Below, piece after piece: positions 1 to 64,000 of a stretch of DNA of 64,000 bases. The first letter of the stretch is position 1. The number at the start of each line of letters is the position of its first letter. Source of the stretch: Macrocystis pyrifera. Its lineage: Eukaryota; Sar; Phaeophyceae; Laminariales; Laminariaceae. The notes below the pieces were generated by a model that saw only the letters and a program-made list of their open reading frames with translations, had not been told where the DNA came from and made no database searches. The stretch spans positions 3,203,001-3,267,000 of the forward strand of contig JASSKH010000038.1 of NCBI GenBank assembly GCA_031763025.1. Reading direction: 5' to 3'. Made by a program: the position numbers and the translations under genes.

Positions 1-141
1 GAGACCGCCTCCCCCCCCCCCTCTTCCTGACGCTTTGGCCACGGCACGGTCGATGTCGGACAGCAAGGCAGCGGCGTTCACCTCGTCGGTTGGACACTGT
101 ACGTCCAATGACAGCCTCGAGCGGGAGCCCAGCAAGTTCAC
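1..141 (-). CDS. PHYLLO: PHYLLO exon: MenD, truncated by the window edge
   Basis: The acceptor TTTCAACAG gives [20 protein letters not shown] and [13 protein letters not shown], continuing NQTIDQ of the previous exon in phase 0. This is the usual NQTI(D/N)QxxLFG..R...DLP.P helix of MenD. The exon ends in a Gly-rich stretch at the window edge, so its end is not seen. Confidence 0.88.
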   Translation of the reverse strand, partial: MNLLGSRSRLSLDVQCPTDEVNAAALLSDIDRAVAKASGRGGGGGGL

Positions 142-2571
142 CTGTTGAAACAAATATTTGGTTCGGTATGATTTGGTTTTTGGTTGATTCTTGGATTTTT
201 TTAGGCATGGTCATGGTTAGGATTGGTTCGGTTTGGTTCGATTCTTGTTTTTAGTTTCCAGTTTTATTTTTTTGGTCGGTTTGGTTTGGTAAGGTTTTGT
301 TACGTTAGGTACCTGGCACGTTTTTGTGCAATGTTTTGTTTTTAGGTTGGTTTGGTTTAATAATAGTAAGATTTAGTTTCATTTGATACCTGGTATGTTT
401 TCGTATATCGTGATCTGGTTCGGTTTGGTTTTGTGACAATAAAGGGGGAGAGTGGAGAAAAAAAAAGGAACAGAAAATAATGCCACATCATGTACCAACA
501 CATGAACACGGAAACAAAAAAGAAAAAAAAACACACACACACACACAGACCACACCTGATCGATCGTCTGGTTGCTTCCTGAGCCCCTGAGCTCCGGTGG
601 TCTGTCGGCCGTGAGCAGGAGCATTGGCAGCGCCGCTGCGTCCGCCTCTGCGGCGGCCGGCAAAAGGTTGGCCACTGCTGTCCCCGAGCTCGTTACCACC
701 GCACATAGCCCCCCCACCCGGCTCCGCCCACCCCTACCTCCACCCCCACCCCACCCCCCACCACCTCCATCAACACCCCGACCCTTACCACCAAAAACTA
801 CCAACATTACCACCGATACCACCACCACTAATACCACCAACACCCCCGCCATCAAACGTAGAAGGGCAGGGGTAGGAGGAGGAGGAGGAGGAGGAGAAAG
901 AGAACGGGGGAGGCGTCATCGTGTCCCCTCCTCCCGCGCGGGCGAAGCCTACGGCGTAGAAACCCGCTCCGCGCTCGTCGTGGTGAGATATCGACACCGC
1001 CGAGGGATGCCTAATGCCACCACAATGTTGGTAAGGGAAGGGAGGGGGGAGAGAGGGGAGGCGTACTCAATTGTTGCTTGCCTTAAGTCAGTTGACCATT
1101 GATCACACAATCCTTTGAGACAGAGCACCGTTCCTACTCCTGATAGACTGACACCTTCAACATTTGGGCGCTCATGACTTTCTTTTCCCGTATATTGCGG
1201 GTCGAGGCCAGGTGGAGGGTGCAGGGGACGGGCGATTTTGCGTTGACTGTGTCTTGCGTCGTCTGCCGCTGTCGATGTGATTGATTGATACAACTTCAGA
1301 AACGTCCGAGGGGACTATACTGCAATTCAGAGTCAACGCCGACTTGCACCCGTGTTTTAGTTAACAAAAAATCGTCTGTAGACTGACAAGCAGAAAGGAG
1401 GGGATAATGACAGGGACCAGTTGGGAAAACAGTACTACACATACATCGAAGGAGAAAGAGGGAAACTAATGCCCGCACCCCCTCGCCACCCGCCAGTCTC
1501 CCCACTCCCCCCCCCCACCCCACCAATACAGCAGCCATACCATGCTACAACCCATCACATCACACAACACCACACAGCACCCCCGCCAGCACCCCCGATT
1601 CCCACCTTCACCCCCCCCCCCCCCCTCCCCCCGGGCACCGCTCCCCCTCCCCGTTATCACACTACATCAAACTAAACTAAATCAAACCGAACTTAATCAC
1701 ACCACCGCGACCAAACCACTCTACAACACGCCAAGCGCGCCACACCCCACTATCCTAAAAACAACACTGCATAATACACAGGACAGTACACATTCGCCAT
1801 CGCATAAAACAGCGCCAACAACACCCACCACCCACCGTCCCAAACACCCCACCCCAATCATCACACCATGCCGTACCATACCGTATCAAACCGAACCAAA
1901 CCAAACCACACAATACCATACCACACCATACCATACCGTACCATGCCACGCCATGCCAAACCAAGCCAAACCAAACAATACCAAACCATACCATACCATA
2001 CCATCCACCGTACAACCGAGCAAACCCCCCCACGCCAAACCAAACCAAAACAACCCAACCCGAATGGAACGAAACGAAACCAAGCCAGACCACACCAAAT
2101 GATACCAAACCAAACCAAACCAAACCATACCCTACAATCCCATCGCATCCCGTATCAAACCATACTATACCTTCCCATACCATACCATACCACGACACGC
2201 CAAACCAAGCCGAAGCAAACCACCCAACCCTAAACAAAACCAAACCACATCACACCACACCATCGCCCACAAAACCAGATCACCCAACCCCCCAATCCCC
2301 AACCCCCCTGCCCCCCCCAACCCCGCCCCAACCAAAGCAAACCACCCCACTCCAAAACCAAACCACACACCGCCAAAGCTCACCTAGCGATGGCCACCGC
2401 AAGAGGAGTTGAGCGAGATCCGGGGCAAACGCAGAATCGAGTGACCCCCAGCCTCACCAGCTCCTCGACTACCAGCGCGCCCCACAGCGAGTTTACGTTG
2501 GGCAGACGGCGTAACGCTCGAACGGGTTTAGGGTGAAACAGAGACAGAAAATTCTTCATCTGTATGGCAAA

Positions 2572-2612
<41 letters not shown>

Positions 2613-5600
2613 GGAGGGGGGAGGCAGAGAGGAGGGTAGGGAGAGGAGGGGAGCGGGGGGTTGGGGAGGGACTAGTTGGGGAGAGGTGGCAGCGGCGGGG
2701 GGGGGAAGGGGGGGGGGTGTTCTCATTATCATGCATGGCCGTAGTCGTATGACCATAGACCCTCGCATCCCTACAGTGCCGCGACGGAGCACGCCGGGTT
2801 TTTTACCGACCAGACAGGCATTGCTCGCACCAAACGCGAAGCGCGCCGTAAATGTGTTGGGCGCGTTGCATGGACGGGTGAGCCGCATCCTACCGAGAAC
2901 CGCTTGTGAGGCGGGCTTAGGAAACCTTGTGCATGTTTTCTCGCACGCGAATGATAGCGTCGAAAGACTTGGTTCTGCTCTCCGGCGTGGCCACTCCCAG
3001 AGACAGCAGTGAGCATGCTGTGCAACTGCCTCCTGTGGGTGTCTGGTTATATGCACACTGCCGTGCCATACGACCATCCCCCTAGTGCGGAGCCACGGTT
3101 CTCCACCCCGCACAACTAAACCTCACTCGACCACCGTCCAGGGTGACCTCCGAAAAAAAAAAAAAAAAAAGCCAAGAAACGGTAGACGGTACCCTGGTTG
3201 TCTGGCTCAAGCAGCGGGTGGGGGAGGGTGGGTGGTGGTGTGGTGGCTCGGGAGAAGAGGGAGTTGTGGACTGGGGGAGGGGTAATGGTGGCGTAGGAGA
3301 GGGGGGGGGGGGGGGGGGGGGGGGAGTGGCCTGGAAGGAGAGAAGTTGCTTCCTCTCTTTTGAGATACATACTGGGTGTTCTTGGTTCACCCAAAAGAGG
3401 GCGGCACGAGGTGTTGTACAGTATATTGAGCACCTGGTATTGATTATTATTCGCGATGGTGGGTTTGATCGTTCATCGTTGACCGTTGATCGTCGGTCGT
3501 TGGTCGATGATCGTTGATTGAGGATCGTTGGTCGATGATTCGTTGGTTGACGATCGTTGGTCGATGATTCGCCACGGTGAACTCTTGCCCTAGCCCCCGG
3601 TGTCTGTATAAAATATTACTAAAAACGACAAAACACTGATACGTACCAGGTATAACATTACGTGCCAATGCTAAGAACACGCACATGATAACGGTGCTAC
3701 AATAGTACGGCAGGTATCAGTATGTCAGTGTACAAAAAAAATAGATAGGAAACACAAGAGAGCACACCACAGACCAATCCAACCCGACGCACGGCAAAGT
3801 CAAGTCAAGCCACGTCGAGTCAAGATAACACAAACACGAGAAAAGCGATAACCCAACCCCACCCAGCCCAACCCAACCAAACCCAATACAATCCAACTCT
3901 CAGCCCAACGCAACCCAACGCAACCCAACGCAAAACCAAAACGCGTATTGTACGTAACCAACCTCCAGTACACAACTCGCAAAGTCTACGTTTCTCCCAT
4001 TGTGCTTTGTCTGCTGTTTGCTTCGTTGAGCAACTTTCGCTCAGTTTGGCCGGTGTTCTTCAAGTCCCCCAAAAAAGCCCAATAATGCCAGCAACAGTTT
4101 ATACTCTACAAAGCCCAATTATGCTTCTTCTATGCCACAAAAGCCCAATTATGCTTCTTCTATGCTACAAAAGCCCAACCATGCTACGTTTACTAAAGCC
4201 CAAATGTGTTTTTTTTTACAAAGGTCCAAAATATGCTACTGCTTGTATATACCTTTATGCCGTTTAAAATAAAACAAACTGCACATACATATGCTGAAAA
4301 AATATGCCAGCATACCACCCCGAACGGCAATATAAGCGCCATTTGGACTCTGATGTCAATATAATACGTAGCTTACATTCCCGGTCATCAGAGCGCAGTA
4401 TAGGCCTCGCAAAACAAAAATCACCTATTAGCAGTACGAGCAAGCCTCAGGGCGTGTCCGAACATAATCGAAAATCGAAAATGAAAATCGAAATGGAAAA
4501 CCAAAACAAAACGAGGCGTTGATTGGTCCCTGACCCAAAAAAAATGTTCCCCCTCGTTTTTTTTTTTTTTAGGTTCAAAGAAAACGGATGATGTGCAACC
4601 CATTGTCAAAACAAAAAAGCATCCGCTTAGATTCGAAAAGAAAATCGAAAAAACACGAACAGCAATAATGTAGCGTGTCCCACTGAGCAGCGCAGCCGTA
4701 CACAGCACACGACCCACAGCTGGCACAGCCGCACAGCTGCCCCCTAACGAGCTAGCAGGAGAACCGCAACACCAGCCCCGATGTTGGCGGGCCTTTGTTT
4801 CCCGGCGTTAGAGTCAAAGCGAACATAGTTTGAGGATAATTCAGGGCGATGTCCTCGAGAGCGAGGTAGGAATTTCATTCTCAGAACCAGGAAAAAAAAA
4901 AAGTTTGATCCCGGGGCGTCAACGTTGGACGCGCCACCACCTCCATGGGAGGACCAACGACCTCCCGGAATCGAATTGCCGTCGCGTTTGCCTGCTTCTC
5001 TGGTGGATCCGTGTGATGCCGAGCGCTAGATTGCCGGATGTGTGCAAGGTTTTGAACGGCCCGTAAGTTGTGCTCTCCGTTGTTTTTCGCCCGGATTTCT
5101 ATTTTCACGTTTCGATTCTGTTAGGACACCACCTCGTCTGAAATACTCCCGAAAACGCAAGCATCTCGAATTTTCGATTTGCGACTACGATTCTGTTTCG
5201 GACGCGCCGTTAGAATTGTGAATCGTGACAGCATCCTTCTTCAACCTTGAGCATACACTGTTAATAGAATATAGAGTTTAGTGTTTCGCTCGCCGCTGAG
5301 CACAGGTTCTAAAGCCCAACTTCTCAAGGCTCTTCGAAAAAAGAGCATTATATTCTTGTTTCTTCTTAATAGGCCAGTCTTTATCCGTGGGCTTCTACTG
5401 CTGTATAGTGGGTATAATCGTACGCACCTTGACCCCTGTCTCGGCCCACTCCGACCTCGCCGTCGACCCTGGCACGATGCCTGCCCCCGCAAACAAAGTA
5501 ATTTCGGACGAAGAAGATGACCCTACCCCTACAACCCCCCCCCCCCCCCCCCCAGCGGTGGTGGTCGTGACGAGGGCGCTGCGGATAGCGACGGCAAATT

Positions 5601-8600
5601 CCCGCGCGCCGGCAGACAAGTATCCCACCGGGCCCGCATAGAAACCTCTGTGTGGCGTGCGATAGAGCAGGCAGTGATACAGAGGTCATGTATTGTGTGT
5701 TTTCGTTGCTTGGTTGTTGTGATATTCTTTGATAGTTTGTGATTTTTAGTTTTGTTTTTCGGTAAGAGGTGAAATGAAAATGAAAATGAACCCCAATCTC
5801 CTGCGCGCTCCCGGCAGATATGTATCCCACTGGGCTGGCTTACAAGCCTTCTGTATGTGCATGCTTGTCTGCGTGTGCGCCATACTTTGTATGGTAGAAT
5901 GGCGTCCTGTGCTCTCTTACCTGTCGAAGCCTTCGACCTCCCCGATGACGGAGTAGGTCACGTCCCGCGGCTCCCCGCAAACAGCAGCCGTCGGGTGCAT
6001 CTCCTCCAGTAACGCCCTCCCGGCGCCTATCCACTCCCCCTCCACCTCCTCCTTCTCGCTCGCCCCTCCCCCTCCTCCTCTTCCTCCCCCTCCTTCACCT
6101 TCTCTTCCTCCTCCTCTGCCTCCTCCTCCCCCTCTTCCTCCTTCTCGTCCCCCCCCCCCCCCCCCCCCCCAACCCGGTTCTCTCTCGAGCAAGGGTTTGT
6201 ACCTTGATAGGTGGTGGCGACAAACCGGACACCTTGGCATTGACCGGACCATCGCCGTTGGAGTTTAGTGTTGCTGTGATGCGCCTGATATCGATAACGA
6301 TAACGGAAACGACGACGGAAAAATATACGATAACGATATTAATACTGGCGAAAGCGGAGTATATCTACGTTCACGAGAGATGCATGTTTTGTTCACAACC
6401 GACGGAATTATTTATTTATAGTCATGGGCTCTACCGACGGAAACTAATAGCTGAAGTTGCCCAGAGGCAAGAGAGAAGAGAAGAACGGCCGCACTCGTCC
6501 CGCGCCCCCGCCTAGCTTCTCGTGATAGGTGCACAAGCAGAGCACGGCACTGCTCGCTGCCGATTGATAGGCCTAGAGGCTAGGTCTACTGTTGTGGTTT
6601 CGATAACGATATCAATACTGACACGCCAATAACAACGGCAAATATAACAGTGACTACGATAACGAAGGCAACGGGGGAAACGATAACGATATCGATACCG
6701 AAAACTAAAATCGACGGCCGCGATTACGACAACTACGACGGCAACGATGACGCCAAAATCAAACAACAAAAAATCAAGCAAATCAAACACGAAATACATA
6801 CTACATGTATCTTTTTTCGTGCGCCCTGGTCGATATATATGCCTTTCATTTTTTGGACTGCTGTATAGACTTCAAAACTTATCCGGTTGGTGCGGCCCTC
6901 GTTTTCGTTTCAGCTGCACCAAAACGCCGTCGGATCTAAACTTGCGTCACCCTCACCCCCACATACAAATGCCTCCGAAGGGAAACCTGATACTACATCA
7001 TATACGTACGATTACAGCTGCACCTGTTGATGTACCAGGTATATCTTTACCTGCAAATATGCTGCACGTGGGTGAGTCGCTTGAGACAAGCCTCAGAGCA
7101 CTCCAGGTCGACGGCACCCGCACGACGGAGCGCTGCCGACACGTAGTCAGCCGTAATCGCATTCTCCCGCATTTCCTATTTCAAACAACGTAAAGAACGA
7201 GGACAAGGACAAGTGAAACGATAAGAATAGGAACAAGAACAAGAGCAAAAACAATAAAAAAACAAAAACATGAACAAGAACGAAAGCAAAACAAGCACAG
7301 CAGCAGCAACAGGTGGGGGGGGAGAGAGAGAGAGAGAAAAGGGGGGGTACTCATTTGATGCTTGCCTTAGTCATTTGACAATTGACCACGCATACCTTTA
7401 TTTCTCTCTCTTCTCCCTCTCCCTCCCCCTGTCTCTCTTTCCCCTCCGTTCCTCCCCTTCCTCCCTCCCTCCGTCCGTCCTCCCTCCCTGACCCCCCCCC
7501 CCCTTTCCCCCCAAATTCCCCCCTCTGACCTTCTCACTACCCATGAGCTCCTCCCCTAGCCGTACATCCTCAGCTGGGGTGTCTCCCCTCGCCCTCGTAC
7601 CCGCCAGCGCCTCCGTAACCACTGTAGACCCCTTGGACAGAAACAGGCGCTCCGGCGTGCAGCCCAGAAACGCCGTGCTCGCATCGGGCTTCGAGAGGGT
7701 TTTGAAGTGAAATATATATATATTGACAGACAGGGGAGGTGGAGGATTAGTTCGAGCGAAATTTCACCTGGCTTCTAGAGGATTTCGTATTGAAATTAGC
7801 ATTTTGTAGTGAAACGTCGCAAGCAGGAGGCGTACTCATGCCCATGTGTACATGGCCATAGTCGTATGACCACCCAAGCAGGATGGGGGGGGGGGTGTAC
7901 CTGGTACTCGATATCATACATGGCCATAGCCGCATAACCATATAGCACCATCGCATCCCTGCAATGCCAGGACGGAGCACATCGGGTTTTCATCGACCAG
8001 GCAGGCATTGCTTGCACCAAGCGTGAACCGCCGTGAGGTGTTCGGCGAGTCGCATGGAGGGTGAGCTGCATCCTACTGCGAACCGCTTGTGAGGCGTACT
8101 TGCACATGGATGACAGCTTCAATGAGCAGTTGGGGGGGGGGGGGGGAGGAGGGGGGGGCTTGAGAGATGCGGGCGGGTGAGGAGGCTGGGGGGAGGGAGG
8201 GGTGTCTGTGATCACTCTTTAACCTTAGCTCATAATTCCAAGTGTAACAACTGTACAGTAATACTTTATTGTCCGGAGAACGAGGGGTACGTTGCGGAAA
8301 AATTGGAGCGCAGCGCGCGTGGGTCGACTTAGCACCTACAGCACAGCACAGCAGTTTATTGCAGTACGCGCACGAGAGTATCGGTACGCTACACATACAC
8401 CACTCACTCAACACAGGTACTACGGGGGAGCAGTAAATAGGACCAAATAATGTTAGTAAAAATAGGAAAATAAATAGGTTTACGTCTGTACCGTAGGTCC
8501 TACCAGGTATGTTTTATGCTCCCCCCGTAATATTTCTTTAATAGTAGTACGTGCAGGCAGAAGAGTTTCATCACTACTAACACCAAACTACACTAGGTGC

Positions 8601-10310
8601 ACTGCCGCACAGTACAGCAGTACGGTACACTAAACTCAAGCGCCCCACACAGTGCATATACTACAAGTACAAGCAAAACAGTCCGCTCTATACTCACATC
8701 ACCGCAGCACGCTAGACGCTATCGACAACTGTACGCTACACACGACGCACAGCCTATAGAGCCAACACAACACCCGTCCCACACAGGTCAACCCTTTTAG
8801 TAATACTTAAAGTAAGTGCAGTCCCGTTTTGGGGACAAAGTACTTGGAATTACACTGATCTGTCCCCAAATCGGGACTGCAGTACTATTACGGGGGTCCA
8901 TAGTTAATAGGGCCTATTGTATACATAAAAACCTACCAGGTATATCGTATATTTACCTATTTTTACTAGCAATATTTGGTCCTATTTACTATGGTCCCCC
9001 GTAATAGAGGGGTTAACTATTGTGACGGACAGAGTAGTGGTCCCTCTATAGTGCCGGTTGAGTATGGCATAGTGCCGGTTGAGTATGGTATAGTGCCGGT
9101 TGAATATGGCATAGTGCCGGCTGCCCGCTATGGTGCCGATGAATTCGCTTGGCATATCAGATGGGAATCAACCAGTGTGGCAATATGCGGAGTAATTAGT
9201 GCCGGTTGGTTGCCGCTGTAGTGCCGGTATTGTCGTCTGGTACATGCCTACTGGCACTATAGAGGCAAGCGGCACTACCGTATTCTCCTTGCACTCTCCT
9301 GCTGACCCTGCATCACATCCCAGGGAGGCGCTCTCTATACCGGAGTAAACTGGTGGCGTTTTACTGCGGGCCGCGATCCGGAAATAACTCTTCCCTCAGT
9401 TGACCTTAAAACCGCGGCGGATGTTGTACCTATCTCACAAACAAACCCGCCCAAAAATGAGGCTCTCCCGTAAAATTCCACGTACGTGTGTTCGAAACAT
9501 AAAGGATAGACCACTGAGCTACTCAGTCTTATCCTTTATGTTTCGAACAAAACCTGTTTAATCGAACAACGTGTTGGGCTGTTCGGCTTTGCACGTAAAC
9601 GAACTACGGTTGTAGATATGTACAGGAGGAATTGTTGTCGATACGTACATACTACATATGGTCTACATTGTACCAGTTGGCAACAGGGTCCCCGTTGGGC
9701 CTCCGGCGAGCTCCTGCGGACGGCTGACTATGTTTCTGCACCACTAGGTGGGAGCAGGGTACCAAATGGGATGGGCCGGCCCGCTGCGGGGTCAAAGTGC
9801 CAAGCGGGAACACGGGACGCCAGGAGGGGAAAAAAAAAAATTACGCGCAAATACGAACAGCCCGGCACGTTACGCGTCATTCTACAGAAGGTGAGGCTAA
9901 AATTGAGGGACAAGGAAACCGAGTTTAGCCGAGTACCTGCAAGCAGAAGAGGAACCCGTAGTGGCCTCTGAAGCGCACGAGGACGTCTGCTGGAGACAGC
10001 ACCACGGGGAAGCGCAGTTTGGCCGTTCGGGCCAACACAACCTTAGAGTACCTGAAAAAAATTGCAATACCGCGCCGGAGGCAGTGGAAGTGGTGCTATT
10101 AAATAGGTGTATCGTAGTAGTGGCGGTAGGGAGAGGGATAGAGCTAGGAGGAGGAGTAGCGGTAGTAGTATCATACTGGAGTAGTAGCACATAGTAGTGG
10201 TAGCGGTATTGGTAGTCACAGTAGTAGTAGTAGCAGCAGCACTAGTAGTAGCAATAACAGTGATAGCAACAGTGGTAGAAGCAATAGTACTAGGTACCAG
10301 CAGCAGCAGC

Positions 10311-10384
<74 letters not shown>

Positions 10385-10385
10385 C

Positions 10386-10452
<67 letters not shown>

Positions 10453-13400
10453 TCAATAATAATGGTTGTAGTCGCAGACTAGTGGCGGTAACATTACTAT
10501 TAGTGACAATGTGATAATAGGCTAGACTCGTATAGCACCTTTTGTTTTCCATGTCGTCTAGCCCGCGGTCTATGCCACGCTCCCACCTCCGGTATTCTTC
10601 GCCGTCGGTGTTGGTCACCTGCACAGCAGCAAAAACAAAAACAAAAAACCCGGACGTTAGCGAGAAAGCAATTCCAACACAAACCTGAACAACACAAATG
10701 AACACGAACATGAAAACCCAATCAGCTGCAAAACAGCAAAGAACAACACGAAGCACAAACCCAACCACGGACACTATCAACGACAACAAACGCGAACAGC
10801 CCACATAAAAAAACGCACAAAAAAAAACACAAGGCACAGGGAACAGGCCCAATATCATGCGCGACAGAACACAAACATCGAGCGCAAAGTGGGCACCAGG
10901 TCCCCATTCCCCAAGATGGTATACCGCCTCATTACGCTCAAGTTCAAGGTCGCACCCAAGGGTCTGCCACTCCGTTCCGTGTAGACCCGAGGTACCGACT
11001 ATCCTCGGTGCGTATGTGCTCCACACCATAACCACTCAAGAGACAGCCTGCTTGGGGCATCCGCCCCATACTAGCAACAGTAACAACAACAACAACACCA
11101 GTAACAACACCAGCACCAAGTCGTCGGCAAAACAACAGCGACAACAACAAAACCAGCACCAAGCCCATGAACTGGCACAGACACAAGACTAAGCGCAGGT
11201 TCAAGAGCGCAACCAGCAAGCATGGGCACAGAGATACAGACACTGTAAATGACAAGGCACAAGCACAAGTACGACTCGAACATGGCGCACACAAATCGAC
11301 GAGAGGAGGCAACCTAGACGACAAAAAAAAGGATGTGTGTGGGATGCGTGTGATAACGACAATTACGGTGATGAATGATGACGGAAGGCTTTCCTACACC
11401 GGCACACACACGTATAATACGTAAAAAAGCATGCCATAGTACGATATCAACACCCATGCTAAACACGTTACAAGGTACCCTGCACAAGGATACCAGGTAT
11501 GAGGGAACAGGACACGATCTATCAGTGTGCGATTTATTGTTGTGTCGGCTGACAGCGTCACGAACAACCAACGGACCAATCAGGCAACCAACCAAACAAT
11601 CCACCAAGCAACCAAGCAACCAATCAATCAATGAACCAAAGAATAAACCAATCGACCGATCGATCAACCACTTGACCAATCAATATACCAACCAACCAAT
11701 CAATCGGTCAGTTACTCACTCAGGAGATCGCCAGTCGACCAATCAGTATGAAATAAATCAACCAATCAATCAACCAATCAGCGAATGAATCGACACCCCC
11801 ATCGATAGTAACCGAAAAAAAAACTGACTAAAAACATTAAAACAGAAAAAACAAAACACACAAAACACTAAAAACGAACAAAAATATGGGAAAACAGAAA
11901 AAAAGAACTCGCCGGATCGCCTTCCTCCCCCGATGTCAGCGGAAGCGGCAGCTCCGCCTCTTGGCCGGGGCGCACGTACCCGCACGCTATCCTCTCCAGT
12001 GTCCTCGCCGCTCGAGCCCGCGCCGATGCCAGACTCTCCCCCTCCCCTTTCCTCTCCTTCGATATGCCTTCGTCACTTCTGTCGTTTCCGTTACCGCTAT
12101 CGCTACCGTTACCATTACCGTTCCCGTTCACATTATCGTTACTGTTGCTGTTGCAGTTACCGTTACCGCTACCGTTACCGTTGCTGTTACCGTTGCCGAC
12201 ACCGTTACCGTTGCCATTACCGTTGTCATTACCGCTACCACTACCGTTACCGTTATCATCACCGTTACCGATACCATTACCGCTACCATTACCGCTACCA
12301 TTACCGCTACCGATACCATCACCGCTACCGATACCGTTACTACCCGCTAGGGAGGCGATGTCGGGAATGGGGGCTGCAGCGGGAGTTCGTGTTGTCCATC
12401 GTAGGTTGACGGCGAGAGTCGGACCGCTGCTGTCTGCGTTGCCGTCGCTCGCGGCTACTTTTCGTCCATCATTATCATCATCATCATCATCATCGTCGTC
12501 GTCATCATCATTATCATCATCACCATCGTCACCATCATCATCGTCATCGCGACCGTTGTCGGAAACCAGCATGTAGGGGAGGGAGGGGGAGAGGGACGCG
12601 GAGCATGATACACGGCGAGGTAAGGGTAAGGGTACGGTATAAGGGTATAGGGTAGGATACGATAGGATAGGGCAGGATAGGACAGGACAGGAAAGGATAG
12701 GGTAGGGTAGGTAAGGGTGGGGTAAGGGTATAGGATAGAATAGGATAGGACAGGATAGGGTAGGGTAGGGTACGGTAGGGCAGGGTAAGGACAGGAAAGG
12801 ATAGGGTAGGGTAGGTAAGGGTAGGGTAAGGGTATAGGATAGGATAGAATAGGATAGGACAGGATAGGGTAGGGTAGGGTAGGGTAGGGCAGGGTAGGGT
12901 AGGCAAGGGTACCGTAAGGGCAGGGTAGGGTAGGGCAGGGTAGGGTAGGTAGATAAGGGTACGGTAAGGGCGGGGTAGGGTAGGGTAAGGATACAAGGTA
13001 GGGTAGGGTATAGTAGTGTTCGGTAGGGCAAAGGCAGGCGACGGTAAGGATCGTAGGGTAAAATCGCCTCACTACTGAATGGACACCGTCGCGATGAACA
13101 CCGTCACTATTGAGTATGGCATGATTGAATACCCCTAAACTCGTACATTTTTGTATTTTTCAGTACCAAATATACAGTAAACGCATCGCAGCAACAACGC
13201 AACACCCCGACATCATTCACCTCCCCGAGCCACGGTGGACAGCTCAACCAGGGGAAGCACAAGCCAGTGCCCCCCATACGCGCGCCATTGAGGGGACGGC
13301 GTGCCGACGCTCCCCGATGCAGGAACAGAGGAGGCGGGGGGGGTAGCGGCGGTAGCGGCTGCGGTAGCGGCGGCGGCAGCGCCAGTAGTGTCAATTGTTC

Positions 13401-16400
13401 TCCGCGGTGTTTTTCTGGAGAGAGGCTCGAATCGCGCACCGCCGTAGTATCTGGGCAATAACAGCGTCGATGATAGTAGCGGGGACGGAGGGAGAGGGGG
13501 AGAAGAGGGGAGCGGAGGGGGCGGTAGGGGTAGACGGGGAGGGAGGAAGAGGGGGGGGGGGGGGAGGGGACAGGGGGGGAGGGGGGGGGACGGAGGGGGG
13601 AGAGGGGATGGGGGGGAGCAAAGGGCGCGGGAAAGGGCATTTTCAAAAGGCCTCACTGACTCACGCGGTCAGAGGAGCGGGGGTGGGGGAAAGTTGGCTC
13701 AGGAGCATTCATCGTAGTGGTATGTACATGTGCGTGGGCCTAGCTCAAGGACACTACGCCTCCGTGGTTGTGTGAGTTCGTTTTCAGTTCTTCGCTGATC
13801 CGGATATCACTCACGGTCAAGGAGTCAAACAGGAGATACACCCCCCTTCCGTCCTCTCCTGCGCTTTGCTCATACATCCCCGCTCCGCTACTCTCGTCCA
13901 CCCCTAATCCCCCCCCGCCCTGTACCCCCCTACCCCCCCATTTCACCAGACACCCACCCCGTTCCCCTCTCGCTTCCTTCCGCCCCCCAGCCCTCCTCTC
14001 CCCCACCCCTCCTTATAAACGAAAACATCTCACAGCAACCCCCCCCCCTGTTAGGTTGTAGGCAAGATGGATGCGATCCTAACAGACTCGCACCTGACAC
14101 TAGGATTAAGAGATGTATCCTGATGAATGTGATAGTACCAAAGCTAGAATATGCAGGAGAAGTAGGGAACGCGAAACTCGTAAAACAGTTGGAAACAGTA
14201 CAGATGACAGCAGCTAAAAAAATCCTAGGACGCTCAAGCACGACTAGTAACACAGAATTAAGAGCAGAACTGGGAATGCGCCCACTCAAGACAAATAGAG
14301 ACATGAGAAAGTTGAACTGGCAATATAAAGCAAGGAACATGCCAAAAAAGAGGTTGCCAGCCATAGTTAGTTGATAGAGGTGTATGGGAGAAAGTAACAA
14401 AAGGGCGAGCTGGAATAAGGTGGGATGGCGTAGTTGAGAAAGTATGGAATGATCTAGGGGGAAACCAAGAAGAGATGATGTCCGCCGAGAAGTTTGGGAG
14501 GTACAAGGCAGAAGTAGAAGAAAGGATAGAAAGAAGGGAAAGGCTAGCGCTAAGAAACAAGGTGGAATAGGAAAAACACTCAGAGATATACGGGGGATTG
14601 AGGGAAGGAATAGGAATGAAAACGTATTTGCATGGCCCAATGGACGTCGTGAAAACGCTGAAACTGCGCTGTCGTGCAGGGGACCTGGACCTGCCAGAAA
14701 GAAGAAAGAGGTATACCAGTAGCCGGGAGGAGAGGAAGTAGATGCACAGATGTGCCCGTGTGGCAAAGCAATAGAGAGTAGAACTCACATAGTAGGTGAA
14801 TGTGAAATATACAAGGAGGAGCGGGAGGTGTTAGAAGAGGAGATGAGGGAAATAGACGAATGTGACATGGAGGAGTTTGATACAATGAATAGCAGCGAGA
14901 AAACGATCGCTATCCTAGGAGATAGATGGTGGCCACAGGCGGCCAGACACGGAGGGGATAAGATTAGCAAAAAGTTTCTATGCAATATATGGAAACAACG
15001 TAATGGGCGCCCAATTGTTGGAGGTGTCTCTATTAGGAGTAGGAACGGTGCTCCGTCTCGAAAGGGATGCGTGGTCAATGGTCAAATGACTAAGGCAAGC
15101 AAGAAATGAGTACGCGCCCCGCCCCCCCCCCTGTTAGGTTGGGTTGGCGTCGGTTGGCAACGACACTGCTGTAAAATATGCCGCTCACTACGTGGGCTAG
15201 ACAACTATTACGGGGGACCATAGTAAATAGGACCTACGGCACACACACACACAAAAACCTATATATTTAATTTTTTTCACTATTACAGGAGACCATAGTA
15301 AATAGGACCTATGGTACACACGAAAACCTACATATTTCACTATTTTTACTTACAATATTTGGTCCTATTTACTATGGGCACCCGTAATAGGGTGCCGTTT
15401 TTTTGTTTTCTTTTCTTTTGGCGTTCGGTCACTGGCGATCGAGCTATAGATCGTCTGTGCAGGGTGGAAAATGTTTACTGCGCACAAGGGGAATGATTGC
15501 ATCACGTAGTATTCATGGTAAGGCACCCACGACGCAGCTACATACCACCCCGATTGCTCTCTGGAAGTGGCTACACCGGAAATTAAACTAACTCAATTGA
15601 AGCTGTCATCCATATACAAGAGAATCCGCCTCTAAAGCGGTTCTTAGTAGGATGCAGCTCACCCTTCATGCGAACTCACCCAACATCTTACGGCGCTTCG
15701 CGCTTGGTGCACGCGATGTCTGTCTGGTCGGTGAAAATCCGACGTGCTCCGTCTCGGCATTGTAGGGATGCAATGGTCTATGGTCATACGACTACTGCCA
15801 TGCATGATATCGAGTACACCCCCCCCCCCTTCCCCCAAGCAACAAATGAGTACCCCCCCCCCCCCCCGATACGACTACGGCCATGCATGACACGAGTACA
15901 CCCCCTGCATCCACCCCCCCCCCCCTCCCTAATATTTTAGTGGGTATGATATGCTGTCACCCGGCGATGGTGGGTATGCGTGCCAAAATAGTTTAAACCC
16001 GAGTTTATCAGGTAAGATTTTAACAAAAACAAGAAACTTACCACACCTCGGATAAAGTAACACTTAACGTTTTATGTTTACGTTAGGCGTCAGCGAAAAA
16101 AAAACACGTGACATTACGTTACTACGTTAACTACTCTCTGGATTTTTTGATAACATAGTGTTAGTGTGTTATGATATTGGCGGGCGATCGCGTAACATTA
16201 TGTTAGAGTGTTACCTTGATCTCGTACTGACCGCAGTATATGTGTTACGGTGTTAGGGTATGCAGCCCATGGCGAGTAACACTATGTTAGCGTGTTAGCG
16301 GAATTCCTGGTGGCTATCGTATCACACGTTAAAGGGATAACGTACATGGTCACTTAAACGTTAACATTATGTTACCGTGTTAGCGGCATCAGCCCGTAGC

Positions 16401-18095
16401 GAGTAACGTTATGTTAGTGTGTCAGCGGGATTCTTCGTGCTACCGTAACACCCTTTCGACGGATAACGTACACGGGCCATATAAACGCGTACATAACACT
16501 ATGTTAGTGTGATAGTGAAATTCCTAGGGGCTATCGTAACAGACGTTAGAGAGATGACGTGCATGATCAATACAACGTTAACATTATGTTACTGTATCAG
16601 CCGCAGCACCAGTCCGTTTCGAGCGACGTTATGTGAGGGTATTACGGAAGTCTTGCTACCATAACAACATAACGTACGTCAAACGGATAACGTATATGAT
16701 GGATAAAAAAACACTATTAATAGCATTATGTTAATGCTGTCAACTCGTATGCAATGTATGTAGTGACACAAGTTAGTAGATAACGTACACCCTCAATCTA
16801 AACTCAACAATACATTACTGCCGTGTCAACTCGTACGTGCGAGTGTGCAGATTACGTTATAGATGGATAACGTAATGTGTTATAGATGGATAACGTACTG
16901 GCGGGGTTTCCACAAAAAAGAGGCGTTTTTTTTTGCGGGGATCCCTCATAAATATCCCCTGTTTTGGGGGTCTTAAAATATGGAGGCGTTTTTTTACCGG
17001 GGATGCCATGCTATCCTCCCCCCCGGGGATCTTTTTGTAGGTATCCCCTCTTGGGATGTCGGCGAAATTGGATAACACGGCTACGCTATGTTACTCCCAC
17101 ACGCCCGCTTTACCACTAACACAGGTAACACATGTTAGATCTCGGGAAGATCCAAAGGGTAACGTAGTAACATTACGTTAGAACGACTTCGGCCCCAACG
17201 GTAACTCAGTAACGTAAAGTTAGACCCGGATTGGTTTTTATGGTAACACGGTAACGGAATGTTACCATCAGATCTTTACTGACGGTAACACCGTAACATA
17301 ATGTTACAGGGACTTCCGCATTTAGGCTAACATCCTAATATAATGTTACGTATGGGCCGGCTAAGACTGTAACGTATCTAACATACGTTAAGTGTTACGT
17401 TATCCGATCCTAAGGCAATCAGATGGGGGGGGGTCCAGATAACGTAGTGTTAGTAGTGCTGGTCATTGCGTTATGTTACGCTAGTGTGTTATCTGTAACA
17501 CAATGTTATGTGTTAGTAGTGCTGGCGAACATGGTAACGTAATGTTAGGGTGTTATGTATAACACTCCTCCTAAGGGTAACTTAAATCTATTGTGCTACG
17601 TCTAACGCTGCGTCGACAATAACATTATGTTATCGTGTTAGTAAATATGCGGATATCGATCTGGGAATGTTAAGAGTGATAACGTACGTGTTTGGTCAAA
17701 GCCTAACACTGTGTCACGGTGTTAGTTCAAGGACTGACCGCGGCATAATATAATGTTACTGTACCAGAGCTGGACGAGACCAAGCAGCAACATAACGTTA
17801 AGGCTCGTGCACGTTCGTGGGTTTCCAGTTAACACTGTGTTACTGCGTTACCGTGATCGCTCCTCTAGCGCTAACACTATGTTAGTACGTTACCACGTTC
17901 CTGTGTTAGGCCCCATAACGTAGATAAGTGTTATCCGAGTGTTACCTTATCCGAGGTGTGAAACTTACATATTCCATCCCCGGACAAGCAGACGAAGACA
18001 TCCCCCATCCCCACCCCCCTCCCTTCCCACCCCTACCCCCCTGGCCAAATAAAGCCAGATATCCTACACACCTCCCTGGATATGCCGACCAAGGC

Positions 18096-18139
<44 letters not shown>

Positions 18140-18782
18140 ACCAAAGCCAAAGCCTCGAAACTCTCCCCATACAAGCAAGCGAACTCCCCCTCTTTACCCT
18201 TATGGTCATACGACTACGGTCATGCACGACATGAGTACCCCCCCTCCCCCTTAAAAAACCCAAGCACCCTTACACACACCTCAATCCCCGGACAAAACAG
18301 AATATTCAATAAATTCGACGCTATCATGCATAAACAAGAAAGTCCGCCTCACAAGCAGTCCTACTACTGTAAGCAGGGATGCAGCAGCCCACCCATCTTG
18401 CGACTCGCCCAACAACCTCACGTTTCGCTTCGCGTGTGGTGCAAGCAATGTCTGCCCGGTCGGTGAAAACCCACGTGCTCCGTCCCTGCATTGTAGGGAT
18501 GCGAGGGCCTATGGTTACACGACTACGGCCATGCATGAGATCGAGTACACCCCCCGCCCCCGTCCTTGCAGACGAAACAAACCACTCTCACACACCTCAT
18601 CCTCGGACAAGCAGACGAAGACGCCCCCTCCCACGCGCCGTCCTCCAGGCGGCCGGGGCCGGTCAAGACGTGAGCGGCCCCTATCCCAGCCGCGGTAATA
18701 CCCGCCTCGTTTTCCGTTCCCTGCTCTTCACCACCACCGCCACCACCACCACCGCCACAAGCAGTGCCACCGCCGCTGCTGC

Positions 18783-18818
<36 letters not shown>

Positions 18819-21310
18819 GGGTTCTCAAGAACGCTCTCGGTAGGGTAGGGTCAACGAAAGGGGCGGGGCGGGGCGGGGGCTGGGCTACGAACCACGCTAG
18901 CGGTGCTTCCTGTCCGTCTTCGCCGAGCTCCTCTGTGTCGATAAGGACCTGGGAGTAGGGGGAGGCAGGGGAAATACAGGGGTGGGAGGGGGGTAGGGTC
19001 GAGGTCGAGGTCGGGGTGAGGATGAGGGTGGCGGTGTGCTCATTTTTATCCATGACCGTAGTCATATAGACCCCCGCATCCCTACAATGCCGGGACGGAG
19101 AACGTCGTGTTTTCACCAAAGAGACAATGCTTGCTACGGGGTGGGGGTGAGGGTGGGGGTTTGGGGGGGGGGCGTACTCATTTCTTGCTTGCCTTAGTCA
19201 TTTGACCATTGACCACGCATCCCTTTCGAGACGGAGCACCGTTCCTACTCCTAATAGAGACACCTCCAACAATTGGGCGCTCATTACGTTGTTTCCATAT
19301 ATTACATAGAAGCTTTTTGCTAATCTTATCCCCTTCCTGTCTGGCCTCCTGTGGCCACCATCTATCTCCTGGGATAGCGATCGTTTTCTCGCTGCTATTC
19401 ATTGTATCAAACTCCTCCATGTCACATTCGTCTATTTCCCTCATCTCCTCTTCTAACACATCCCGTTCCTCCTTGTATATTTCACATTCACCTACCATGT
19501 GAGTTCTACTCTCTATTGCTTTGCCACACGGGCACATCTGTGCGTCTACTTCCTCCTCCTCCCCGGCTACTGGTGTACCTCTTTCTTCTTTCTGGTAGGT
19601 CCAGGTCCCCTACACGAAAGCGCAGTTTCAGCGTTTTCGCGACGTCCACTGGGCCATGCAAATACGTTTTCATACCTATTCCTTCCCTCAATCCCCCGTA
19701 TATCTGAGTGTTTTTCCGATTCCACCTTGTTTCTTAGCGCTAGCCTTTCCCTTCTTTCTATCCTTTCTTCTACTTCTGCCTTGTACCTCCCAAACTTCCC
19801 GGCGGACATCATCTCTTCTTGGTTTCCCCCTAGATCATTCCATACTTTCTCAACTACGCCATCCCACCTTATTCCAGCTGGCCCTTTTGTTATTTTCTCC
19901 CATACAGCTCTATCAACTATGGTGGGCAACCTCTTTTTTGGCATGTTCCTTGCTTTATATTGCCAGTTCAACTTTCTCGTGTCTCTATTTGTCTTGAGTG
20001 GGCGCATTCCCAGTTCTGCTCTTACTACTGTATTACTAGTCGTACTTGAGCATCTTAAGGATTTTTTTAGCTGCTGTCATTTGTACTGTTTCCAACTGTT
20101 TTACGAGTTTCGCGTTCCCTTCCCATAACTCTCCTGCCTATTCTAGCTTTGGTACTATCACATTCATCAAGATACATCTCTTAATCCCAGTGTCAAGGTT
20201 CGGGTCTGTTGGGATGGCATCCATCTTGCTTACTTGTGCCTTACCCTTTCCTATTACTTTTGCTGTATATGTGTCCCAAGAGCAGTCTTTTGAGATATCT
20301 ATGCCAAGGTATGTACACTGGTCTACGGTTGGGGGGGGTTGTTGAATTTGGGGAAGGGGTGGAGATAGAGGCGGAAGGAGGGACGAGGGGCGTGGTGAGA
20401 GGTGGGGGGAGGCGTGGGGGTAGAGGTGGAGGTGGTATCGGGTCAAAAGAGACAACCCACTGAACCAATCAGTCAGTCAGCGCCGACTTGGTGGTCTAGT
20501 AGGTGATCCGTTCGGCCCAATACGTGGGGGCAGAGGTGGAGGTGGCAGTGGCGGTGAGGGTGGGGGGGGGGGGGGTGAGAACAGGGGTGGAGGTTGGGGT
20601 GGGAGTAGGGGCGAAGGTGGGGATGGTGGTGGTGGTGGTGGAAGGTGGTGGTATTTACTCTGGTAGAAGAGAGGCGGGGGAGGTGGGGGTATGGGCGGGG
20701 TGGAGTCCCTTCCATGTATCCATTTCTCTACTGTATCTCTCGTTCTTTCAGCCCCGCCCCTCTCCTGTCACTCTCGCTCTCGCTAGATAAGTTGTCCCTT
20801 TTTCCCCCCTCGTCTCTCTCTCTCTGCATCTCCGACAACGCAAGGAGTAACCGAGTGTACAGCCTTCTCCAATACCTAGCATCCCCCCCTCCCCCTCCAT
20901 TCGAAACCGTCACCCAAGGCAAGAAAGCTCAAAAGCGGTTCAGAAAGTCCGCCTCAAAAGCGGTTCTTAGTAGGATGCAGCTCACCTCTCTTGCGAGTCG
21001 CCCAACACCTCACGGCACTTCGCGCTTGGTGCAAAAATCGTCTTCCTGGTCGGTGAAAACCCGACGTGATCCGTCCCGGCATTGTAGGGATGCGAGGTGC
21101 ATGACAATAATACACTACCCCCCCCCCCCCCCTCTTCCCCTCTGCCCACTTACCTCGAGCCTAATCCAGAACACTTGGTCGCCGCCACCCCCGCTCAACG
21201 ACGGCGAAGAAAATTCCTGGAAAAACCTCTCGCCAGCGTTGTTGACGGCGTCCAACAGAATGTCCCGCGCTTTCCACAACGGAACCGCCCCCACCACCAC
21301 CCCCTGAACC
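1..21310 (-). CDS. PHYLLO: PHYLLO-type MenF-MenD fusion gene, 3' part cut by window edge
   Basis: Multi-exon gene on the minus strand; the exons are listed separately below. The MenF part (isochorismate synthase, chorismate to isochorismate) carries, in order, [114 protein letters not shown] and AGAGIV. The MenD part (ThDP-dependent SEPHCHC synthase) carries [49 protein letters not shown] and [12 protein letters not shown]. In plants and several algae these domains are fused, followed by MenC and MenH, in the phylloquinone pathway. The F-then-D order here fits, so MenC/MenH should lie to the left of base 1. Intron phases agree between almost all neighbouring exons. MenF and MenD are recognised with high confidence. 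That they form one transcript is inferred from order, strand, phase and known fusions. No plastid-targeting leader was identified. Confidence 0.85.
142..555. other. PHYLLO intron with GGTTTGG-type low complexity
   Basis: Degenerate GGTTTGGTTT/GGTTCGG sequence over about 150-430, then A-rich and (AC)n at 510-550. One TACCTGGTA palindrome lies at 387-395. No gene seen. Confidence 0.6.
556..733 (-). CDS. PHYLLO: PHYLLO exon: MenD TSGTAVAN exon
   Basis: Reads [39 protein letters not shown], then SNQTIDQ to a GTGTGG donor in phase 0. These are near-canonical MenD motifs. The upstream border lies in a G-rich stretch, with an AG at 734-735 or 722-723; both keep phase. The intron to the previous exon would be only about 50-65 bases. 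Confidence 0.93.
789..1010 (-). CDS. PHYLLO: PHYLLO exon: MenD DER motif with Ser/Gly insertion
   Basis: The acceptor GGCATTAG gives [20 protein letters not shown] and VGFARA. DER carries the Glu that activates ThDP in MenD. No GT donor follows at the expected place. The frame instead runs through a Ser run and a Gly-rich stretch to a good donor (GTAAGGG) at 781-788. That donor is phase-compatible with the next exon, so I infer an in-frame low-complexity insertion of about 50 residues. A non-canonical donor near 930 is the alternative. Confidence 0.8.
1065..1240 (-). mobile_element. LINE-A 3' fragment in a PHYLLO intron
   Basis: On the minus strand this matches the last 130-170 bases of the LINE-A copies at 14 and 19 kb: AACGGTGCTCYGTCTC, then GGTCAA..TGACTTAAGGCAAGC, then GAGTACGCC followed by a C/T-rich run. 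It is 5'-truncated and diverged. Confidence 0.7.
1490..2370. repeat. C/A-rich degenerate microsatellite
   Basis: Roughly 850 bases of ACC, CCATA and CCAAA permutations (the minus strand reads TGGTATGG/GGTTTGG). It fills the MenD intron. Long open frames here are composition artefacts. Confidence 0.85.
2384..2516 (-). CDS. PHYLLO: PHYLLO exon: MenD N-terminus
   Basis: Reads [20 protein letters not shown] and [20 protein letters not shown] up to the donor GCTAG/GTGAGC. The LVEELxRLGV..PGSRSTPL motif opens the MenD thiamine-diphosphate fold, and the Ser-Arg pair contacts substrate in characterised MenD. The downstream border is firm in phase 2. The upstream border is a guess (CGAG at 2517-2520). 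A homopolymeric G tract and SINE sequence lie just upstream. Confidence 0.88.
2573..2720. repeat. G tract (C on minus strand) beside a SINE-C end
   Basis: A run of about 39 G at 2573-2611 continues into G-rich sequence and directly abuts the C-tract end of the SINE-C copy at 2725. Confidence 0.85.
2725..2965 (-). mobile_element. SINE-C copy (C-tract-ended short element)
   Basis: A dispersed unit of about 240 bases, also found near 7.9, 15.7, 18.4, 19.0, 21.0, 45.9 and 63.0 kb. Reading 5' to 3' on the minus strand: GCCTCACAAGCGGTTCTCGG, GGATGCGGCTCA, GGTAAAAAACCC, TAGGGATGCGAGGGTCTATG, TCATACGACTACGGCCATGC, then a short end and a C tract. It has no coding capacity. A B-box-like GGTGAAAACCC is seen in better copies. 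Confidence 0.7.
3455..3575. repeat. GATCGTTGGTCGATGATTC tandem repeat
   Basis: Several diverged tandem copies of a roughly 20-30 base unit made of GATCGTTGGTCGATGATTC. Confidence 0.7.
4070..4200. repeat. Short tandem repeat, 27-30 base unit
   Basis: Three to four copies of AAAAGCCCAATTATGCTTC.. in direct tandem. No gene recognised between 2966 and 5427, apart from low-complexity sequence. Confidence 0.7.
5428..5647 (-). CDS. PHYLLO: PHYLLO exon: MenF C-terminal exon
   Basis: The acceptor CACACAG opens [19 protein letters not shown] and VAIRSALV. A Gly/Ser-rich in-frame insertion follows, then LFAGAGIV and SEWAETGVK up to AAG/GTGCGTAC. RGxYxGPVG and AGAGIVxGS..EWxET are the closing motifs of isochorismate synthases. 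It joins the previous exon exactly (Arg codon split AG/A). Confidence 0.94.
5770..5880 (-). pseudogene. Decayed partial copy of the MenF C-terminal exon start
   Basis: About 120 bases upstream of the genuine last MenF exon, the intron holds a second, mutated version of that exon's first 50 or so bases. It reads CCAGTGGGATACATATCTGC where the true exon has CCGGTGGGATACTTGTCTGC. It also keeps an AGAAGG acceptor-like start. The frame degenerates and does not continue. It looks like a small local duplication that captured the intron/exon border and then decayed. Confidence 0.6.
5921..6058 (-). CDS. PHYLLO: PHYLLO exon: MenF HPTPAVxG exon
   Basis: Reads [18 protein letters not shown] and [10 protein letters not shown] up to the donor GACAG/GTAAGAG. 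The downstream border is firm. The upstream border at AGC (6058-6060) is chosen because it alone keeps phase. It adds an acidic leader (EKEEVEGEW) derived from a GGA/GAG microsatellite at 6060-6170. Confidence 0.85.
7051..7175 (-). CDS. PHYLLO: PHYLLO exon: MenF HVQH exon
   Basis: The acceptor AAATAG and donor TGCAG/GTAAAG enclose [18 protein letters not shown] and then [16 protein letters not shown]. The family usually has K(D)xxEHxxVVDY, so Asn replaces the usual His next to the conserved Glu. The HVQH strand is typical of isochorismate synthases. Confidence 0.93.
7345..7398 (-). mobile_element. LINE-A terminal 3' fragment
   Basis: Only the last 40 or so bases of LINE-A: minus strand ATGCGTGGTCAATTGTCAAA.., then GCAAGCATCAAATGAGTAC, then a CCCCCCC run. 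It is an extremely 5'-truncated insertion or relic, still ending at the same GAGTAC-C junction. Confidence 0.6.
7530..7688 (-). CDS. PHYLLO: PHYLLO exon: MenF GASPERL / ALAGTR exon
   Basis: Exactly 53 codons between CTCTCGAAG and [46 protein letters not shown], then [18 protein letters not shown]. FLGxxPERLF and the TExLAGTRxRG loop carry catalytic and Mg2+/chorismate contacts in the family. Phase 0 at both ends. Confidence 0.95.
7820..8130 (-). mobile_element. SINE-C copy with a second 3' end downstream
   Basis: A full unit occupies about 7905-8130, with the C tract (G on plus) at 7885-7895. A second 3'-end fragment (CATGTACACATGGGCATGAG) lies at 7825-7870. The junction holds TACCTGGTA at 7898-7906. 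Another C/G run at 8130-8150 borders the 5' side. Confidence 0.65.
8419..8532. mobile_element. MITE-1 copy
   Basis: TA-flanked foldback element with TTACGGGGG..CCCCCGTAA ends. Near its right end the conserved ..GGTCCTATTTACTATG.. is replaced by GGTCCTACCAGGTATG, a 7-base CCAGGTA gain at a TA. Confidence 0.8.
8813..8885. mobile_element. MITE-3 copy
   Basis: A 70-75 base foldback with ends AGTGCAGTCCCG..CGGGACTGCAGTACT around a GGGGACA..TGTCCCC inner repeat. Siblings lie at about 46.8, 47.2 and 54.3 kb. It abuts the next MITE-1 copy. Confidence 0.75.
8886..9006. mobile_element. MITE-1 copy with internal CCAGGTA gain
   Basis: TA-flanked, with ends TTACGGGGG and CCCCCGTAA. Its middle reads AAAACCTACCAGGTATAT where siblings have AAAACCTATATATTT. 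Confidence 0.85.
9035..9279. mobile_element. MITE-2 copy with internal GTATGGCATAGTGCCGGTTGA repeats
   Basis: Starts GTGGTCCCTCTATAGTGCCG and ends with CGGCACTAC after an inner GGCACTATAGAGG, like copies near 48.3, 49.0 and 52.4 kb. This copy has three tandem TATAGTGCCGGTTGAGTATG units after its left end. Confidence 0.65.
9489..9549. repeat. Long near-perfect hairpin
   Basis: Twenty-base arms TGTTCGAAACATAAAGGATA are perfectly complementary across a short centre, which itself pairs (ACTGAG..CTCAGT). The whole 61 bases can fold into one hairpin. Confidence 0.85.
9568..9871 (+). mobile_element. TIR element family 4, copy 1
   Basis: About 300 bases. The left end GGGCTGTTCGGCTTTGCACG pairs with the right end CGCGCAAATACGAACAGCCC. 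A second copy in the opposite orientation lies at 63.34-63.63 kb and shares internal blocks (GGGAGCAGGGTACC, GGTCAAAGTGCC). No coding capacity. The A run at 9830-9840 is internal. Confidence 0.65.
9937..10051 (-). CDS. PHYLLO: PHYLLO exon: MenF catalytic KVVLAR exon
   Basis: A strong acceptor (TTTTTTCAG) and a strong donor (CAG/GTACTC) enclose [17 protein letters not shown], then [12 protein letters not shown] and [15 protein letters not shown] is a signature of isochorismate/anthranilate/salicylate synthases; its Lys is the general base in the MenF/EntC family. The exon is in phase with both neighbours. Confidence 0.95.
10296..10456. repeat. (AGT)n microsatellite
   Basis: About 160 bases of near-pure AGT/TAG with a few AGC units, in a PHYLLO intron. 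It creates spurious poly-Ser/poly-Leu frames on both strands. Confidence 0.95.
10539..10618 (-). CDS. PHYLLO: PHYLLO exon: short MenF exon before KVVLAR
   Basis: Eighty bases between the acceptor TGCTGTGCAG and the donor AACAAAAG/GTGCTATA read [20 protein letters not shown] and then DDMENK. The [10 protein letters not shown] helix sits where MenF has W..xVxxAL before KVVLAR. The two leftover bases plus the first base of the next exon make an Arg codon, so the phase is exact. Confidence 0.85.
11570..11800. repeat. AACC/AATC tetranucleotide-rich region
   Basis: Degenerate CAACCAACCAATCAATCAA repeats in a PHYLLO intron. Flanking 10.65-11.57 kb is A/C-rich spacer. A frame at about 10860-11035 on the minus strand ([16 protein letters not shown]) looks protein-like but does not fit the MenF order. 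Confidence 0.7.
11980..12457 (-). CDS. PHYLLO: PHYLLO exon: MenF with Gly/Asn/Ser repeat expansion
   Basis: Open frame reading [16 protein letters not shown], then a long Gly-Asn/Gly-Ser repeat encoded by degenerate hexanucleotides (12090-12345), then [27 protein letters not shown] matches the strand after LPxVEL in MenF, and the Ala/Arg helix fits the segment before the catalytic half. The frame stays open through about 250 bp of microsatellite. An Asp run further upstream (12470-12540) is probably intronic, because phase-matching acceptors lie at 12455-12458. The downstream border is uncertain. Confidence 0.6.
12612..13035. repeat. Degenerate GGGTA/GGATA pentamer array
   Basis: About 420 bases of TAGGG, GGATA and GGTAAGG units. 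It resembles a telomere-like satellite but is not an exact (TTAGGG)n array. It sits in the intron upstream of the repeat-rich MenF exon. Confidence 0.9.
13221..13450 (-). CDS. PHYLLO: PHYLLO exon: MenF YGGxRF / LPxVEL region
   Basis: The acceptor GCCCAG precedes [11 protein letters not shown]. An Ala/Thr-rich insertion ([15 protein letters not shown]) follows, then [22 protein letters not shown] up to a GTGAATGATG donor. The YGGxRF and FLPxVEL strands are typical of isochorismate synthases and flank a loop that is expanded here. The exon ends with one base and the next supplies two, so the frame is kept. Confidence 0.85.
13490..13640. repeat. G/A-rich low-complexity tract
   Basis: Runs of G with AGGGGA interruptions between the MenF exon at 13.45 kb and the LINE-A copy. 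No exon recognised here. A small candidate at 13807-13870 (minus, VYLLFDSLT) did not fit in phase. Confidence 0.7.
14059..15130 (+). mobile_element. LINE-A copy, 5'-truncated, with target duplication
   Basis: Non-LTR retrotransposon 3' part inserted in the largest PHYLLO intron. The plus strand carries the post-RT region ([60 protein letters not shown]) and, after stops and frame changes, a C-terminal Cys-rich knuckle ([20 protein letters not shown]). It ends CAAGCAAGAAATGAGTACGC and a C-rich tail. CTGTTAGGTTG occurs immediately before (14048-14058) and after (15131-15141), the target-site duplication expected of LINE insertion. The opposite-strand copy lies at 19.2-20.3 kb. Confidence 0.88.
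14750..15109 (+). pseudogene. LINE-A C-terminal zinc-knuckle fragment
   Basis: An open frame of 119 codons reading [17 protein letters not shown] (a C.C..H....C pattern typical of LINE C-termini), then an acidic helix and [14 protein letters not shown]. It is separated by stops and frameshifts from the RT-derived part at 14123-14374, so this copy is dead. Confidence 0.75.
15206..15280. mobile_element. MITE-1 left-end fragment
   Basis: The left half of MITE-1 (TATTACGGGGGACCATAGTA) with a (CA)n insertion, abutting a full copy. Confidence 0.75.
15281..15389. mobile_element. MITE-1 copy
   Basis: TA-flanked, with ends TTACAGGAGACC and GGGCACCCGTAA and the usual CCATAGTAAATAGGACC inner arm. Confidence 0.85.
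15600..15835 (+). mobile_element. SINE-C copy, best preserved
   Basis: Runs from GAAGCTGTCATCCATATAC through GGTTCTTAGTAGGATGCAGC, GGTGAAAATCCGACG, CATTGTAGGGATGCAATGG and CATGCATGATATCGAGTAC to a C tract. Confidence 0.8.
15836..15930 (+). mobile_element. Chain of 3' ends: LINE-A tail, then SINE-C tail
   Basis: Directly after the SINE-C C tract comes AAGCAACAAATGAGTAC plus C14, the LINE-A terminus. Then CGACTACGGCCATGCATGAC..GAGTAC and another C-rich tail follow, a SINE-C terminus. Three successive C-tailed ends lie within 120 bases. Confidence 0.75.
16034..16041. repeat. Left 8-bp target duplication AAACTTAC
   Basis: Identical to 17961-17968, immediately outside the inverted termini of the hAT-like element. 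Confidence 0.9.
16042..17960. mobile_element. hAT-like non-autonomous DNA transposon
   Basis: The left end CACACCTCGGATAA-A-GTAACACT and the right end (minus strand) CACACCTCGGATAA-G-GTAACACT match at 22 of 23 bases. Both are flanked by the same 8 bases. An 8-bp duplication and CA-starting TIRs are typical of the hAT superfamily; P and Merlin elements also make 8-9 bp duplications. The 1919 bases code for nothing recognisable. They are packed with at least 25 variants of the imperfect palindrome TAACATTATGTTA followed by GTGTTAGCGG, often with GGATAACGTAC. The left half shows a higher-order period near 219 bases. The centre (16900-17060) is different: G/C runs and AGGCGTTTTTTT repeats. Confidence 0.85.
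17961..17968. repeat. Right 8-bp target duplication AAACTTAC
   Basis: See the left copy at 16034-16041. Confidence 0.9.
18098..18137. repeat. C tract of about 40 bases
   Basis: A near-pure C run between the hAT-like element and SINE-C fragments. Confidence 0.9.
18190..18250 (+). mobile_element. SINE-C 3'-end fragment
   Basis: TATGGTCATACGACTACGG..CATGCACGACATGAGTAC plus a C-rich run. Confidence 0.65.
18310..18562 (+). mobile_element. SINE-C copy
   Basis: Near full length, from GACGCTATCATGCATAAAC to CATGCATGAGATCGAGTACA plus C-rich sequence. It ends about 35 bases from the donor of the PHYLLO exon at 18596. Confidence 0.75.
18596..18948 (-). CDS. PHYLLO: PHYLLO exon: MenF module with Ser/Gly-rich insertion
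   Basis: A pyrimidine-rich acceptor (CTCCCAG) opens [27 protein letters not shown] low-complexity stretch of Ser and Gly runs follows, encoded by CTG/CCG-type trinucleotides at 18720-18815. The exon then returns to [18 protein letters not shown], the usual GxGxA strand of the chorismate-binding fold. The donor ATGAG/GTGTGTGAG is in phase 2 and joins exactly to the phase of the next exon, giving [11 protein letters not shown]. An earlier donor after LEDG also fits in phase. The Ser/Gly run is absent from ordinary family members. Confidence 0.75.
19020..19145 (-). mobile_element. SINE-C 3' half
   Basis: Minus strand: CCGGCATTGTAGGGATGCGG, GACTACGGTCATGGATAAAA and GAGCACACC, followed by C-rich sequence. 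5'-truncated. Confidence 0.65.
19165..20340 (-). mobile_element. LINE-A copy in opposite orientation, 5'-truncated
   Basis: On the minus strand this reads [20 protein letters not shown], then [50 protein letters not shown], and the knuckle [20 protein letters not shown]. It ends CAAGCAAGAAATGAGTACGC plus a C run (G on plus, 19158-19170). It extends about 110 bases further 5' than the copy at 14 kb. The two copies form a widely spaced inverted repeat around the hAT-like element and one PHYLLO exon. Several frames are broken. Confidence 0.85.
20935..21136 (+). mobile_element. SINE-C copy next to the first PHYLLO exon
   Basis: GCGGTTCTTAGTAGGATGCA..GGTGAAAACCCGACGTG..CATTGTAGGGATGCG, then a C tract. 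It ends 18 bases from the PHYLLO donor at 21144-21153. Confidence 0.75.
21154..21310 (-). CDS. PHYLLO: PHYLLO exon: N-terminal part of the MenF module
   Basis: Reads [33 protein letters not shown] and ends at a consensus donor (CTCGAG then GTAAGT) in phase 0. The next exon opens in phase 0, and the joined [18 protein letters not shown] resembles the start of isochorismate synthases. The upstream border is unclear. A different frame over 21310-21450 (MAYTPGAVRKRGVVSLTPRLL) may belong to the first exon, joined either by a very short intron or by a homopolymer indel in the G-rich stretch at 21290-21305. Confidence 0.65.
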
Positions 21311-21744
21311 CGCCCCCACTCTTCCCCCCGCCCCGTCTCTCTCCGCCACGAGGTCTCCGGCCGCGGCCGCCGGCGAGAGTAAGCGCGGCGTTAAGCTGAC
21401 CACGCCCCTTTTTCGGACTGCACCGGGGGTATACGCCATCTGCACGACAATCGGGTTCACGGAGAGATCAAGAGTCAGAAGCGTGGTTAAGCAACTTGGG
21501 GGGGCTTTTGAGAGGGGAAATTTTGGGTTGCAGTAGTGGGGTACGGTACCCACCTTTAAGACCATCCGTTTTTGAAGAGTTTTTCGTGGGATAAGACCAG
21601 GCCAAAATCGGCTCGTAACAGAAAAAAACTACTTGGATATAGTATGGTCAGCAGTAGAAGATAGTACAACTATTAAGAGATTTAGACCGCGTTTACTGGC
21701 CTGTTTTAGACCGCGTTTACTGGCCTGTCACGGGGTGGTCTTAC

Positions 21745-21853
21745 TATCACGGGGGACCAAAGTAAATAGGACCTACGGTACACACAAAACCTATATATTT
21801 CCCCATTTTTAATAAAAACATTTGGTCCTATTTACTATGGTCTCCCGTAAATA
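21745..21853. mobile_element. MITE-1 copy
   Basis: TA-flanked, with ends TCACGGGGGACC..GGTCTCCCGTAA and inner CCTATATATTTCCCCATTTT. Confidence 0.85.
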
Positions 21854-21859
21854 GGGGTA

Positions 21860-23380
21860 CCCCACTACATATTGTAGTGGTATGCTCAGGTTTGCCGTTT
21901 GTAGGGGCCGTGAGTTGTGACTGGATAGAAGTCGCCGACAGGTTATCATTTGGTTGGCTAGGCAGTACAGCTATTACGGGGGAAGACACAGCAGCAGTAC
22001 ACCAGTGGTGTACCCGTTTTAAGACCATCCGGAATACGGCCGTCGTAAGAGATAAAAAACACGCATATCGACTCTGTCACGAGAAAAAAAACTACTTAAA
22101 ATAGGTATATGGGATCATGTAGCAGTAAAAACGTACGTAAAATCCACGTTTTTGGGGCTTTTCACGGTGTGGTTTTAATAAAATGGCTATGCCACTGCTG
22201 TACGTAGCCTTCGAGTATTGCGGGGGAAGATATTTGGAGGCGTTCTGCGAAAAGGGTCTTCTAAAACTTACCATGGTAGGGACTACCACCTATCTCTGAA
22301 TGTGTCGTAGTTTTGCGACCACATAGTTTTCATCTGTGATACGTACGAGTAAGGTGCGAGTATGCTAGTACGTGCGTAAGCTTGGTCGCAAATAGAGGGC
22401 GATCACGATATGCCGGTAGTACTGCTGGCAATTGCGAAAACAAGGTGCGAGAGAGAGAACATGAGAGAGAATGAGAGAGCGAGAAAGAGTGAGGGAGAGA
22501 TGGAGAGAGGGCGAAGGAGAGAGAGAGAGAGAGAGAGACAAAGAGCGACAGCGAGATAGAAACGCACACATAGAGGAAGGCAAAGCCAGAGACGGCGATA
22601 CACACAGAGGTCTCAGGCGCGCGCGTGCAGCTCTGAGGACAAGGTTTTCTGTCTTGCTTCGCCAGTGACTGCTGTGTGCCGCCTGCAGCTTGCCGCCCCC
22701 TTGGGCGTCTCACGAGGATGTCGGACGAGTACATACCGTACGAATACGCAGCTAGCCACGCAAGCCAGGTGCATGCAACCCCCATGTTGTGATGGTAATA
22801 CTCGTATCACGGAGGCTCACGGCAGTAAACAGGCCCAAAATAAGGCCAAGTCGCCCACTTTGGTGCGTTGTGTCTCAAGAACCACCGCGTGAATCGGAAA
22901 TGTTGTCCGTTTCAAACACGCGGTTGATGATGGGGCTTTCCATCGATGCTACCTTCGTATTCTTCATAAACACCTTAGAATCAATATGAAAATTGTCCTG
23001 TTGACCAGGGCACCATTCAGGGAAGTCACTGAACTATATCAATTGAACATAGAATAAGAGCGAACGGCTCATCAACTTGTAAACTCAGTACTACAAATAG
23101 TAGTGATTCCTATGTAAATACATCACGAATTGTGCATAACTCCCACACTTGAACGAACTACAGACGTATTACGCAGCTTGCAAAGTTGAGTGTCGACTAT
23201 CCAATCAGTCGAACTCACAGCCGACGATTGAATAATTTTACAAAATACATTTGGGGAGCCTCTCCCTCCCCCCCGTCTTGGGCCTATGTACTAATAGTAG
23301 GGGCCATATTTTCTGGTGTTGCTTGTGCTGTTGTGTTTTGTACCCGGTACGCTGGCACTTCACTTGCTTGACCCTAGAAT
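21860..23380. other. Spacer without recognisable gene
   Basis: Unique-looking, AT-balanced sequence with a (GA)n/(AGAG)n microsatellite at 22446-22560. I see no supported exon or RNA gene. Confidence 0.5.
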
Positions 23381-23389
23381 TTGCGATTA

Positions 23390-23550
23390 CTTTTTGTTTT
23401 TAGTCTTTCTCTTTTTCACAGTCTTGTGACCACAGAAGCATTAGCATCTACAGTAGAAAAACGAATCAGGACGGACACCGGGTGTGCTGATGAAGCTGGG
23501 TGGAAAGGACGATTTAATGTGAAGAGAACACACAACACACACCATGTAGA
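23390..23550 (+). mobile_element. LINE-B 3'-terminal fragment
   Basis: CAGTCTTGTGACCACAGAAG..CGGACACCGGGTGTGCTGATG..GAAAGGACGATTTAATGTGA, then a (CA)-rich tail. It matches the tails at 25.7 and 38.5 kb. Confidence 0.7.
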
Positions 23551-24239
23551 GCAGTACGCATTACTATCACTAGCAGTCGTGCCAGTACATGTAATGTTGT
23601 AACCGCGCACTTCAAACACGCGAATGAATCAGGCTGTAACTCCTTTGCGTGTTGAAGAGACAGCAGTACAGCGACCACAGGTAGCAACGGCAATTTCGGT
23701 GTTATCAACCGCCTACCAGCAGCGAGAGCACGAGAGCACCCAGAAGTGCGGAAAGCATCATGCTGGGCCCCTGCCGTGCGACTCCTTGCATCCACCATCG
23801 TAACTCGGACACCGACTTGCACTCCTGTACCACATTCCCTTACCATGCAGAGGCCACTGCTGCTGTCTTGTAATCGCCAATTCTTGTCGTCGGCTTTCCC
23901 GTTTGAGGTCCTAAGGGTCAAGACACCCCACCCCGTCTGCGGGACGAAGTTCCGAACTGGTTTTCTCCGTGACAAGGTATACAACATCGCAACCAGAATG
24001 GTATCGTTGGAAATATCTCGGCGAGACCTTTCCGTGTTAGACGTATCACTTGGCCGTTGCATGGTTGGCGCTCGGACCGTTGTCGCCGAGAACATCAGCT
24101 TGGAAACTCGTCTGGAGGGGGTGTGCTATGCATCTGTTCTATCACACGTATGATATTAATAGATGCCGGTACAGGATTAGTGCTGCACCTGTTACTCGTA
24201 TATCATACCTGGTACCTGGCAATAATAGCAGGTACGACC

Positions 24240-25366
24240 CAGATATTTTGAAGGACTTGGTTCACCTCGAGGAGGACCTCGGCGAGGACGGGGTGAAGGT
24301 TGACCCACTAACTTGCGTACGGAGGGCAGTGTGGGGTATGCTGTACGCGGACGATGTAGGCATGGTGTCTAAGTCGGCGGAAGGCCTTGCGAAGATGATG
24401 ACCGTCATTGTGACCGTTTTCGAAGCAGCAGGCCTCACCGTATCCGAAAAGAAAACGGAGACCATGCTGCTGCGGACACCGAATCAGGCACCCCAGACCT
24501 CACCGCTCGTCATCGAAGCAGCGGGACAGATATATAGACAGACGATGCAGTTTTTGTATCTGGGCGGTCTTGTCGCAAGCGTTGACATTATGCCAGAGAT
24601 CACACGACGGATCCGACTCGCATGGACATGCTACAATCGGTTCAAACGGGAACTGCATGATATGAAGGATGCCCCGTTCACTCTAAAAGTGCGCATGCTA
24701 AAGGCGGAGGTGATGGAGACCCTGCTGTGCGGGTGCGTGACGTGGACTCTTGGTCAGGAGCACTTCGCTGAGCTCCGAACGGCACACCACAAACTCCTCC
24801 TACGGATCATTGGCTTCCAGCGCCGGCAACGCACTGACCACCTCGTGTCGTACGCCAAGGCCCTCAAAAAGGCACAATGCGAGAGCGTAGAGACGACCAT
24901 CCGCAAAAGACGCCTCCTCTTTGCGGGGGGCGTACAGCGGGCGACCGATGAGCGGCTGACCCGCCGGGTGATGTTTGGGACGATGACTGGTGGGGAGAAC
25001 CCAGGACCAAGCCGACCGGAAAAGACCTGGGCCCAATATCTAGCAGACGACCTCAGGGTTTTCCAAGCCACCGAGGGGTCCACGGAAAGCTCCCCTCTGC
25101 TGTTCAGAGTAGAAACGGTGTTATGGCCGAGGCCGGCTAAGAAGAGCGGGAAGTGGGACCGGGGGGTCGTCGACGCGGCGGAATGTTTCATGGCGAGGTG
25201 GCACAGGGACGAGGCACAGAGTAGCCGGCTACGCCACGCAGCTGAGGACGCCAAGAACGGCGACAACGGGAGGGGGGCAGGGGGGAAGGGCAGCCGTACT
25301 GATACAGCTGTCAACGAATGCAGAAACGAAATGATAAATCGGGTGGCTAGGTATCGGTTCGACTAG
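24240..25366 (+). mobile_element. LINE-B (diverged subfamily), intact RT C-terminal frame
   Basis: A single open frame from the RT catalytic motif ([20 protein letters not shown]) through [71 protein letters not shown] and a C-terminal VARYRFD stop. YADD is the polymerase motif of non-LTR reverse transcriptases. It is 5'-truncated: the upstream part of the frame back to 24050 does not resemble RT. This copy is about two-thirds similar to the LINE-B at 27-31 kb and keeps its frame throughout, unlike most copies here. Confidence 0.85.
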
Positions 25367-25559
25367 CTCTTATAGACTGCTGCCTGTAGCTGCTTCTATT
25401 TCCTGTCGCTTCGTCCGCGCAGCAGATATCTGTCCTTCCAGAGTACGTATGCTTTTCCGTCTGGCAGCCTTTCTGAAGTCCTTGCGTCGTTTGCATTCTG
25501 TTTTCATTTCAAAATTTTGTTTTTTTGGTTTTACTGTCTTTTTGCTCTTATTTTTTTGT

Positions 25560-25773
25560 TCGTGCTTGTGTTGTTGGGTTCTCGTGCTCGGTACGCTGGC
25601 ATTTCACTTGATTGACACTTGAATTTGCGATTATTATTATTTTATTTTATTTTGTCTTCCTCTGTCTCACAGTCTGTGACCACGGAATCAGTATCTCTCT
25701 AGGATAAGGAATCAGGACGGACACTGGGTGTACTTCTGATGAAGCTGGGTAGAAAGGACGATTTAATGTGAAG

Positions 25774-25822
<49 letters not shown>

Positions 25823-26880
25823 CGTTGCATAGGCCGAGGTGATTGAGACCCTGCTGTACGGGTGTGTGACGTGGACCCTCAGAGCGGAACACTTTGCCAA
25901 GCTTCGAACGGCTCACCATCAACTCCTGTTGCGAGCCATTGGCTTCCAGCGCCGACTTCGTACTGACCATACCACCCTCTCGTACGCGAAGGCCCTCAAG
26001 ATGACACGTTGCGAGAGCATCGAAACGACCATCCGCAAACGGCGGCTCTTCTTCGCGGCGGGGGAGGCACGGCAAAGCAAGGATCGATTACCCAGTCGGG
26101 TAACGTTCGGGACGATGGCTGGTGGGGAGAACCCGAGACCTGGCGGACAGTTCAAGACTTGGCATAGATGCATAGTCGAAGACCTTAGGGAGTTCCGAGC
26201 CACCGAAGGGTCAACGGAACTCGCCCCCTTGGTGTTTGGAGTTGAGACTGCGCTGTGGTCCACTGCTGCACAAAAGGCGGGGAGGTGTACCGGGGGATCC
26301 TCGAAGCAGCCGAACGGTTCACGGTGAGGTGGCACGAGGATGAGGCTGAGCTGAGTAGGCAGCGCCACGCATCCGCCATGGGTGGTGTCCAAGGGAATGG
26401 GGGGAGAGGGGGGGCAACAAGAGGAGTAGCAAAAAACCCGACCAAGGGAATGCGGAGAGGGGGGGCAACAGGAGTAGAAGGGAAACTGCAGTGGACGAAA
26501 GTAGGAAGGAGATGGCAGACAGGGTAGCCAGGTACCGGGCAGACTAGGAAGTAGAATATGCCTATACTACTCGTGCCACCAACTGGTGCAGCTGGTTCGA
26601 ACGTGGTCTTCCTTTGTCTTCCGGTTGTTTTCCTGTTTTGTTCATTATTATTTTGTTTTATTTTATTTTTGCGCTGACCCTATGTGATTTTCATTTTATT
26701 TTGTTTCTCTTCCTTTCTCCTATTGATAAGCCTTATTGAATTAGTCGTGTGGCGTGGGTGGATGACGAGCCTGCTTTGCTTGTTTCGTATTGTCTGACGC
26801 CGAGGGGCCGGGCAGACAGGGTAGCAAGGTACCAGGCGGATTAGCAGGAAGACCCTGGCTGTGCTACTTGTACCATCAAC
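25560..26880 (+). mobile_element. LINE-B tail joined to a 5'-truncated LINE-B copy
   Basis: First a LINE-B terminus with (AAC)n tail (25777-25822). Then, beginning GCCGAGGTGATTGAGACCCT, a truncated RT C-terminus ([59 protein letters not shown]) and 3' UTR. The same composite, with the same junction, recurs at 38.32-39.75 kb, so the pair was duplicated as a block. Confidence 0.85.
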
Positions 26881-26889
26881 TGCTGCCGC

Positions 26890-27300
26890 TACCTGGAGGA
26901 TGCTTTGTGCTTTAGTTTGCCCGTTATTTTCCCTTGGTTCTTAGTCTTGCTCTGTTGTCGACTAGTGGTGTTTTTCTTCTTTTTCCATTTTTTTCCAGCT
27001 CGTTCTTTTCAAGTGTCTGCCATATCCCCTGCGGGGGGGGCACGATGGTTTTGTTTCTTACATATTTTTGTCTTGTTTCTTTTTCCATTTCGAATTGTCT
27101 TCTTTGTTTTTGTTTTTGTTTTTGTTTTCCTCTTTAATTCGTTTCGTTTCTCTAGGTCATGGAATGTGTATGTCGTGCCTGTCGTATGCAGTGATGATGA
27201 CATGGCATTGCATTGCATACGTGGCAACGTCGTATCTCTGTGGCGTAGCTTTGTGACCACAGAACTTCAATATCTCTAGGATTGAAGAATCGGCACGGGC
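26890..27300 (+). mobile_element. LINE-B 3' UTR / terminal region
   Basis: T-rich stretch, then GGTCATGGAATGTGTATGTC, GGCAACGTCGTATCTCTGTG, GTGACCACAG and ATTGAAGAATCGGCACGGGC. The GATGACATGGCATTGCATTG block is repeated at 27200 and 27320, where the next LINE-B begins. Confidence 0.65.
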
Positions 27301-27509
27301 ACTGGCTGGGCTGGAAGTATGATGACATGGCATTGCATTGCATACGTGGCAACGCCAACGGAAACCAAGGCGCGTACCGGGCTATGAAACGGAGAGCCAC
27401 TTTCGCCATAGAGAAGAAAAAGAAACAAAAGAAGAAAAAAAGGAGGCGGGGACGAGCCTCACGTCGGCTGGCAAAGAAAGCAGCACGCGAGGCTCGTAAG
27501 AGACAAAAG

Positions 27510-28319
27510 GAGGCACTTGTGGCGGTAGCGACCTACAATGTGCGCACCCTGGCTGTAAGGGGGAAGAACGGGTACGGACATGACGAGAGAGTGCTGGCGA
27601 AGGGACGGCAACTCGGCTGTGACTTCATTGGCCTGCAGGAAACCCGGAGGACCGGTAGCACGACGTTTCGTGCGGCAGGGTATCGCGTTTTCTGTTCAGG
27701 TCAGGAAACAACAGCTGCTAGGCAAGGGCTGTACGGAGTAGGTCTAGTTGTAAAGGAATCGTTGTGCAGTAAGGCTGTGTACACTCATCAGTTCATTGAC
27801 GAGCGGCTTATGTCTATGCGCTTTGAGCTGGCTAGCAAATGCGAGGCAGTTAATTTCGTCGTTGCGTATGCTCCAACTGATTGTACCAAGGACGTTGAAC
27901 TGAAACGTAGTTTCTGGCAGAAGCTGGAGGACTTGGTGGAAAAGATCCCGACGAAAGAGTGTCTGTTTGTACTGATGGATGCCAACGCGCGAACTGGACA
28001 GAGGATGGAAGGGTGTGGTGATGATGAAAGTAGAGTGCTTGGAGCATATGGGCGTGATGTTCGTAACGACAATGGCAGACGACTCCTGTCGTTCGCCACC
28101 AATTGCAAGTTAGCTCTCACCAACACGTTTTTCAGCACGCGCAAGGGTGGGATTTCGCATACACACAACGGCACCAGCCCGAGTGACCGTAAGCGGATCG
28201 ACTACATCCTAACCCGTCAAGCCCATCGACCTAGAGTACAAGATGGTAAAGTCGTCCCACAGCCTCCTGCCCCAGCTAAGGCTGACTCAGACCACAACAT
28301 CTTGTATATCAAAGTCTGA
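27510..28319 (+). pseudogene. LINE-B AP endonuclease domain
   Basis: Exonuclease-endonuclease-phosphatase fold motifs in order: VAVATYNVRTLAV, DFIGLQETRRTGS, RLMSMRFELAS, NFVVAYAPTDC, LFVLMDANARTG, TFFSTRKGGISHTH, RKRIDYILT and ADSDHNILYI. These cover the N, E, D-N, and SDH catalytic elements of LINE AP endonucleases, which nick target DNA. The frame is uninterrupted up to TGA. The reading frame resumes downstream in the same register, so this stop is probably a mutation rather than a natural ORF end. Confidence 0.9.
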
Positions 28320-28394
28320 CTCAGTGGTCACTTTGCGTCCACCAGACAAATACGTAGACCGACAAAACGCCGAGAGTTCGACAGGCAGCTTTTT

Positions 28395-30678
28395 ATGTCG
28401 GATGGAAAGTGTCGTGAACGAGTAGTCGCGAGGGTCATCTCCACTCTTAACCAGCTTAACCAGCCCCGTAATACGTCTGGCATGGTTGATTTTTTCACTG
28501 CGGCTATTATTGATGCGGTCGAAAAAGAAGTACCACCCCCTCCACGTCGCCACCGCAGACATGGATGGTGTGAGTCTGCCGAAACCTTGGCCGCATTCAT
28601 ATTAGCATGGATAGCGAGGGAGGATGCACGGCAATTCTTGCGTGCCCACCCCTGGGATAGAACCGCGTGGAAGACACTGAGATCTGCGTTTGCGAATCTG
28701 CAGAAGGTGATTGCCGCAGGACTGCATGCGTACTTCGAAGCGTACCTCGCTGAAACCGAACGACTACTAGCGAACAACGACCAGAGAGGCTTTTACAAAC
28801 ACCTTAAGAGTACGGTAGGATTGGAAGGGATTAAAGCGAGAAGCGAACAGTTCACGAAGATGACACGCTGTTGCGGGATAAGGTTCGAATTCGTGAACGG
28901 TGGGGGGGGGGGTTTACCACAAACGTTTGAACACGAAATCGCTTAAACTCGATTCCACGATCATCGACCTCTTGCCACCACGACCGCTTAAACTGTCGCT
29001 CGGAGATGAACCATCCATGGACGAGATGACGGAAGCACTTAAGGGGATGTCAAACTGGAAAGCTGTCGGGCCAGATGGTCTCCCGGCCGAACTCCTGAAA
29101 ATCGACCACCCCGCATTCGTCCAGTGCTTTCACAACATCCTTGTCAATGTTTGGGTAACAGGAGAAGTCCTCCAGCAATGGGAAGACGCGATCATCAAGG
29201 TCCTTCACGAAAAGAAGGACCGAACTGATTGCAACAACTACAGAGGGATTTCGCTTGTTGCCCACGCAGGCAAAGTCTTGTTGAAAATCGTCGCGTCCCG
29301 CCTCAGCAACTACTGCGAGACTGAGGAACTACTCCCGGAGGAACAGTGCGGCTTCCGCCCCGCACGATCAACGATTGACACGTTGTTCGTCGTGCGCCGG
29401 TTGCAAGAGCTTGGAAGACAGAGGAAAATGCCCTGTACTTGTGCTTCATCGATCTGCAGAAAGCGTACGACACTGTCGACCGAGAGCTGTTATGGGAAGT
29501 ACTCACACGCTTTGGCGTACCGACCAAGATGCGGAGAATTATCCGTAATTTCCACGATGGCATGCGGGCTAGCGTGCGTACGGATTACGGCGAGCACTCG
29601 GGATGGTTTGACGTCACGCAGGGGCTGCGGCAAGGCTGTGTGCTGTCACCGTTACTGTTCAACGTATTCTTCGCTGCTGCGTTGCACGTCGTACTAGTAC
29701 GCTTTAGCCATGACGAAGCCATCGTAAGGGATTCGGTCCAACTCAGTGATGCTGGAGTAGTCGGAACGGAGGAGCAGGAGCCGTTGGCGTGCGTGCGAAG
29801 GCCTGTATGGGGCATGTTGTACGCCGATGACGCAGGAATTGTCTCGAAGTCGGCTGAAGGGCTCGCGAAAATGATGACAGGAATCGTGACTGTCTTCGAA
29901 GCAGCAGGCCTTACGGTTGTCGGAAAAGAAGACAGAGACTGTGCTTCTACAAACGCCAGACCAGAAAACCCTCGAACCACCGCTCGTCATCGAAGCAGCA
30001 GGCCAGAGGTCTAAGCAGACGGCCCAGTTCTTGTACCTAGGCGGCATTATCCACGAAAACGCTGACCTCTCGCTCGAAATCGACCGACGGATCCGTCTCA
30101 TGCGAGCATGCCTCAAACGGTTCGGCCCGGAGCTGTACGATAGGACGACCGCCCCCCTTACCCTGAAAGTCCGAATGCTGAAGGCCGAGGTGATTGAGAC
30201 CCTGCTGTACGGGTGTGTGACGTGGACCCTCAGAGCGGAACACTTTGCCAAGCTTCGAACGGCTCACCACCAAGTCCTGTTGCGAGCCATTGGCTTCCAG
30301 CGCCGATTTCGTACTGACCATACCACCCTCTCGAACGCGAAGGCCCTCAAGACGACACGTTGCGAGAGCATCGAAACGACCATCCGCAAACGGCGGCTCT
30401 TCTTCGCGGCGGGGGAGGCACGGCAAAGCAAGGATCGATTACCCAGTCGGGTAACGTTCGGGACGATGGCTGGTGGGGAGAACCCGAGACCTGGCGGACA
30501 GTTTAAGACTTGGCATAGATGCATAGTCGAAGACCTTAGGGAGTTCCGAGCCACCGAAGGGTCAACGGAACTCGCCCCCTTGGTGTTTGGAGTTGAGACC
30601 GCGTTGTGGTCCACTGCTGTTAAAAAGGCGCGGAGGTGTACCGGGGGATCCTCGAAGCAGCCGAACGGTTCATGGTGA
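28395..30678 (+). pseudogene. LINE-B reverse transcriptase, broken by frameshifts
   Basis: Linker helices (WIAREDARQFLRAHPWDRTA), then RT motifs: [135 protein letters not shown] and [15 protein letters not shown], then a C-terminal domain. The pieces lie in two frames with switches near 28905, 29430 and 29920. The site GTACTAGTAC at 29691-29700 is the empty version of a 6-base insertion seen in the copies at 36.5 and 42.2 kb. Confidence 0.9.
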
Positions 30679-30899
30679 GGTGGCACGAGGATGAGGCTGA
30701 GCTGAGTAGGCAGCGCCGCGCAACCGCCGTGGGTGGTGTCTAAGGGAATGGGGGGAGAGGGGGGGCAACAAGAGGAGTGGCAGAAAACCCGACCAAGGGA
30801 ATGCGGAGAGGGGGCGGAACAGGAGCAGAAGGGAAACTGCAGTGGACGAAAGTAGGAAGGAGATGGCAGACGGGGTAGCCAGGTACCGGGCAGACTAGG

Positions 30900-31440
30900 A
30901 AGTAGAATATGCCTATACTACTCGTGCCACCAACTGGTGCAGCTGGTTCGAACGTGGTCTTACCTTGTTTTCCTGTTGTTTTGTTTATTTTTGTTTCATT
31001 TTATTTTCTTCTTTGCGCTGACCCTATGCGATTTTCATTGTATTTTGTTTCTCTTCCTTTCTCCGATTGATAAGCCTTATTGAAGCAGTCGTGTGGCGTG
31101 GGTGGATGACGAGCCTGCTTTGCTTGTTTCGTTTTGTCTGACGCCGAGGGGCCGGGCATAGTTGACGAACGCTGGACGACGGTGGCAGACAGGGTAGCAA
31201 GGTACCAGGCGGGCCAGCAGGGAGACGTTGGCTGAGCTACTCGTACCATAAACTGCTGCCGCTACCTGGAGCATGCCTTGTGCTTTGTTTGGTTTGCCAG
31301 TTATTTTCACTTGGCTCTTAGTCTTACTCTGTCGACGACTCGTGGTGTTTTCTTCCTTTTTCTTTTTTTTCTAGCTCCTTCTTTTCCAGTGTCTGCCAGA
31401 TCCCCTGCGGGGGGGGTACGATGGTTGGTTGCTATACATA
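30900..31440 (+). mobile_element. LINE-B 3' UTR
   Basis: Matches 26.56-27.05 and 39.29-39.80 kb: TGCAGCTGGTTCGAACGTGG, TTGATAAGCCTTATTGAA, GGTGGATGACGAGCCTGC, ACCTGGAGCATGC and TCCCCTGCGGGGGGGG. No coding capacity. The sequence breaks off at a TACCAGGTA palindrome (31443-31451). Confidence 0.7.
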
Positions 31441-31454
31441 AATACCAGGTACAA

Positions 31455-31910
31455 GGTTCCCCTCCGGGAGGTGCCGTATTAATAGGGGAGTGGCGCAAGA
31501 GCGAAATAATTATAGTCGTATGAAACCCTACACACTTTTTTAGAAGTAGCACCTGCACCCACCCATCATTTTAACGTGAAGAACACACACAGCATATTTT
31601 GAGGACAGACTATATTATGCTGCTGATCGCGGAATTAGTGTAGGATCATTATTTACTACAATAATAATATATAATAGGGTATATCGGTAAGTTGAGGTAT
31701 ATTGATCCAGCTGACTCGCGGCGATTGATTCGTAAGTACATAAACGTTGCGCGAGGTCGAGGTTGCGCCATAATACTTTGTGACCGGCTGAGTAATAAAA
31801 GGTGCAGCACATACATAAATACATACATACTGGTACTACAATATATATATGTTCCCCCAAAATAAATGTTTCTTGGTGCTCAGGGTATAATATCAAGGGT
31901 TCACAAATGC
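31455..31910. other. Spacer, AT-rich, no gene seen
   Basis: Includes a LINE-B-like tail remnant (TTTTAACGTGAAGAACACAC at 31571-31590) and short AT microsatellites. Nothing else recognised. Confidence 0.5.
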
Positions 31911-31914
31911 TCGA

Positions 31915-32550
31915 GAACAAATCGTAGTCCGAGTACTGAGAGTATTGGAATACAGGCGGCAAAACTATACTGCGAGTACTGAGAAGGCCCAAATACTGAG
32001 AGTAATGAGAGTGTGAGCAGTACCGAACCCCGAGAATACAGGTTGCTTAAAGTATGTACCCGCAGTAGTATCGAAACACGACATAATAAACACTTGGGGT
32101 AAAGGCAATATATGCGCACAGTATACAGAACCTCGAGATACTGAGAGCATTCGCAGTCATGCATAATATAATATCGAAACACTGGCAGACTGCTTTGAGT
32201 GCTCAAGTTGTCTCCAGCGAAAGTAGTAAGTATACTGGGCATATATTGAGGGTATTTCATTACTGCGAGTACTGAGTCTCGCAGAAGAAGCAGCAGTACG
32301 AACACTACCAATGGACGAAATACTGCTATAGACTAGTACTTACTGGTATACTTGTAGTACCCGCGGTACATAACCCCGAGATACTTGAAGCACAACAGGC
32401 GGTATCCATGCCAGCAGCAGTAGCGAACCCCGCATTAGTGCGAGCCCGAAGAAAGTATACGCAGTAGTATCTACAGAACCTCAAAATACTGCGAGTACTC
32501 GCAGTATCTCGAGTACAAAACCCCCGAAATACTGCGAGTGTACGAAGTAT
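31915..32550. repeat. Degenerate CGAGTACTGAGAGTATT-type repeat
   Basis: More than 15 diverged copies of (CG/GCG)AGTACTGAGA and related ATACTGAGAGT, CCCCGAGATACTG blocks at irregular 20-60 base spacing. No frame of interest. Confidence 0.7.
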
Positions 32551-32604
32551 GTGATAGAGTACCTTGGTTGGTAGTCAATAGACCAACCATCAGTAGGGGC
32601 CGTT

Positions 32605-32780
32605 AAATATTATTTTTCCAGTCGGGTCGTACCCCGTTTACCATTTGCTATCTGTGGATACGCAGGCTATTATTGTTCCAGTCGGGTCGTACCCTGTTTA
32701 CCATTTGATATCTGTCGATACGCAGGTTAGCATATCTGTAGACACGCAGACTGGTATACCTGTAGAATCTGATATGCAGG
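32605..32780. repeat. Tandem repeat with unit near 62 bases
   Basis: Two copies of TCCAGTCGGGTCGTACCC..GTTTACCATTTG..ATCTGT..GATACGCAGG, then shorter partial copies (TATCTGTAGACACGCAGACT). Confidence 0.85.
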
Positions 32781-32786
32781 TTAGTA

Positions 32787-33090
32787 GGTTGTACTATTGA
32801 AGCTGAGAATAACACATGCACCCTTACGGGGTGTTGTACTATTGAAGCTTAGAGTAACGCATGCACCCTTACGGGGTGTTGTACTATTGAAGCTTAGAGT
32901 AACGCATGCACCCTTACGGGTTATTGTACTATTGAAGCTTAGAGTAACGCATGCACCCTTACGGGTTATTGTACTATTGAAGCTTAGAGTAACGCATGCA
33001 CCCTTACGGGTTATTGTACTATTGAAGTTGAGGGCAACGCATGCACCCTAACGGGACGTTGCACTATTGAAGTGAGGGTGACGCATGCAC
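32787..33090 (+). repeat. 42-bp minisatellite, about seven copies
   Basis: Unit TGTACTATTGAAGCTTAGAG..TAACGCATGCACCCTTACGG. As 42 is divisible by three the frame stays open (LLKLRVTHAPLRVIV repeat). I see no start context, neighbour or family supporting a real protein. Confidence 0.92.
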
Positions 33091-33109
33091 CCTTGCCAGT
33101 AGAATATAG

Positions 33110-33413
33110 CCGGTTGAAGCCCCGGTGGCTTGGTAGGTGATCCGCGTGCCTGTCAAGATCAATTTCGTGGGTTCAAGTCCCACCGAGTGCACATGCTCAT
33201 AGGGACTTTTTCTTGCATAAAAAATTGATAAGCGGAAAGCGCGAAAGCGTGAGTTGGCTACATTCGATGAAAATCGACGAGCAGTGGGAATGCTGAACCC
33301 TATGCGCGACAAAAATAAAAGGCACGTACCGGGGGGGAGGGACGACACCTGTGACCACGGCTTGTCCAGAAGATCGTCGAGGGTAAAACCTCCTACGAGT
33401 GGGCTGGAAAGTA

Positions 33414-33447
<34 letters not shown>
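33110..33447 (+). mobile_element. SINE-A (tRNA-derived) copy
   Basis: The head resembles a tRNA gene: A-box-like TGGCTTGGTAGG and B-box-like GGGTTCAAGTCCCACC, with a GGG/CCC T-stem. The body runs GACTTTTTCTTGCATAAAAA, AAGCGCGAAAGCGTGAGTTG, CGATGAAAATCGACGAGCAG and GTCCAGAAGATCGTCGAGGG, then poly(A) (33421-33448). Pol III SINE architecture. Siblings lie at 35.0, 35.8, 37.6, 40.0, 43.4 and 61.3 kb. Confidence 0.88.
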
Positions 33448-33448
<1 letters not shown>

Positions 33449-33479
33449 GAGGATTCTCCTGGCTTCAAAAAGCATGTGC

Positions 33480-34880
33480 TCCCCCCCCCCCTCTCTCCTC
33501 ACTCTTCTCACTTGCCCCTTTTGAGCAAGCCTTGCACCAATAAAACAAGAGAACTCCAAAAAGAACTAGGTCTGAGTTTGACCAAGCACAGACACCTGTG
33601 TCACACTTCTTCTGTGGATCATCATCCCGTGGAACCCTTACTGCTCTCCCAGACCCCCACTACCACATCACAAGTACCTACGGTAATAGCAGCAGTATTT
33701 TCTCGAACGTACTTTGCTTTACTCCCAAGTATTCGGAGTAGCTGTGAAATGTTGAGGTATGAACGCACGCCACACGCAAGCGCGCCGCCCAAACTCTTTA
33801 ATTTGGGCTAAAACACACAAGTAACATGTATGTACTCTATCATATTACGAGTATACGTTCAGAAAAGCAAGGTGTGGAAGAATGTATTATTATTACTGTA
33901 GTACTCTGTTGTAGTTCTGGTACAAAAATAGTCAAAAGGATGGTGCGAGTCGAACCTCGGAAACGAAAATGTTATCCAGCAAGTGCAGTTTAAACCTATA
34001 CGCTAGAACAGCGCTCGTACAACTGGCATGTCGTGTTTTTTACGCAATCTAAAACACTTTGCACGATCTCCTACAGCAGTAGAGTAGCTTGTACAGGTAC
34101 GACTGCATATTCAGCAGTACTGGTGTAAAATGCAACGCGAGGAACGTACGTGTACTGATCCCCTTTCAGCTGGCTCTAGGATCTATCGATCAGCAATGTA
34201 GGGCACAGGCTGCTGCTGGGCAGCAGGGTTGGTTGTGGTGCTGTAGGAAGCTGGAGGTAAGCACGCTCTGTGCACTGCTGTGGGTATTGTTCTCTAGGCG
34301 GTGGTCCGTGCTCCGTGCAACAACCCAAAAAAAATGTATTTATGGGATATTCTTATACGTCATCCTGGGTACATACGGATAAAAAAATATATGGCAGACG
34401 ATGGAATGCGGACGACAGGCTCCGACAGACACAACCAACCACAGCAACACTGCGCATATGGGCGTGTCGAACACGCACGGCGTGTGGGCGGCAGCGTTAG
34501 AACGATGGGATCTGTGCACGTTGTCTGTTGTGTTCCTGGTATATGCCTGAGCTGTGTGTGCTCACAGCTCTCATGAGAGCCGGGGGGAGAAAACAGAGAG
34601 CATGACAATGTACCGATATACGTACGTACAAAATAAGGCCTCTTTACCGAAACCAGGGAAATCGTCTTATCCACTCCCGCCGGAAAAAAAAAAAACTTTA
34701 AGCGCCTGCCACGCGCTTCAGAGTGCACGGATCGCGCCGAGACCTAGACCAATGTGTCCGGCAGGGCTTCCCGTTTCCGTGTACTTACTGTTTTGCCTAA
34801 AAGTGCTCGTGCCAAGAGAAAAGTTGGCAAAAGTACGAAAATTTGACAAATATACGTATACATATATATTTGTTTCTTTA
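33480..34880. other. Spacer with a possible tRNA-like relic
   Basis: No supported gene. At about 33938-34020 the minus strand shows an A-box-like TAGCGTATAGG and a B-box-like GGTTCGACTCG about 45 bases apart, suggesting a degenerate tRNA or SINE head. The cloverleaf is not convincing. Confidence 0.35.
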
Positions 34881-34889
34881 TATCTTTCG

Positions 34890-35021
34890 AATTGTCTTTG
34901 TTTTTGTTTTTTTTTTTTTTTCACTTTCTTTCGTTTAGTTTCTCTAGGTCATGGAATGTGTATGTCGTGCCTGTCGTACGCAGTATGATGACATGGCATT
35001 GCATTGCCTACGTGGCAACGT
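34890..35021 (+). mobile_element. LINE-B 3' UTR fragment
   Basis: TTCGAATTGTCTTTG, a T run, GGTCATGGAATGTGTATGTC, GATGACATGGCATTGCATTG and GTGGCAACGT, interrupted by the next SINE-A. Confidence 0.75.
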
Positions 35022-35326
35022 CCCGGTGGCTTGGTAGGTGGTCCGCGAGCCTATCAAGATCAATTTCGTGAGTTCGAGTCTCACCGAGTGCATGCTCATA
35101 GAGACTTTTTCTTGTATAAAATTGATTAGCGGAAAGCGCGAGAGCGTGAGTTAGCTGTACATTCGATGAAAATCGACGAGCAGTGGGAATGCTGAACCCT
35201 ATGCGCGATAAAAACTAAAGGCACGTACCGGGGGGGAGAAGGGACGACACCTGTGACCACGGCTTGTCCAGAAGATCGTCGAGGGGGTAAAACCTCCTAC
35301 GAGTGGGCTGGAAAGTAAAAGTGATG

Positions 35327-35356
<30 letters not shown>
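35022..35356 (+). mobile_element. SINE-A copy inside a LINE-B 3' UTR
   Basis: Full-length tRNA-derived SINE (GTGGCTTGGTAGGTGGTCCG, GTGAGTTCGAGTCTCACC) ending in poly(A) at 35331-35357. It splits the LINE-B block GGCAACGT / GTAGTATCTCCGTGGCG. Confidence 0.9.
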
Positions 35357-35357
<1 letters not shown>

Positions 35358-35520
35358 CGTAGTATCTCCGTGGCGTAGCTTTGTGACCACAGATCTTGTA
35401 TCTCTCTAGGATTGAAGAATCGGCACGGACACTGGTTGTGCTGGATGTCGACGGGTAGAAAGAACGGTTTAATGTGAAGAAAACAACAACAACAACAACA
35501 CCAACAACAACAACAACGTA
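35357..35520 (+). mobile_element. LINE-B terminus with AAC tail
   Basis: GTGGCGTAGCTTTGTGACCA..GAAGAATCGGCACGGACACT..AACGGTTTAATGTGAAG, then (AAC)n. Confidence 0.8.
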
Positions 35521-35654
35521 TATTTTTCGGTTTGGTTTCTTCGTTGCTTGTCTTTCTTTATGGTGTATTTTGGTTGCTGGCGTATGTATGTATGTTGTGT
35601 CGGCCGCACCTAGTGCGAAGGCATGGTATTGCGTAGGCTATTAATGCATTACGG

Positions 35655-35800
35655 TGTGTTATCTCTGTGTCGTAGTCTGTGACCACAGAGCTCGTATCTC
35701 TCTAGGGTGAAGAATCAGCACGGACACTGGGCTTGCTGGATGTCGACGAGTAGAAGAACGGTTTAATGTGAAGAACACACACACACACACACACACATAT
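35655..35800 (+). mobile_element. LINE-B terminus with CA tail
   Basis: TCTGTGACCACAGAGCTCG..ATCAGCACGGACACTGG..AACGGTTTAATGTGAAG, then (CA)n. Another SINE-A follows at once. Confidence 0.8.
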
Positions 35801-35801
35801 C

Positions 35802-36118
35802 CCGGTGGCTTGGTAGGTGGTCCGCGAGCCTATCAAGATCAATTTCGTGAGTTCGAGTCTCACCGAGTGCATGCTCATAGGGACTTTTTCTTGTATAAAA
35901 TTGATTAGCGGAAAGCGCGAGAGCGTGAGTTAGCTGTACATTCGATGAAAATCGACGAGCAGTGGTAATGCTGAACCCTATGCGCTATAAAAACTAAAGG
36001 CACGTACCGGGGAGGAGAAGGGACGACACCTGTGACCACGGCTTGTCCAGAAGATCGTCGAGGGTAAAACCTCCTACGAGTGGGCTGGAAAGTAAAAGTG
36101 ATCATGAAAAAAATAATA
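35802..36118 (+). mobile_element. SINE-A copy
   Basis: Full-length tRNA-derived SINE ending in an A-rich ATAATAATAAAAATATAT tail. Confidence 0.88.
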
Positions 36119-36139
36119 ATAATAAAAATATATATATAT

Positions 36140-36405
36140 ATCTCTGTTGTTGTTGTTGTTGTTGTTTTCTAAACCGTTCTTTCTACCCGTCGACATCCAG
36201 CACAACCAGTGTCCGTGCCGATTCTTCAATCCTAGAGAGATACAAGTTCTGTGGTCACAAAAATACGCCACAGAGATACTACGTTGCCACGTATGCAATG
36301 CAATACAATGTCATCATACTGCGTACGACAGGCACGACATACACATTCTATGACATAAAGAAACGAAACGAAACAAGGGGGAAAAAAAAAAAAACAAAAA
36401 CAAGC
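36140..36405 (-). mobile_element. LINE-B terminus, inverted
   Basis: The minus strand reads the LINE-B 3' UTR end in normal order (GTCATAGAATGTGTATGTCG.., GTATCTCTGTGGCGTATTTT, AAGAATCGGCACGGACACTG, AAGAACGGTTTAG), then (AAC)n (plus-strand GTT repeat at 36140-36165). Confidence 0.75.
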
Positions 36406-36812
36406 CCTTCAGCCGACTTCCAGACCATTCCTGCGTCATCGGCGTACAACATGCCCCATACAGACCTTCGCACGCACGCCAACGGCTCCTGCTCCTCCGT
36501 TCCGACTACTCCAGCATCACTGAGTTGGATCAAATCCCTTACGATGGCTTCGTCATGGCTAAAGCCTACTATTAATAGTACAACGTGCAACGCAGCAGCG
36601 AAGAATACGTTGAACAGTAACGGTGATAGCACACAGCCTTGCCGCAGCCCCTGCGTGAGATCAAACCATCCCGAGTGCTCGCCGTCATGCGTACGCACCA
36701 CGCGAGCCCGCATGCCATCGTGGAAATTACGGATAATTCTCCGCATCTTGGTTGGTACGCCAAAACCTTCGAGTACCTCCCATAACAGCTCTCGGTCGAC
36801 AGAATCGTATGG
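36406..36812 (-). pseudogene. LINE-B RT fragment, part of a duplicated block
   Basis: Minus strand encodes [29 protein letters not shown]-like [39 protein letters not shown] and [18 protein letters not shown]. Relative to the 29.7 kb copy there is a 6-base gain making CTATTAATAG (36569-36578). Nearly the same sequence occurs at 42.03-42.44 kb. Confidence 0.85.
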
Positions 36813-37510
36813 TAGAAAGAACGGTTTAATGTGAAGAAAACAACAAAAATGACATACTCGTACTCATATCATCGTAGACTGCTCACATCGGGACCATTCT
36901 GTACGTCTTGAGCGAATACACAAGCTATCTACATTTGAGCATCGCTGCTGCCATGGATGCACGCCAAGACCAATGCGGGCCACTGCTGAGGGTTCAGAAC
37001 CACTTAAATCGATGCCATTGCTCGGAACCGGGCGAAGTAGGCAGTCGCAGTCGCATACAAGCAGTGGGAAGGGGGGTCTTGTGGTACCGAAGCCTTGTCT
37101 GTGGTTGAATAAGGAGGAGCAAGCTACATGCTGAATCGCAGCCCAACACGTCGCACACTCTGGCAATTTCACAGCACATCAAGCGACGCATGGGCTAAAA
37201 CACAATGCACAAGCCTCACCGTGGTTGTCGGCGCTGTCCTAGCGAAAGAAGTGTCGCTCGCGGTCGTTAGCAGCACGAGCTCTGCTGCTGCTGTTTGTGT
37301 TCATGAAGAAAATCTAACACAACATGCTGACTGCTAAAAAGCATGCGGTACTATGCAACTCCCATAAAACGGGGATCAGGGGCCAAAATGAAGGTGTTCT
37401 ACGAAATTTAGTGACACGGTGTATTATATTAATAGTCGTATCCTCCAGCGAGCGGTAGCATCTACGGATGCACGAGATCATCACACGAGCAGCGTCACAT
37501 GAGCAGCAGG
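36407..37510. repeat. Segmental duplication, copy 1 (with 42.03-43.15 kb)
   Basis: Direct repeat of about 1.1 kb: RT fragment, GTAGAAAGAACGGTTTAATG junction, then a shared stretch (CATCGTAGACTGCTCACATC, CTGAATCGCAGCCCAACACG, GCATGCGGTACTATGCAACT). The non-RT part (36840-37450) contains no recognised gene. Confidence 0.85.
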
Positions 37511-37547
37511 CAGTACAGCTGCTCTTACAGCTTTTATCCGGGATACA

Positions 37548-37708
37548 GGCAGCTCACGCTTTCTTTCGCGCTTTCCGCCAATCAAACCGTATGCAAGAAA
37601 AAGTCCTTGCGAGCACGTGTATGCACTCGATCAGACTTGAACCCGCCACGAAATTGATCTTATTACTATTAGGCACCCGGACCACCTATATACCAAGCCA
37701 CCGGGTAA
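37548..37708 (-). mobile_element. SINE-A head, 3'-truncated
   Basis: Minus strand: ACCCGGTGGCTTGGTATATA, GATCAATTTCGTGGCGGGTT, CAAGTCTGATCGAGTGC and GACTTTTTCTTGCATACGG. It carries small TA-type gains in the tRNA head (TATAG; ATAGTA) and lacks the 3' body. Confidence 0.75.
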
Positions 37709-38039
37709 GACATATTTAATACCTGACCTGGTACAGAACAGGCGTATTACCCAGCTTGCAAAGTTGAGCGTCAACTATTTAATCAGACGAACTCACAGCT
37801 GACGCATATACCCCGCTAACAAGTGCCACGCTTTTGCACCCTCGACTCATGCGAAGGACCATTCCGAGTACTGCTGTTCTATACTTAATTTATAGTATGG
37901 GAGTTGCGCACAACTTATGATAACACATGTATTTATATAGGAATTACTATTGAAGTTTGGTACAACTCCACATTTCTTGATTAATTTCGTAATTCGTGGT
38001 GGAAATGGATGGGAACAGACGACCACGAATGTTTCTTGT

Positions 38040-38285
38040 AGGGGAAGAGGCAAGTTATGTCCGCCGGAGGCGGTGTCACGACGGAACGGGACGATGATTT
38101 CCTACGGGAGAGATTTTATCGGCGGGACGGGACGGTAATTTCCAACGGGAGAGATTTTATCGGCCGGACGGAACGGTAAGTGACGACGGTCAGGGATTTT
38201 GTCGGCGGGACGGGACGGGACGGCGGGACCATTTTGACGGCGGTTTTACCGTCCCGTCCCGCCGTTACCGCCGTGACCGTCCCGC
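38040..38285. repeat. GGCGGGACGGGACGG / GAGAGATTTTATCGG tandem repeat
   Basis: Short degenerate tandem and inverted repeats of CGGGACGGGACGG with GGGAGAGATTTTATCGGC. It can fold on itself (the right part CCGTCCCGTCCCGCC is complementary). Confidence 0.8.
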
Positions 38286-38319
38286 CGAAATACCATGATA
38301 AGCCTTGATTTTTTTTGTT

Positions 38320-39800
38320 CGTGCCTGTGTTGTGTGTTGTCGTACCCGGCACGCTGGCATTTCACTTGATTGACACTTGAAATTGCGAGAATTTTTCATT
38401 TTTGGTCTTCCTCTGTCTCACAGTCTGTGACCACGGAATCAGTATCTCTCTAGGATAAGGAATCAGGAAGGACACTGGGTGTACTTCTGATGAAGCTGGG
38501 TAGAAAGGACGATTTAATGTGAAAGACAACAACAACAACAACAACAACAACAACGTTGCATAGGCCGAGGTGATTGAGACCCTGTTGTACGGGTGTGTGA
38601 CGTGGACCCTCAGAGCGAAACACTTTGCCAAGCTTCGAACGGCTCACCACTGAGTCCTGTTGCGAGCCATTGGCTTCCAGCGCCGACTTCGTACTGACCA
38701 TACCACCCTCTCGTACGCGAAGGCCCTCAAGATGACACGTTGCGAGAGCATCGAAACGACCATCCGCAAATGGCGGCTCTTCTTCGCGGCGGGGGTGGCA
38801 CGGCAAAGCAAGGATCGATTACCCAGTCGGGTATTGTTCGGGACGATGGCTAGTGGGGAGAACCCGAGACCTGGCGGACAGTTTAAGACTTGGCATAGAT
38901 GCATAGTCGAAGACCTTAGGGAGTTCCGAGCCACCGAAGGGTCAACGGAACTCGCCCCCTTGGTATTTGGAGTTGAGACCGCGCTGTGGTCCACTGCTGC
39001 AAAAAACGCGGGGAGGTGTACCGGGGGATCCTCGAAGCAGCCCAACGGTTCATGGTGAGGTGGCACGAGGATGAGGCTGAGCTGAGTAGGCAGCGCCGCG
39101 CAACCGCCGTGGGTGGTGTCCAAGGGAATGGGGGGAGAGGGGGGGCAACAAGAGGAGTAGCAGAAAACCCGACCAAGGGAATGCGGAGAGGGGGCGGAAC
39201 AGGAGCAGAAGGGAAACTGCAGTGGACGAAAGCAGGAAGGAGATGGCAGACGGGGTAGCAAGGTACCGGGCAGACTAGGAAGTAGAACATGCCTATACTA
39301 TCTGTACCACCAACTGGTGCAGCTGGTTCGAACGTGGTCTTCCCTTGTTTTCCTGTTGTTTAATTTTTTTTGTTTATTATTATTTCGTTTAATTTCCTTT
39401 TTGCGCTGACCCTGTGATTTTCATTTTATTTTTTCTTCTTCCTTTCTCCGATTGATAAGCCTTATTGGAGAATCGTGTGGCGTGAGTGGATGACGAGCCT
39501 GCTTTGCTTGTTTCGTATTGTCTGACGCCGAGGGACCGGGCATAGTTGACGAACGCTGGACGGAGGCGGCAGACAGGGTAGCAAGGTACCAGGCGGACTA
39601 GCAGGAAGACGCTGGCTGTGCTACTTGTACCATCAACTGCTGCCGCTACCTGGAGGTTGCTTTGTGCTTTAGTTTGCCTGTTATTTTCTCTTGGTTCTTA
39701 GTCTTGCTCTGTTGACGACTAGTGGTGTTTTTCTTCTTCCTTTTTTTTTCCAGCTCGTTCTTGTCAAGTGTCTGCCAGATCCCCTGCGGGGGGGGCACGA
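38320..39800 (+). mobile_element. LINE-B composite, duplicate of 25.56-26.88 kb
   Basis: The same tail/(AAC)n/truncated RT arrangement as at 25.6 kb. It has private changes, including a stop in RTAHH-stop-VLLRAIGF at 38649-38651 and ATTGTTCGGG for AACGTTCGGG. These are shared with the minus-strand copy at 41.0-41.7 kb. Confidence 0.88.
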
Positions 39801-39870
39801 TGGTTTGTTTGTTATATATTTTTTTCTTGTTTCTTTTTTTATTTCAAATTGTCTTCTTCGTTTTTTATTT
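38567..39870. repeat. Left arm of a 1.3 kb inverted repeat
   Basis: Pairs with 40420-41715 on the opposite strand: RT C-terminus, 3' UTR and TCCCCTGCGGGGGGGGCACG. The arms share a nonsense mutation. The loop (39871-40419) holds a SINE-A. Confidence 0.85.
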
Positions 39871-39974
39871 TTTTTCGTTTTGTTTCTCTATGTCATGGAA
39901 TGTGTATGTCGTGCCTGTCGTATGCAGTATGACGACATGGCATTGCATTGAATACGTGGCAACGTATCCGGCGT

Positions 39975-40298
39975 CCCCGGTGGCTTGGTAGGTGGTCCGC
40001 GAGCCTATCAAGATCAATTCCGTGAATTCGAGTCTCACCGAGTGCATGCTCATAGGGACTTTTTCTTGCATAAAATTGATTAGCGGAAAGCGCGAGAGCG
40101 TGAGTTAGCTGTACATTCGATGAAAATCGACGAGCAGTGGTAATGCTGAACCCTATGCGCGACAAAAACTAAAGGCACGTACCGGGGGGGAGAAGGGACG
40201 ACACCTGTGACCACGGCTTGTCCAGAAGATCGTCGAGGGTAAAACCTCGTACGAGTGGGCTGGAAAGTAAAAGTGATGATGAAAAAAAAAAAAAAAAA
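39975..40298 (+). mobile_element. SINE-A copy in the loop of the inverted repeat
   Basis: Full-length tRNA-derived SINE with poly(A) at 40281-40299. It is again inserted in the LINE-B UTR between GTGGCAACGT and GCAGTATCTCTGTGG, as at 35.0 kb. Confidence 0.88.
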
Positions 40299-40419
40299 AA
40301 CGCAGTATCTCTGTGGCGTACCTTTGTGACCACAGAACTGGAATATCTCTAGGATTGAAGAATCGGCACGGACACTGGTTGGGCTGGATGTCGGCGGGTT
40401 GTTGTTTCCTTTGAAAAAC

Positions 40420-42440
40420 GAAGAAGACAGTTCGAAATAGAAAAAGAAACAAGAAAAAAATATGTAAGAAACAAACCGTCGTGCCCCCCCCGCAGGGGAT
40501 CTGGCAGACACTTGACAAGAACGAGCTGGAAAAAAAAGGAAAAAGAAAAATCCACAGAGAAAGACTAAGAACCAAGGGAAAATAACAGGCAAACCAACGC
40601 ACAAAGCATCCATCTTCCAGGTAGCGGCAGCAGTTGATGGTACGAGTGGCACAGCCAGGGTCTCCCTGCTAGTCCGCCTGGTACCTTGCTACCCTGTCTG
40701 CCGCCTCCGTCCAGCGTTCGTCAACTATGCCCGGCCCCTCGGCGTCAGGCAATACGAAACAAGCAAAGCAGGCTCGTCATCCACCCACGCCACACGACTC
40801 CTTCAATAAGGCTCATCAATCGGAGAAAGGAAGAAAGAAAAAATAAAATGAAAATCACATAGGGTCAGCGCAAAAAGAAAGTAAAACGAAATAATAATGA
40901 GCAAAACAAAAAAACAAAAGAAAGACAAAGGAAGACCACATTCGAACCAGCTGCACCAGTTGGTAGCACGAGTAGTATAGGCATGTTCTACTTCCTAGTC
41001 TGCCCGGTACCTTGCTACCCTGTCTGCCATCTCCTTCCTGCTTTCGTCCACTGCAGTTTCCCTTTTGCTCCAGTTCCGCCCCCTCTCCGCATTCCCTTGG
41101 TCGGGTTTTCTGCTACTCCTCTTGTCGCTCCCCCCTCTCCCCCCATTCCCTTGGACACCACCCACGGCGGATGCGCGGCGCTGCCTACTCAGCTCAGCCT
41201 CATCCTCGTGCCACCTCACCATGAACCGTTGGGCTGCTTCGAGGATCCCCCGGTACACCTCCCCGCGTTTTTTGCAGCAGTGGACCACAGCGCGGTCTCA
41301 ACTCCAAATACCAAGGGGGCGAGTTCCGTTGACCCTTCGGTGGCTCGGAACTCCCTAAGGTCTTCGACTATGCATCTATGCCAAGTCTTAAACTGTCCGC
41401 CAGGTCTCGGGTTCTCCCCACTAGCCATCGTCCCGAACAATACCCGACTGGGTAATCGATCCTTGCTTTGCCGTGCCACCCCCGCCGCGAAGAAGAGCCG
41501 CCATTTGCGGATGGTCGTTTCGATGCTCTCGCAACGTGTCATCTTGAGGGCCTTCGCGTACGAGAGGGTGGTATGGTCAGTACGAAGTCGGCGCTGGAAG
41601 CCAATGGCTCGCAACAGGACTCAGTGGTGAGCCGTCCGAAGCTTGGCAAAGTGTTCCGCTCTGAGGGTCCACGTCACACACCCGTATAGCAGGGTCTCAA
41701 TCACCTCGGCCTTCAGCATTCGGACTTTCAGGGTAAGGGGGGCGGTCGTCCTATCATACAGCTCCTGGCCCAACCGTTTGAGGCATGCTCGCATGAGACG
41801 GATCCGTCGGTCGATTGCGAGCGATAGGTCAGCGTTTTCGTGGATAATGCCGCCTAGGTATAATAACTGGGCCGTCTGCTTAGACCTCTGGCCTGCTGCT
41901 TCGATGACGAGCGGTGGTGCGAGGGTTTTCTGGTCTGGCGTTTGTAGAAGCGTTGCCTCTGTCTTCTTTTCCGACACTGTAAGGCCTGCTGCTTCGAAGA
42001 CAGTTACGATTCCTGTCATCATTTTCGCGAGCCCTTCAGCCGACTTCCAGACAATCCCTGCGTCATCGGCGTACAACATGCCCCATACAGCCCTTCGCAC
42101 GCACGCCAACGGCTCCTGCTCCTCCGTTCCGACTACTCCAGCATCACTGAGTTGGATCAAATCCCTTACGATGGCTTCGTCATGGCTAAAGCGTACTATT
42201 AATAGTACGACGTGCAACGCAGCAGCGAAGAATACGTTGAACAGTAACGGTGATAGCACACAGCCTTGCCGCAGCCCCTGCGTGACATCAAACCATCCCG
42301 AGTGCTCGCCGTCATCCGTACGCACCACGCGAGCCCGCATGCCATCGTGGAAATTACGGATAATTCTCCGCATCTTGGTTGGTACGCCAAAACGTTCGAG
42401 TACCTCCCATAACAGCTCTCGGTCGACAGAATCGTACGGT
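40420..42440 (-). mobile_element. LINE-B copy, minus strand; right arm of inverted repeat
   Basis: RT from [20 protein letters not shown] through [68 protein letters not shown] and [18 protein letters not shown], then the shared stop at about 41623. The C-terminal region and 3' UTR follow. One uninterrupted frame of 250 codons (41621-42373) remains. CTATTAATAG at 42196-42205 is the occupied version of the 29.69 kb site. Confidence 0.9.
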
Positions 42441-43150
42441 AGAAAGAACGGTTTAATGTGAAGAAAACAATAATAACATACTCGTACTCATATCATCGTA
42501 GACTGCTCACATCGGGACCATTCTGTACGTCTTGAGCGAATACACAAGCTATCTACATTTGAGCATCGCTGCTGCCATGGATGCACGCCAAGACCAATGC
42601 GGGCCACTGCTGAGGGTTCAGAACCACTTAAATCGATGCCATTGCTCGGAACCGGGCGAAGTAGGCAGTCGCAGTCGCATACACAAGCAGTGGGAAGGGG
42701 GGTCTTGTGGTACCGAAGCCTTGTCTGTGGTTGAATAAGGAGGAGCAAGCTACATGCTGAATCGCAGCCCAACACGTCGCACACTCTGGCAATTTCACAG
42801 CACATCAAGCGACGCATGGGCAAAAACACAATGCACAAGCCTCACCGTGGTTGTCGACGCTGTCCTAGCGAAAGAAGTGTCGCTCGCGGTCGTTAGCAGC
42901 ACGAGCTCTGCTGCTGCTGTTTGTGTTCATGAAGAAAATCTAACACAACATGCTGACTGCTAAAAAGCATGCGGTACTATGCAACTCCCATAAAACGGGG
43001 ATCAGGGGTCAAAATGAAGGTGATCTACGAAATTCGTGACACATGATGTAATATATTCATATTTAACAGCCATATCCTCCAGCGAGCGGCAGCATCTACG
43101 GATGCACGAGATCATCACACGAGCAGCGTCACATGAGCAGCGAGCAGTAT
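42026..43150. repeat. Segmental duplication, copy 2
   Basis: Direct repeat of 36407-37510. It differs by scattered substitutions and small indels, e.g. ACACAAGCAGTGGG versus ACAAGCAGTGGG, and a diverging right end after GGGATACAGG. Confidence 0.85.
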
Positions 43151-43409
43151 GGCTGCTCTTACAGCTCTTACCCGGGATACAGGTAGTATTTACTGGTACA
43201 CACGTGCACACCCACTCCTTGAATTCTGCAGCTTCAGGTGTTGTCTTCCTCTTGTACGGACTGTGTTTCCTGCATGGAGCTTTGAAAACCAGCAATAATA
43301 AGAAGAGCGATCGACAGCTTTGCACAGTAGACAGATGAGTTGCGACGAAATTCTCGGTCTCATCACAGGTAGCTGCTGTTGTTTTTGAGGGGAGTCACAC
43401 AGAACTATA

Positions 43410-43688
43410 GTCTCACCGAGTGCATGCTCATAGAGACTTCTTCCTGCATACAAAATTGATAAGCGGAAAGCGCGAGAGCGTGAGTTAGCTGTACATTCGA
43501 TGAAAATCGACGAGCGGTGGGAATGCTGAACCCTATGCGCGACAAAAACTAAAGGCACGTACCGGGGGGGAGAAGGGACGACACCTGTGACCACGGCTTG
43601 TCCAGAAGGTCGTCGAGGGTAAAACCTCCTACGAGTGGGCTGGAAAGTAAAAGTGATGATGAAAAAAAAAAAAAAAAAAAAAAAAAAA
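43410..43688 (+). mobile_element. SINE-A copy, 5'-truncated
   Basis: Starts inside the tRNA head (GTCTCACCGAGTGCATGCTC) and ends in poly(A) 43662-43688, directly followed by GGTCCCCCGTAGTATTACGG of MITE-1. Confidence 0.85.
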
Positions 43689-43701
43689 TGGTCCCCCGTA
43701 G

Positions 43702-43810
43702 TATTACGGGGGACCATAGTTAACAGGACCCACGGTACACACAAAAAACTATATATTTACCTATATTTACTAACAATATTTGGTCCTGTTTACTATGGAC
43801 CCCCGTAATA
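43702..43810. mobile_element. MITE-1 copy
   Basis: TA-flanked, with ends TTACGGGGGACC and GGACCCCCGTAA. A stray GGTCCCCCGTAG right end precedes it. Confidence 0.88.
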
Positions 43811-43814
43811 GTAG

Positions 43815-44620
43815 TAATCCAGATGAGAAAAATCCCATGGCCTCAAGATGAGAAAAATCCCATGGCCTTGGTATACAATGAAAACATCGTAAAACCGTGA
43901 ATGGCATATATACATCGCAACGTTATAGGTTACCAGGACTCTGTACCCAAAAAAATAGTACCGCTTGTAATACATATTCGTAAACAAACGTTCATTATAT
44001 CTAGGGACAGAATGGTAGTTTCTATTGTCACGGTACCAAAGAGGGGTCTCTTTTAGCTCCTTTTTTTTCAGTCACATCATCAGAGTCACTCCGCGGAGTG
44101 ACTTGTCCTTCTTCTTTACACTTTCAAAAGCTTCCAAGTTTTTTTTTTTCTCCCTTTTCTTCGCGACGTACGCACGGTCATGGGGAGGTTTTGGCTCTCG
44201 TCGGTGCCAACAAAATTCTCCCTTCGGGTATTATGCTCTATCTTGACTGACTGAGGTACATGGACGAGAGGAACCACTCCCCCAAGTGGCGTAGACGCGG
44301 TCGTGGTGAAGATATGGGTAGCCCCCCGACCATAGTACCAGTCTAAGTTCCCCAGTTGCAATGTGGCGGACACGGGGCCTCGTCAGCTAGAAAAGTTTAC
44401 ACCATAAAGTACCACTATTTAAATGGCCCAGGCCCATAGTAAACAGGCCCAAAATGATCCCAAAAGCACCCACCCTGGTGCATGTATATCAAGAACTACC
44501 GCGTGATTCAAAAACGTTTAGCTGTTGATGAGGGGCTCCCATCGATCCTGCATCGATACTCTTTAGACATACATTGGGAAACCTCTCTCCCCCCGTTTTG
44601 GGCCTGTACGTTGGAAGCCA
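43815..44620. other. Spacer without recognisable gene
   Basis: A tandem AGATGAGAAAAATCCCATGG pair at 43820-43868. Otherwise unique sequence with T runs. No exon supported. Confidence 0.5.
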
Positions 44621-44626
44621 CTGTTG

Positions 44627-44890
44627 AGTGTAAGGCAGTATGGACCTAGGGGGCGACTACTGCTAGCAGGTGATGCCTTTGGCTCTGCTCTAGTCACTCA
44701 CACAAGGTGCTTGACGATGTTAAAAGTTACAAGCTCTTGTATTAGTTGCTGCTTCCCTCGCCAGATGTCTCTTCTGAACGAAAAGGCGAGGCACTCACCA
44801 GAAAAGCGGGCGATAATGCCTGCCAGGTATGGGTGAGGGATGATTGTTCCAACCCATAATGCCGCAACAGGGGAGAGGGGATACCTTAAC
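44627..44890. repeat. Direct duplication, copy 1 (with 45.73-46.04 kb)
   Basis: GTGTAAGGCAGTATGGACCT, GCTAGCAGGTGATGCCTTTG, TTGCTTCC-like GCTGCTTCCCTCGCCAGATG and AATGCCGCAACAGGGGAGAG are repeated about 1.1 kb downstream. No coding role seen. Confidence 0.85.
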
Positions 44891-45079
44891 ACTAGCCCAT
44901 CCTGAAGGGCCGTATATGAAGATTCACAGAAAACTCAGGCACGAACTAAACCAACCCGGAGAATTCAGAGAATGGATCGAAGATACGGCGCTTCTCAACC
45001 CACTCCCACATCTCTAACTTGCGAGGCTGTCGCCGATTTCACGTGGACACCGCGGATCAGACAACAGCAAGTCCGATCA

Positions 45080-45165
45080 CGAGAAAAAATAGCCGGATTT
45101 TTAGCGCGACGGACAATCACGAGAAAAAATAGCCAGATTTTTAGCGTGACGGACATCATACGCCC
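45080..45165. repeat. 41-base tandem duplication
   Basis: TCACGAGAAAAAATAGCC(G/A)GATTTTTAGCG(C/T)GACGGACA occurs twice in tandem. Confidence 0.9.
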
Positions 45166-45732
45166 GAAAGAGGCCCGGACGACTACGCTGCTGCGCCCAG
45201 AACGGAACCGGCCGCGCCCGGAGTGCCATTGTTCTGGGGCCAGCGGGCTTGTCGCTGTGTCCGGCGTTGTAGCGGGCTGCAGAGCCGAACCAGCGGCGAG
45301 AATAGGTGGAAGGAACGAGGGTCTACCTGTTGCAAGCAGCTGAGCAATGACAGAGAGGGGCTGTGGCACTACCAAAAACAGCAGCAGTGACAGCAGCAGT
45401 GACACAGATGTTCGTGTTACCAACAAGCGGATAACCAGGCGGACCGGGAGAATACGAAGAATCCCTTACGCCTTGCGGACCAACATCGCATGTGAACTTG
45501 TTGCATAAGTCTCACCGCGCGACGCGCAGGGCAAACGGCGGATATCATACCCTCGAACGCAACCACCAAAAGAGCAGGCATCAAACAAGCAGTAACCAAA
45601 AGAGCAGGCATCAAACAAACAGTAAGAAGCCGAAAAAAAAAACTACAAGAGCGAACGGCCAATTTGTCGGCGGAGAAGAAAAAACCAGACCTCGAACAGG
45701 TGCCAAAAGCGTCCTGCCGACGACGCCAGTGT

Positions 45733-46042
45733 TAAGTGTAAGGCAGTATATGGACCTAGGGACCTCCTGCTAGCAGGTGATGCCTTTGGCTCTGCTCTGG
45801 TCACTTACACAAGTTGCTTGACGATGTCAGAAGTTACAAGATTTAGTATTAATAATAGTTGCTGCTTGCCTCGCCAGATGTCTCTGAACGAAGGGGGTGT
45901 ACTCGATAGGAGAGATGTACTCGATCTCATGCATGGCCGTAGTCGTATGACCATATCAGAGAGGCAGGCCTGCCAGGTATGATGAGGGGACGATTGGTAC
46001 AACCATAATGCCGCAACAGGGGAGAGGGGATACCATAACGCC
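45733..46042. repeat. Direct duplication, copy 2, split by SINE-C
   Basis: The same block as 44.63-44.89 kb but interrupted at 45893-45960 by a SINE-C end, so copy 1 is the empty site. Confidence 0.8.
45893..45960 (-). mobile_element. SINE-C 3' fragment filling a duplicated block
   Basis: Minus strand: ATATGGTCATACGACTACGG, CCATGCATGAGATCGAGTAC, then GAGTACACCCCC. Extremely 5'-truncated. Confidence 0.7.
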
Positions 46043-46084
46043 ACCGTGATACTGCTGTATACTGCTGTGTATACCTCTCTCTAT

Positions 46085-46335
46085 CGCACCACGGGTGGGG
46101 GCTAGCACCCGGCGCGACATCGCGACCCCGGGTTGTCACCGAAATACTACTTGGGTAAAAAGGCGTCCCGTGCGAATAACGCCTCCAAGGGAGGCCAGCG
46201 TTGTATCGGTCTGTGCAACCGCAGTGTGAAGTCGCGACCTGCGTGGTCACCGAAGAGACAATTTGGTAGCGGCGTCTCTTCACAAATAATGCACACCACC
46301 TCCGGAATGGTAATCGATTCCCTTTGCACTTGAGT
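46085..46335 (+). pseudogene. Two-unit degenerate repeat, possibly EsV-1-7-like
   Basis: Two diverged units of about 110 bases align (TCACCGAAATACTACTTGGG and TCACCGAAGAGACAATTTGG). A plus frame reads SPKYYLGKKASRANNA and SPKRQFGSGVSSQIMHTTSG followed by MVIDSLC. The FG..H...GMV....C spacing resembles the EsV-1-7 cysteine repeat common in brown algae and phaeoviruses. The first cysteines fall in another frame, so at best this is a decayed copy. Low confidence. Confidence 0.25.
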
Positions 46336-46383
46336 GATCTAGATCATTCAGGGAAGACATAACCCCGGTTTGCATGAATGAAA

Positions 46384-46493
46384 AATTACGGGGGACCATA
46401 GTAAATAGAACCTGCGGTACACACAAAAAAACTATATATTTCTCTATTTTTACTAACAATATTTGGTCCTATTTACTATGGTCCCCCGTAATA
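46384..46493. mobile_element. MITE-1 copy
   Basis: Ends TTACGGGGGACCATAG and CTATGGTCCCCCGTAA; right TA present, left flank mutated to AA. Confidence 0.88.
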
Positions 46494-46796
46494 GTTGGTG
46501 TTACCGTGTGGGAGCGCCGTATAACCCGCGTGATCTACAGCGGGATATGTTTCGACCGACACTGCGTGTGATTGGGAGGATATACAAATTACTTGTTGCC
46601 CGAGGTACTCGTACACTGCAAGGCTTTAGGCACTCGTGTCTTATGGCGCGGGCGCGACATGATTTGCCCTGTACTGCCGGCCGCTGCCACGCTGGTCGTA
46701 GACGCTTAACAGCACCAAAGTTACCCTCTTCTTCTTTTTGGTTGCTATCGAGAGGTCCAAAAGAGGTTAATGAGAGTAACCGACTTGACCCACCTT

Positions 46797-46878
46797 TTGG
46801 TCAGTTCCATTTTGGGGACGAAACACTCGAGATTTCGAGTGGTTGCCCCCTAGACCGGGACTGCAGTCCCAAAGTACT
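46797..46878. mobile_element. MITE-3 copy, diverged
   Basis: TCAGTTCCATTTTGGGGACG..CGAGTGGTTG..CCGGGACTGCAGTCCCAAAG foldback. Confidence 0.55.
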
Positions 46879-46899
46879 TTTTGTCGAATCCGATCGTGT

Positions 46900-47165
46900 C
46901 TAAACATCCCGCCACACCGGCAGCAAGAGATGACATCATCATCATGTTCGGACGCGTGTTTCTTCAATACCACACAGCAGAGGTAGCACATTCCGGCTAA
47001 ATATGTTCTCTGAATGGCGGGGTCTCGCCATAACCCAAAATCGTCAGAATGCGCGCCACAATATTGTTTCGAAAAATGACTGCTTGTATACTTGAGCGAT
47101 GGGATTGTTCATCAACCACTGCACTTTGATTTTTGCCGGAGTCAGTTTTCGGGCGACTTAAACCT
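46900..47165. other. Spacer without recognisable gene
   Basis: Nothing supported. Confidence 0.4.
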
Positions 47166-47166
47166 T

Positions 47167-47248
47167 TTTAGTGCCGCAGTCTCGTTGTGGGGACAAATCA
47201 CTTGGAATTAGAGTGGTTTGTCCCCAAATCGGGACTGCGGTACTAAAG
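47167..47248. mobile_element. MITE-3 copy
   Basis: TTTAGTGCCGCAGTCTCG..GGGGACAAATCACTTGG..TGTCCCCAAATCGGGACTGC..GGTACTAAA, a near-perfect foldback. Confidence 0.8.
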
Positions 47249-47249
47249 G

Positions 47250-47940
47250 GAGTTCTTCATGTGAGGAGCCTCAGAAAATGGCGCGCCTCTACTGTAACTT
47301 GCGCCTTCGGCCGGTATGTATGCAGCGAAATAAATAACGTTCGAGTGTGGTGCGGCCTCGTACATCTTGACTCAAGTTATACGCGATGAGCATACATCAT
47401 GGTATAGGAACACGACACGTGTGGCGTGACGTCCAACATGGATGACACAACATGAACGCGTGGCGGCAAGAGCGATGCAAGGTGCAGCCAGCGTTTTCGC
47501 CCCCACTCGTGCGTCGTAACAGTTCAAGGATACACGGATTACATGTTGGGTTTCGCAAAATTTGCGCCTCTTTGATCGCGGCAGCCAAACTGAAAGCCTC
47601 CTTATTCTGGAAACCTTGCGGCCATGGCATGCATGTTCTTGTTCCAGGTGTCCGATACTTCCAAGCATAATATTACCCATGTATTCCTACCTGGTATGTA
47701 ATTCCCACGCATATAACTACCGGCATACCGGGCATCTTTTCCTGTTGGTCAACTCCGCTCCCTTCACCATGTTCTCCTTCCTCTGATATTACTGTCCCAT
47801 ACAGTACCATGTTCGGGCCGATGTCGTGCACAAGAAATAATAACTTAAGTTAGCGGAACGCATCCTCTCCCCAAAAAGATCCAGCCTCGTAGGTCAAATC
47901 AATATTTTAATTTCTTTCTACAGCAGTGGGTGTCCCGAAC
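47250..47940. other. Spacer without recognisable gene
   Basis: Open frames up to about 100 codons on both strands, with no family resemblance, start context or splice logic. TACCTGGTA at 47688-47696. Confidence 0.4.
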
Positions 47941-47946
47941 TACTAC

Positions 47947-48055
47947 TATTACGGCGGACCATAGTAAATAGGACCAACGGTACACACAAAAGCCTATATA
48001 TTTCCCTATTTTTACTAACAACATTCGGTTCTATTTACTATGATCCCCCGTAATA
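47947..48055. mobile_element. MITE-1 copy
   Basis: TA-flanked; ends TTACGGCGGACC and GATCCCCCGTAA. Confidence 0.88.
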
Positions 48056-48206
48056 CTGTACTGCGCCGCCAATGCCCCAACTCCTCCTGAAAAACCAAGA
48101 ACTCCAAGCAGCGTGCCAGAGAAAAAACTGGGACAAGTACAAGGATGTGTCTACTAATAGCTCGTAGCGCACTCCGGGGGGGGGGGGTACCCGGGTTTCT
48201 ATTTAC

Positions 48207-48358
48207 AGTAGAGGGTGTGTGGAATAATGCCGGTGAAATCACTTGGCACCGACGGAAATCACCAGTGTGGCAGGCAGTGTGTTAGAATAATGCCGGTGTT
48301 CGCTATAATGCCGATGTATAGGCCTGATAGCACATACCGGCACTATAGAGGGACCACT
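48207..48358. mobile_element. MITE-2 copy
   Basis: The right end ACCGGCACTATAGAGGGACC is intact. The left end is degraded to GTGTGGAATAATGCCGG. Confidence 0.7.
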
Positions 48359-48937
48359 ACTGCAGTAGGGCACTTTGGGGTTCGGGTATACATAGAGTAG
48401 GATACTCTGGGGGTACCCGGGTGTCTACCCCAGTATGACCAAAATAACCAGGTATGGTACCCGGGTACCTCAAGAGTACATAGACCCTACGAAACACCCC
48501 AGGAACAAGACGAGTTGGTGCACGAACACTTGCACACAGCACCAGTTCTCCCACTCTGTTTCCAGGTCGTTTTTTTTTTCCGAGCTACCTCTTGAATCAG
48601 GAGCAGTTCTATAACAAATCTTAACAAAACTAACAAAACTAAAACAGGGTTAACGCACCCTTTCGGACTACAGTAACTGCCAAGCATATTAATACACCGC
48701 TCTAAATTCACGTAAGTTTCCCCCCGAAAAAGTGGGGGCAACTTGGGCAACACAAAAAAAAAAAAAAAAACTTGTGGCATTGTAGTGTGGCATGCTTTTT
48801 GCAATTTTATAATGCCACCATGTCTCCCAAAAAAAAATAGGGATCGCTTGTACGTTCCATGTTTAATCCACAAGGTCTTTTATTTTTCGGGATGGAGTGG
48901 TACTACAGTAGTAAAGAGTTACACCAGGCACAGCAGT

Positions 48938-49074
48938 AGTGGTCCTTCTATAGTGTCGGTCGGTATACGCCAGTCAACAACACAGGCACTATAGCGGCCA
49001 CCAGCACCACTCCGCACACTGTTAAATCCCATCTGATACGCCAAGCGGTTCCACGGGCACTATAGAGGGACCAA
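48938..49074. mobile_element. MITE-2 copy
   Basis: Left GTGGTCCTTCTATAGTGTCG, right GGGCACTATAGAGGGACCAA. Confidence 0.75.
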
Positions 49075-49136
49075 CACTTGTACCCTCGCTAACTGATGCC
49101 CCTCGGTACTGGTGGCAAGGATGTCCAAACGGGATC

Positions 49137-49286
49137 TTACACGCCTACCAGGTACGTCTTTTTCAGCAACGCCCTGCGGAAGACTGGGCCTTCTACCGAG
49201 CGCCGACCGATCATCGCCAAGTAAAAAGGGTCACGAGAGTACAAGTTGTTATACCCACTCGTACTCGTCCTCCCCCACCGCCAACG
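49137..49286 (-). CDS. Unidentified gene, candidate terminal exon
   Basis: The acceptor TTGCTACAG opens RWRWGRTSTSGYNNLYSRDP, then FYLAMIGRRSVEGPVFRRAL and LKKTYLVGV, then TAA. The last sense codons lie over a TACCTGGTA palindrome (49146-49154), the same motif found as small insertions elsewhere. The native C-terminus may therefore have been altered, or a donor may lie here. Confidence 0.55.
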   Translation of the reverse strand, partial: RWRWGRTSTSGYNNLYSRDPFYLAMIGRRSVEGPVFRRALLKKTYLVGV

Positions 49287-52200
49287 CTGTAGCAAGGAAC
49301 ACAATGTCAACCCTCCCAAAGCAGTCAAACACGCGCATCACGGGGTTTGAGCAGAAGCACCTCCCGCAAGACCAGAGGGCGGAGAGGCAAGCCGCCGACC
49401 CACCAGGGGCGTGACCGGGGACCGAGCTCAAAAGCTGGCCCAGATAGCGCCGGTTTCGCCTCCCGTTCTCGAGCTCATTCATGACCCTCACCGAGTAGGT
49501 GAAGTTCGGGAGTTCCATCGAGGCGACGGAGGGCAAGCACTCGGGGTTTTCTTGCGAGAGTTCCCCCCCCCGCCCGAGGTGGGGGGTAAGGTTGACCCCT
49601 GCGATGTCAGGGCACTCGGCCAAGCCGCCATACTTGATCCTGCATCCTAGGTCGTGGTCGTCTTCCTCCTCATCGTGGGGTTCTTCTCCTTCTCCCACTC
49701 CAACTCGCCCCATGCAGAAATCGGTAGAGAGGCCTGTGGATGGTGTTGGTGATACAAAAAAAAGGTTCGATTCATACCAGGACCTGTTAACAACATTATT
49801 ATTATTTTGAATGGTATTTTCGTGATGGAATACGCATGACTGCTTTGTACCAGGTGTGGTGTTTGGCTTTGTATGGCATACTATGAATGGGAGCCGTCTA
49901 CAAATGTGTATCAACTCACTATAGCATGACATACTAAAAGCCATGAAATATTGTCGGTACGCTAAAATTGAACCCATGCAGGTGTCCCACGACTAGATAT
50001 TACGGGGGACCATATTAAATAGGACCTACGGTACAAACAAAAACCTATATATTTTGCTTTTTTTACTAACGATATTCGGTCCTATTTACTATGGTCCCCC
50101 GTAATAGGCGTTTTTGTTGTACGGAGTTGTGAATGGGCATTTCTACTTGAAAACCCATGCGCTTGGCTTGTATGGCGTTTCGTACACCAGCATTTGATGC
50201 TGAAAAACACCCAGCTGAAATACTCAAAAACAGGCCCAGTCTATTAATAGGTGGTTTCACTATAATCGCAAATGGCCAATATTCACCCCCACTACAAAAA
50301 CGCCAACGACAGTGTTACTCGTACCGTGGTTGCTTTCGTTGTATTTCCAACACCAAAACATACCAGTACTTGGTACCTGTGATGGGGAGGGGTACACACC
50401 TAACATGCGGTTTTTTCTCTCTCTCTCTCTCTCTCTCTCAACGTATCTGGATCACTGGTGTGTGTATGTCGTGTCTGTCGTCTCCAGTATGATGACAAGG
50501 TAATGCAGTGTCTACTCTCTATACTGCAATACACTGCAATATCTCTGTGGCTTAGTTTTGTGGCCGCATAACTCGTATCTCTCTACATGTCGGATTGAAA
50601 AATCGGCACGAGTACCGGCTGTGCTGGATGCCGACGGGCAGAAACAACGGTTTAATGTGAAGAACACGCACAGGTTTGTATTTTCGAGGAGGATAACCCT
50701 AAATATACCTGTGAGAGGGTTATAACCCTAAAGATATCTGTGAGAGGTAATTTACCTGTGAGAGGGTTAGGGCGGTCTCCCCTTCCGGTCAGCTCCACCT
50801 CGCGGTCATCGTACATCGTCTCGTGGAATACCGCGTCGAACCCCTTAACCTTGCCGTCCTGAGCGCTCTCTCGCGGCCCAGCCTTCGCGGCCAGCGCGAA
50901 CTGGAGGGCCTTGATCGAAAAGACGCCCCGCCCAGATCCAATCCCTCCGCGGACTGCGACTTCTGAATATTTTATGATGAAAATATCGAGCACACGTGTC
51001 ACAGAGAAGATAGCGTGAGAAAAAAATATACGTTTCACGTATGATAGTCACACCACAGTAGATGAGTATGGGCGTTATCAGGGTCGTTCACGAGTCGGGC
51101 CAAACCTCGCGCGTCAGGCCAGGTCGGGCAAGGGGTGGCCCGACCCGACCCGTGAGATTTCAAAAACTTCCTGGCCCGACTCACGGGTCGGGTCATGACC
51201 CGCGAAGAGCCCCGGGTATCATGATCATGATGACGATGCTAATGTCATCCTCAGTACAAAAAGCTGGTATTAATACTATGTTTGTCTGTCTGTAATTGGT
51301 TAGCGCGATCCAAAGCGCTTCAGCCCCGCTTTGCCCCATGAGTAGAGGGGCTGGGTGCCACCACCAGCCAAACACCGGGTCCCATGTCGCGCCGAGCCGT
51401 GGCCGTGACACAATCCCGAGGGAGTTCTGGCAATCATTTATCTAGCCAGCCTAGCTGCTAATTTACAATTAGGTAGCACAATTTTGGATGCAGGTCGGTT
51501 GGCCAAATCCATGCCAGGGGCCGCTGGCTCATTCTGTACAAGATTGGTGTTGAACTGAGCCATCGAGATTCTGCCACAACCGGGGAGGATAGGGTCCTAT
51601 TCGGGAATCAGAGACCCCTCCACATCTCTACAACTCCGAAAAATCGCGAACCAAAATAGCGGTGAGTCGACACCACCCCGCACGGTGTGGGGAGCCCACC
51701 AACATCAGCTGATCACTGATTGGTTGGGGCTCATGGAGCCATCGGCACCGGGGGACGATAGGGTCCTATACCCGGATCAGAAATCATTTCATACATCTAC
51801 ATCGAAAGCGGACACGTGCCGGGTCGATACCGCCCAGCAATGTGCGGAAACCCCAACCCCACTGGCTGATTTCTGATCGGCAAGGGCTCATGGAGCCAGC
51901 GCGTGGAGACAGTTGCCCCTCGGGACGAAGGCACGGTCCCGCCGCACCCGGGGACGATACGGTCACATCCCTGTATATTAAATCCTTCCATCCCCTACGA
52001 CTCCATCAACCCGGGGACGAAAATGGACACCCCTCGACTCGATACCGCTCCGCAAGGTGTGGAGACCCCAACCCCACTGACTGCATTACGGTTGGCTGTC
52101 CTGGGGCTCATGGTCGATGTCCCCCCGCACACGGGGATGATAAGACCCCGTCTCCGGGTCAGAAATCCTTCCATACATGTTAACTCTTCGCGAACCCGGT

Positions 52201-55200
52201 ACAAAAACGGGCATCCCCCGCGTCGATGCATCGATATCGCTCCGCACGGTGGTTCTTATATTTCCGTTCAGAGTGGTACTTCACACAACACTACGAGTAC
52301 TACCATACCAGGTACTCATGTACTACTATTACTACTACTACTACTACTACTCTACTACTACTACTACTATCACAACTACTGCTTGTAGTAGTGGTCCCTC
52401 TATAGTGCCGGTGGAATCGCTTGGCACAGATGGAATTGACGAATGTGGCATTAATAGCGTGCGGAGTAGTGCCGGTTGTCGCCGGAGTCCCTGCATTGTT
52501 GGCTGGCGCCTGCATTCCGGCACTATACAAAAACCACTCCAGCTGTAGTAGGGAAAATGCATGCGCTGTACTCGCCCCGGGGCAACCTGCCCAACAAGTC
52601 TGCGTTTAACATCAACGACTTGAGCTGCTGGACACTCTCACAATCCCACTGAACAGGGAGGCTGTGGGCAGATTGACGTGGCTGTCGACCACGACGAGGC
52701 CGGGTATCTCGACAGTCACACCAAGCTGCCCACACTCTCCCTGTCATATTATCCTTTCAAGATAATATAGCTGGGATTTCGACCGCTTCTTTGACGGGCA
52801 AATATCTACCAAGATAGTGGGAAACAGCGCACATTGCGCGAGAGCGATGCAGAGCACCGCAAAACAACAGGGCCCACGGCACATAGCCTTAACTGCGTCG
52901 ACGCCGGCCATCTTACACCTTGCTGCTAAATCTAAAGTATGGCCGACCTACCAGTGGGGGCAGAGAGGACCACTCTAGTCCCTACTGTAGCATATTTACA
53001 CCTGGTACAATTTGTACGTTCCAAAGGGTGCTTGGCCTACACATAAAGGAATCGAAGGTGAGGTACAAGCACGCAAACTACCTGTAGTGCTGTCGCATAC
53101 GGTACAGCACACAAGATAACACCCCCCCCTGGGTTGAATTTCGTAGCCGATTTTCGCCATAACACATGCCTTAAGGGGGGCACCACGCTACATCACAAAC
53201 ACCCCCTGGGTTGATTTTGAACATCAGAGCCGATTTTCGCCAAATAATGGGGGGGAGGGGGGGGGGGCACACAACGAATATGGTGGCTTGAAAAAAATAT
53301 CGTGTTGAGATATGTTTCCATAGACGTAAGCATCTCTCGGCGCATGCACTCTCCCCGTTGTCGACATGAAAAAAAACTTCGACAAACGCCCGAGGCGGTG
53401 TTTCACGTTGCGTGTTACGAATACATATGACACGGTACTTTGTACCAGCGCTATCACTGCACAATTAGACGCGAGTCGACGAGGGAAGAAAGCGCTAGCT
53501 GAAGCCTTCTCTCTCGCGGTAAAAACGCCTAGCAAGGTACGAACAATAGTGGAGAGGAGGCAGACAGAAGAGCCCGCCTTAATGGTGACCCCGGGTCTGA
53601 GCTACGAACGACTTTTAGCAAGGAGAGAGAAAAAGATGGGCGAAGATGATAACGAGCACAACAGCCGTTAAAAGCTGCTGGCTTCTACCTTGAGCAAGTG
53701 TCGCCGGCAAAAAAAAACGCACCACTACGTCCCGAAATATAATAACCGTACGTATATTAATTTATAATACAAACATTCTTATATTTTGGGACGTAGTGTA
53801 TCAAACATGAGGGTTGTGAATCGGAGTCCATTCAGCCGATTCACCCAACTCATCGGAGCAATTTAAATCGGAATCGGAATATCGCCAAATCTGGGCAATA
53901 TTCGTACCCATGTTTTGCCGGTGCAAAAATACTCAATTTCGCACGGATTGTGAATGAGAAACGAAGCCAAAACGGCGTGAGTTTCGTTTTTTGTGCTCGC
54001 CCGATACACAGCGGATATATCGTCTGCGCCGAAAAGAGACGTTTAAAACATCGGTAAACACGGCCAATTCACAGCCGTATCAAGCTTACCTGCTCGCTTT
54101 CTCTCCTCGTCGCCCTTGGGCTTGAGGCCCTCCACGATGAACGCCTCCTTCTCCTGCAAAATAACATCGCACCGCATCATACGTACAATCATCGAGGGGG
54201 CCGGAAATTTTTTTATAAAAAATGCGCTCGCATGTTTATATATATATATATAAATATGGGCTGTGAGCCGCCACGACCTGACTGCAGTCCCGTAAGTGAG
54301 AAACAACCCAAAATTCTAAGTGGTTTGCCCTCAAAAAGGGACTGCAGTCCTAAATGTGTCAACCCACCAATTAGGTGCAAGTCGGATCATTCGCTGATCG
54401 AGTTCCGGAGGTGCCGACAAATCTCGCCCATTGGGTCTTCATCCGTGTAGAAGGGGCTGCTGAAAGCGGGAGACACTGTCGATATTTTGGGTGGGGCCCT
54501 CTCCGCCGGGTAGGGGCTGATTTTGGCTCGCTTCGCTCGCCTGACTTAAGTCGGCAAGTCGGCTGGTCACCAGCTGGCTTCGCCAGCCGACTATCAGTAG
54601 CCAACTACTCGTACAAGTCAATTATTACGGGGGACCATAGAGTAAGTAGGACCAAATAGTGGTAGTAAAAAATAGGCAAATGTTTGGGTTCTTGAGTGTA
54701 CCGTAGGTCCTATTTACTATGGCCCCCCTCAATAGTTGGATAACGGCGGCGCCTACCGATTTATTATAAGTCGTAGAAATCCTGCCCGACTCACAGCTGT
54801 ACCCAGACGGGGGTGAACCTTTTGGGACTCGAAGGGACTGCGAACTTCTCAGGAGTGCTTATATACAGCGTCCGTGCTCTGCTTGGTTCGGGGGATTATA
54901 TCATACCCTCCGAACCAGGGCTTACAAACGCGAGGAAATGAGCCACACAGAAGCATAATCTCCTACCGATGCTTGTACATGCTGATGCGCGCCATGCGCC
55001 ACATCTATGTAGAAGGTTGAAAAAACAGCAGGCGTCTCATTTTTTTCTTGATTTTGTCGTATCCACCTGGGCCCCCACGCCGGCCGGAAATTTTTGTCCA
55101 CGTTTGGAGTTTGCTATGAACACCAAACAGAATTTATATAAGCGGGCAAAGTGGTAACTGGTATACCCTACAGATGGCCGGGACCCCCCCCCCCCCCCCC

Positions 55201-57907
55201 CCCCCCTTGCATAATGTGGGCGTAAACAAATCCTTGTGTAGACATTGAACAATGTACTGCAGTATTAATAGCATACCATGAGGCGTGTACACCGAATTGA
55301 GACGTTGTCGACGCCTTCTCAGGTTTTGCTGCATTGTTCAATGGCTACGCAAGAATTTTGCTCACGCCCACATTGTGCAAGGGGGAGGGGCGGGGGGTGG
55401 GGGCCCCGGCCACCTGTGACCTGTGCTGTAGATCCCTCGTCGTGCCTCCTTGCTCTGCCCCCTGCTCACCTTAGCGTATATCTTCAACCCGCCCAACACA
55501 CCCTTCTGCGAGATCGCGTCGTCACCGAGCCAAAACGGCAAAGCGGGCACCTTCCCGACCCTCGACCCAACCACGGACACCAGGAGCGGGCGCAAGAATT
55601 CCCCCGCATCTCGATTGCTCACATATCCCGCCGCCTTACCGACGGAACTCCCCTGGAACCCTCCCCCAGAAGCTTGCCTCTGCCCTTCTCCACCTCCACG
55701 TCCTCCTTCCGATCCCCCCGCGCCTCCCCCCCATACTTGCCCCTGCCCTCCCCCCCTCCCCACCCCCCCGCCTGCCCCCAATCATGAGCCCCTCCTCCCT
55801 GTTCCTGGCCTTGCACCACTGTTGCAGGTCCCATAACCGTCGAGTCTACAGGGTTGGGGTTTGCGCCAGCTGGGGAGGGGCGTGCTGCGTGGGACGCCGA
55901 AATCGGCAGAACCCACCCGTCCGGCCCTATGACCAACTCCTCGAACCCGCTACGGTGGGCAGAAAGGTGCCAGTGGAACGTAAAAAACGAGCACCTCGAA
56001 TAGCGACAGCACCCACACCCCCTTCTTCCGCAGCGCCGCGAGAGCTCTCTTCGCCGCCAGCTCGCTCGGTCTCCCCGCACGCCCCACAAGCACGCCTCCA
56101 CAAAAAAGGCTCTCGTCCACATCCACGTTGCTCTGCAGGCCTGGCTGCGGAGTGGAACTCCCCATGAGGGCGTACACGTTCGCCGTGTGGTTCCTACGGG
56201 GCTCCTTGAGAGGGCAGCAGCGCGCCACCGCCAGCATGGAGCCGTCGCGGTTGGACCCCAGGTGCCGGAGCCGAGGGAGGGCGACGACCCCCTCGGCGTC
56301 GCGAGGGAGTTCCCCTCCGTTGCGCAGGAGGCCTGGACAGGCTGCTTCGAGCGGCCGCACCAGCTGGCACGCGCCTTCGTAGGAGAGAAGATCCGGCTTC
56401 ACCTGTCCTCCGGGGGGGGGGGGGGATAATCGGTTCGGAAACTGTCGGAGGCGTGACTGGTGAGTCAGTCTCTCCCCAACACGAAATATATACCATTTTA
56501 GTGTAGATTCAGCGGCTTAACCTGTACTCGGGAGGGGGGGACTGAGCGAGAATCGGAGTTGTAACCGTTGGAGGCGTAATCGGTGAGTCAATTTCCCTCC
56601 ACCATTCATACAGTAGTATATAACAGGTACGGGATGTGGTGTTGGATATCGTCACGGGATTTTTCCATGCGGAGCCTCACAAGGAGGTCAGGCAGAGCCC
56701 ATTCGTGCTTTCCATGTGTCTCGAGGCACACGCGACGCCTAGCCACGAAAAAGACGACAGCGCTCCTTGCAACCCCCTCTCTACCCGCCAGCACCCGCTG
56801 ACACCCGCGACGGCGCCGGGCTCGCCCGTGGTGCCGTGCTCCGAGTACACGCAGGTGCATGAAAAATAGATCAGATAGATCGTCATCTGTGAGACGATTT
56901 GGAACAAACTGGTACGGATTTTCTGCGAGATAGGAAAAATCTGCATAATTTCAACCGCAATGCCCATTTCGTCCGGCGAATGCACGTGAAATTCGCATAT
57001 AGGTACTCTAAAACTCATCTAAACCTGGGTATAGACCCCCAGTATGCGAAATAACACGACAAAATGTGATTGCAAGCGAAAATCATCGCGAGATCATTGG
57101 GGTCAAAGCCTACTCTGGGGCGGCGAACGATAGTCGATGATCAGAGTTGTAACCGTCGAAGGCGTGATTGGTGTCAGCCTACTTAGCCACTGCCCCACCA
57201 GCATTGCACCACTCTGGCGGGAAATGCAATCCCGGTTTCGACTCTAAGCATTAGATTGTATGCGAAGAATTTAGATGAAAACAGTTTGTTTGTGGGTTTC
57301 TTGTGGTCCGTTTCCAATATAAAAGATGATCCCAACCCACGAACCTTTAGGTTCTTCTGAGGTTGTGGCAAAAAGTGGCCAAAATGCCACTTTTATTAGA
57401 AAGCGGACAAAATGCCACTTTTAACCTAATTATTACTGGATTGGGTTATAAGCTCTCAGGAAGGTGCCAAGGGTCAAGGGTTATTCGCACACAGGAAACA
57501 AACCACAAGAAACCCAACCAAATTGGTTCCGAAACCAATGATTTGTAAACACCCTAACATTCATACCGGTAGTCCAAAGGGGTCTTACATCTCCGGCCAG
57601 AGAGATTGTAACGTACCACTATTTCCGGAAAAATAATCACCATTTGTGAACTATTATGGGGGACCATAGTAAATAGGATCAAATATTGGTAGTAAAAACA
57701 GGTCAATATATAGGTTCTTGTGTCTACCATAGGTCCTATTTACTATGCCCCCCCCGTAATCGTGTTTAATCAAATCGATCCTTGTTTTTCGTAGGGCTGT
57801 GAATCGCGATATCGGAATCATAGATATAGAATAGCGACGGGTGTTTTTCGATATTTTCAAAACGTGATACGCCATGCTGGCCCCTTCTCACAACCCGGGA
57901 CCCCTCC

Positions 57908-57975
<68 letters not shown>

Positions 57976-60900
57976 CCGCCCTTGATACTCTCGCACCTTC
58001 ATTGCCCGAATAAAATCAGCGACATCTTGTGGTCTCACGGGGGTCAGCACCACCTGGCTCGCCACCATCACGCCTGATGGCACGAAGCCGCAAATCATGC
58101 TCGCGGACCCTTCCTCCCCTGCCTCTGAACCGCCTCCTCCTGGTACCCCACCCCCGCTTTCTCGAGGGCACAGGGTCGGGGTCGTGCAGGAGTCGCTTTG
58201 GGAGTCCATGAGGTCTTTGAACAGGCTCTTGAAGTCCTCCGTCGTTGTCAACCTGTAAAACAGGGGGGAATACACACACACATTTTTTCGGGGTTCATCG
58301 TGGAGTTCTGATCACTACCAGGTGCGTGTTACTATGCCCCCCCCCCGGGGACTATAGCTGTATCATCAATAATCAGAACCAAACTGTGGTGTCCACACAT
58401 ACGGAGCGTACCCAGCTTTCGGGTCCACAGCGGGTTCTGATTACTACCCCGCCCCGTCATGTGGCTAGGTGATACCAGTCTGACCCGAAATATAGCGACC
58501 GTTAGCATACAATTATTCAACCAAAAAGGTCTTTATATTTCGGGTCAGAGTGGTATGAACATAGCGGGATAATACATGGTTTTTGGGTCCACCGCTGGTT
58601 CTGATTACTATGTGATACAATGTATTACTGAGCCCCCCCGAAATAGGTATGAAGTGCGGGGGAACAGTAATCAGAACCAAATACGGTGCGTAAAGGTAGC
58701 GGGATAATACATGATTTTTGGGTCCGTCGTGGGTTCTGATTACTATGTATTACTATGTGTTACTATGCCCCCCCGAAATATGTATAAAGTGCGGGGGAAC
58801 AGTAATCAGAACCAAATATGGTGTGTAACCGTAGCGGGATAATACATGGTTTTTGGGGTCCATCGTGGGTTCTGATTACTACCAGTATGTGTTACTATGC
58901 CCCCCCCCGAAATATGTATAAAGTGCGGGGGAACAGAGTAATCAGAACCAAATATGGTGTGTAAACGATGCGGGATAATACCTGGTTTTTGGGTCCATGG
59001 TAAGTTTTTACTACTATATATTACTATGGCCCCTGTTGACATGTATAAAGTGCGGGGGAACAGAGTAATCAGAACCAAAAAAGCGGGTGTTAAACATTGG
59101 GGGATACCTTGTTCTCGCGTCCACAGCGGGTTCTGATTACTATCCCCCCCCGTCACACGCACTATCAAGACCGAACATACATGTAGTAAGTAATCAGAAA
59201 CAAATATGGTGTGTGAACAGACGGGTGGTTACCATGGGATTCCACGGGAAATACAACGAATGTGGAATATTTCTCACCCTCGACGGTTACGTAGCGAAAG
59301 CGCGCTTCTCAATATTTTTGTCGCCGTACTGCTGTATAGTGCCTGGCCTCCGAAAAGGGCCAATCATACTATTTATACAAGACGGCGGAACGTACAAGTA
59401 CAGCACAGTATTACTACGGGGGACCATAGTTAATAGTACCAAATATTGTTATTACGGGGGTACATAGTTAACAGGACCTATGGTGACCATAAAAACCTAT
59501 ATATTTTCCTATTTTTACTAACAAAATTTGGTCCCGTTAACTACGGACCCCCGTAATAGTAAAAACAGGTAAATATATAGTCGTTTTATGTATACCATAG
59601 GTCCTATTAACTATGGACCCCCGTAACAATTGTGATCAGAACCGACCGTGGTGTGTAAACGTAGCGGGAAAATGCATGGTTTTTTGGGTCCACCGTGGGT
59701 TCTGATCGCTATATATGTAAAACTATGCATCACTATGGCCCCCCGTAATAGTGTTGGACGTCACTCGAGTTCGATACTACTACTGTACTGCTGTACGACA
59801 TACCTGGTATACCGATACACACACACACACACAAAAAAACGATACCAGGTACGTATGATTTTCGGTATTTGATACTGCCGTACATACATCAAAGCTTTTC
59901 CTTCAGTATATATCTGCAACAACAGAATGAAATAAAAACATGGGGGTGGCAGGGGATGGACGGAGGGGGGCAAAACACGTTCGACACGATATATCGGCAA
60001 TTCGATATTTCGATATATATACGTATGACCTTTCGATGCGATATCCAACACGAATATGTATGGGATATGGGTGCATCCAACAACAGGACGGGCGTGTGTG
60101 ATCTTTATTTACATTTTTTTTCCCACATTTCGGGCAGATCATCACCAGATCATGTACAGATCATACAGACCATCTACATATCATTCCCACTTGATGGTCT
60201 AGATATTTCAGGGAAGATAGATCGTCCCTGATCTGTACGATCTATCGATAGCAGCTCCTTTTGCCGGGTGGGAGCCGTATATATAACCTGCATGATCTAG
60301 GGACATGTTTCCAGAGTTGGATCTATACTACACAGATTCTGCATAACATATCATAACGGGAGGTTAGGATATAGCTCATGATCTATCTGGAGACAATCTA
60401 TCCGACGCGAGAAAAAAATCGTGGGGGGGGGGACTACAGTAGGTTGGGATGGCGCTTGAAAGGCCCCGAGTGTGCAGTGAGGCGCGCACACGGTGTGTGA
60501 ACCCCGAAACAACGCAGGCAACGTACATACCATACGTAGCCCAAAACACGCCAAAAACTAGCAGATGGACCACTCTGACACAACCAACACCCCACTCACG
60601 TGCTGTCCACTCTGTCCTCGAAGACCTCCGCGTAGGTCTCTTCCAGCTCCTCCAGCTCCATACCGTCCAGCGCCGCAACCCCCTCCTCTCCCAACACCCC
60701 CAAAAGCCTTCCGCGCTCCCCCTCCTCGAACTCCCGGCTCCCACCCCGCACCAAGCCCCGTCCTGCTCGCGACTTCAAAAAACTTTCCGAGAGGCGGTTG
60801 GCGGGCCCCATCCAAACGGGCGAACCGCCAGCGGCCGCCAAACTCCCCACCACAAACTGGACCCCCGCACCTCCGAAAAAAACTGGCGAGACCAGGCTCA

Positions 60901-62910
60901 GCTTAAGGGAGAGCGTCATGCTGTCGCTGTCGATCGCGCGGCGTTCTGGTCTCGGCTCTCCTGCGCCACTCGCTTGTTGCCCCTGGAACGCACGGCAGAT
61001 AGGCATCAACAGGGCTGTGAGTTACCCCGTAGCTGGTTGGTCATTGTTTGTCGCTTACGGTAATTTTGCGGGTTCGCTTGACTACGAGTATAACTAACTA
61101 CTGTACTACTACGGGGGACCATAGTAAATAGGACCAAATATTGTCAGTAAACATAGGCAAATATATAGGTTTTTATGTATACCATAGGTCCCATTAACTA
61201 TGGACCCCCGTAATATTAGTTGGCCTGGTATTGCAGGTATTTGCGTGCGGTAATTTTTCGGGTTGGCTCGACTTTTTTTTTTTTTTTTTTTTTCCATCAC
61301 TTTTACTTTCCAGCCCACTCGTAGGAGGTTTTACCCTCGACGATCTTCTGGACAAGCCGTGGTCACAGGTGTCGTCCCTTCTCCCCCCCGGTACGTGCCT
61401 TTAGTTTTTATCGCGCATAGGGTTCAGCATTCCCACTGCTCGTCGATTTTCATCGAATGTACAGCTAACTCACGCTCTCGCGCTTTCCGCTAATCAATTT
61501 TACGCAAGAAAAAGTCCCTATGAGCATGCACTCGGTGAGACTCGAACTCACGAGATTGATCTTGATAGGCTCGCGGACCACCTACCAAGCCACCGGGGAC
61601 GCCGGTACTGGAAGTTGCCGACTACTCATCAGTTGGCTGGGTGTTACAGGTAGTTACGCGCGGTAATTACGTGAGGTGGCTTGATTATATATAGGCCGCC
61701 GACTGCGTGTTTCCTATTACGGAGGGCCATAGTAAATAGGACCAAATATTGTTGGTAAAAAAAGCGAAACGTATAGGTTTTTGTGTATACCGCAGGTCCT
61801 ATTAACTATGCACCCCCGTAATAGTACTACTGTAGGCTATATAGGCATTACAGTTATAGTTCCATGCGGTAAGAGCGGTAAGATCACGGGTTGACCGACT
61901 AGTTCTTAGTTGGTTAGGTTGTACAGTAATAGTTACGTGCGGTAAATTTGCGGTTCGCCGACTACTGTAGATATCAGTTGGCTAGGTATTACAGTTTTAG
62001 TTACGTGCGGTAATTTTTCGGGTTGGTTGTCGCCGGCTACTGCTGTAGTTATTAGGTGGCTACAGGTGGCTACAGTACAAGTCCGTGCGGTGTTTTTGAG
62101 AGTTGGCTTGACCAGAAGTCACCGACTAGATATTACCTGGCAGTTGGCTAGGTATTACAGTTATTGCGGGGGGCCATAGTAAACAGGACCAAATATTGTT
62201 GGTAAAAATAGGTAAACATATCGGTTTTCGTGTGTACCGTAGGTCCTATTTACTATGTTCCCCCGTAATAGTAATAGTTGCGTGCGGTTGTTGAGTAAGA
62301 TACCGTGGAAATTGACTCTCGCCCGAGGCCAACCCGGAAGAAAAAAAACGGTACCGAGGACTGCCCTGAATTTTTCACTTACTATCCCCTTCGACGGACG
62401 CCAAACTACTACCTGGTACCAAGTACTGGTAGGGTTTAGTGTTGATCACTCGGCCCTGCATACACCCTTCTCATTGACAGCACACACACCACCCCCTCAC
62501 AGACATGCCTGCGAACATCGTCTCGGTCACCTCGTGCCCAAGGCCAACCCGGAAGAAAAAAACGGTACCGAGGACTGCCCTGAATTTTTCACTTACTATC
62601 CCCTTCGACGGACGCCAAACTACTACCTGGTACCAAGTACTGGTAGGGTTTAGTGTTGATCACTCGGCCCTGCATACACCCTTCTCATTGACAGCACACA
62701 CCACCCCCCCACAGACACGCCTCCGAACATCGTCTCGCTCACCTCGCCAATCATCAAGCTTGCGGGGAGTTTTGCGGTGGAGCTGGCGGTGAATATCTGG
62801 GGATATTTTCCCCACATCCAGCACCGGAACTCGAACGGGAAGTCGACGAGCGCTAGAAAGCTCAAAAAGGCGTTTCTGAGGACCTCGCACAGCCCGGAGT
62901 CTTTCCCCAG
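49137..62910 (-). CDS. Unidentified multi-exon protein gene (3' part, about 730 residues)
   Basis: Ten exons on the minus strand, listed separately, joined with consistent phases and ending in TAA at 49137-49139. I do not recognise the family. The predicted protein is soluble-looking, with Gly/Ser-rich loops and an acidic stretch (EEPHDEEEDDHD) near the C-terminus. No transmembrane segment is obvious. The 5' end lies upstream of 62.9 kb and may be outside the window. Introns are 50 bases to 3 kb and full of MITEs. A conserved eukaryotic protein is plausible because the splice sites are clean and every exon uses one strand; function cannot be assigned from the sequence alone. Confidence 0.65.
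49492..49733 (-). CDS. Unidentified gene, exon 9
   Basis: The acceptor CATCCACAG opens LSTDFCMGRVGVGEGEEPHD, an acidic stretch, then CRIKYGGLAECPDIAGVNLT and PECLPSVASMELPNFTYS to TCG/GTGAGG. Phase 0 at the end. Confidence 0.8.
49998..50106. mobile_element. MITE-1 copy in the exon 9/8 intron
   Basis: TA-flanked; ends TTACGGGGGACCATA and TATGGTCCCCCGTAA. Confidence 0.9.
50460..50690 (+). mobile_element. LINE-B terminus
   Basis: GTGTATGTCGTGTCTGTCGT, AATATCTCTGTGGCTTAGTT, GAAAAATCGGCACGAGTACC and AACGGTTTAATGTGAAGAAC, then a short CA-rich tail. It ends 65 bases before the donor of exon 8. Confidence 0.75.
50756..50962 (-). CDS. Unidentified gene, exon 8
   Basis: The acceptor AATATTCAG and donor CTCACAG/GTAAAT enclose EVAVRGGIGSGRGVFSIKAL, QFALAAKAG, KVKGFDAVFHETMYDDREVE and LTGRGDRPNPLT. 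Phase exact on both sides. Confidence 0.82.
51060..51215. repeat. CGGGTCGGGCC / GGCCCGACCCG inverted low-complexity repeat
   Basis: Complementary short blocks (GAGTCGGGCCA, TGGCCCGACTC) can fold back on each other. No gene seen between 50963 and 51560. Confidence 0.6.
51560..52260. repeat. Diverged tandem repeat, unit about 170-200 bases
   Basis: Four units beginning GGGGACGATAGGGTCCTAT (51582, 51751, 51950, 52133), each with ATCAGAAATC.TTCCATAC, CGGGTCGATACCGC and ACCCCAACCCCACTGACTG. Long frames on both strands are by-products. Confidence 0.8.
52316..52380. repeat. (ACT)n microsatellite
   Basis: ACT/CTA repeats interrupted by TCT and ATC. Confidence 0.9.
52390..52538. mobile_element. MITE-2 copy
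   Basis: Left GTGGTCCCTCTATAGTGCCG, right CCGGCACTATACAAAAACC, with GCTTGGCA and GAATGTGGCA inner blocks. Confidence 0.78.
53366..53671 (+). CDS. Small hypothetical open frame
   Basis: A 101-codon plus-strand frame reading RGKKALAEAFSLAVKTPSKV, RTIVERRQTEEPALM and YERLLARREKKMGEDDNEHN, then stop. The charged composition is protein-like and unlike surrounding sequence. It could be an exon or an old transposase end. There is no family match and it is on the opposite strand to the host gene. Confidence 0.25.
   Translation: MKKNFDKRPRRCFTLRVTNTYDTVLCTSAITAQLDASRRGKKALAEAFSLAVKTPSKVRTIVERRQTEEPALMVTPGLSYERLLARREKKMGEDDNEHNSR
54090..54153 (-). CDS. Unidentified gene, exon 7 (64 bases)
   Basis: EKEAFIVEGLKPKGDEERKR between a strong acceptor TTATTTTGCAG and donor GCAG/GTAAGC. 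One base left over, completed by the next exon. Confidence 0.8.
54240..54360. mobile_element. MITE-3 copy, diverged
   Basis: CTGACTGCAGTCCCG..AAAATTCTAAGTGG..AAAGGGACTGCAGTCC (about 54281-54352), next to a (TA)n run. Confidence 0.65.
54623..54734. mobile_element. MITE-1 copy
   Basis: TA-flanked; ends TTACGGGGGACCATA and TATGGCCCCCCTCAA. Confidence 0.85.
55470..55652 (-). CDS. Unidentified gene, exon 6
   Basis: The acceptor GGGTTCCAG opens GSSVGKAAGYVSNRDAGEFL, then RPLLVSVVGSRVGKVPALPF and WLGDDAISQKGVLGGLKIYA, to AAG/GTGAGC, phase 0. Confidence 0.7.
55817..55939 (-). CDS. Unidentified gene, exon 5 (after a mini-intron)
   Basis: Reads ELVIGPDGWVLPISASHAAR and PNPVDSTVMGPATV to a GTGCAAGG donor. 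It is separated from exon 4 by only 55 bases in another frame. Borders chosen by phase; less certain than the others. Confidence 0.55.
55995..56402 (-). CDS. Unidentified gene, exon 4
   Basis: 136 codons from GAGGACAG: VKPDLLSYEGACQLVRPLEA, RLRHLGSNRDGSMLAVARCC, NHTANVYALM, NVDVDESLFCGGVLVGRAGR and PSELAAKRALAALRKKGVWV. A G run lies directly upstream (56412-56424). Phase 0 at both ends. Confidence 0.75.
57652..57761. mobile_element. MITE-1 copy
   Basis: Ends TTATGGGGGACCATAG and CTATGCCCCCCCCGTAA; left TA present, right flank TC. Confidence 0.85.
57903..57974. repeat. 72-base C tract
   Basis: A pure C run, the longest homopolymer in the window, in the intron after exon 3 of the unidentified gene. 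Length may be imprecise in the assembly. Confidence 0.95.
57997..58252 (-). CDS. Unidentified gene, exon 3
   Basis: The acceptor GTTTTACAG and donor ATGAAG/GTGCGAG enclose LTTTEDFKSLFKDLMDSQSD, a Gly/Ser loop, then ICGFVPSGVMVASQVVLTPV and RPQDVADFIRAMK. Phase matches both neighbours. The 72-base C tract begins 20 bases into the next intron. Confidence 0.75.
58310..59232. repeat. Tandem array of about 130-bp TIR units
   Basis: Units run GTAATCAGAACCAAATATGG, TGTGTAAACGTAGCGGGATA, TACATGGTTTTTGGGTCCAC, GGGTTCTGATTACTATGTGT, TACTATGCCCCCCCGAAATA, then TGTATAAAGTGCGGGGGAAC. Starts fall at about 58372, 58668, 58802, 58938, 59066 and 59190; a stray unit lies at 59634-59755. AATCAGAACC and GGTTCTGATT form inverted pairs within each unit. 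Two units carry CCAGG-type gains at the same TA (58316, 58880). Confidence 0.85.
59412..59627. mobile_element. MITE-1 copy interrupted by another MITE-1
   Basis: The outer copy is split in its centre, AAATATTGTTA / TAGTAAAAACAGG, exactly at a TA. Confidence 0.88.
59452..59556. mobile_element. MITE-1 inserted within MITE-1, TA duplication visible
   Basis: 105 bases from TTACGGGGG to CCCCCGTAA, flanked by TA at 59450-59451 and 59557-59558. Removing the element plus one TA restores the uninterrupted centre of the outer copy. Confidence 0.9.
60245..60450. other. Spacer with GATCTA-rich short repeats
   Basis: AGATCAT / GATCTAT / CATGATCTA words recur over 60130-60400. No gene seen. Confidence 0.5.
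60600..60982 (-). CDS. Unidentified gene, exon 2 of those seen
   Basis: The acceptor CGTTCCAG opens GQQASGAGEPRPERR.., then SMTLSLKLSLVSPVFFGGAG, VQFVVGSLAAAGGSPVWMGP and DGMELEELEETYAEVFEDR, to the consensus donor AGCAC/GTGAGTGGG (phase 2). Confidence 0.72.
61107..61215. mobile_element. MITE-1 copy
   Basis: TA-flanked; ends CTACGGGGGACCATAG and CTATGGACCCCCGTAA. Confidence 0.88.
61271..61607 (-). mobile_element. SINE-A copy, minus strand
   Basis: Full-length tRNA-derived SINE read on the minus strand: GTGGCTTGGTAGGTGGTCCG, GTGAGTTCGAGTCTCACC and the usual body. Poly(A) appears as a T run at 61271-61291. Confidence 0.9.
61715..61823. mobile_element. MITE-1 copy
   Basis: TA-flanked; ends TTACGGAGGGCCATAG and CTATGCACCCCCGTAA. 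Confidence 0.87.
61830..62160. repeat. Diverged tandem repeat, GGCTAGGTATTACAG..TACGTGCGGTAATTT
   Basis: Five or so copies of a 75-95 base unit containing GTTGGCTAGGTATTACAG, AGTTACGTGCGGTAATTT and CGGGTTGGCTTGAC. It continues on both sides of the MITE-1 and SINE-A copies from 61230 on. Confidence 0.75.
62162..62270. mobile_element. MITE-1 copy
   Basis: TA-flanked; ends TTGCGGGGGGCCATAG and CTATGTTCCCCCGTAA. Confidence 0.87.
62327..62755. repeat. Tandem duplication of about 213 bp including an exon border
   Basis: Two direct copies of AGGCCAACCCGGAAG..CTACCTGGTACCAAGTACTG..CATCGTCTCG(G/C)TCACCTCG. Each unit contains a version of the donor site of the 62743 exon; only the right copy joins a coding exon. 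Confidence 0.88.
62743..62910 (-). CDS. Unidentified gene, most upstream exon seen
   Basis: Reads SLGKDSGLCEVLRNAFLSFL, ALVDFPFEFRCWMWGKYPQI and FTASSTAKLPASLMIGE to the donor GGCGAG/GTGAGC, phase 0. The upstream border is unclear. A mutated copy of the 3' border lies in the tandem duplication at 62.33-62.54 kb. Confidence 0.65.
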
Positions 62911-62957
62911 GCTTTTGTTTTTGTTTTGACATGCCACCAGCGGAAAGAGAGGGGGGG

Positions 62958-63135
62958 GCGGGGGGGGGGTGTACTCATGTCAAGCATGTCAGTAGTCGTA
63001 TGACCATAGACCCTCGCACCCCTACAACGTCGGGACGGACCACGTCGGGTTTTCACCGACCAGGCTGACATTGCTTGCACCAAGCTCGAAGTTCCGTTAG
63101 GTTGTTCAGCGAGTCGCATGAGGGGTGAGGGAGAA
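62958..63135 (-). mobile_element. SINE-C copy
   Basis: Minus strand: CATGCGACTCGCTGAACAAC, GGTGAAAACCCGACGTGGTC, GTAGGGGTGCGAGGGTCTAT, GACTACTGAC..GAGTACACC, then a C tract. Confidence 0.75.
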
Positions 63136-63343
63136 AGAGGGCATGGCAGATATTGTGGGCGGGCCAACCATGCTATATTACCAGACCGGTCTTTTGAGGG
63201 GGCGTCAACGCCTCCTTTGGCCTTAAAACCTTTTTAGGACTGCACTTTCGTTCCGGGCACAAACTGCTCGGAGTAGAAACATATGTTTCTGCACAATGCA
63301 GTACTACAGTAAAATCACCATCAAAGAAATTGCATGTACCCCT

Positions 63344-63628
63344 ACGTGCAAGGCTGTTCAGATTTGCACGTAATTTTGTTATCTCCTGGCATCCCGTGTT
63401 CCCACTCGGCACTTTGACCCCGCAGTGGCTGGCCCATGCCTTAAGGCACCCTGCTCCCACTTAGTGGTGCACAAATATAAGCAGCCCTCCGCGGGAGCCG
63501 CCGAAGGCCCAACCCTGGCACCCCGATCCCGCTTGACACCATGTAGGCCATACATATCTACACAACTCCTGCTATACATAAAAAACCATATTGAATTTTA
63601 TGTGCAAATCTGAATGGCTTTGTACGTA
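63344..63628 (-). mobile_element. TIR element family 4, copy 2
   Basis: Ends GGCTGTTCAGATTTGCACGT and TGTGCAAATCTGAATGGC, with inner blocks shared with 9568-9871 in reverse orientation (GGCACTTTGACCCCGCAG, CACCCTGCTCCCAC). No coding capacity. Confidence 0.7.
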
Positions 63629-63629
63629 C

Positions 63630-64000
63630 GTGCGATTTCTCCCGCTCTCCAGGGCTGATTTTCAAGGACATCCACAACTACGATATAACTACGTCGTGGC
63701 AAGCTGAAACTCCGCAGGCTTTACCGGTGGGCCCCAAAGTTGGGGTGGAAACCCGAGGCGTTTTTTTTCCTCGGGTGAGGTTTAGGAACGGAATTGATTA
63801 CACCAGTTGCACCAAGAGAAAGAAACAGTTCGGTTGCAGGAATACATGCATGTAAGCACGCAAAAAGCCGGAACCACTCCTTGCAAGCATTTATTCGACG
63901 AAAATGACGACTTTTGCGTTGATCCACGATAATGTTTCTGTAGGTTGGCCTTCGATTTCGAGACTAAAGCCAACTCACGGGGGGCCAGCCTGCTCCGTAC
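63630..64000. other. Right edge, no gene recognised
   Basis: Unique-looking sequence. GGTGGGCCCCAAAG and CTCGGGTGAGG on the plus strand could be splice-like, but no exon is supported. Confidence 0.4.

What the first reader, a model, noticed from the sequence alone, without database searches (positions are those of the whole stretch)
14059..21136. LINE-A and SINE-C share a GAGTAC + C-tract 3' end: C-tailed or C-tract-targeted retrotransposition
Seen: every LINE-A end (1.07, 7.35, 15.11, 15.85, 19.17 kb) and SINE-C end (2.7, 7.9, 15.8, 15.9, 18.2, 18.5, 21.1, 45.9, 63.0 kb) stops at GAGTAC or a close variant, followed by a C run. The 15.84-15.93 kb stretch chains three such ends. LINE-A at 14.06 kb has a target duplication CTGTTAGGTTG on both sides, placing the C-rich run at the element border. 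Known: SINEs often borrow the 3' end recognised by a partner LINE's reverse transcriptase, and most LINE tails are A-rich or microsatellite. Inferred: this pair uses poly(C), or primes on genomic C tracts. The 14 kb target also has Cs before CTGTTAGG, so both readings stay open.
Basis: partly seen in the sequence, partly recalled or inferred. Interest (0 to 1): 0.85.

Follow-up and report, generated by a model that had tools for sequence, protein, structure and literature searches.

The report
Kelp retrotransposons that target C-tracts
In the giant kelp genome, a LINE retrotransposon and a short partner element that shares its 3' end appear to insert, in a fixed orientation, into genomic runs of the base C, so that copies typically sit between two C-runs and often pile up head-to-tail like train carriages.

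Summary
The window lies in the 537-Mb Macrocystis pyrifera assembly. The exact 19-mer LINE-A 3' end occurs 4632 times; 3486 (75%) run into N+CCCCC. SINE-C shares about the last 70 nt of LINE-A (score 37; best of 300 shuffles 17.5).

C-runs lie at BOTH ends, on one strand: within 3-20 nt of 40 of 42 reverse-strand SINE-C 5' cores (G-runs: 0 of 91 sites) and within 25 nt of 77 of 104 unchained copies (background 4%; MITE control 4 of 91). In the window the LINE-A target duplication is 20 bp, C10+TGTTAGGTTG; its right copy is the 5' edge of a SINE-C. Same-strand trains are common (75 of 199 copies; 2 with opposite neighbours). No clear insertion into an element body was found; two odd cases are told.

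Best model: target-primed reverse transcription by an APE-type LINE at C-tracts, the nicked G-strand as primer: the C counterpart of Candida Zorro3, which targets poly-A. Whether the RNA also carries C's is unproven, and no empty site was found. New variant of a known kind.

The parts
14039..14058 (+). Left copy of the 20-bp target-site duplication C10TGTTAGGTTG, including the C-run
14059..15113 (+). LINE-A, 5'-truncated copy (starts at position 1423 of a 2483-nt reference that is itself 5'-incomplete), ends GAGTAC at 15108-15113
15122..15141 (+). Right copy of the target-site duplication; its TGTTAGGTTG is the 5' edge of a SINE-C
15132..15817 (+). Nearly full-length SINE-C (matches 15135-15203 and 15389-15817), interrupted by a MITE at about 15204-15388
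15818..15836 (+). C-tract after the SINE-C end (A C11 TT C5)
15837..15853 (+). 17-nt LINE-A 3' tip AAGCAACAAATGAGTAC between C-tracts
15853..15867 (+). C15 tract (includes the last base of GAGTAC)
15868..15899 (+). 32-nt SINE-C 3' tip ending GAGTAC
18201..18238 (+). SINE-C 3' fragment followed by a C-tract
18290..18548 (+). SINE-C, 5'-truncated, followed by a C-tract
19036..19134 (-). SINE-C 3' fragment, same strand as and 3' of the LINE-A at 19174-20332 (train); 3' flank C-rich without a long run
19174..20332 (-). LINE-A, 5'-truncated; stop codon of the reading frame 19178-19609 overlaps the terminal GAGTAC
20942..21117 (+). SINE-C, 3' end diverged, followed by C15 (21118-21132)
1063..1196 (-). 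LINE-A 3' fragment, interrupted C-rich tract after the end
2719..3221 (-). SINE-C, long copy; C10 after the 3' end, C-rich 5' flank without a C-run of 5 in 25 nt
7347..7399 (-). LINE-A 3' fragment
7904..8125 (-). SINE-C with C15 close to its 5' end and C11 after the 3' end
45917..45955 (-). SINE-C 3' fragment with duplicated GAGTAC extension, then C5
62971..63129 (-). SINE-C 3' fragment followed by C10

Best explanation
LINE-A is an APE-endonuclease LINE with close relatives in Ectocarpus, and SINE-C is its short non-autonomous partner; they share a ~70-nt 3' end that stops at GAGTAC, mostly followed by G in LINE-A and by A or C in SINE-C. SHOWN by sequence: most copies sit in C-tracts, with the element sense strand on the C strand; C-runs flank both ends of full-length and of 5'-truncated copies; in a few copies the target duplication includes the C-run plus 8-13 bp downstream; many copies stand in head-to-tail trains joined by C-tracts. 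INFERRED: the endonuclease nicks the G-strand inside the tract; the G-ended 3'-OH is held against the RNA 3' end (GAGTAC plus a few C's read from the C-tract downstream of the source copy) and primes first-strand synthesis; second-strand cleavage usually also falls in the tract, so most target duplications are C-only and invisible. Each insertion would turn one C-tract into two and so leave landing sites for the next.
For: 3' side: 3486 of 4632 exact ends followed by N+C5; 10,266 GAGTAC+N+C15 sites versus 28 for the reversed pattern. 5' side: C5 lies 3-20 nt upstream of the SINE-C 5' core at 40 of 42 reverse-strand sites and 31 of the first 33 listed sites, compared by eye; with GGGGG 0 of 91 sites. 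Unchained copies 77 of 104 (LINE-A truncated 33/42, SINE-C truncated 26/43, SINE-C full 18/19) versus 4.1% background and 4 of 91 MITE termini. TSDs containing the C-run: window LINE-A, L055, L030, L011; 9 of 186 copies at score >=9 versus 2.0 expected from shuffled flanks. Trains: 75 of 199 3'-complete copies have a same-strand neighbour within 90 nt downstream, 2 an opposite-strand one (79 and 2 neighbour relations). Divergences in 65 train pairs are uncorrelated, rho 0.12, p 0.33, and 23 of 65 differ at p<0.05; 36 of the 65 pairs join a LINE-A and a SINE-C, whose divergences are not strictly comparable. Of 16 broken LINE-A/SINE-C bodies in the pool loci (overlapping loci counted more than once) only L087 holds a LINE-A or SINE-C, and it reads as a tandem duplication. 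APE endonuclease: fragment in L093 and full-length relatives. SINE/LINE 3' homology.
Against: No true empty site was found. TSDs extending past the C-run are detectable in few copies (9 of 186, some of them weak). 1146 of 4632 exact ends are not followed by N+C5. 27 of 104 unchained copies lack a 5' C-run (17 of them truncated SINE-C), and a handful of 3' ends have none (e.g. L013, L034, L071, L087). In L086 a full-length SINE-C abuts the body of another SINE-C at CTCA|CCC without a C-run, right half not found: a possible insertion into a body. 3' tracts are slightly longer than 5' tracts (111 versus 66), so some C's may come from the RNA or from slippage. Tract length changes after insertion (L069/L070: C12 versus C20), so lengths carry little information. 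RNA-structure support for the shared end is weak (z -0.4 to -2.1; the window SINE-C folds differently; no alifold consensus).
Confidence: 0.8

Rival explanations
1. Non-targeted insertion of an RNA that carries an untemplated or RT-added poly(C) tail.
For: A C-tract follows most 3' ends and is slightly longer than the 5' one; GAGTAC is mostly followed by a family-specific base, G in LINE-A and A or C in SINE-C.
Against: It cannot give C-runs 5' of the element, seen at 40 of 42 reverse-strand SINE-C sites and 77 of 104 unchained copies; nor the C-run inside both copies of the window TSD.
Confidence: 0.06
2. Trains come from template jumping or from transcripts that span several elements, in one integration event, rather than from repeated targeting.
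For: Head-to-tail order is what end-to-end template jumping predicts (known for R2; recalled, and a citation seen).
Against: Divergences of partners are uncorrelated (rho 0.12) and 23 of 65 pairs differ at p<0.05, though 36 of the 65 pairs are between families; unchained copies also have C-runs on both sides; partners start at varied truncation points.
Confidence: 0.07
3. C-runs arose or were copied to the 5' side after insertion, by recombination or slippage between tracts, or are assembly noise.
For: C-tracts change length (L069/L070) and are very common, 82,393 of 15 or more bases; the assembly is from PacBio reads.
Against: Strand specificity (0 of 91 sites with G-runs; 4 of 104); MITE termini in the same loci show 4 of 91; length noise would not place tracts at element borders.
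Confidence: 0.05

Closest known systems
Zorro3 (LINE of Candida albicans), PMC1965478
   Same: Target-primed LINE that inserts into homopolymer tracts, begins and ends in the same homopolymer, and shows no large deletions or duplications at its targets; the authors propose that the nicked target flap anneals to the RNA tail (passages seen).
   Different: Poly-A/T instead of poly-C/G; 30 assayed insertions with known pre-insertion sites; no SINE partner in the passages seen; the tail is poly-A.
'Stringent' LINE/SINE pairs such as the eel UnaL2 pair, reviewed in PMC3747384
   Same: The SINE carries the LINE 3' end, presumably for recognition by its RT (passages and section 17 read).
   Different: Tails named there are poly-A or short repeats (TAA, TGTAA); no C-tract in what I read.
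Microsatellite-targeting LINEs: Togen (TG)n and some HERO families (PMC4640811); Kojima & Fujiwara 2004 (title seen in a reference list only)
   Same: Simple-sequence DNA as target of a non-LTR retrotransposon (passages seen).
   Different: Those named are RLE-type lineages with (TG)n or unspecified microsatellites, not a C homopolymer; LINE-A is APE-type.

Membership tests
Non-LTR retrotransposon (LINE), APE type | Reverse transcriptase of RVT_1 type | tested here: met
   Pfam RVT_1 E 2.9e-20 in L091; top solved chains are 8c8j 'RNA-directed DNA polymerase' and LINE-1 ORF2 protein
Non-LTR retrotransposon (LINE), APE type | AP-like endonuclease domain | tested here: met
   L093 fragment matches Exo_endo_phos_2 E 6.8e-4, below the gathering score; relative P0121 E 7.2e-8, above it; 34% identity over 87 aa between them
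Non-LTR retrotransposon (LINE), APE type | 5' truncation and fixed 3' end | tested here: met
   3'-complete LINE-A copies start at reference positions 771-2445
L1 clade | Position inside the L1 clade in an RT tree | not tested
   No reference set of clades was held; only pairwise PDB scores favour L1 over R2
SINE mobilised by a partner LINE | 3' end shared with a LINE of the same genome | tested here: met
   Score 37 versus shuffle maximum 17.5; bodies 18.5
SINE mobilised by a partner LINE | Pol III-type head (tRNA, 5S or 7SL) | tested here: inconclusive
   No tRNA in 5 loci; in 4 loci only three weak miRNA-family matches below gathering score, all at one place in L072
Homopolymer-tract-targeting LINE (Zorro3-like behaviour) | Homopolymer of the same kind at both borders | tested here: met
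   met by most copies, not all
Homopolymer-tract-targeting LINE (Zorro3-like behaviour) | Empty sites carry the homopolymer | tested here: inconclusive
   No empty site in the 352-kb pool; the C-run lies inside both TSD copies in the window
Zorro3 lineage | Sequence or phylogenetic membership | not tested
   Works like Zorro3; no claim of membership

The most novel reading that the evidence does not exclude
A LINE/SINE pair that lives on homopolymeric C-tracts: the tract is target, primer strand and source of the RNA tail at once, and each insertion splits one tract into two, so the system breeds its own landing sites and may account for part of the 82,393 C-tracts of 15 or more bases in the kelp genome (10,266 GAGTAC+N+C15 sites lie at such tracts).
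Probability: 0.4. Interest if true: 0.8.

Novelty: new variant of a known kind. Interest (0 to 1): 0.7.

Why it matters
It would extend homopolymer targeting by LINEs from poly-A to poly-C and pair it with a SINE that uses the same sites, in a brown alga. It offers a natural test of whether base-pairing between the nicked target strand and the RNA tail decides where LINEs insert: the same logic with G:C instead of A:T. It also raises the question why poly(C/G) tracts are so common in a kelp genome.

Tried and rejected
Poly(C) tail alone: rejected because of 5' C-runs. Template jumping for trains: disfavoured by uncorrelated divergence. L087 looked like an insertion into a SINE body; the repeated identical junction reads as a tandem duplication instead. 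L086, a SINE-C abutting a SINE-C body without a C-run, stays unexplained. L051 looked like an empty site; its left flank is the MITE and its right flank another repeat, so it tells nothing. Empty-site search in the pool found nothing usable. RNA structure: folds of the two consensus ends suggest a GUGCUC/GAGUAC closing stem and two hairpins, but z-scores are weak, the window SINE-C folds differently and alifold gave no structure. Viral-contig scan with P0109 found nothing. Of the 9 TSD hits, L025, L067 and L087 are weak or not TSDs. Dropped rows: copies with identical end keys (252 to 238); copies without a 3' end or too near a locus edge were left out of flank counts.

Full report
Source. The window is G000:C128:3203001-3267000 of a 537,376,219-bp assembly in 223 contigs. 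Size, contig number and N50 (13,669,674, which is the length of contig C196) match the published Macrocystis pyrifera assembly (PMC10498591; passages seen, part of the abstract among them).

Observation. To avoid choosing copies by their ends, I also sampled by internal queries (30 loci each of the 40 best scored hits). In those loci 32 of 35 3'-complete LINE-A and 49 of 54 3'-complete SINE-C copies have a C-run of 5 or more within 45 nt of GAGTAC. Over the whole pool (window plus L001-L091, 351,986 bases, 238 distinct copies after removal of duplicates by end sequence) the figures are 81 of 87 and 102 of 113. Genome-wide, 3486 of 4632 exact LINE-A ends continue into N+C5.

Extension variant. 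At least 15 SINE-C ends carry ATCTCTCCTATCGAGTAC or a near variant first and then the C's.

C-runs on both sides. Among unchained copies (no other annotated element end within 120 nt upstream and no GAGTAC within 110 nt), 77 of 104 have a C-run of 5 or more within 25 nt 5' of the element: 33 of 42 truncated LINE-A, 26 of 43 truncated SINE-C, 18 of 19 full-length SINE-C. Background in element-free sequence of the pool is 4.1%, and G-runs (within 45 nt) occur in 4 of 104. Termini of a MITE family in the same loci, as a control for 'ends of transposons', give 4 of 91. Genome-wide, the SINE-C 5' core 21-mer occurs at 49 + 42 sites. C5 lies 3-20 nt upstream at 40 of the 42 reverse-strand sites, where the listing shows one match per site; the forward count of 285 is inflated by overlapping starts, and of the first 33 sites in the list 31 are present (compared by eye). 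With G5 in place of C5 the count is 0.

Target duplications. The window LINE-A is flanked by CCCCCCCCCCTGTTAGGTTG at 14039-14058 and 15122-15141. The right copy runs into a SINE-C (15132-15817, interrupted by a MITE), so LINE-A entered the C-run that preceded that SINE-C. Similar duplications containing a C-run and 8-13 further bases occur in L055, L030 and L011; in all, 9 of 186 copies score >=9 against 2.0 expected with shuffled flanks, and three of the nine are weak. Most copies show none, as expected if both cuts fall within the tract.

Trains. Of 199 3'-complete copies, 75 have another element on the same strand within 90 nt downstream and 2 one on the opposite strand. In 65 pairs with both members of 60 nt or more, divergence from the majority sequence is uncorrelated (rho 0.12, p 0.33) and differs at p<0.05 in 23; 29 pairs are within one family, 36 between families. 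This points to successive insertions, with the caveat that the families may differ in rate.

Bodies. Among 16 broken LINE-A/SINE-C bodies found in the pool loci (some loci overlap), only L087 holds another LINE-A or SINE-C, and its repeated junction reads as a tandem duplication; several hold the MITE or other inserts. In L086 a full-length SINE-C abuts a SINE-C body at CTCA|CCC; the right half was not found, so an insertion into a body with only CCC is possible there. Bodies fill 24.6% of the pool and 6.8% of the window.

The machinery. LINE-A encodes a reverse transcriptase (Pfam RVT_1 E 2.9e-20). A longer copy shows an endonuclease fragment (L093, Exo_endo_phos_2 E 6.8e-4, below the gathering score), and the 1034-aa relative P0121 has both domains (E 7.2e-8 for the endonuclease). 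In the 120 relatives listed the organisms named are Ectocarpus; the wider list also names a fish and a bacterial MAG. The top solved chains are 8c8j, 'RNA-directed DNA polymerase', and LINE-1 ORF2 protein. The reading frame ends in ...KASKK (window) or ...KASNK (P0109), and its stop codon TGA overlaps the terminal GAGTAC, so there is almost no 3' UTR. No complete LINE-A 5' end was seen. SINE-C has no recognisable tRNA or Rfam head. About its last 70 nt align with LINE-A far above shuffles (37 versus 17.5).

Tail or target. The 5' C-runs and the TSDs with a C-run show that the tract is a property of the target. The longest C-run within 45 nt is longer on the 3' than on the 5' side in 111 and shorter in 66 of 187 pairs (p 0.0009). 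That leaves room for a few C's from the RNA, but tracts also change length (C12 versus C20 in the duplicated locus L069/L070). The simplest mechanism, inferred, is the one proposed for Zorro3 with poly-A (PMC1965478, passages seen), transposed to C:G.

Scale. The genome holds 82,393 C-tracts of 15 or more bases on the two strands, and 10,266 GAGTAC+N+C15 sites (28 for the reversed pattern). Thus very many tracts are not directly preceded by an intact end. Whether the elements make tracts or only use them is open.

Literature. In the listings and passages seen I found no LINE or SINE described as targeting C homopolymers. This is not a proof of absence: listings were capped at 6 to 20 papers and most subscription papers are not held.

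Noticed in passing
window 15204-15388; also L015, L056, L083: Abundant short inverted-repeat element (termini near TTACGGGGGACCATAG / CTATGGNCCCCCGTAA, TA target) interrupts LINE-A and SINE-C bodies; used here as a control.
   Followed up: partly
window about 16050-17940: About 1.9 kb packed with degenerate TAACAC/GTGTTA and TAACGTTATGTTA-like words; origin unknown.
   Followed up: no
window 31930-32560: Several GAGTACTGAGAGTA-like words that are not followed by C-tracts and look unrelated to the element ends.
   Followed up: no
L083, L090, L059, L093 and others; window 45899-45955: SINE-C end variant with a second copy of GAGTAC (ATCTCTCCTATCGAGTAC) before the C-tract, as if the 3' end had been extended once.
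   Followed up: partly
L069 and L070: Duplicated locus whose SINE-C C-tract is C12 in one copy and C20 in the other: tract length changes after insertion (or is misread).
   Followed up: partly
whole genome G000: 82,393 C-tracts of 15 or more bases (one per 6.5 kb) in a genome of about 50% GC.
   Followed up: partly
window 19174-19180 and other LINE-A copies: The LINE-A stop codon overlaps the terminal GAGTAC, so coding sequence and the presumed RNA recognition end coincide.
   Followed up: partly
L086 1451-2077 (minus strand): A full-length SINE-C abuts a SINE-C body at CTCA|CCC with no C-run between; right half of the host not found.
   Followed up: partly
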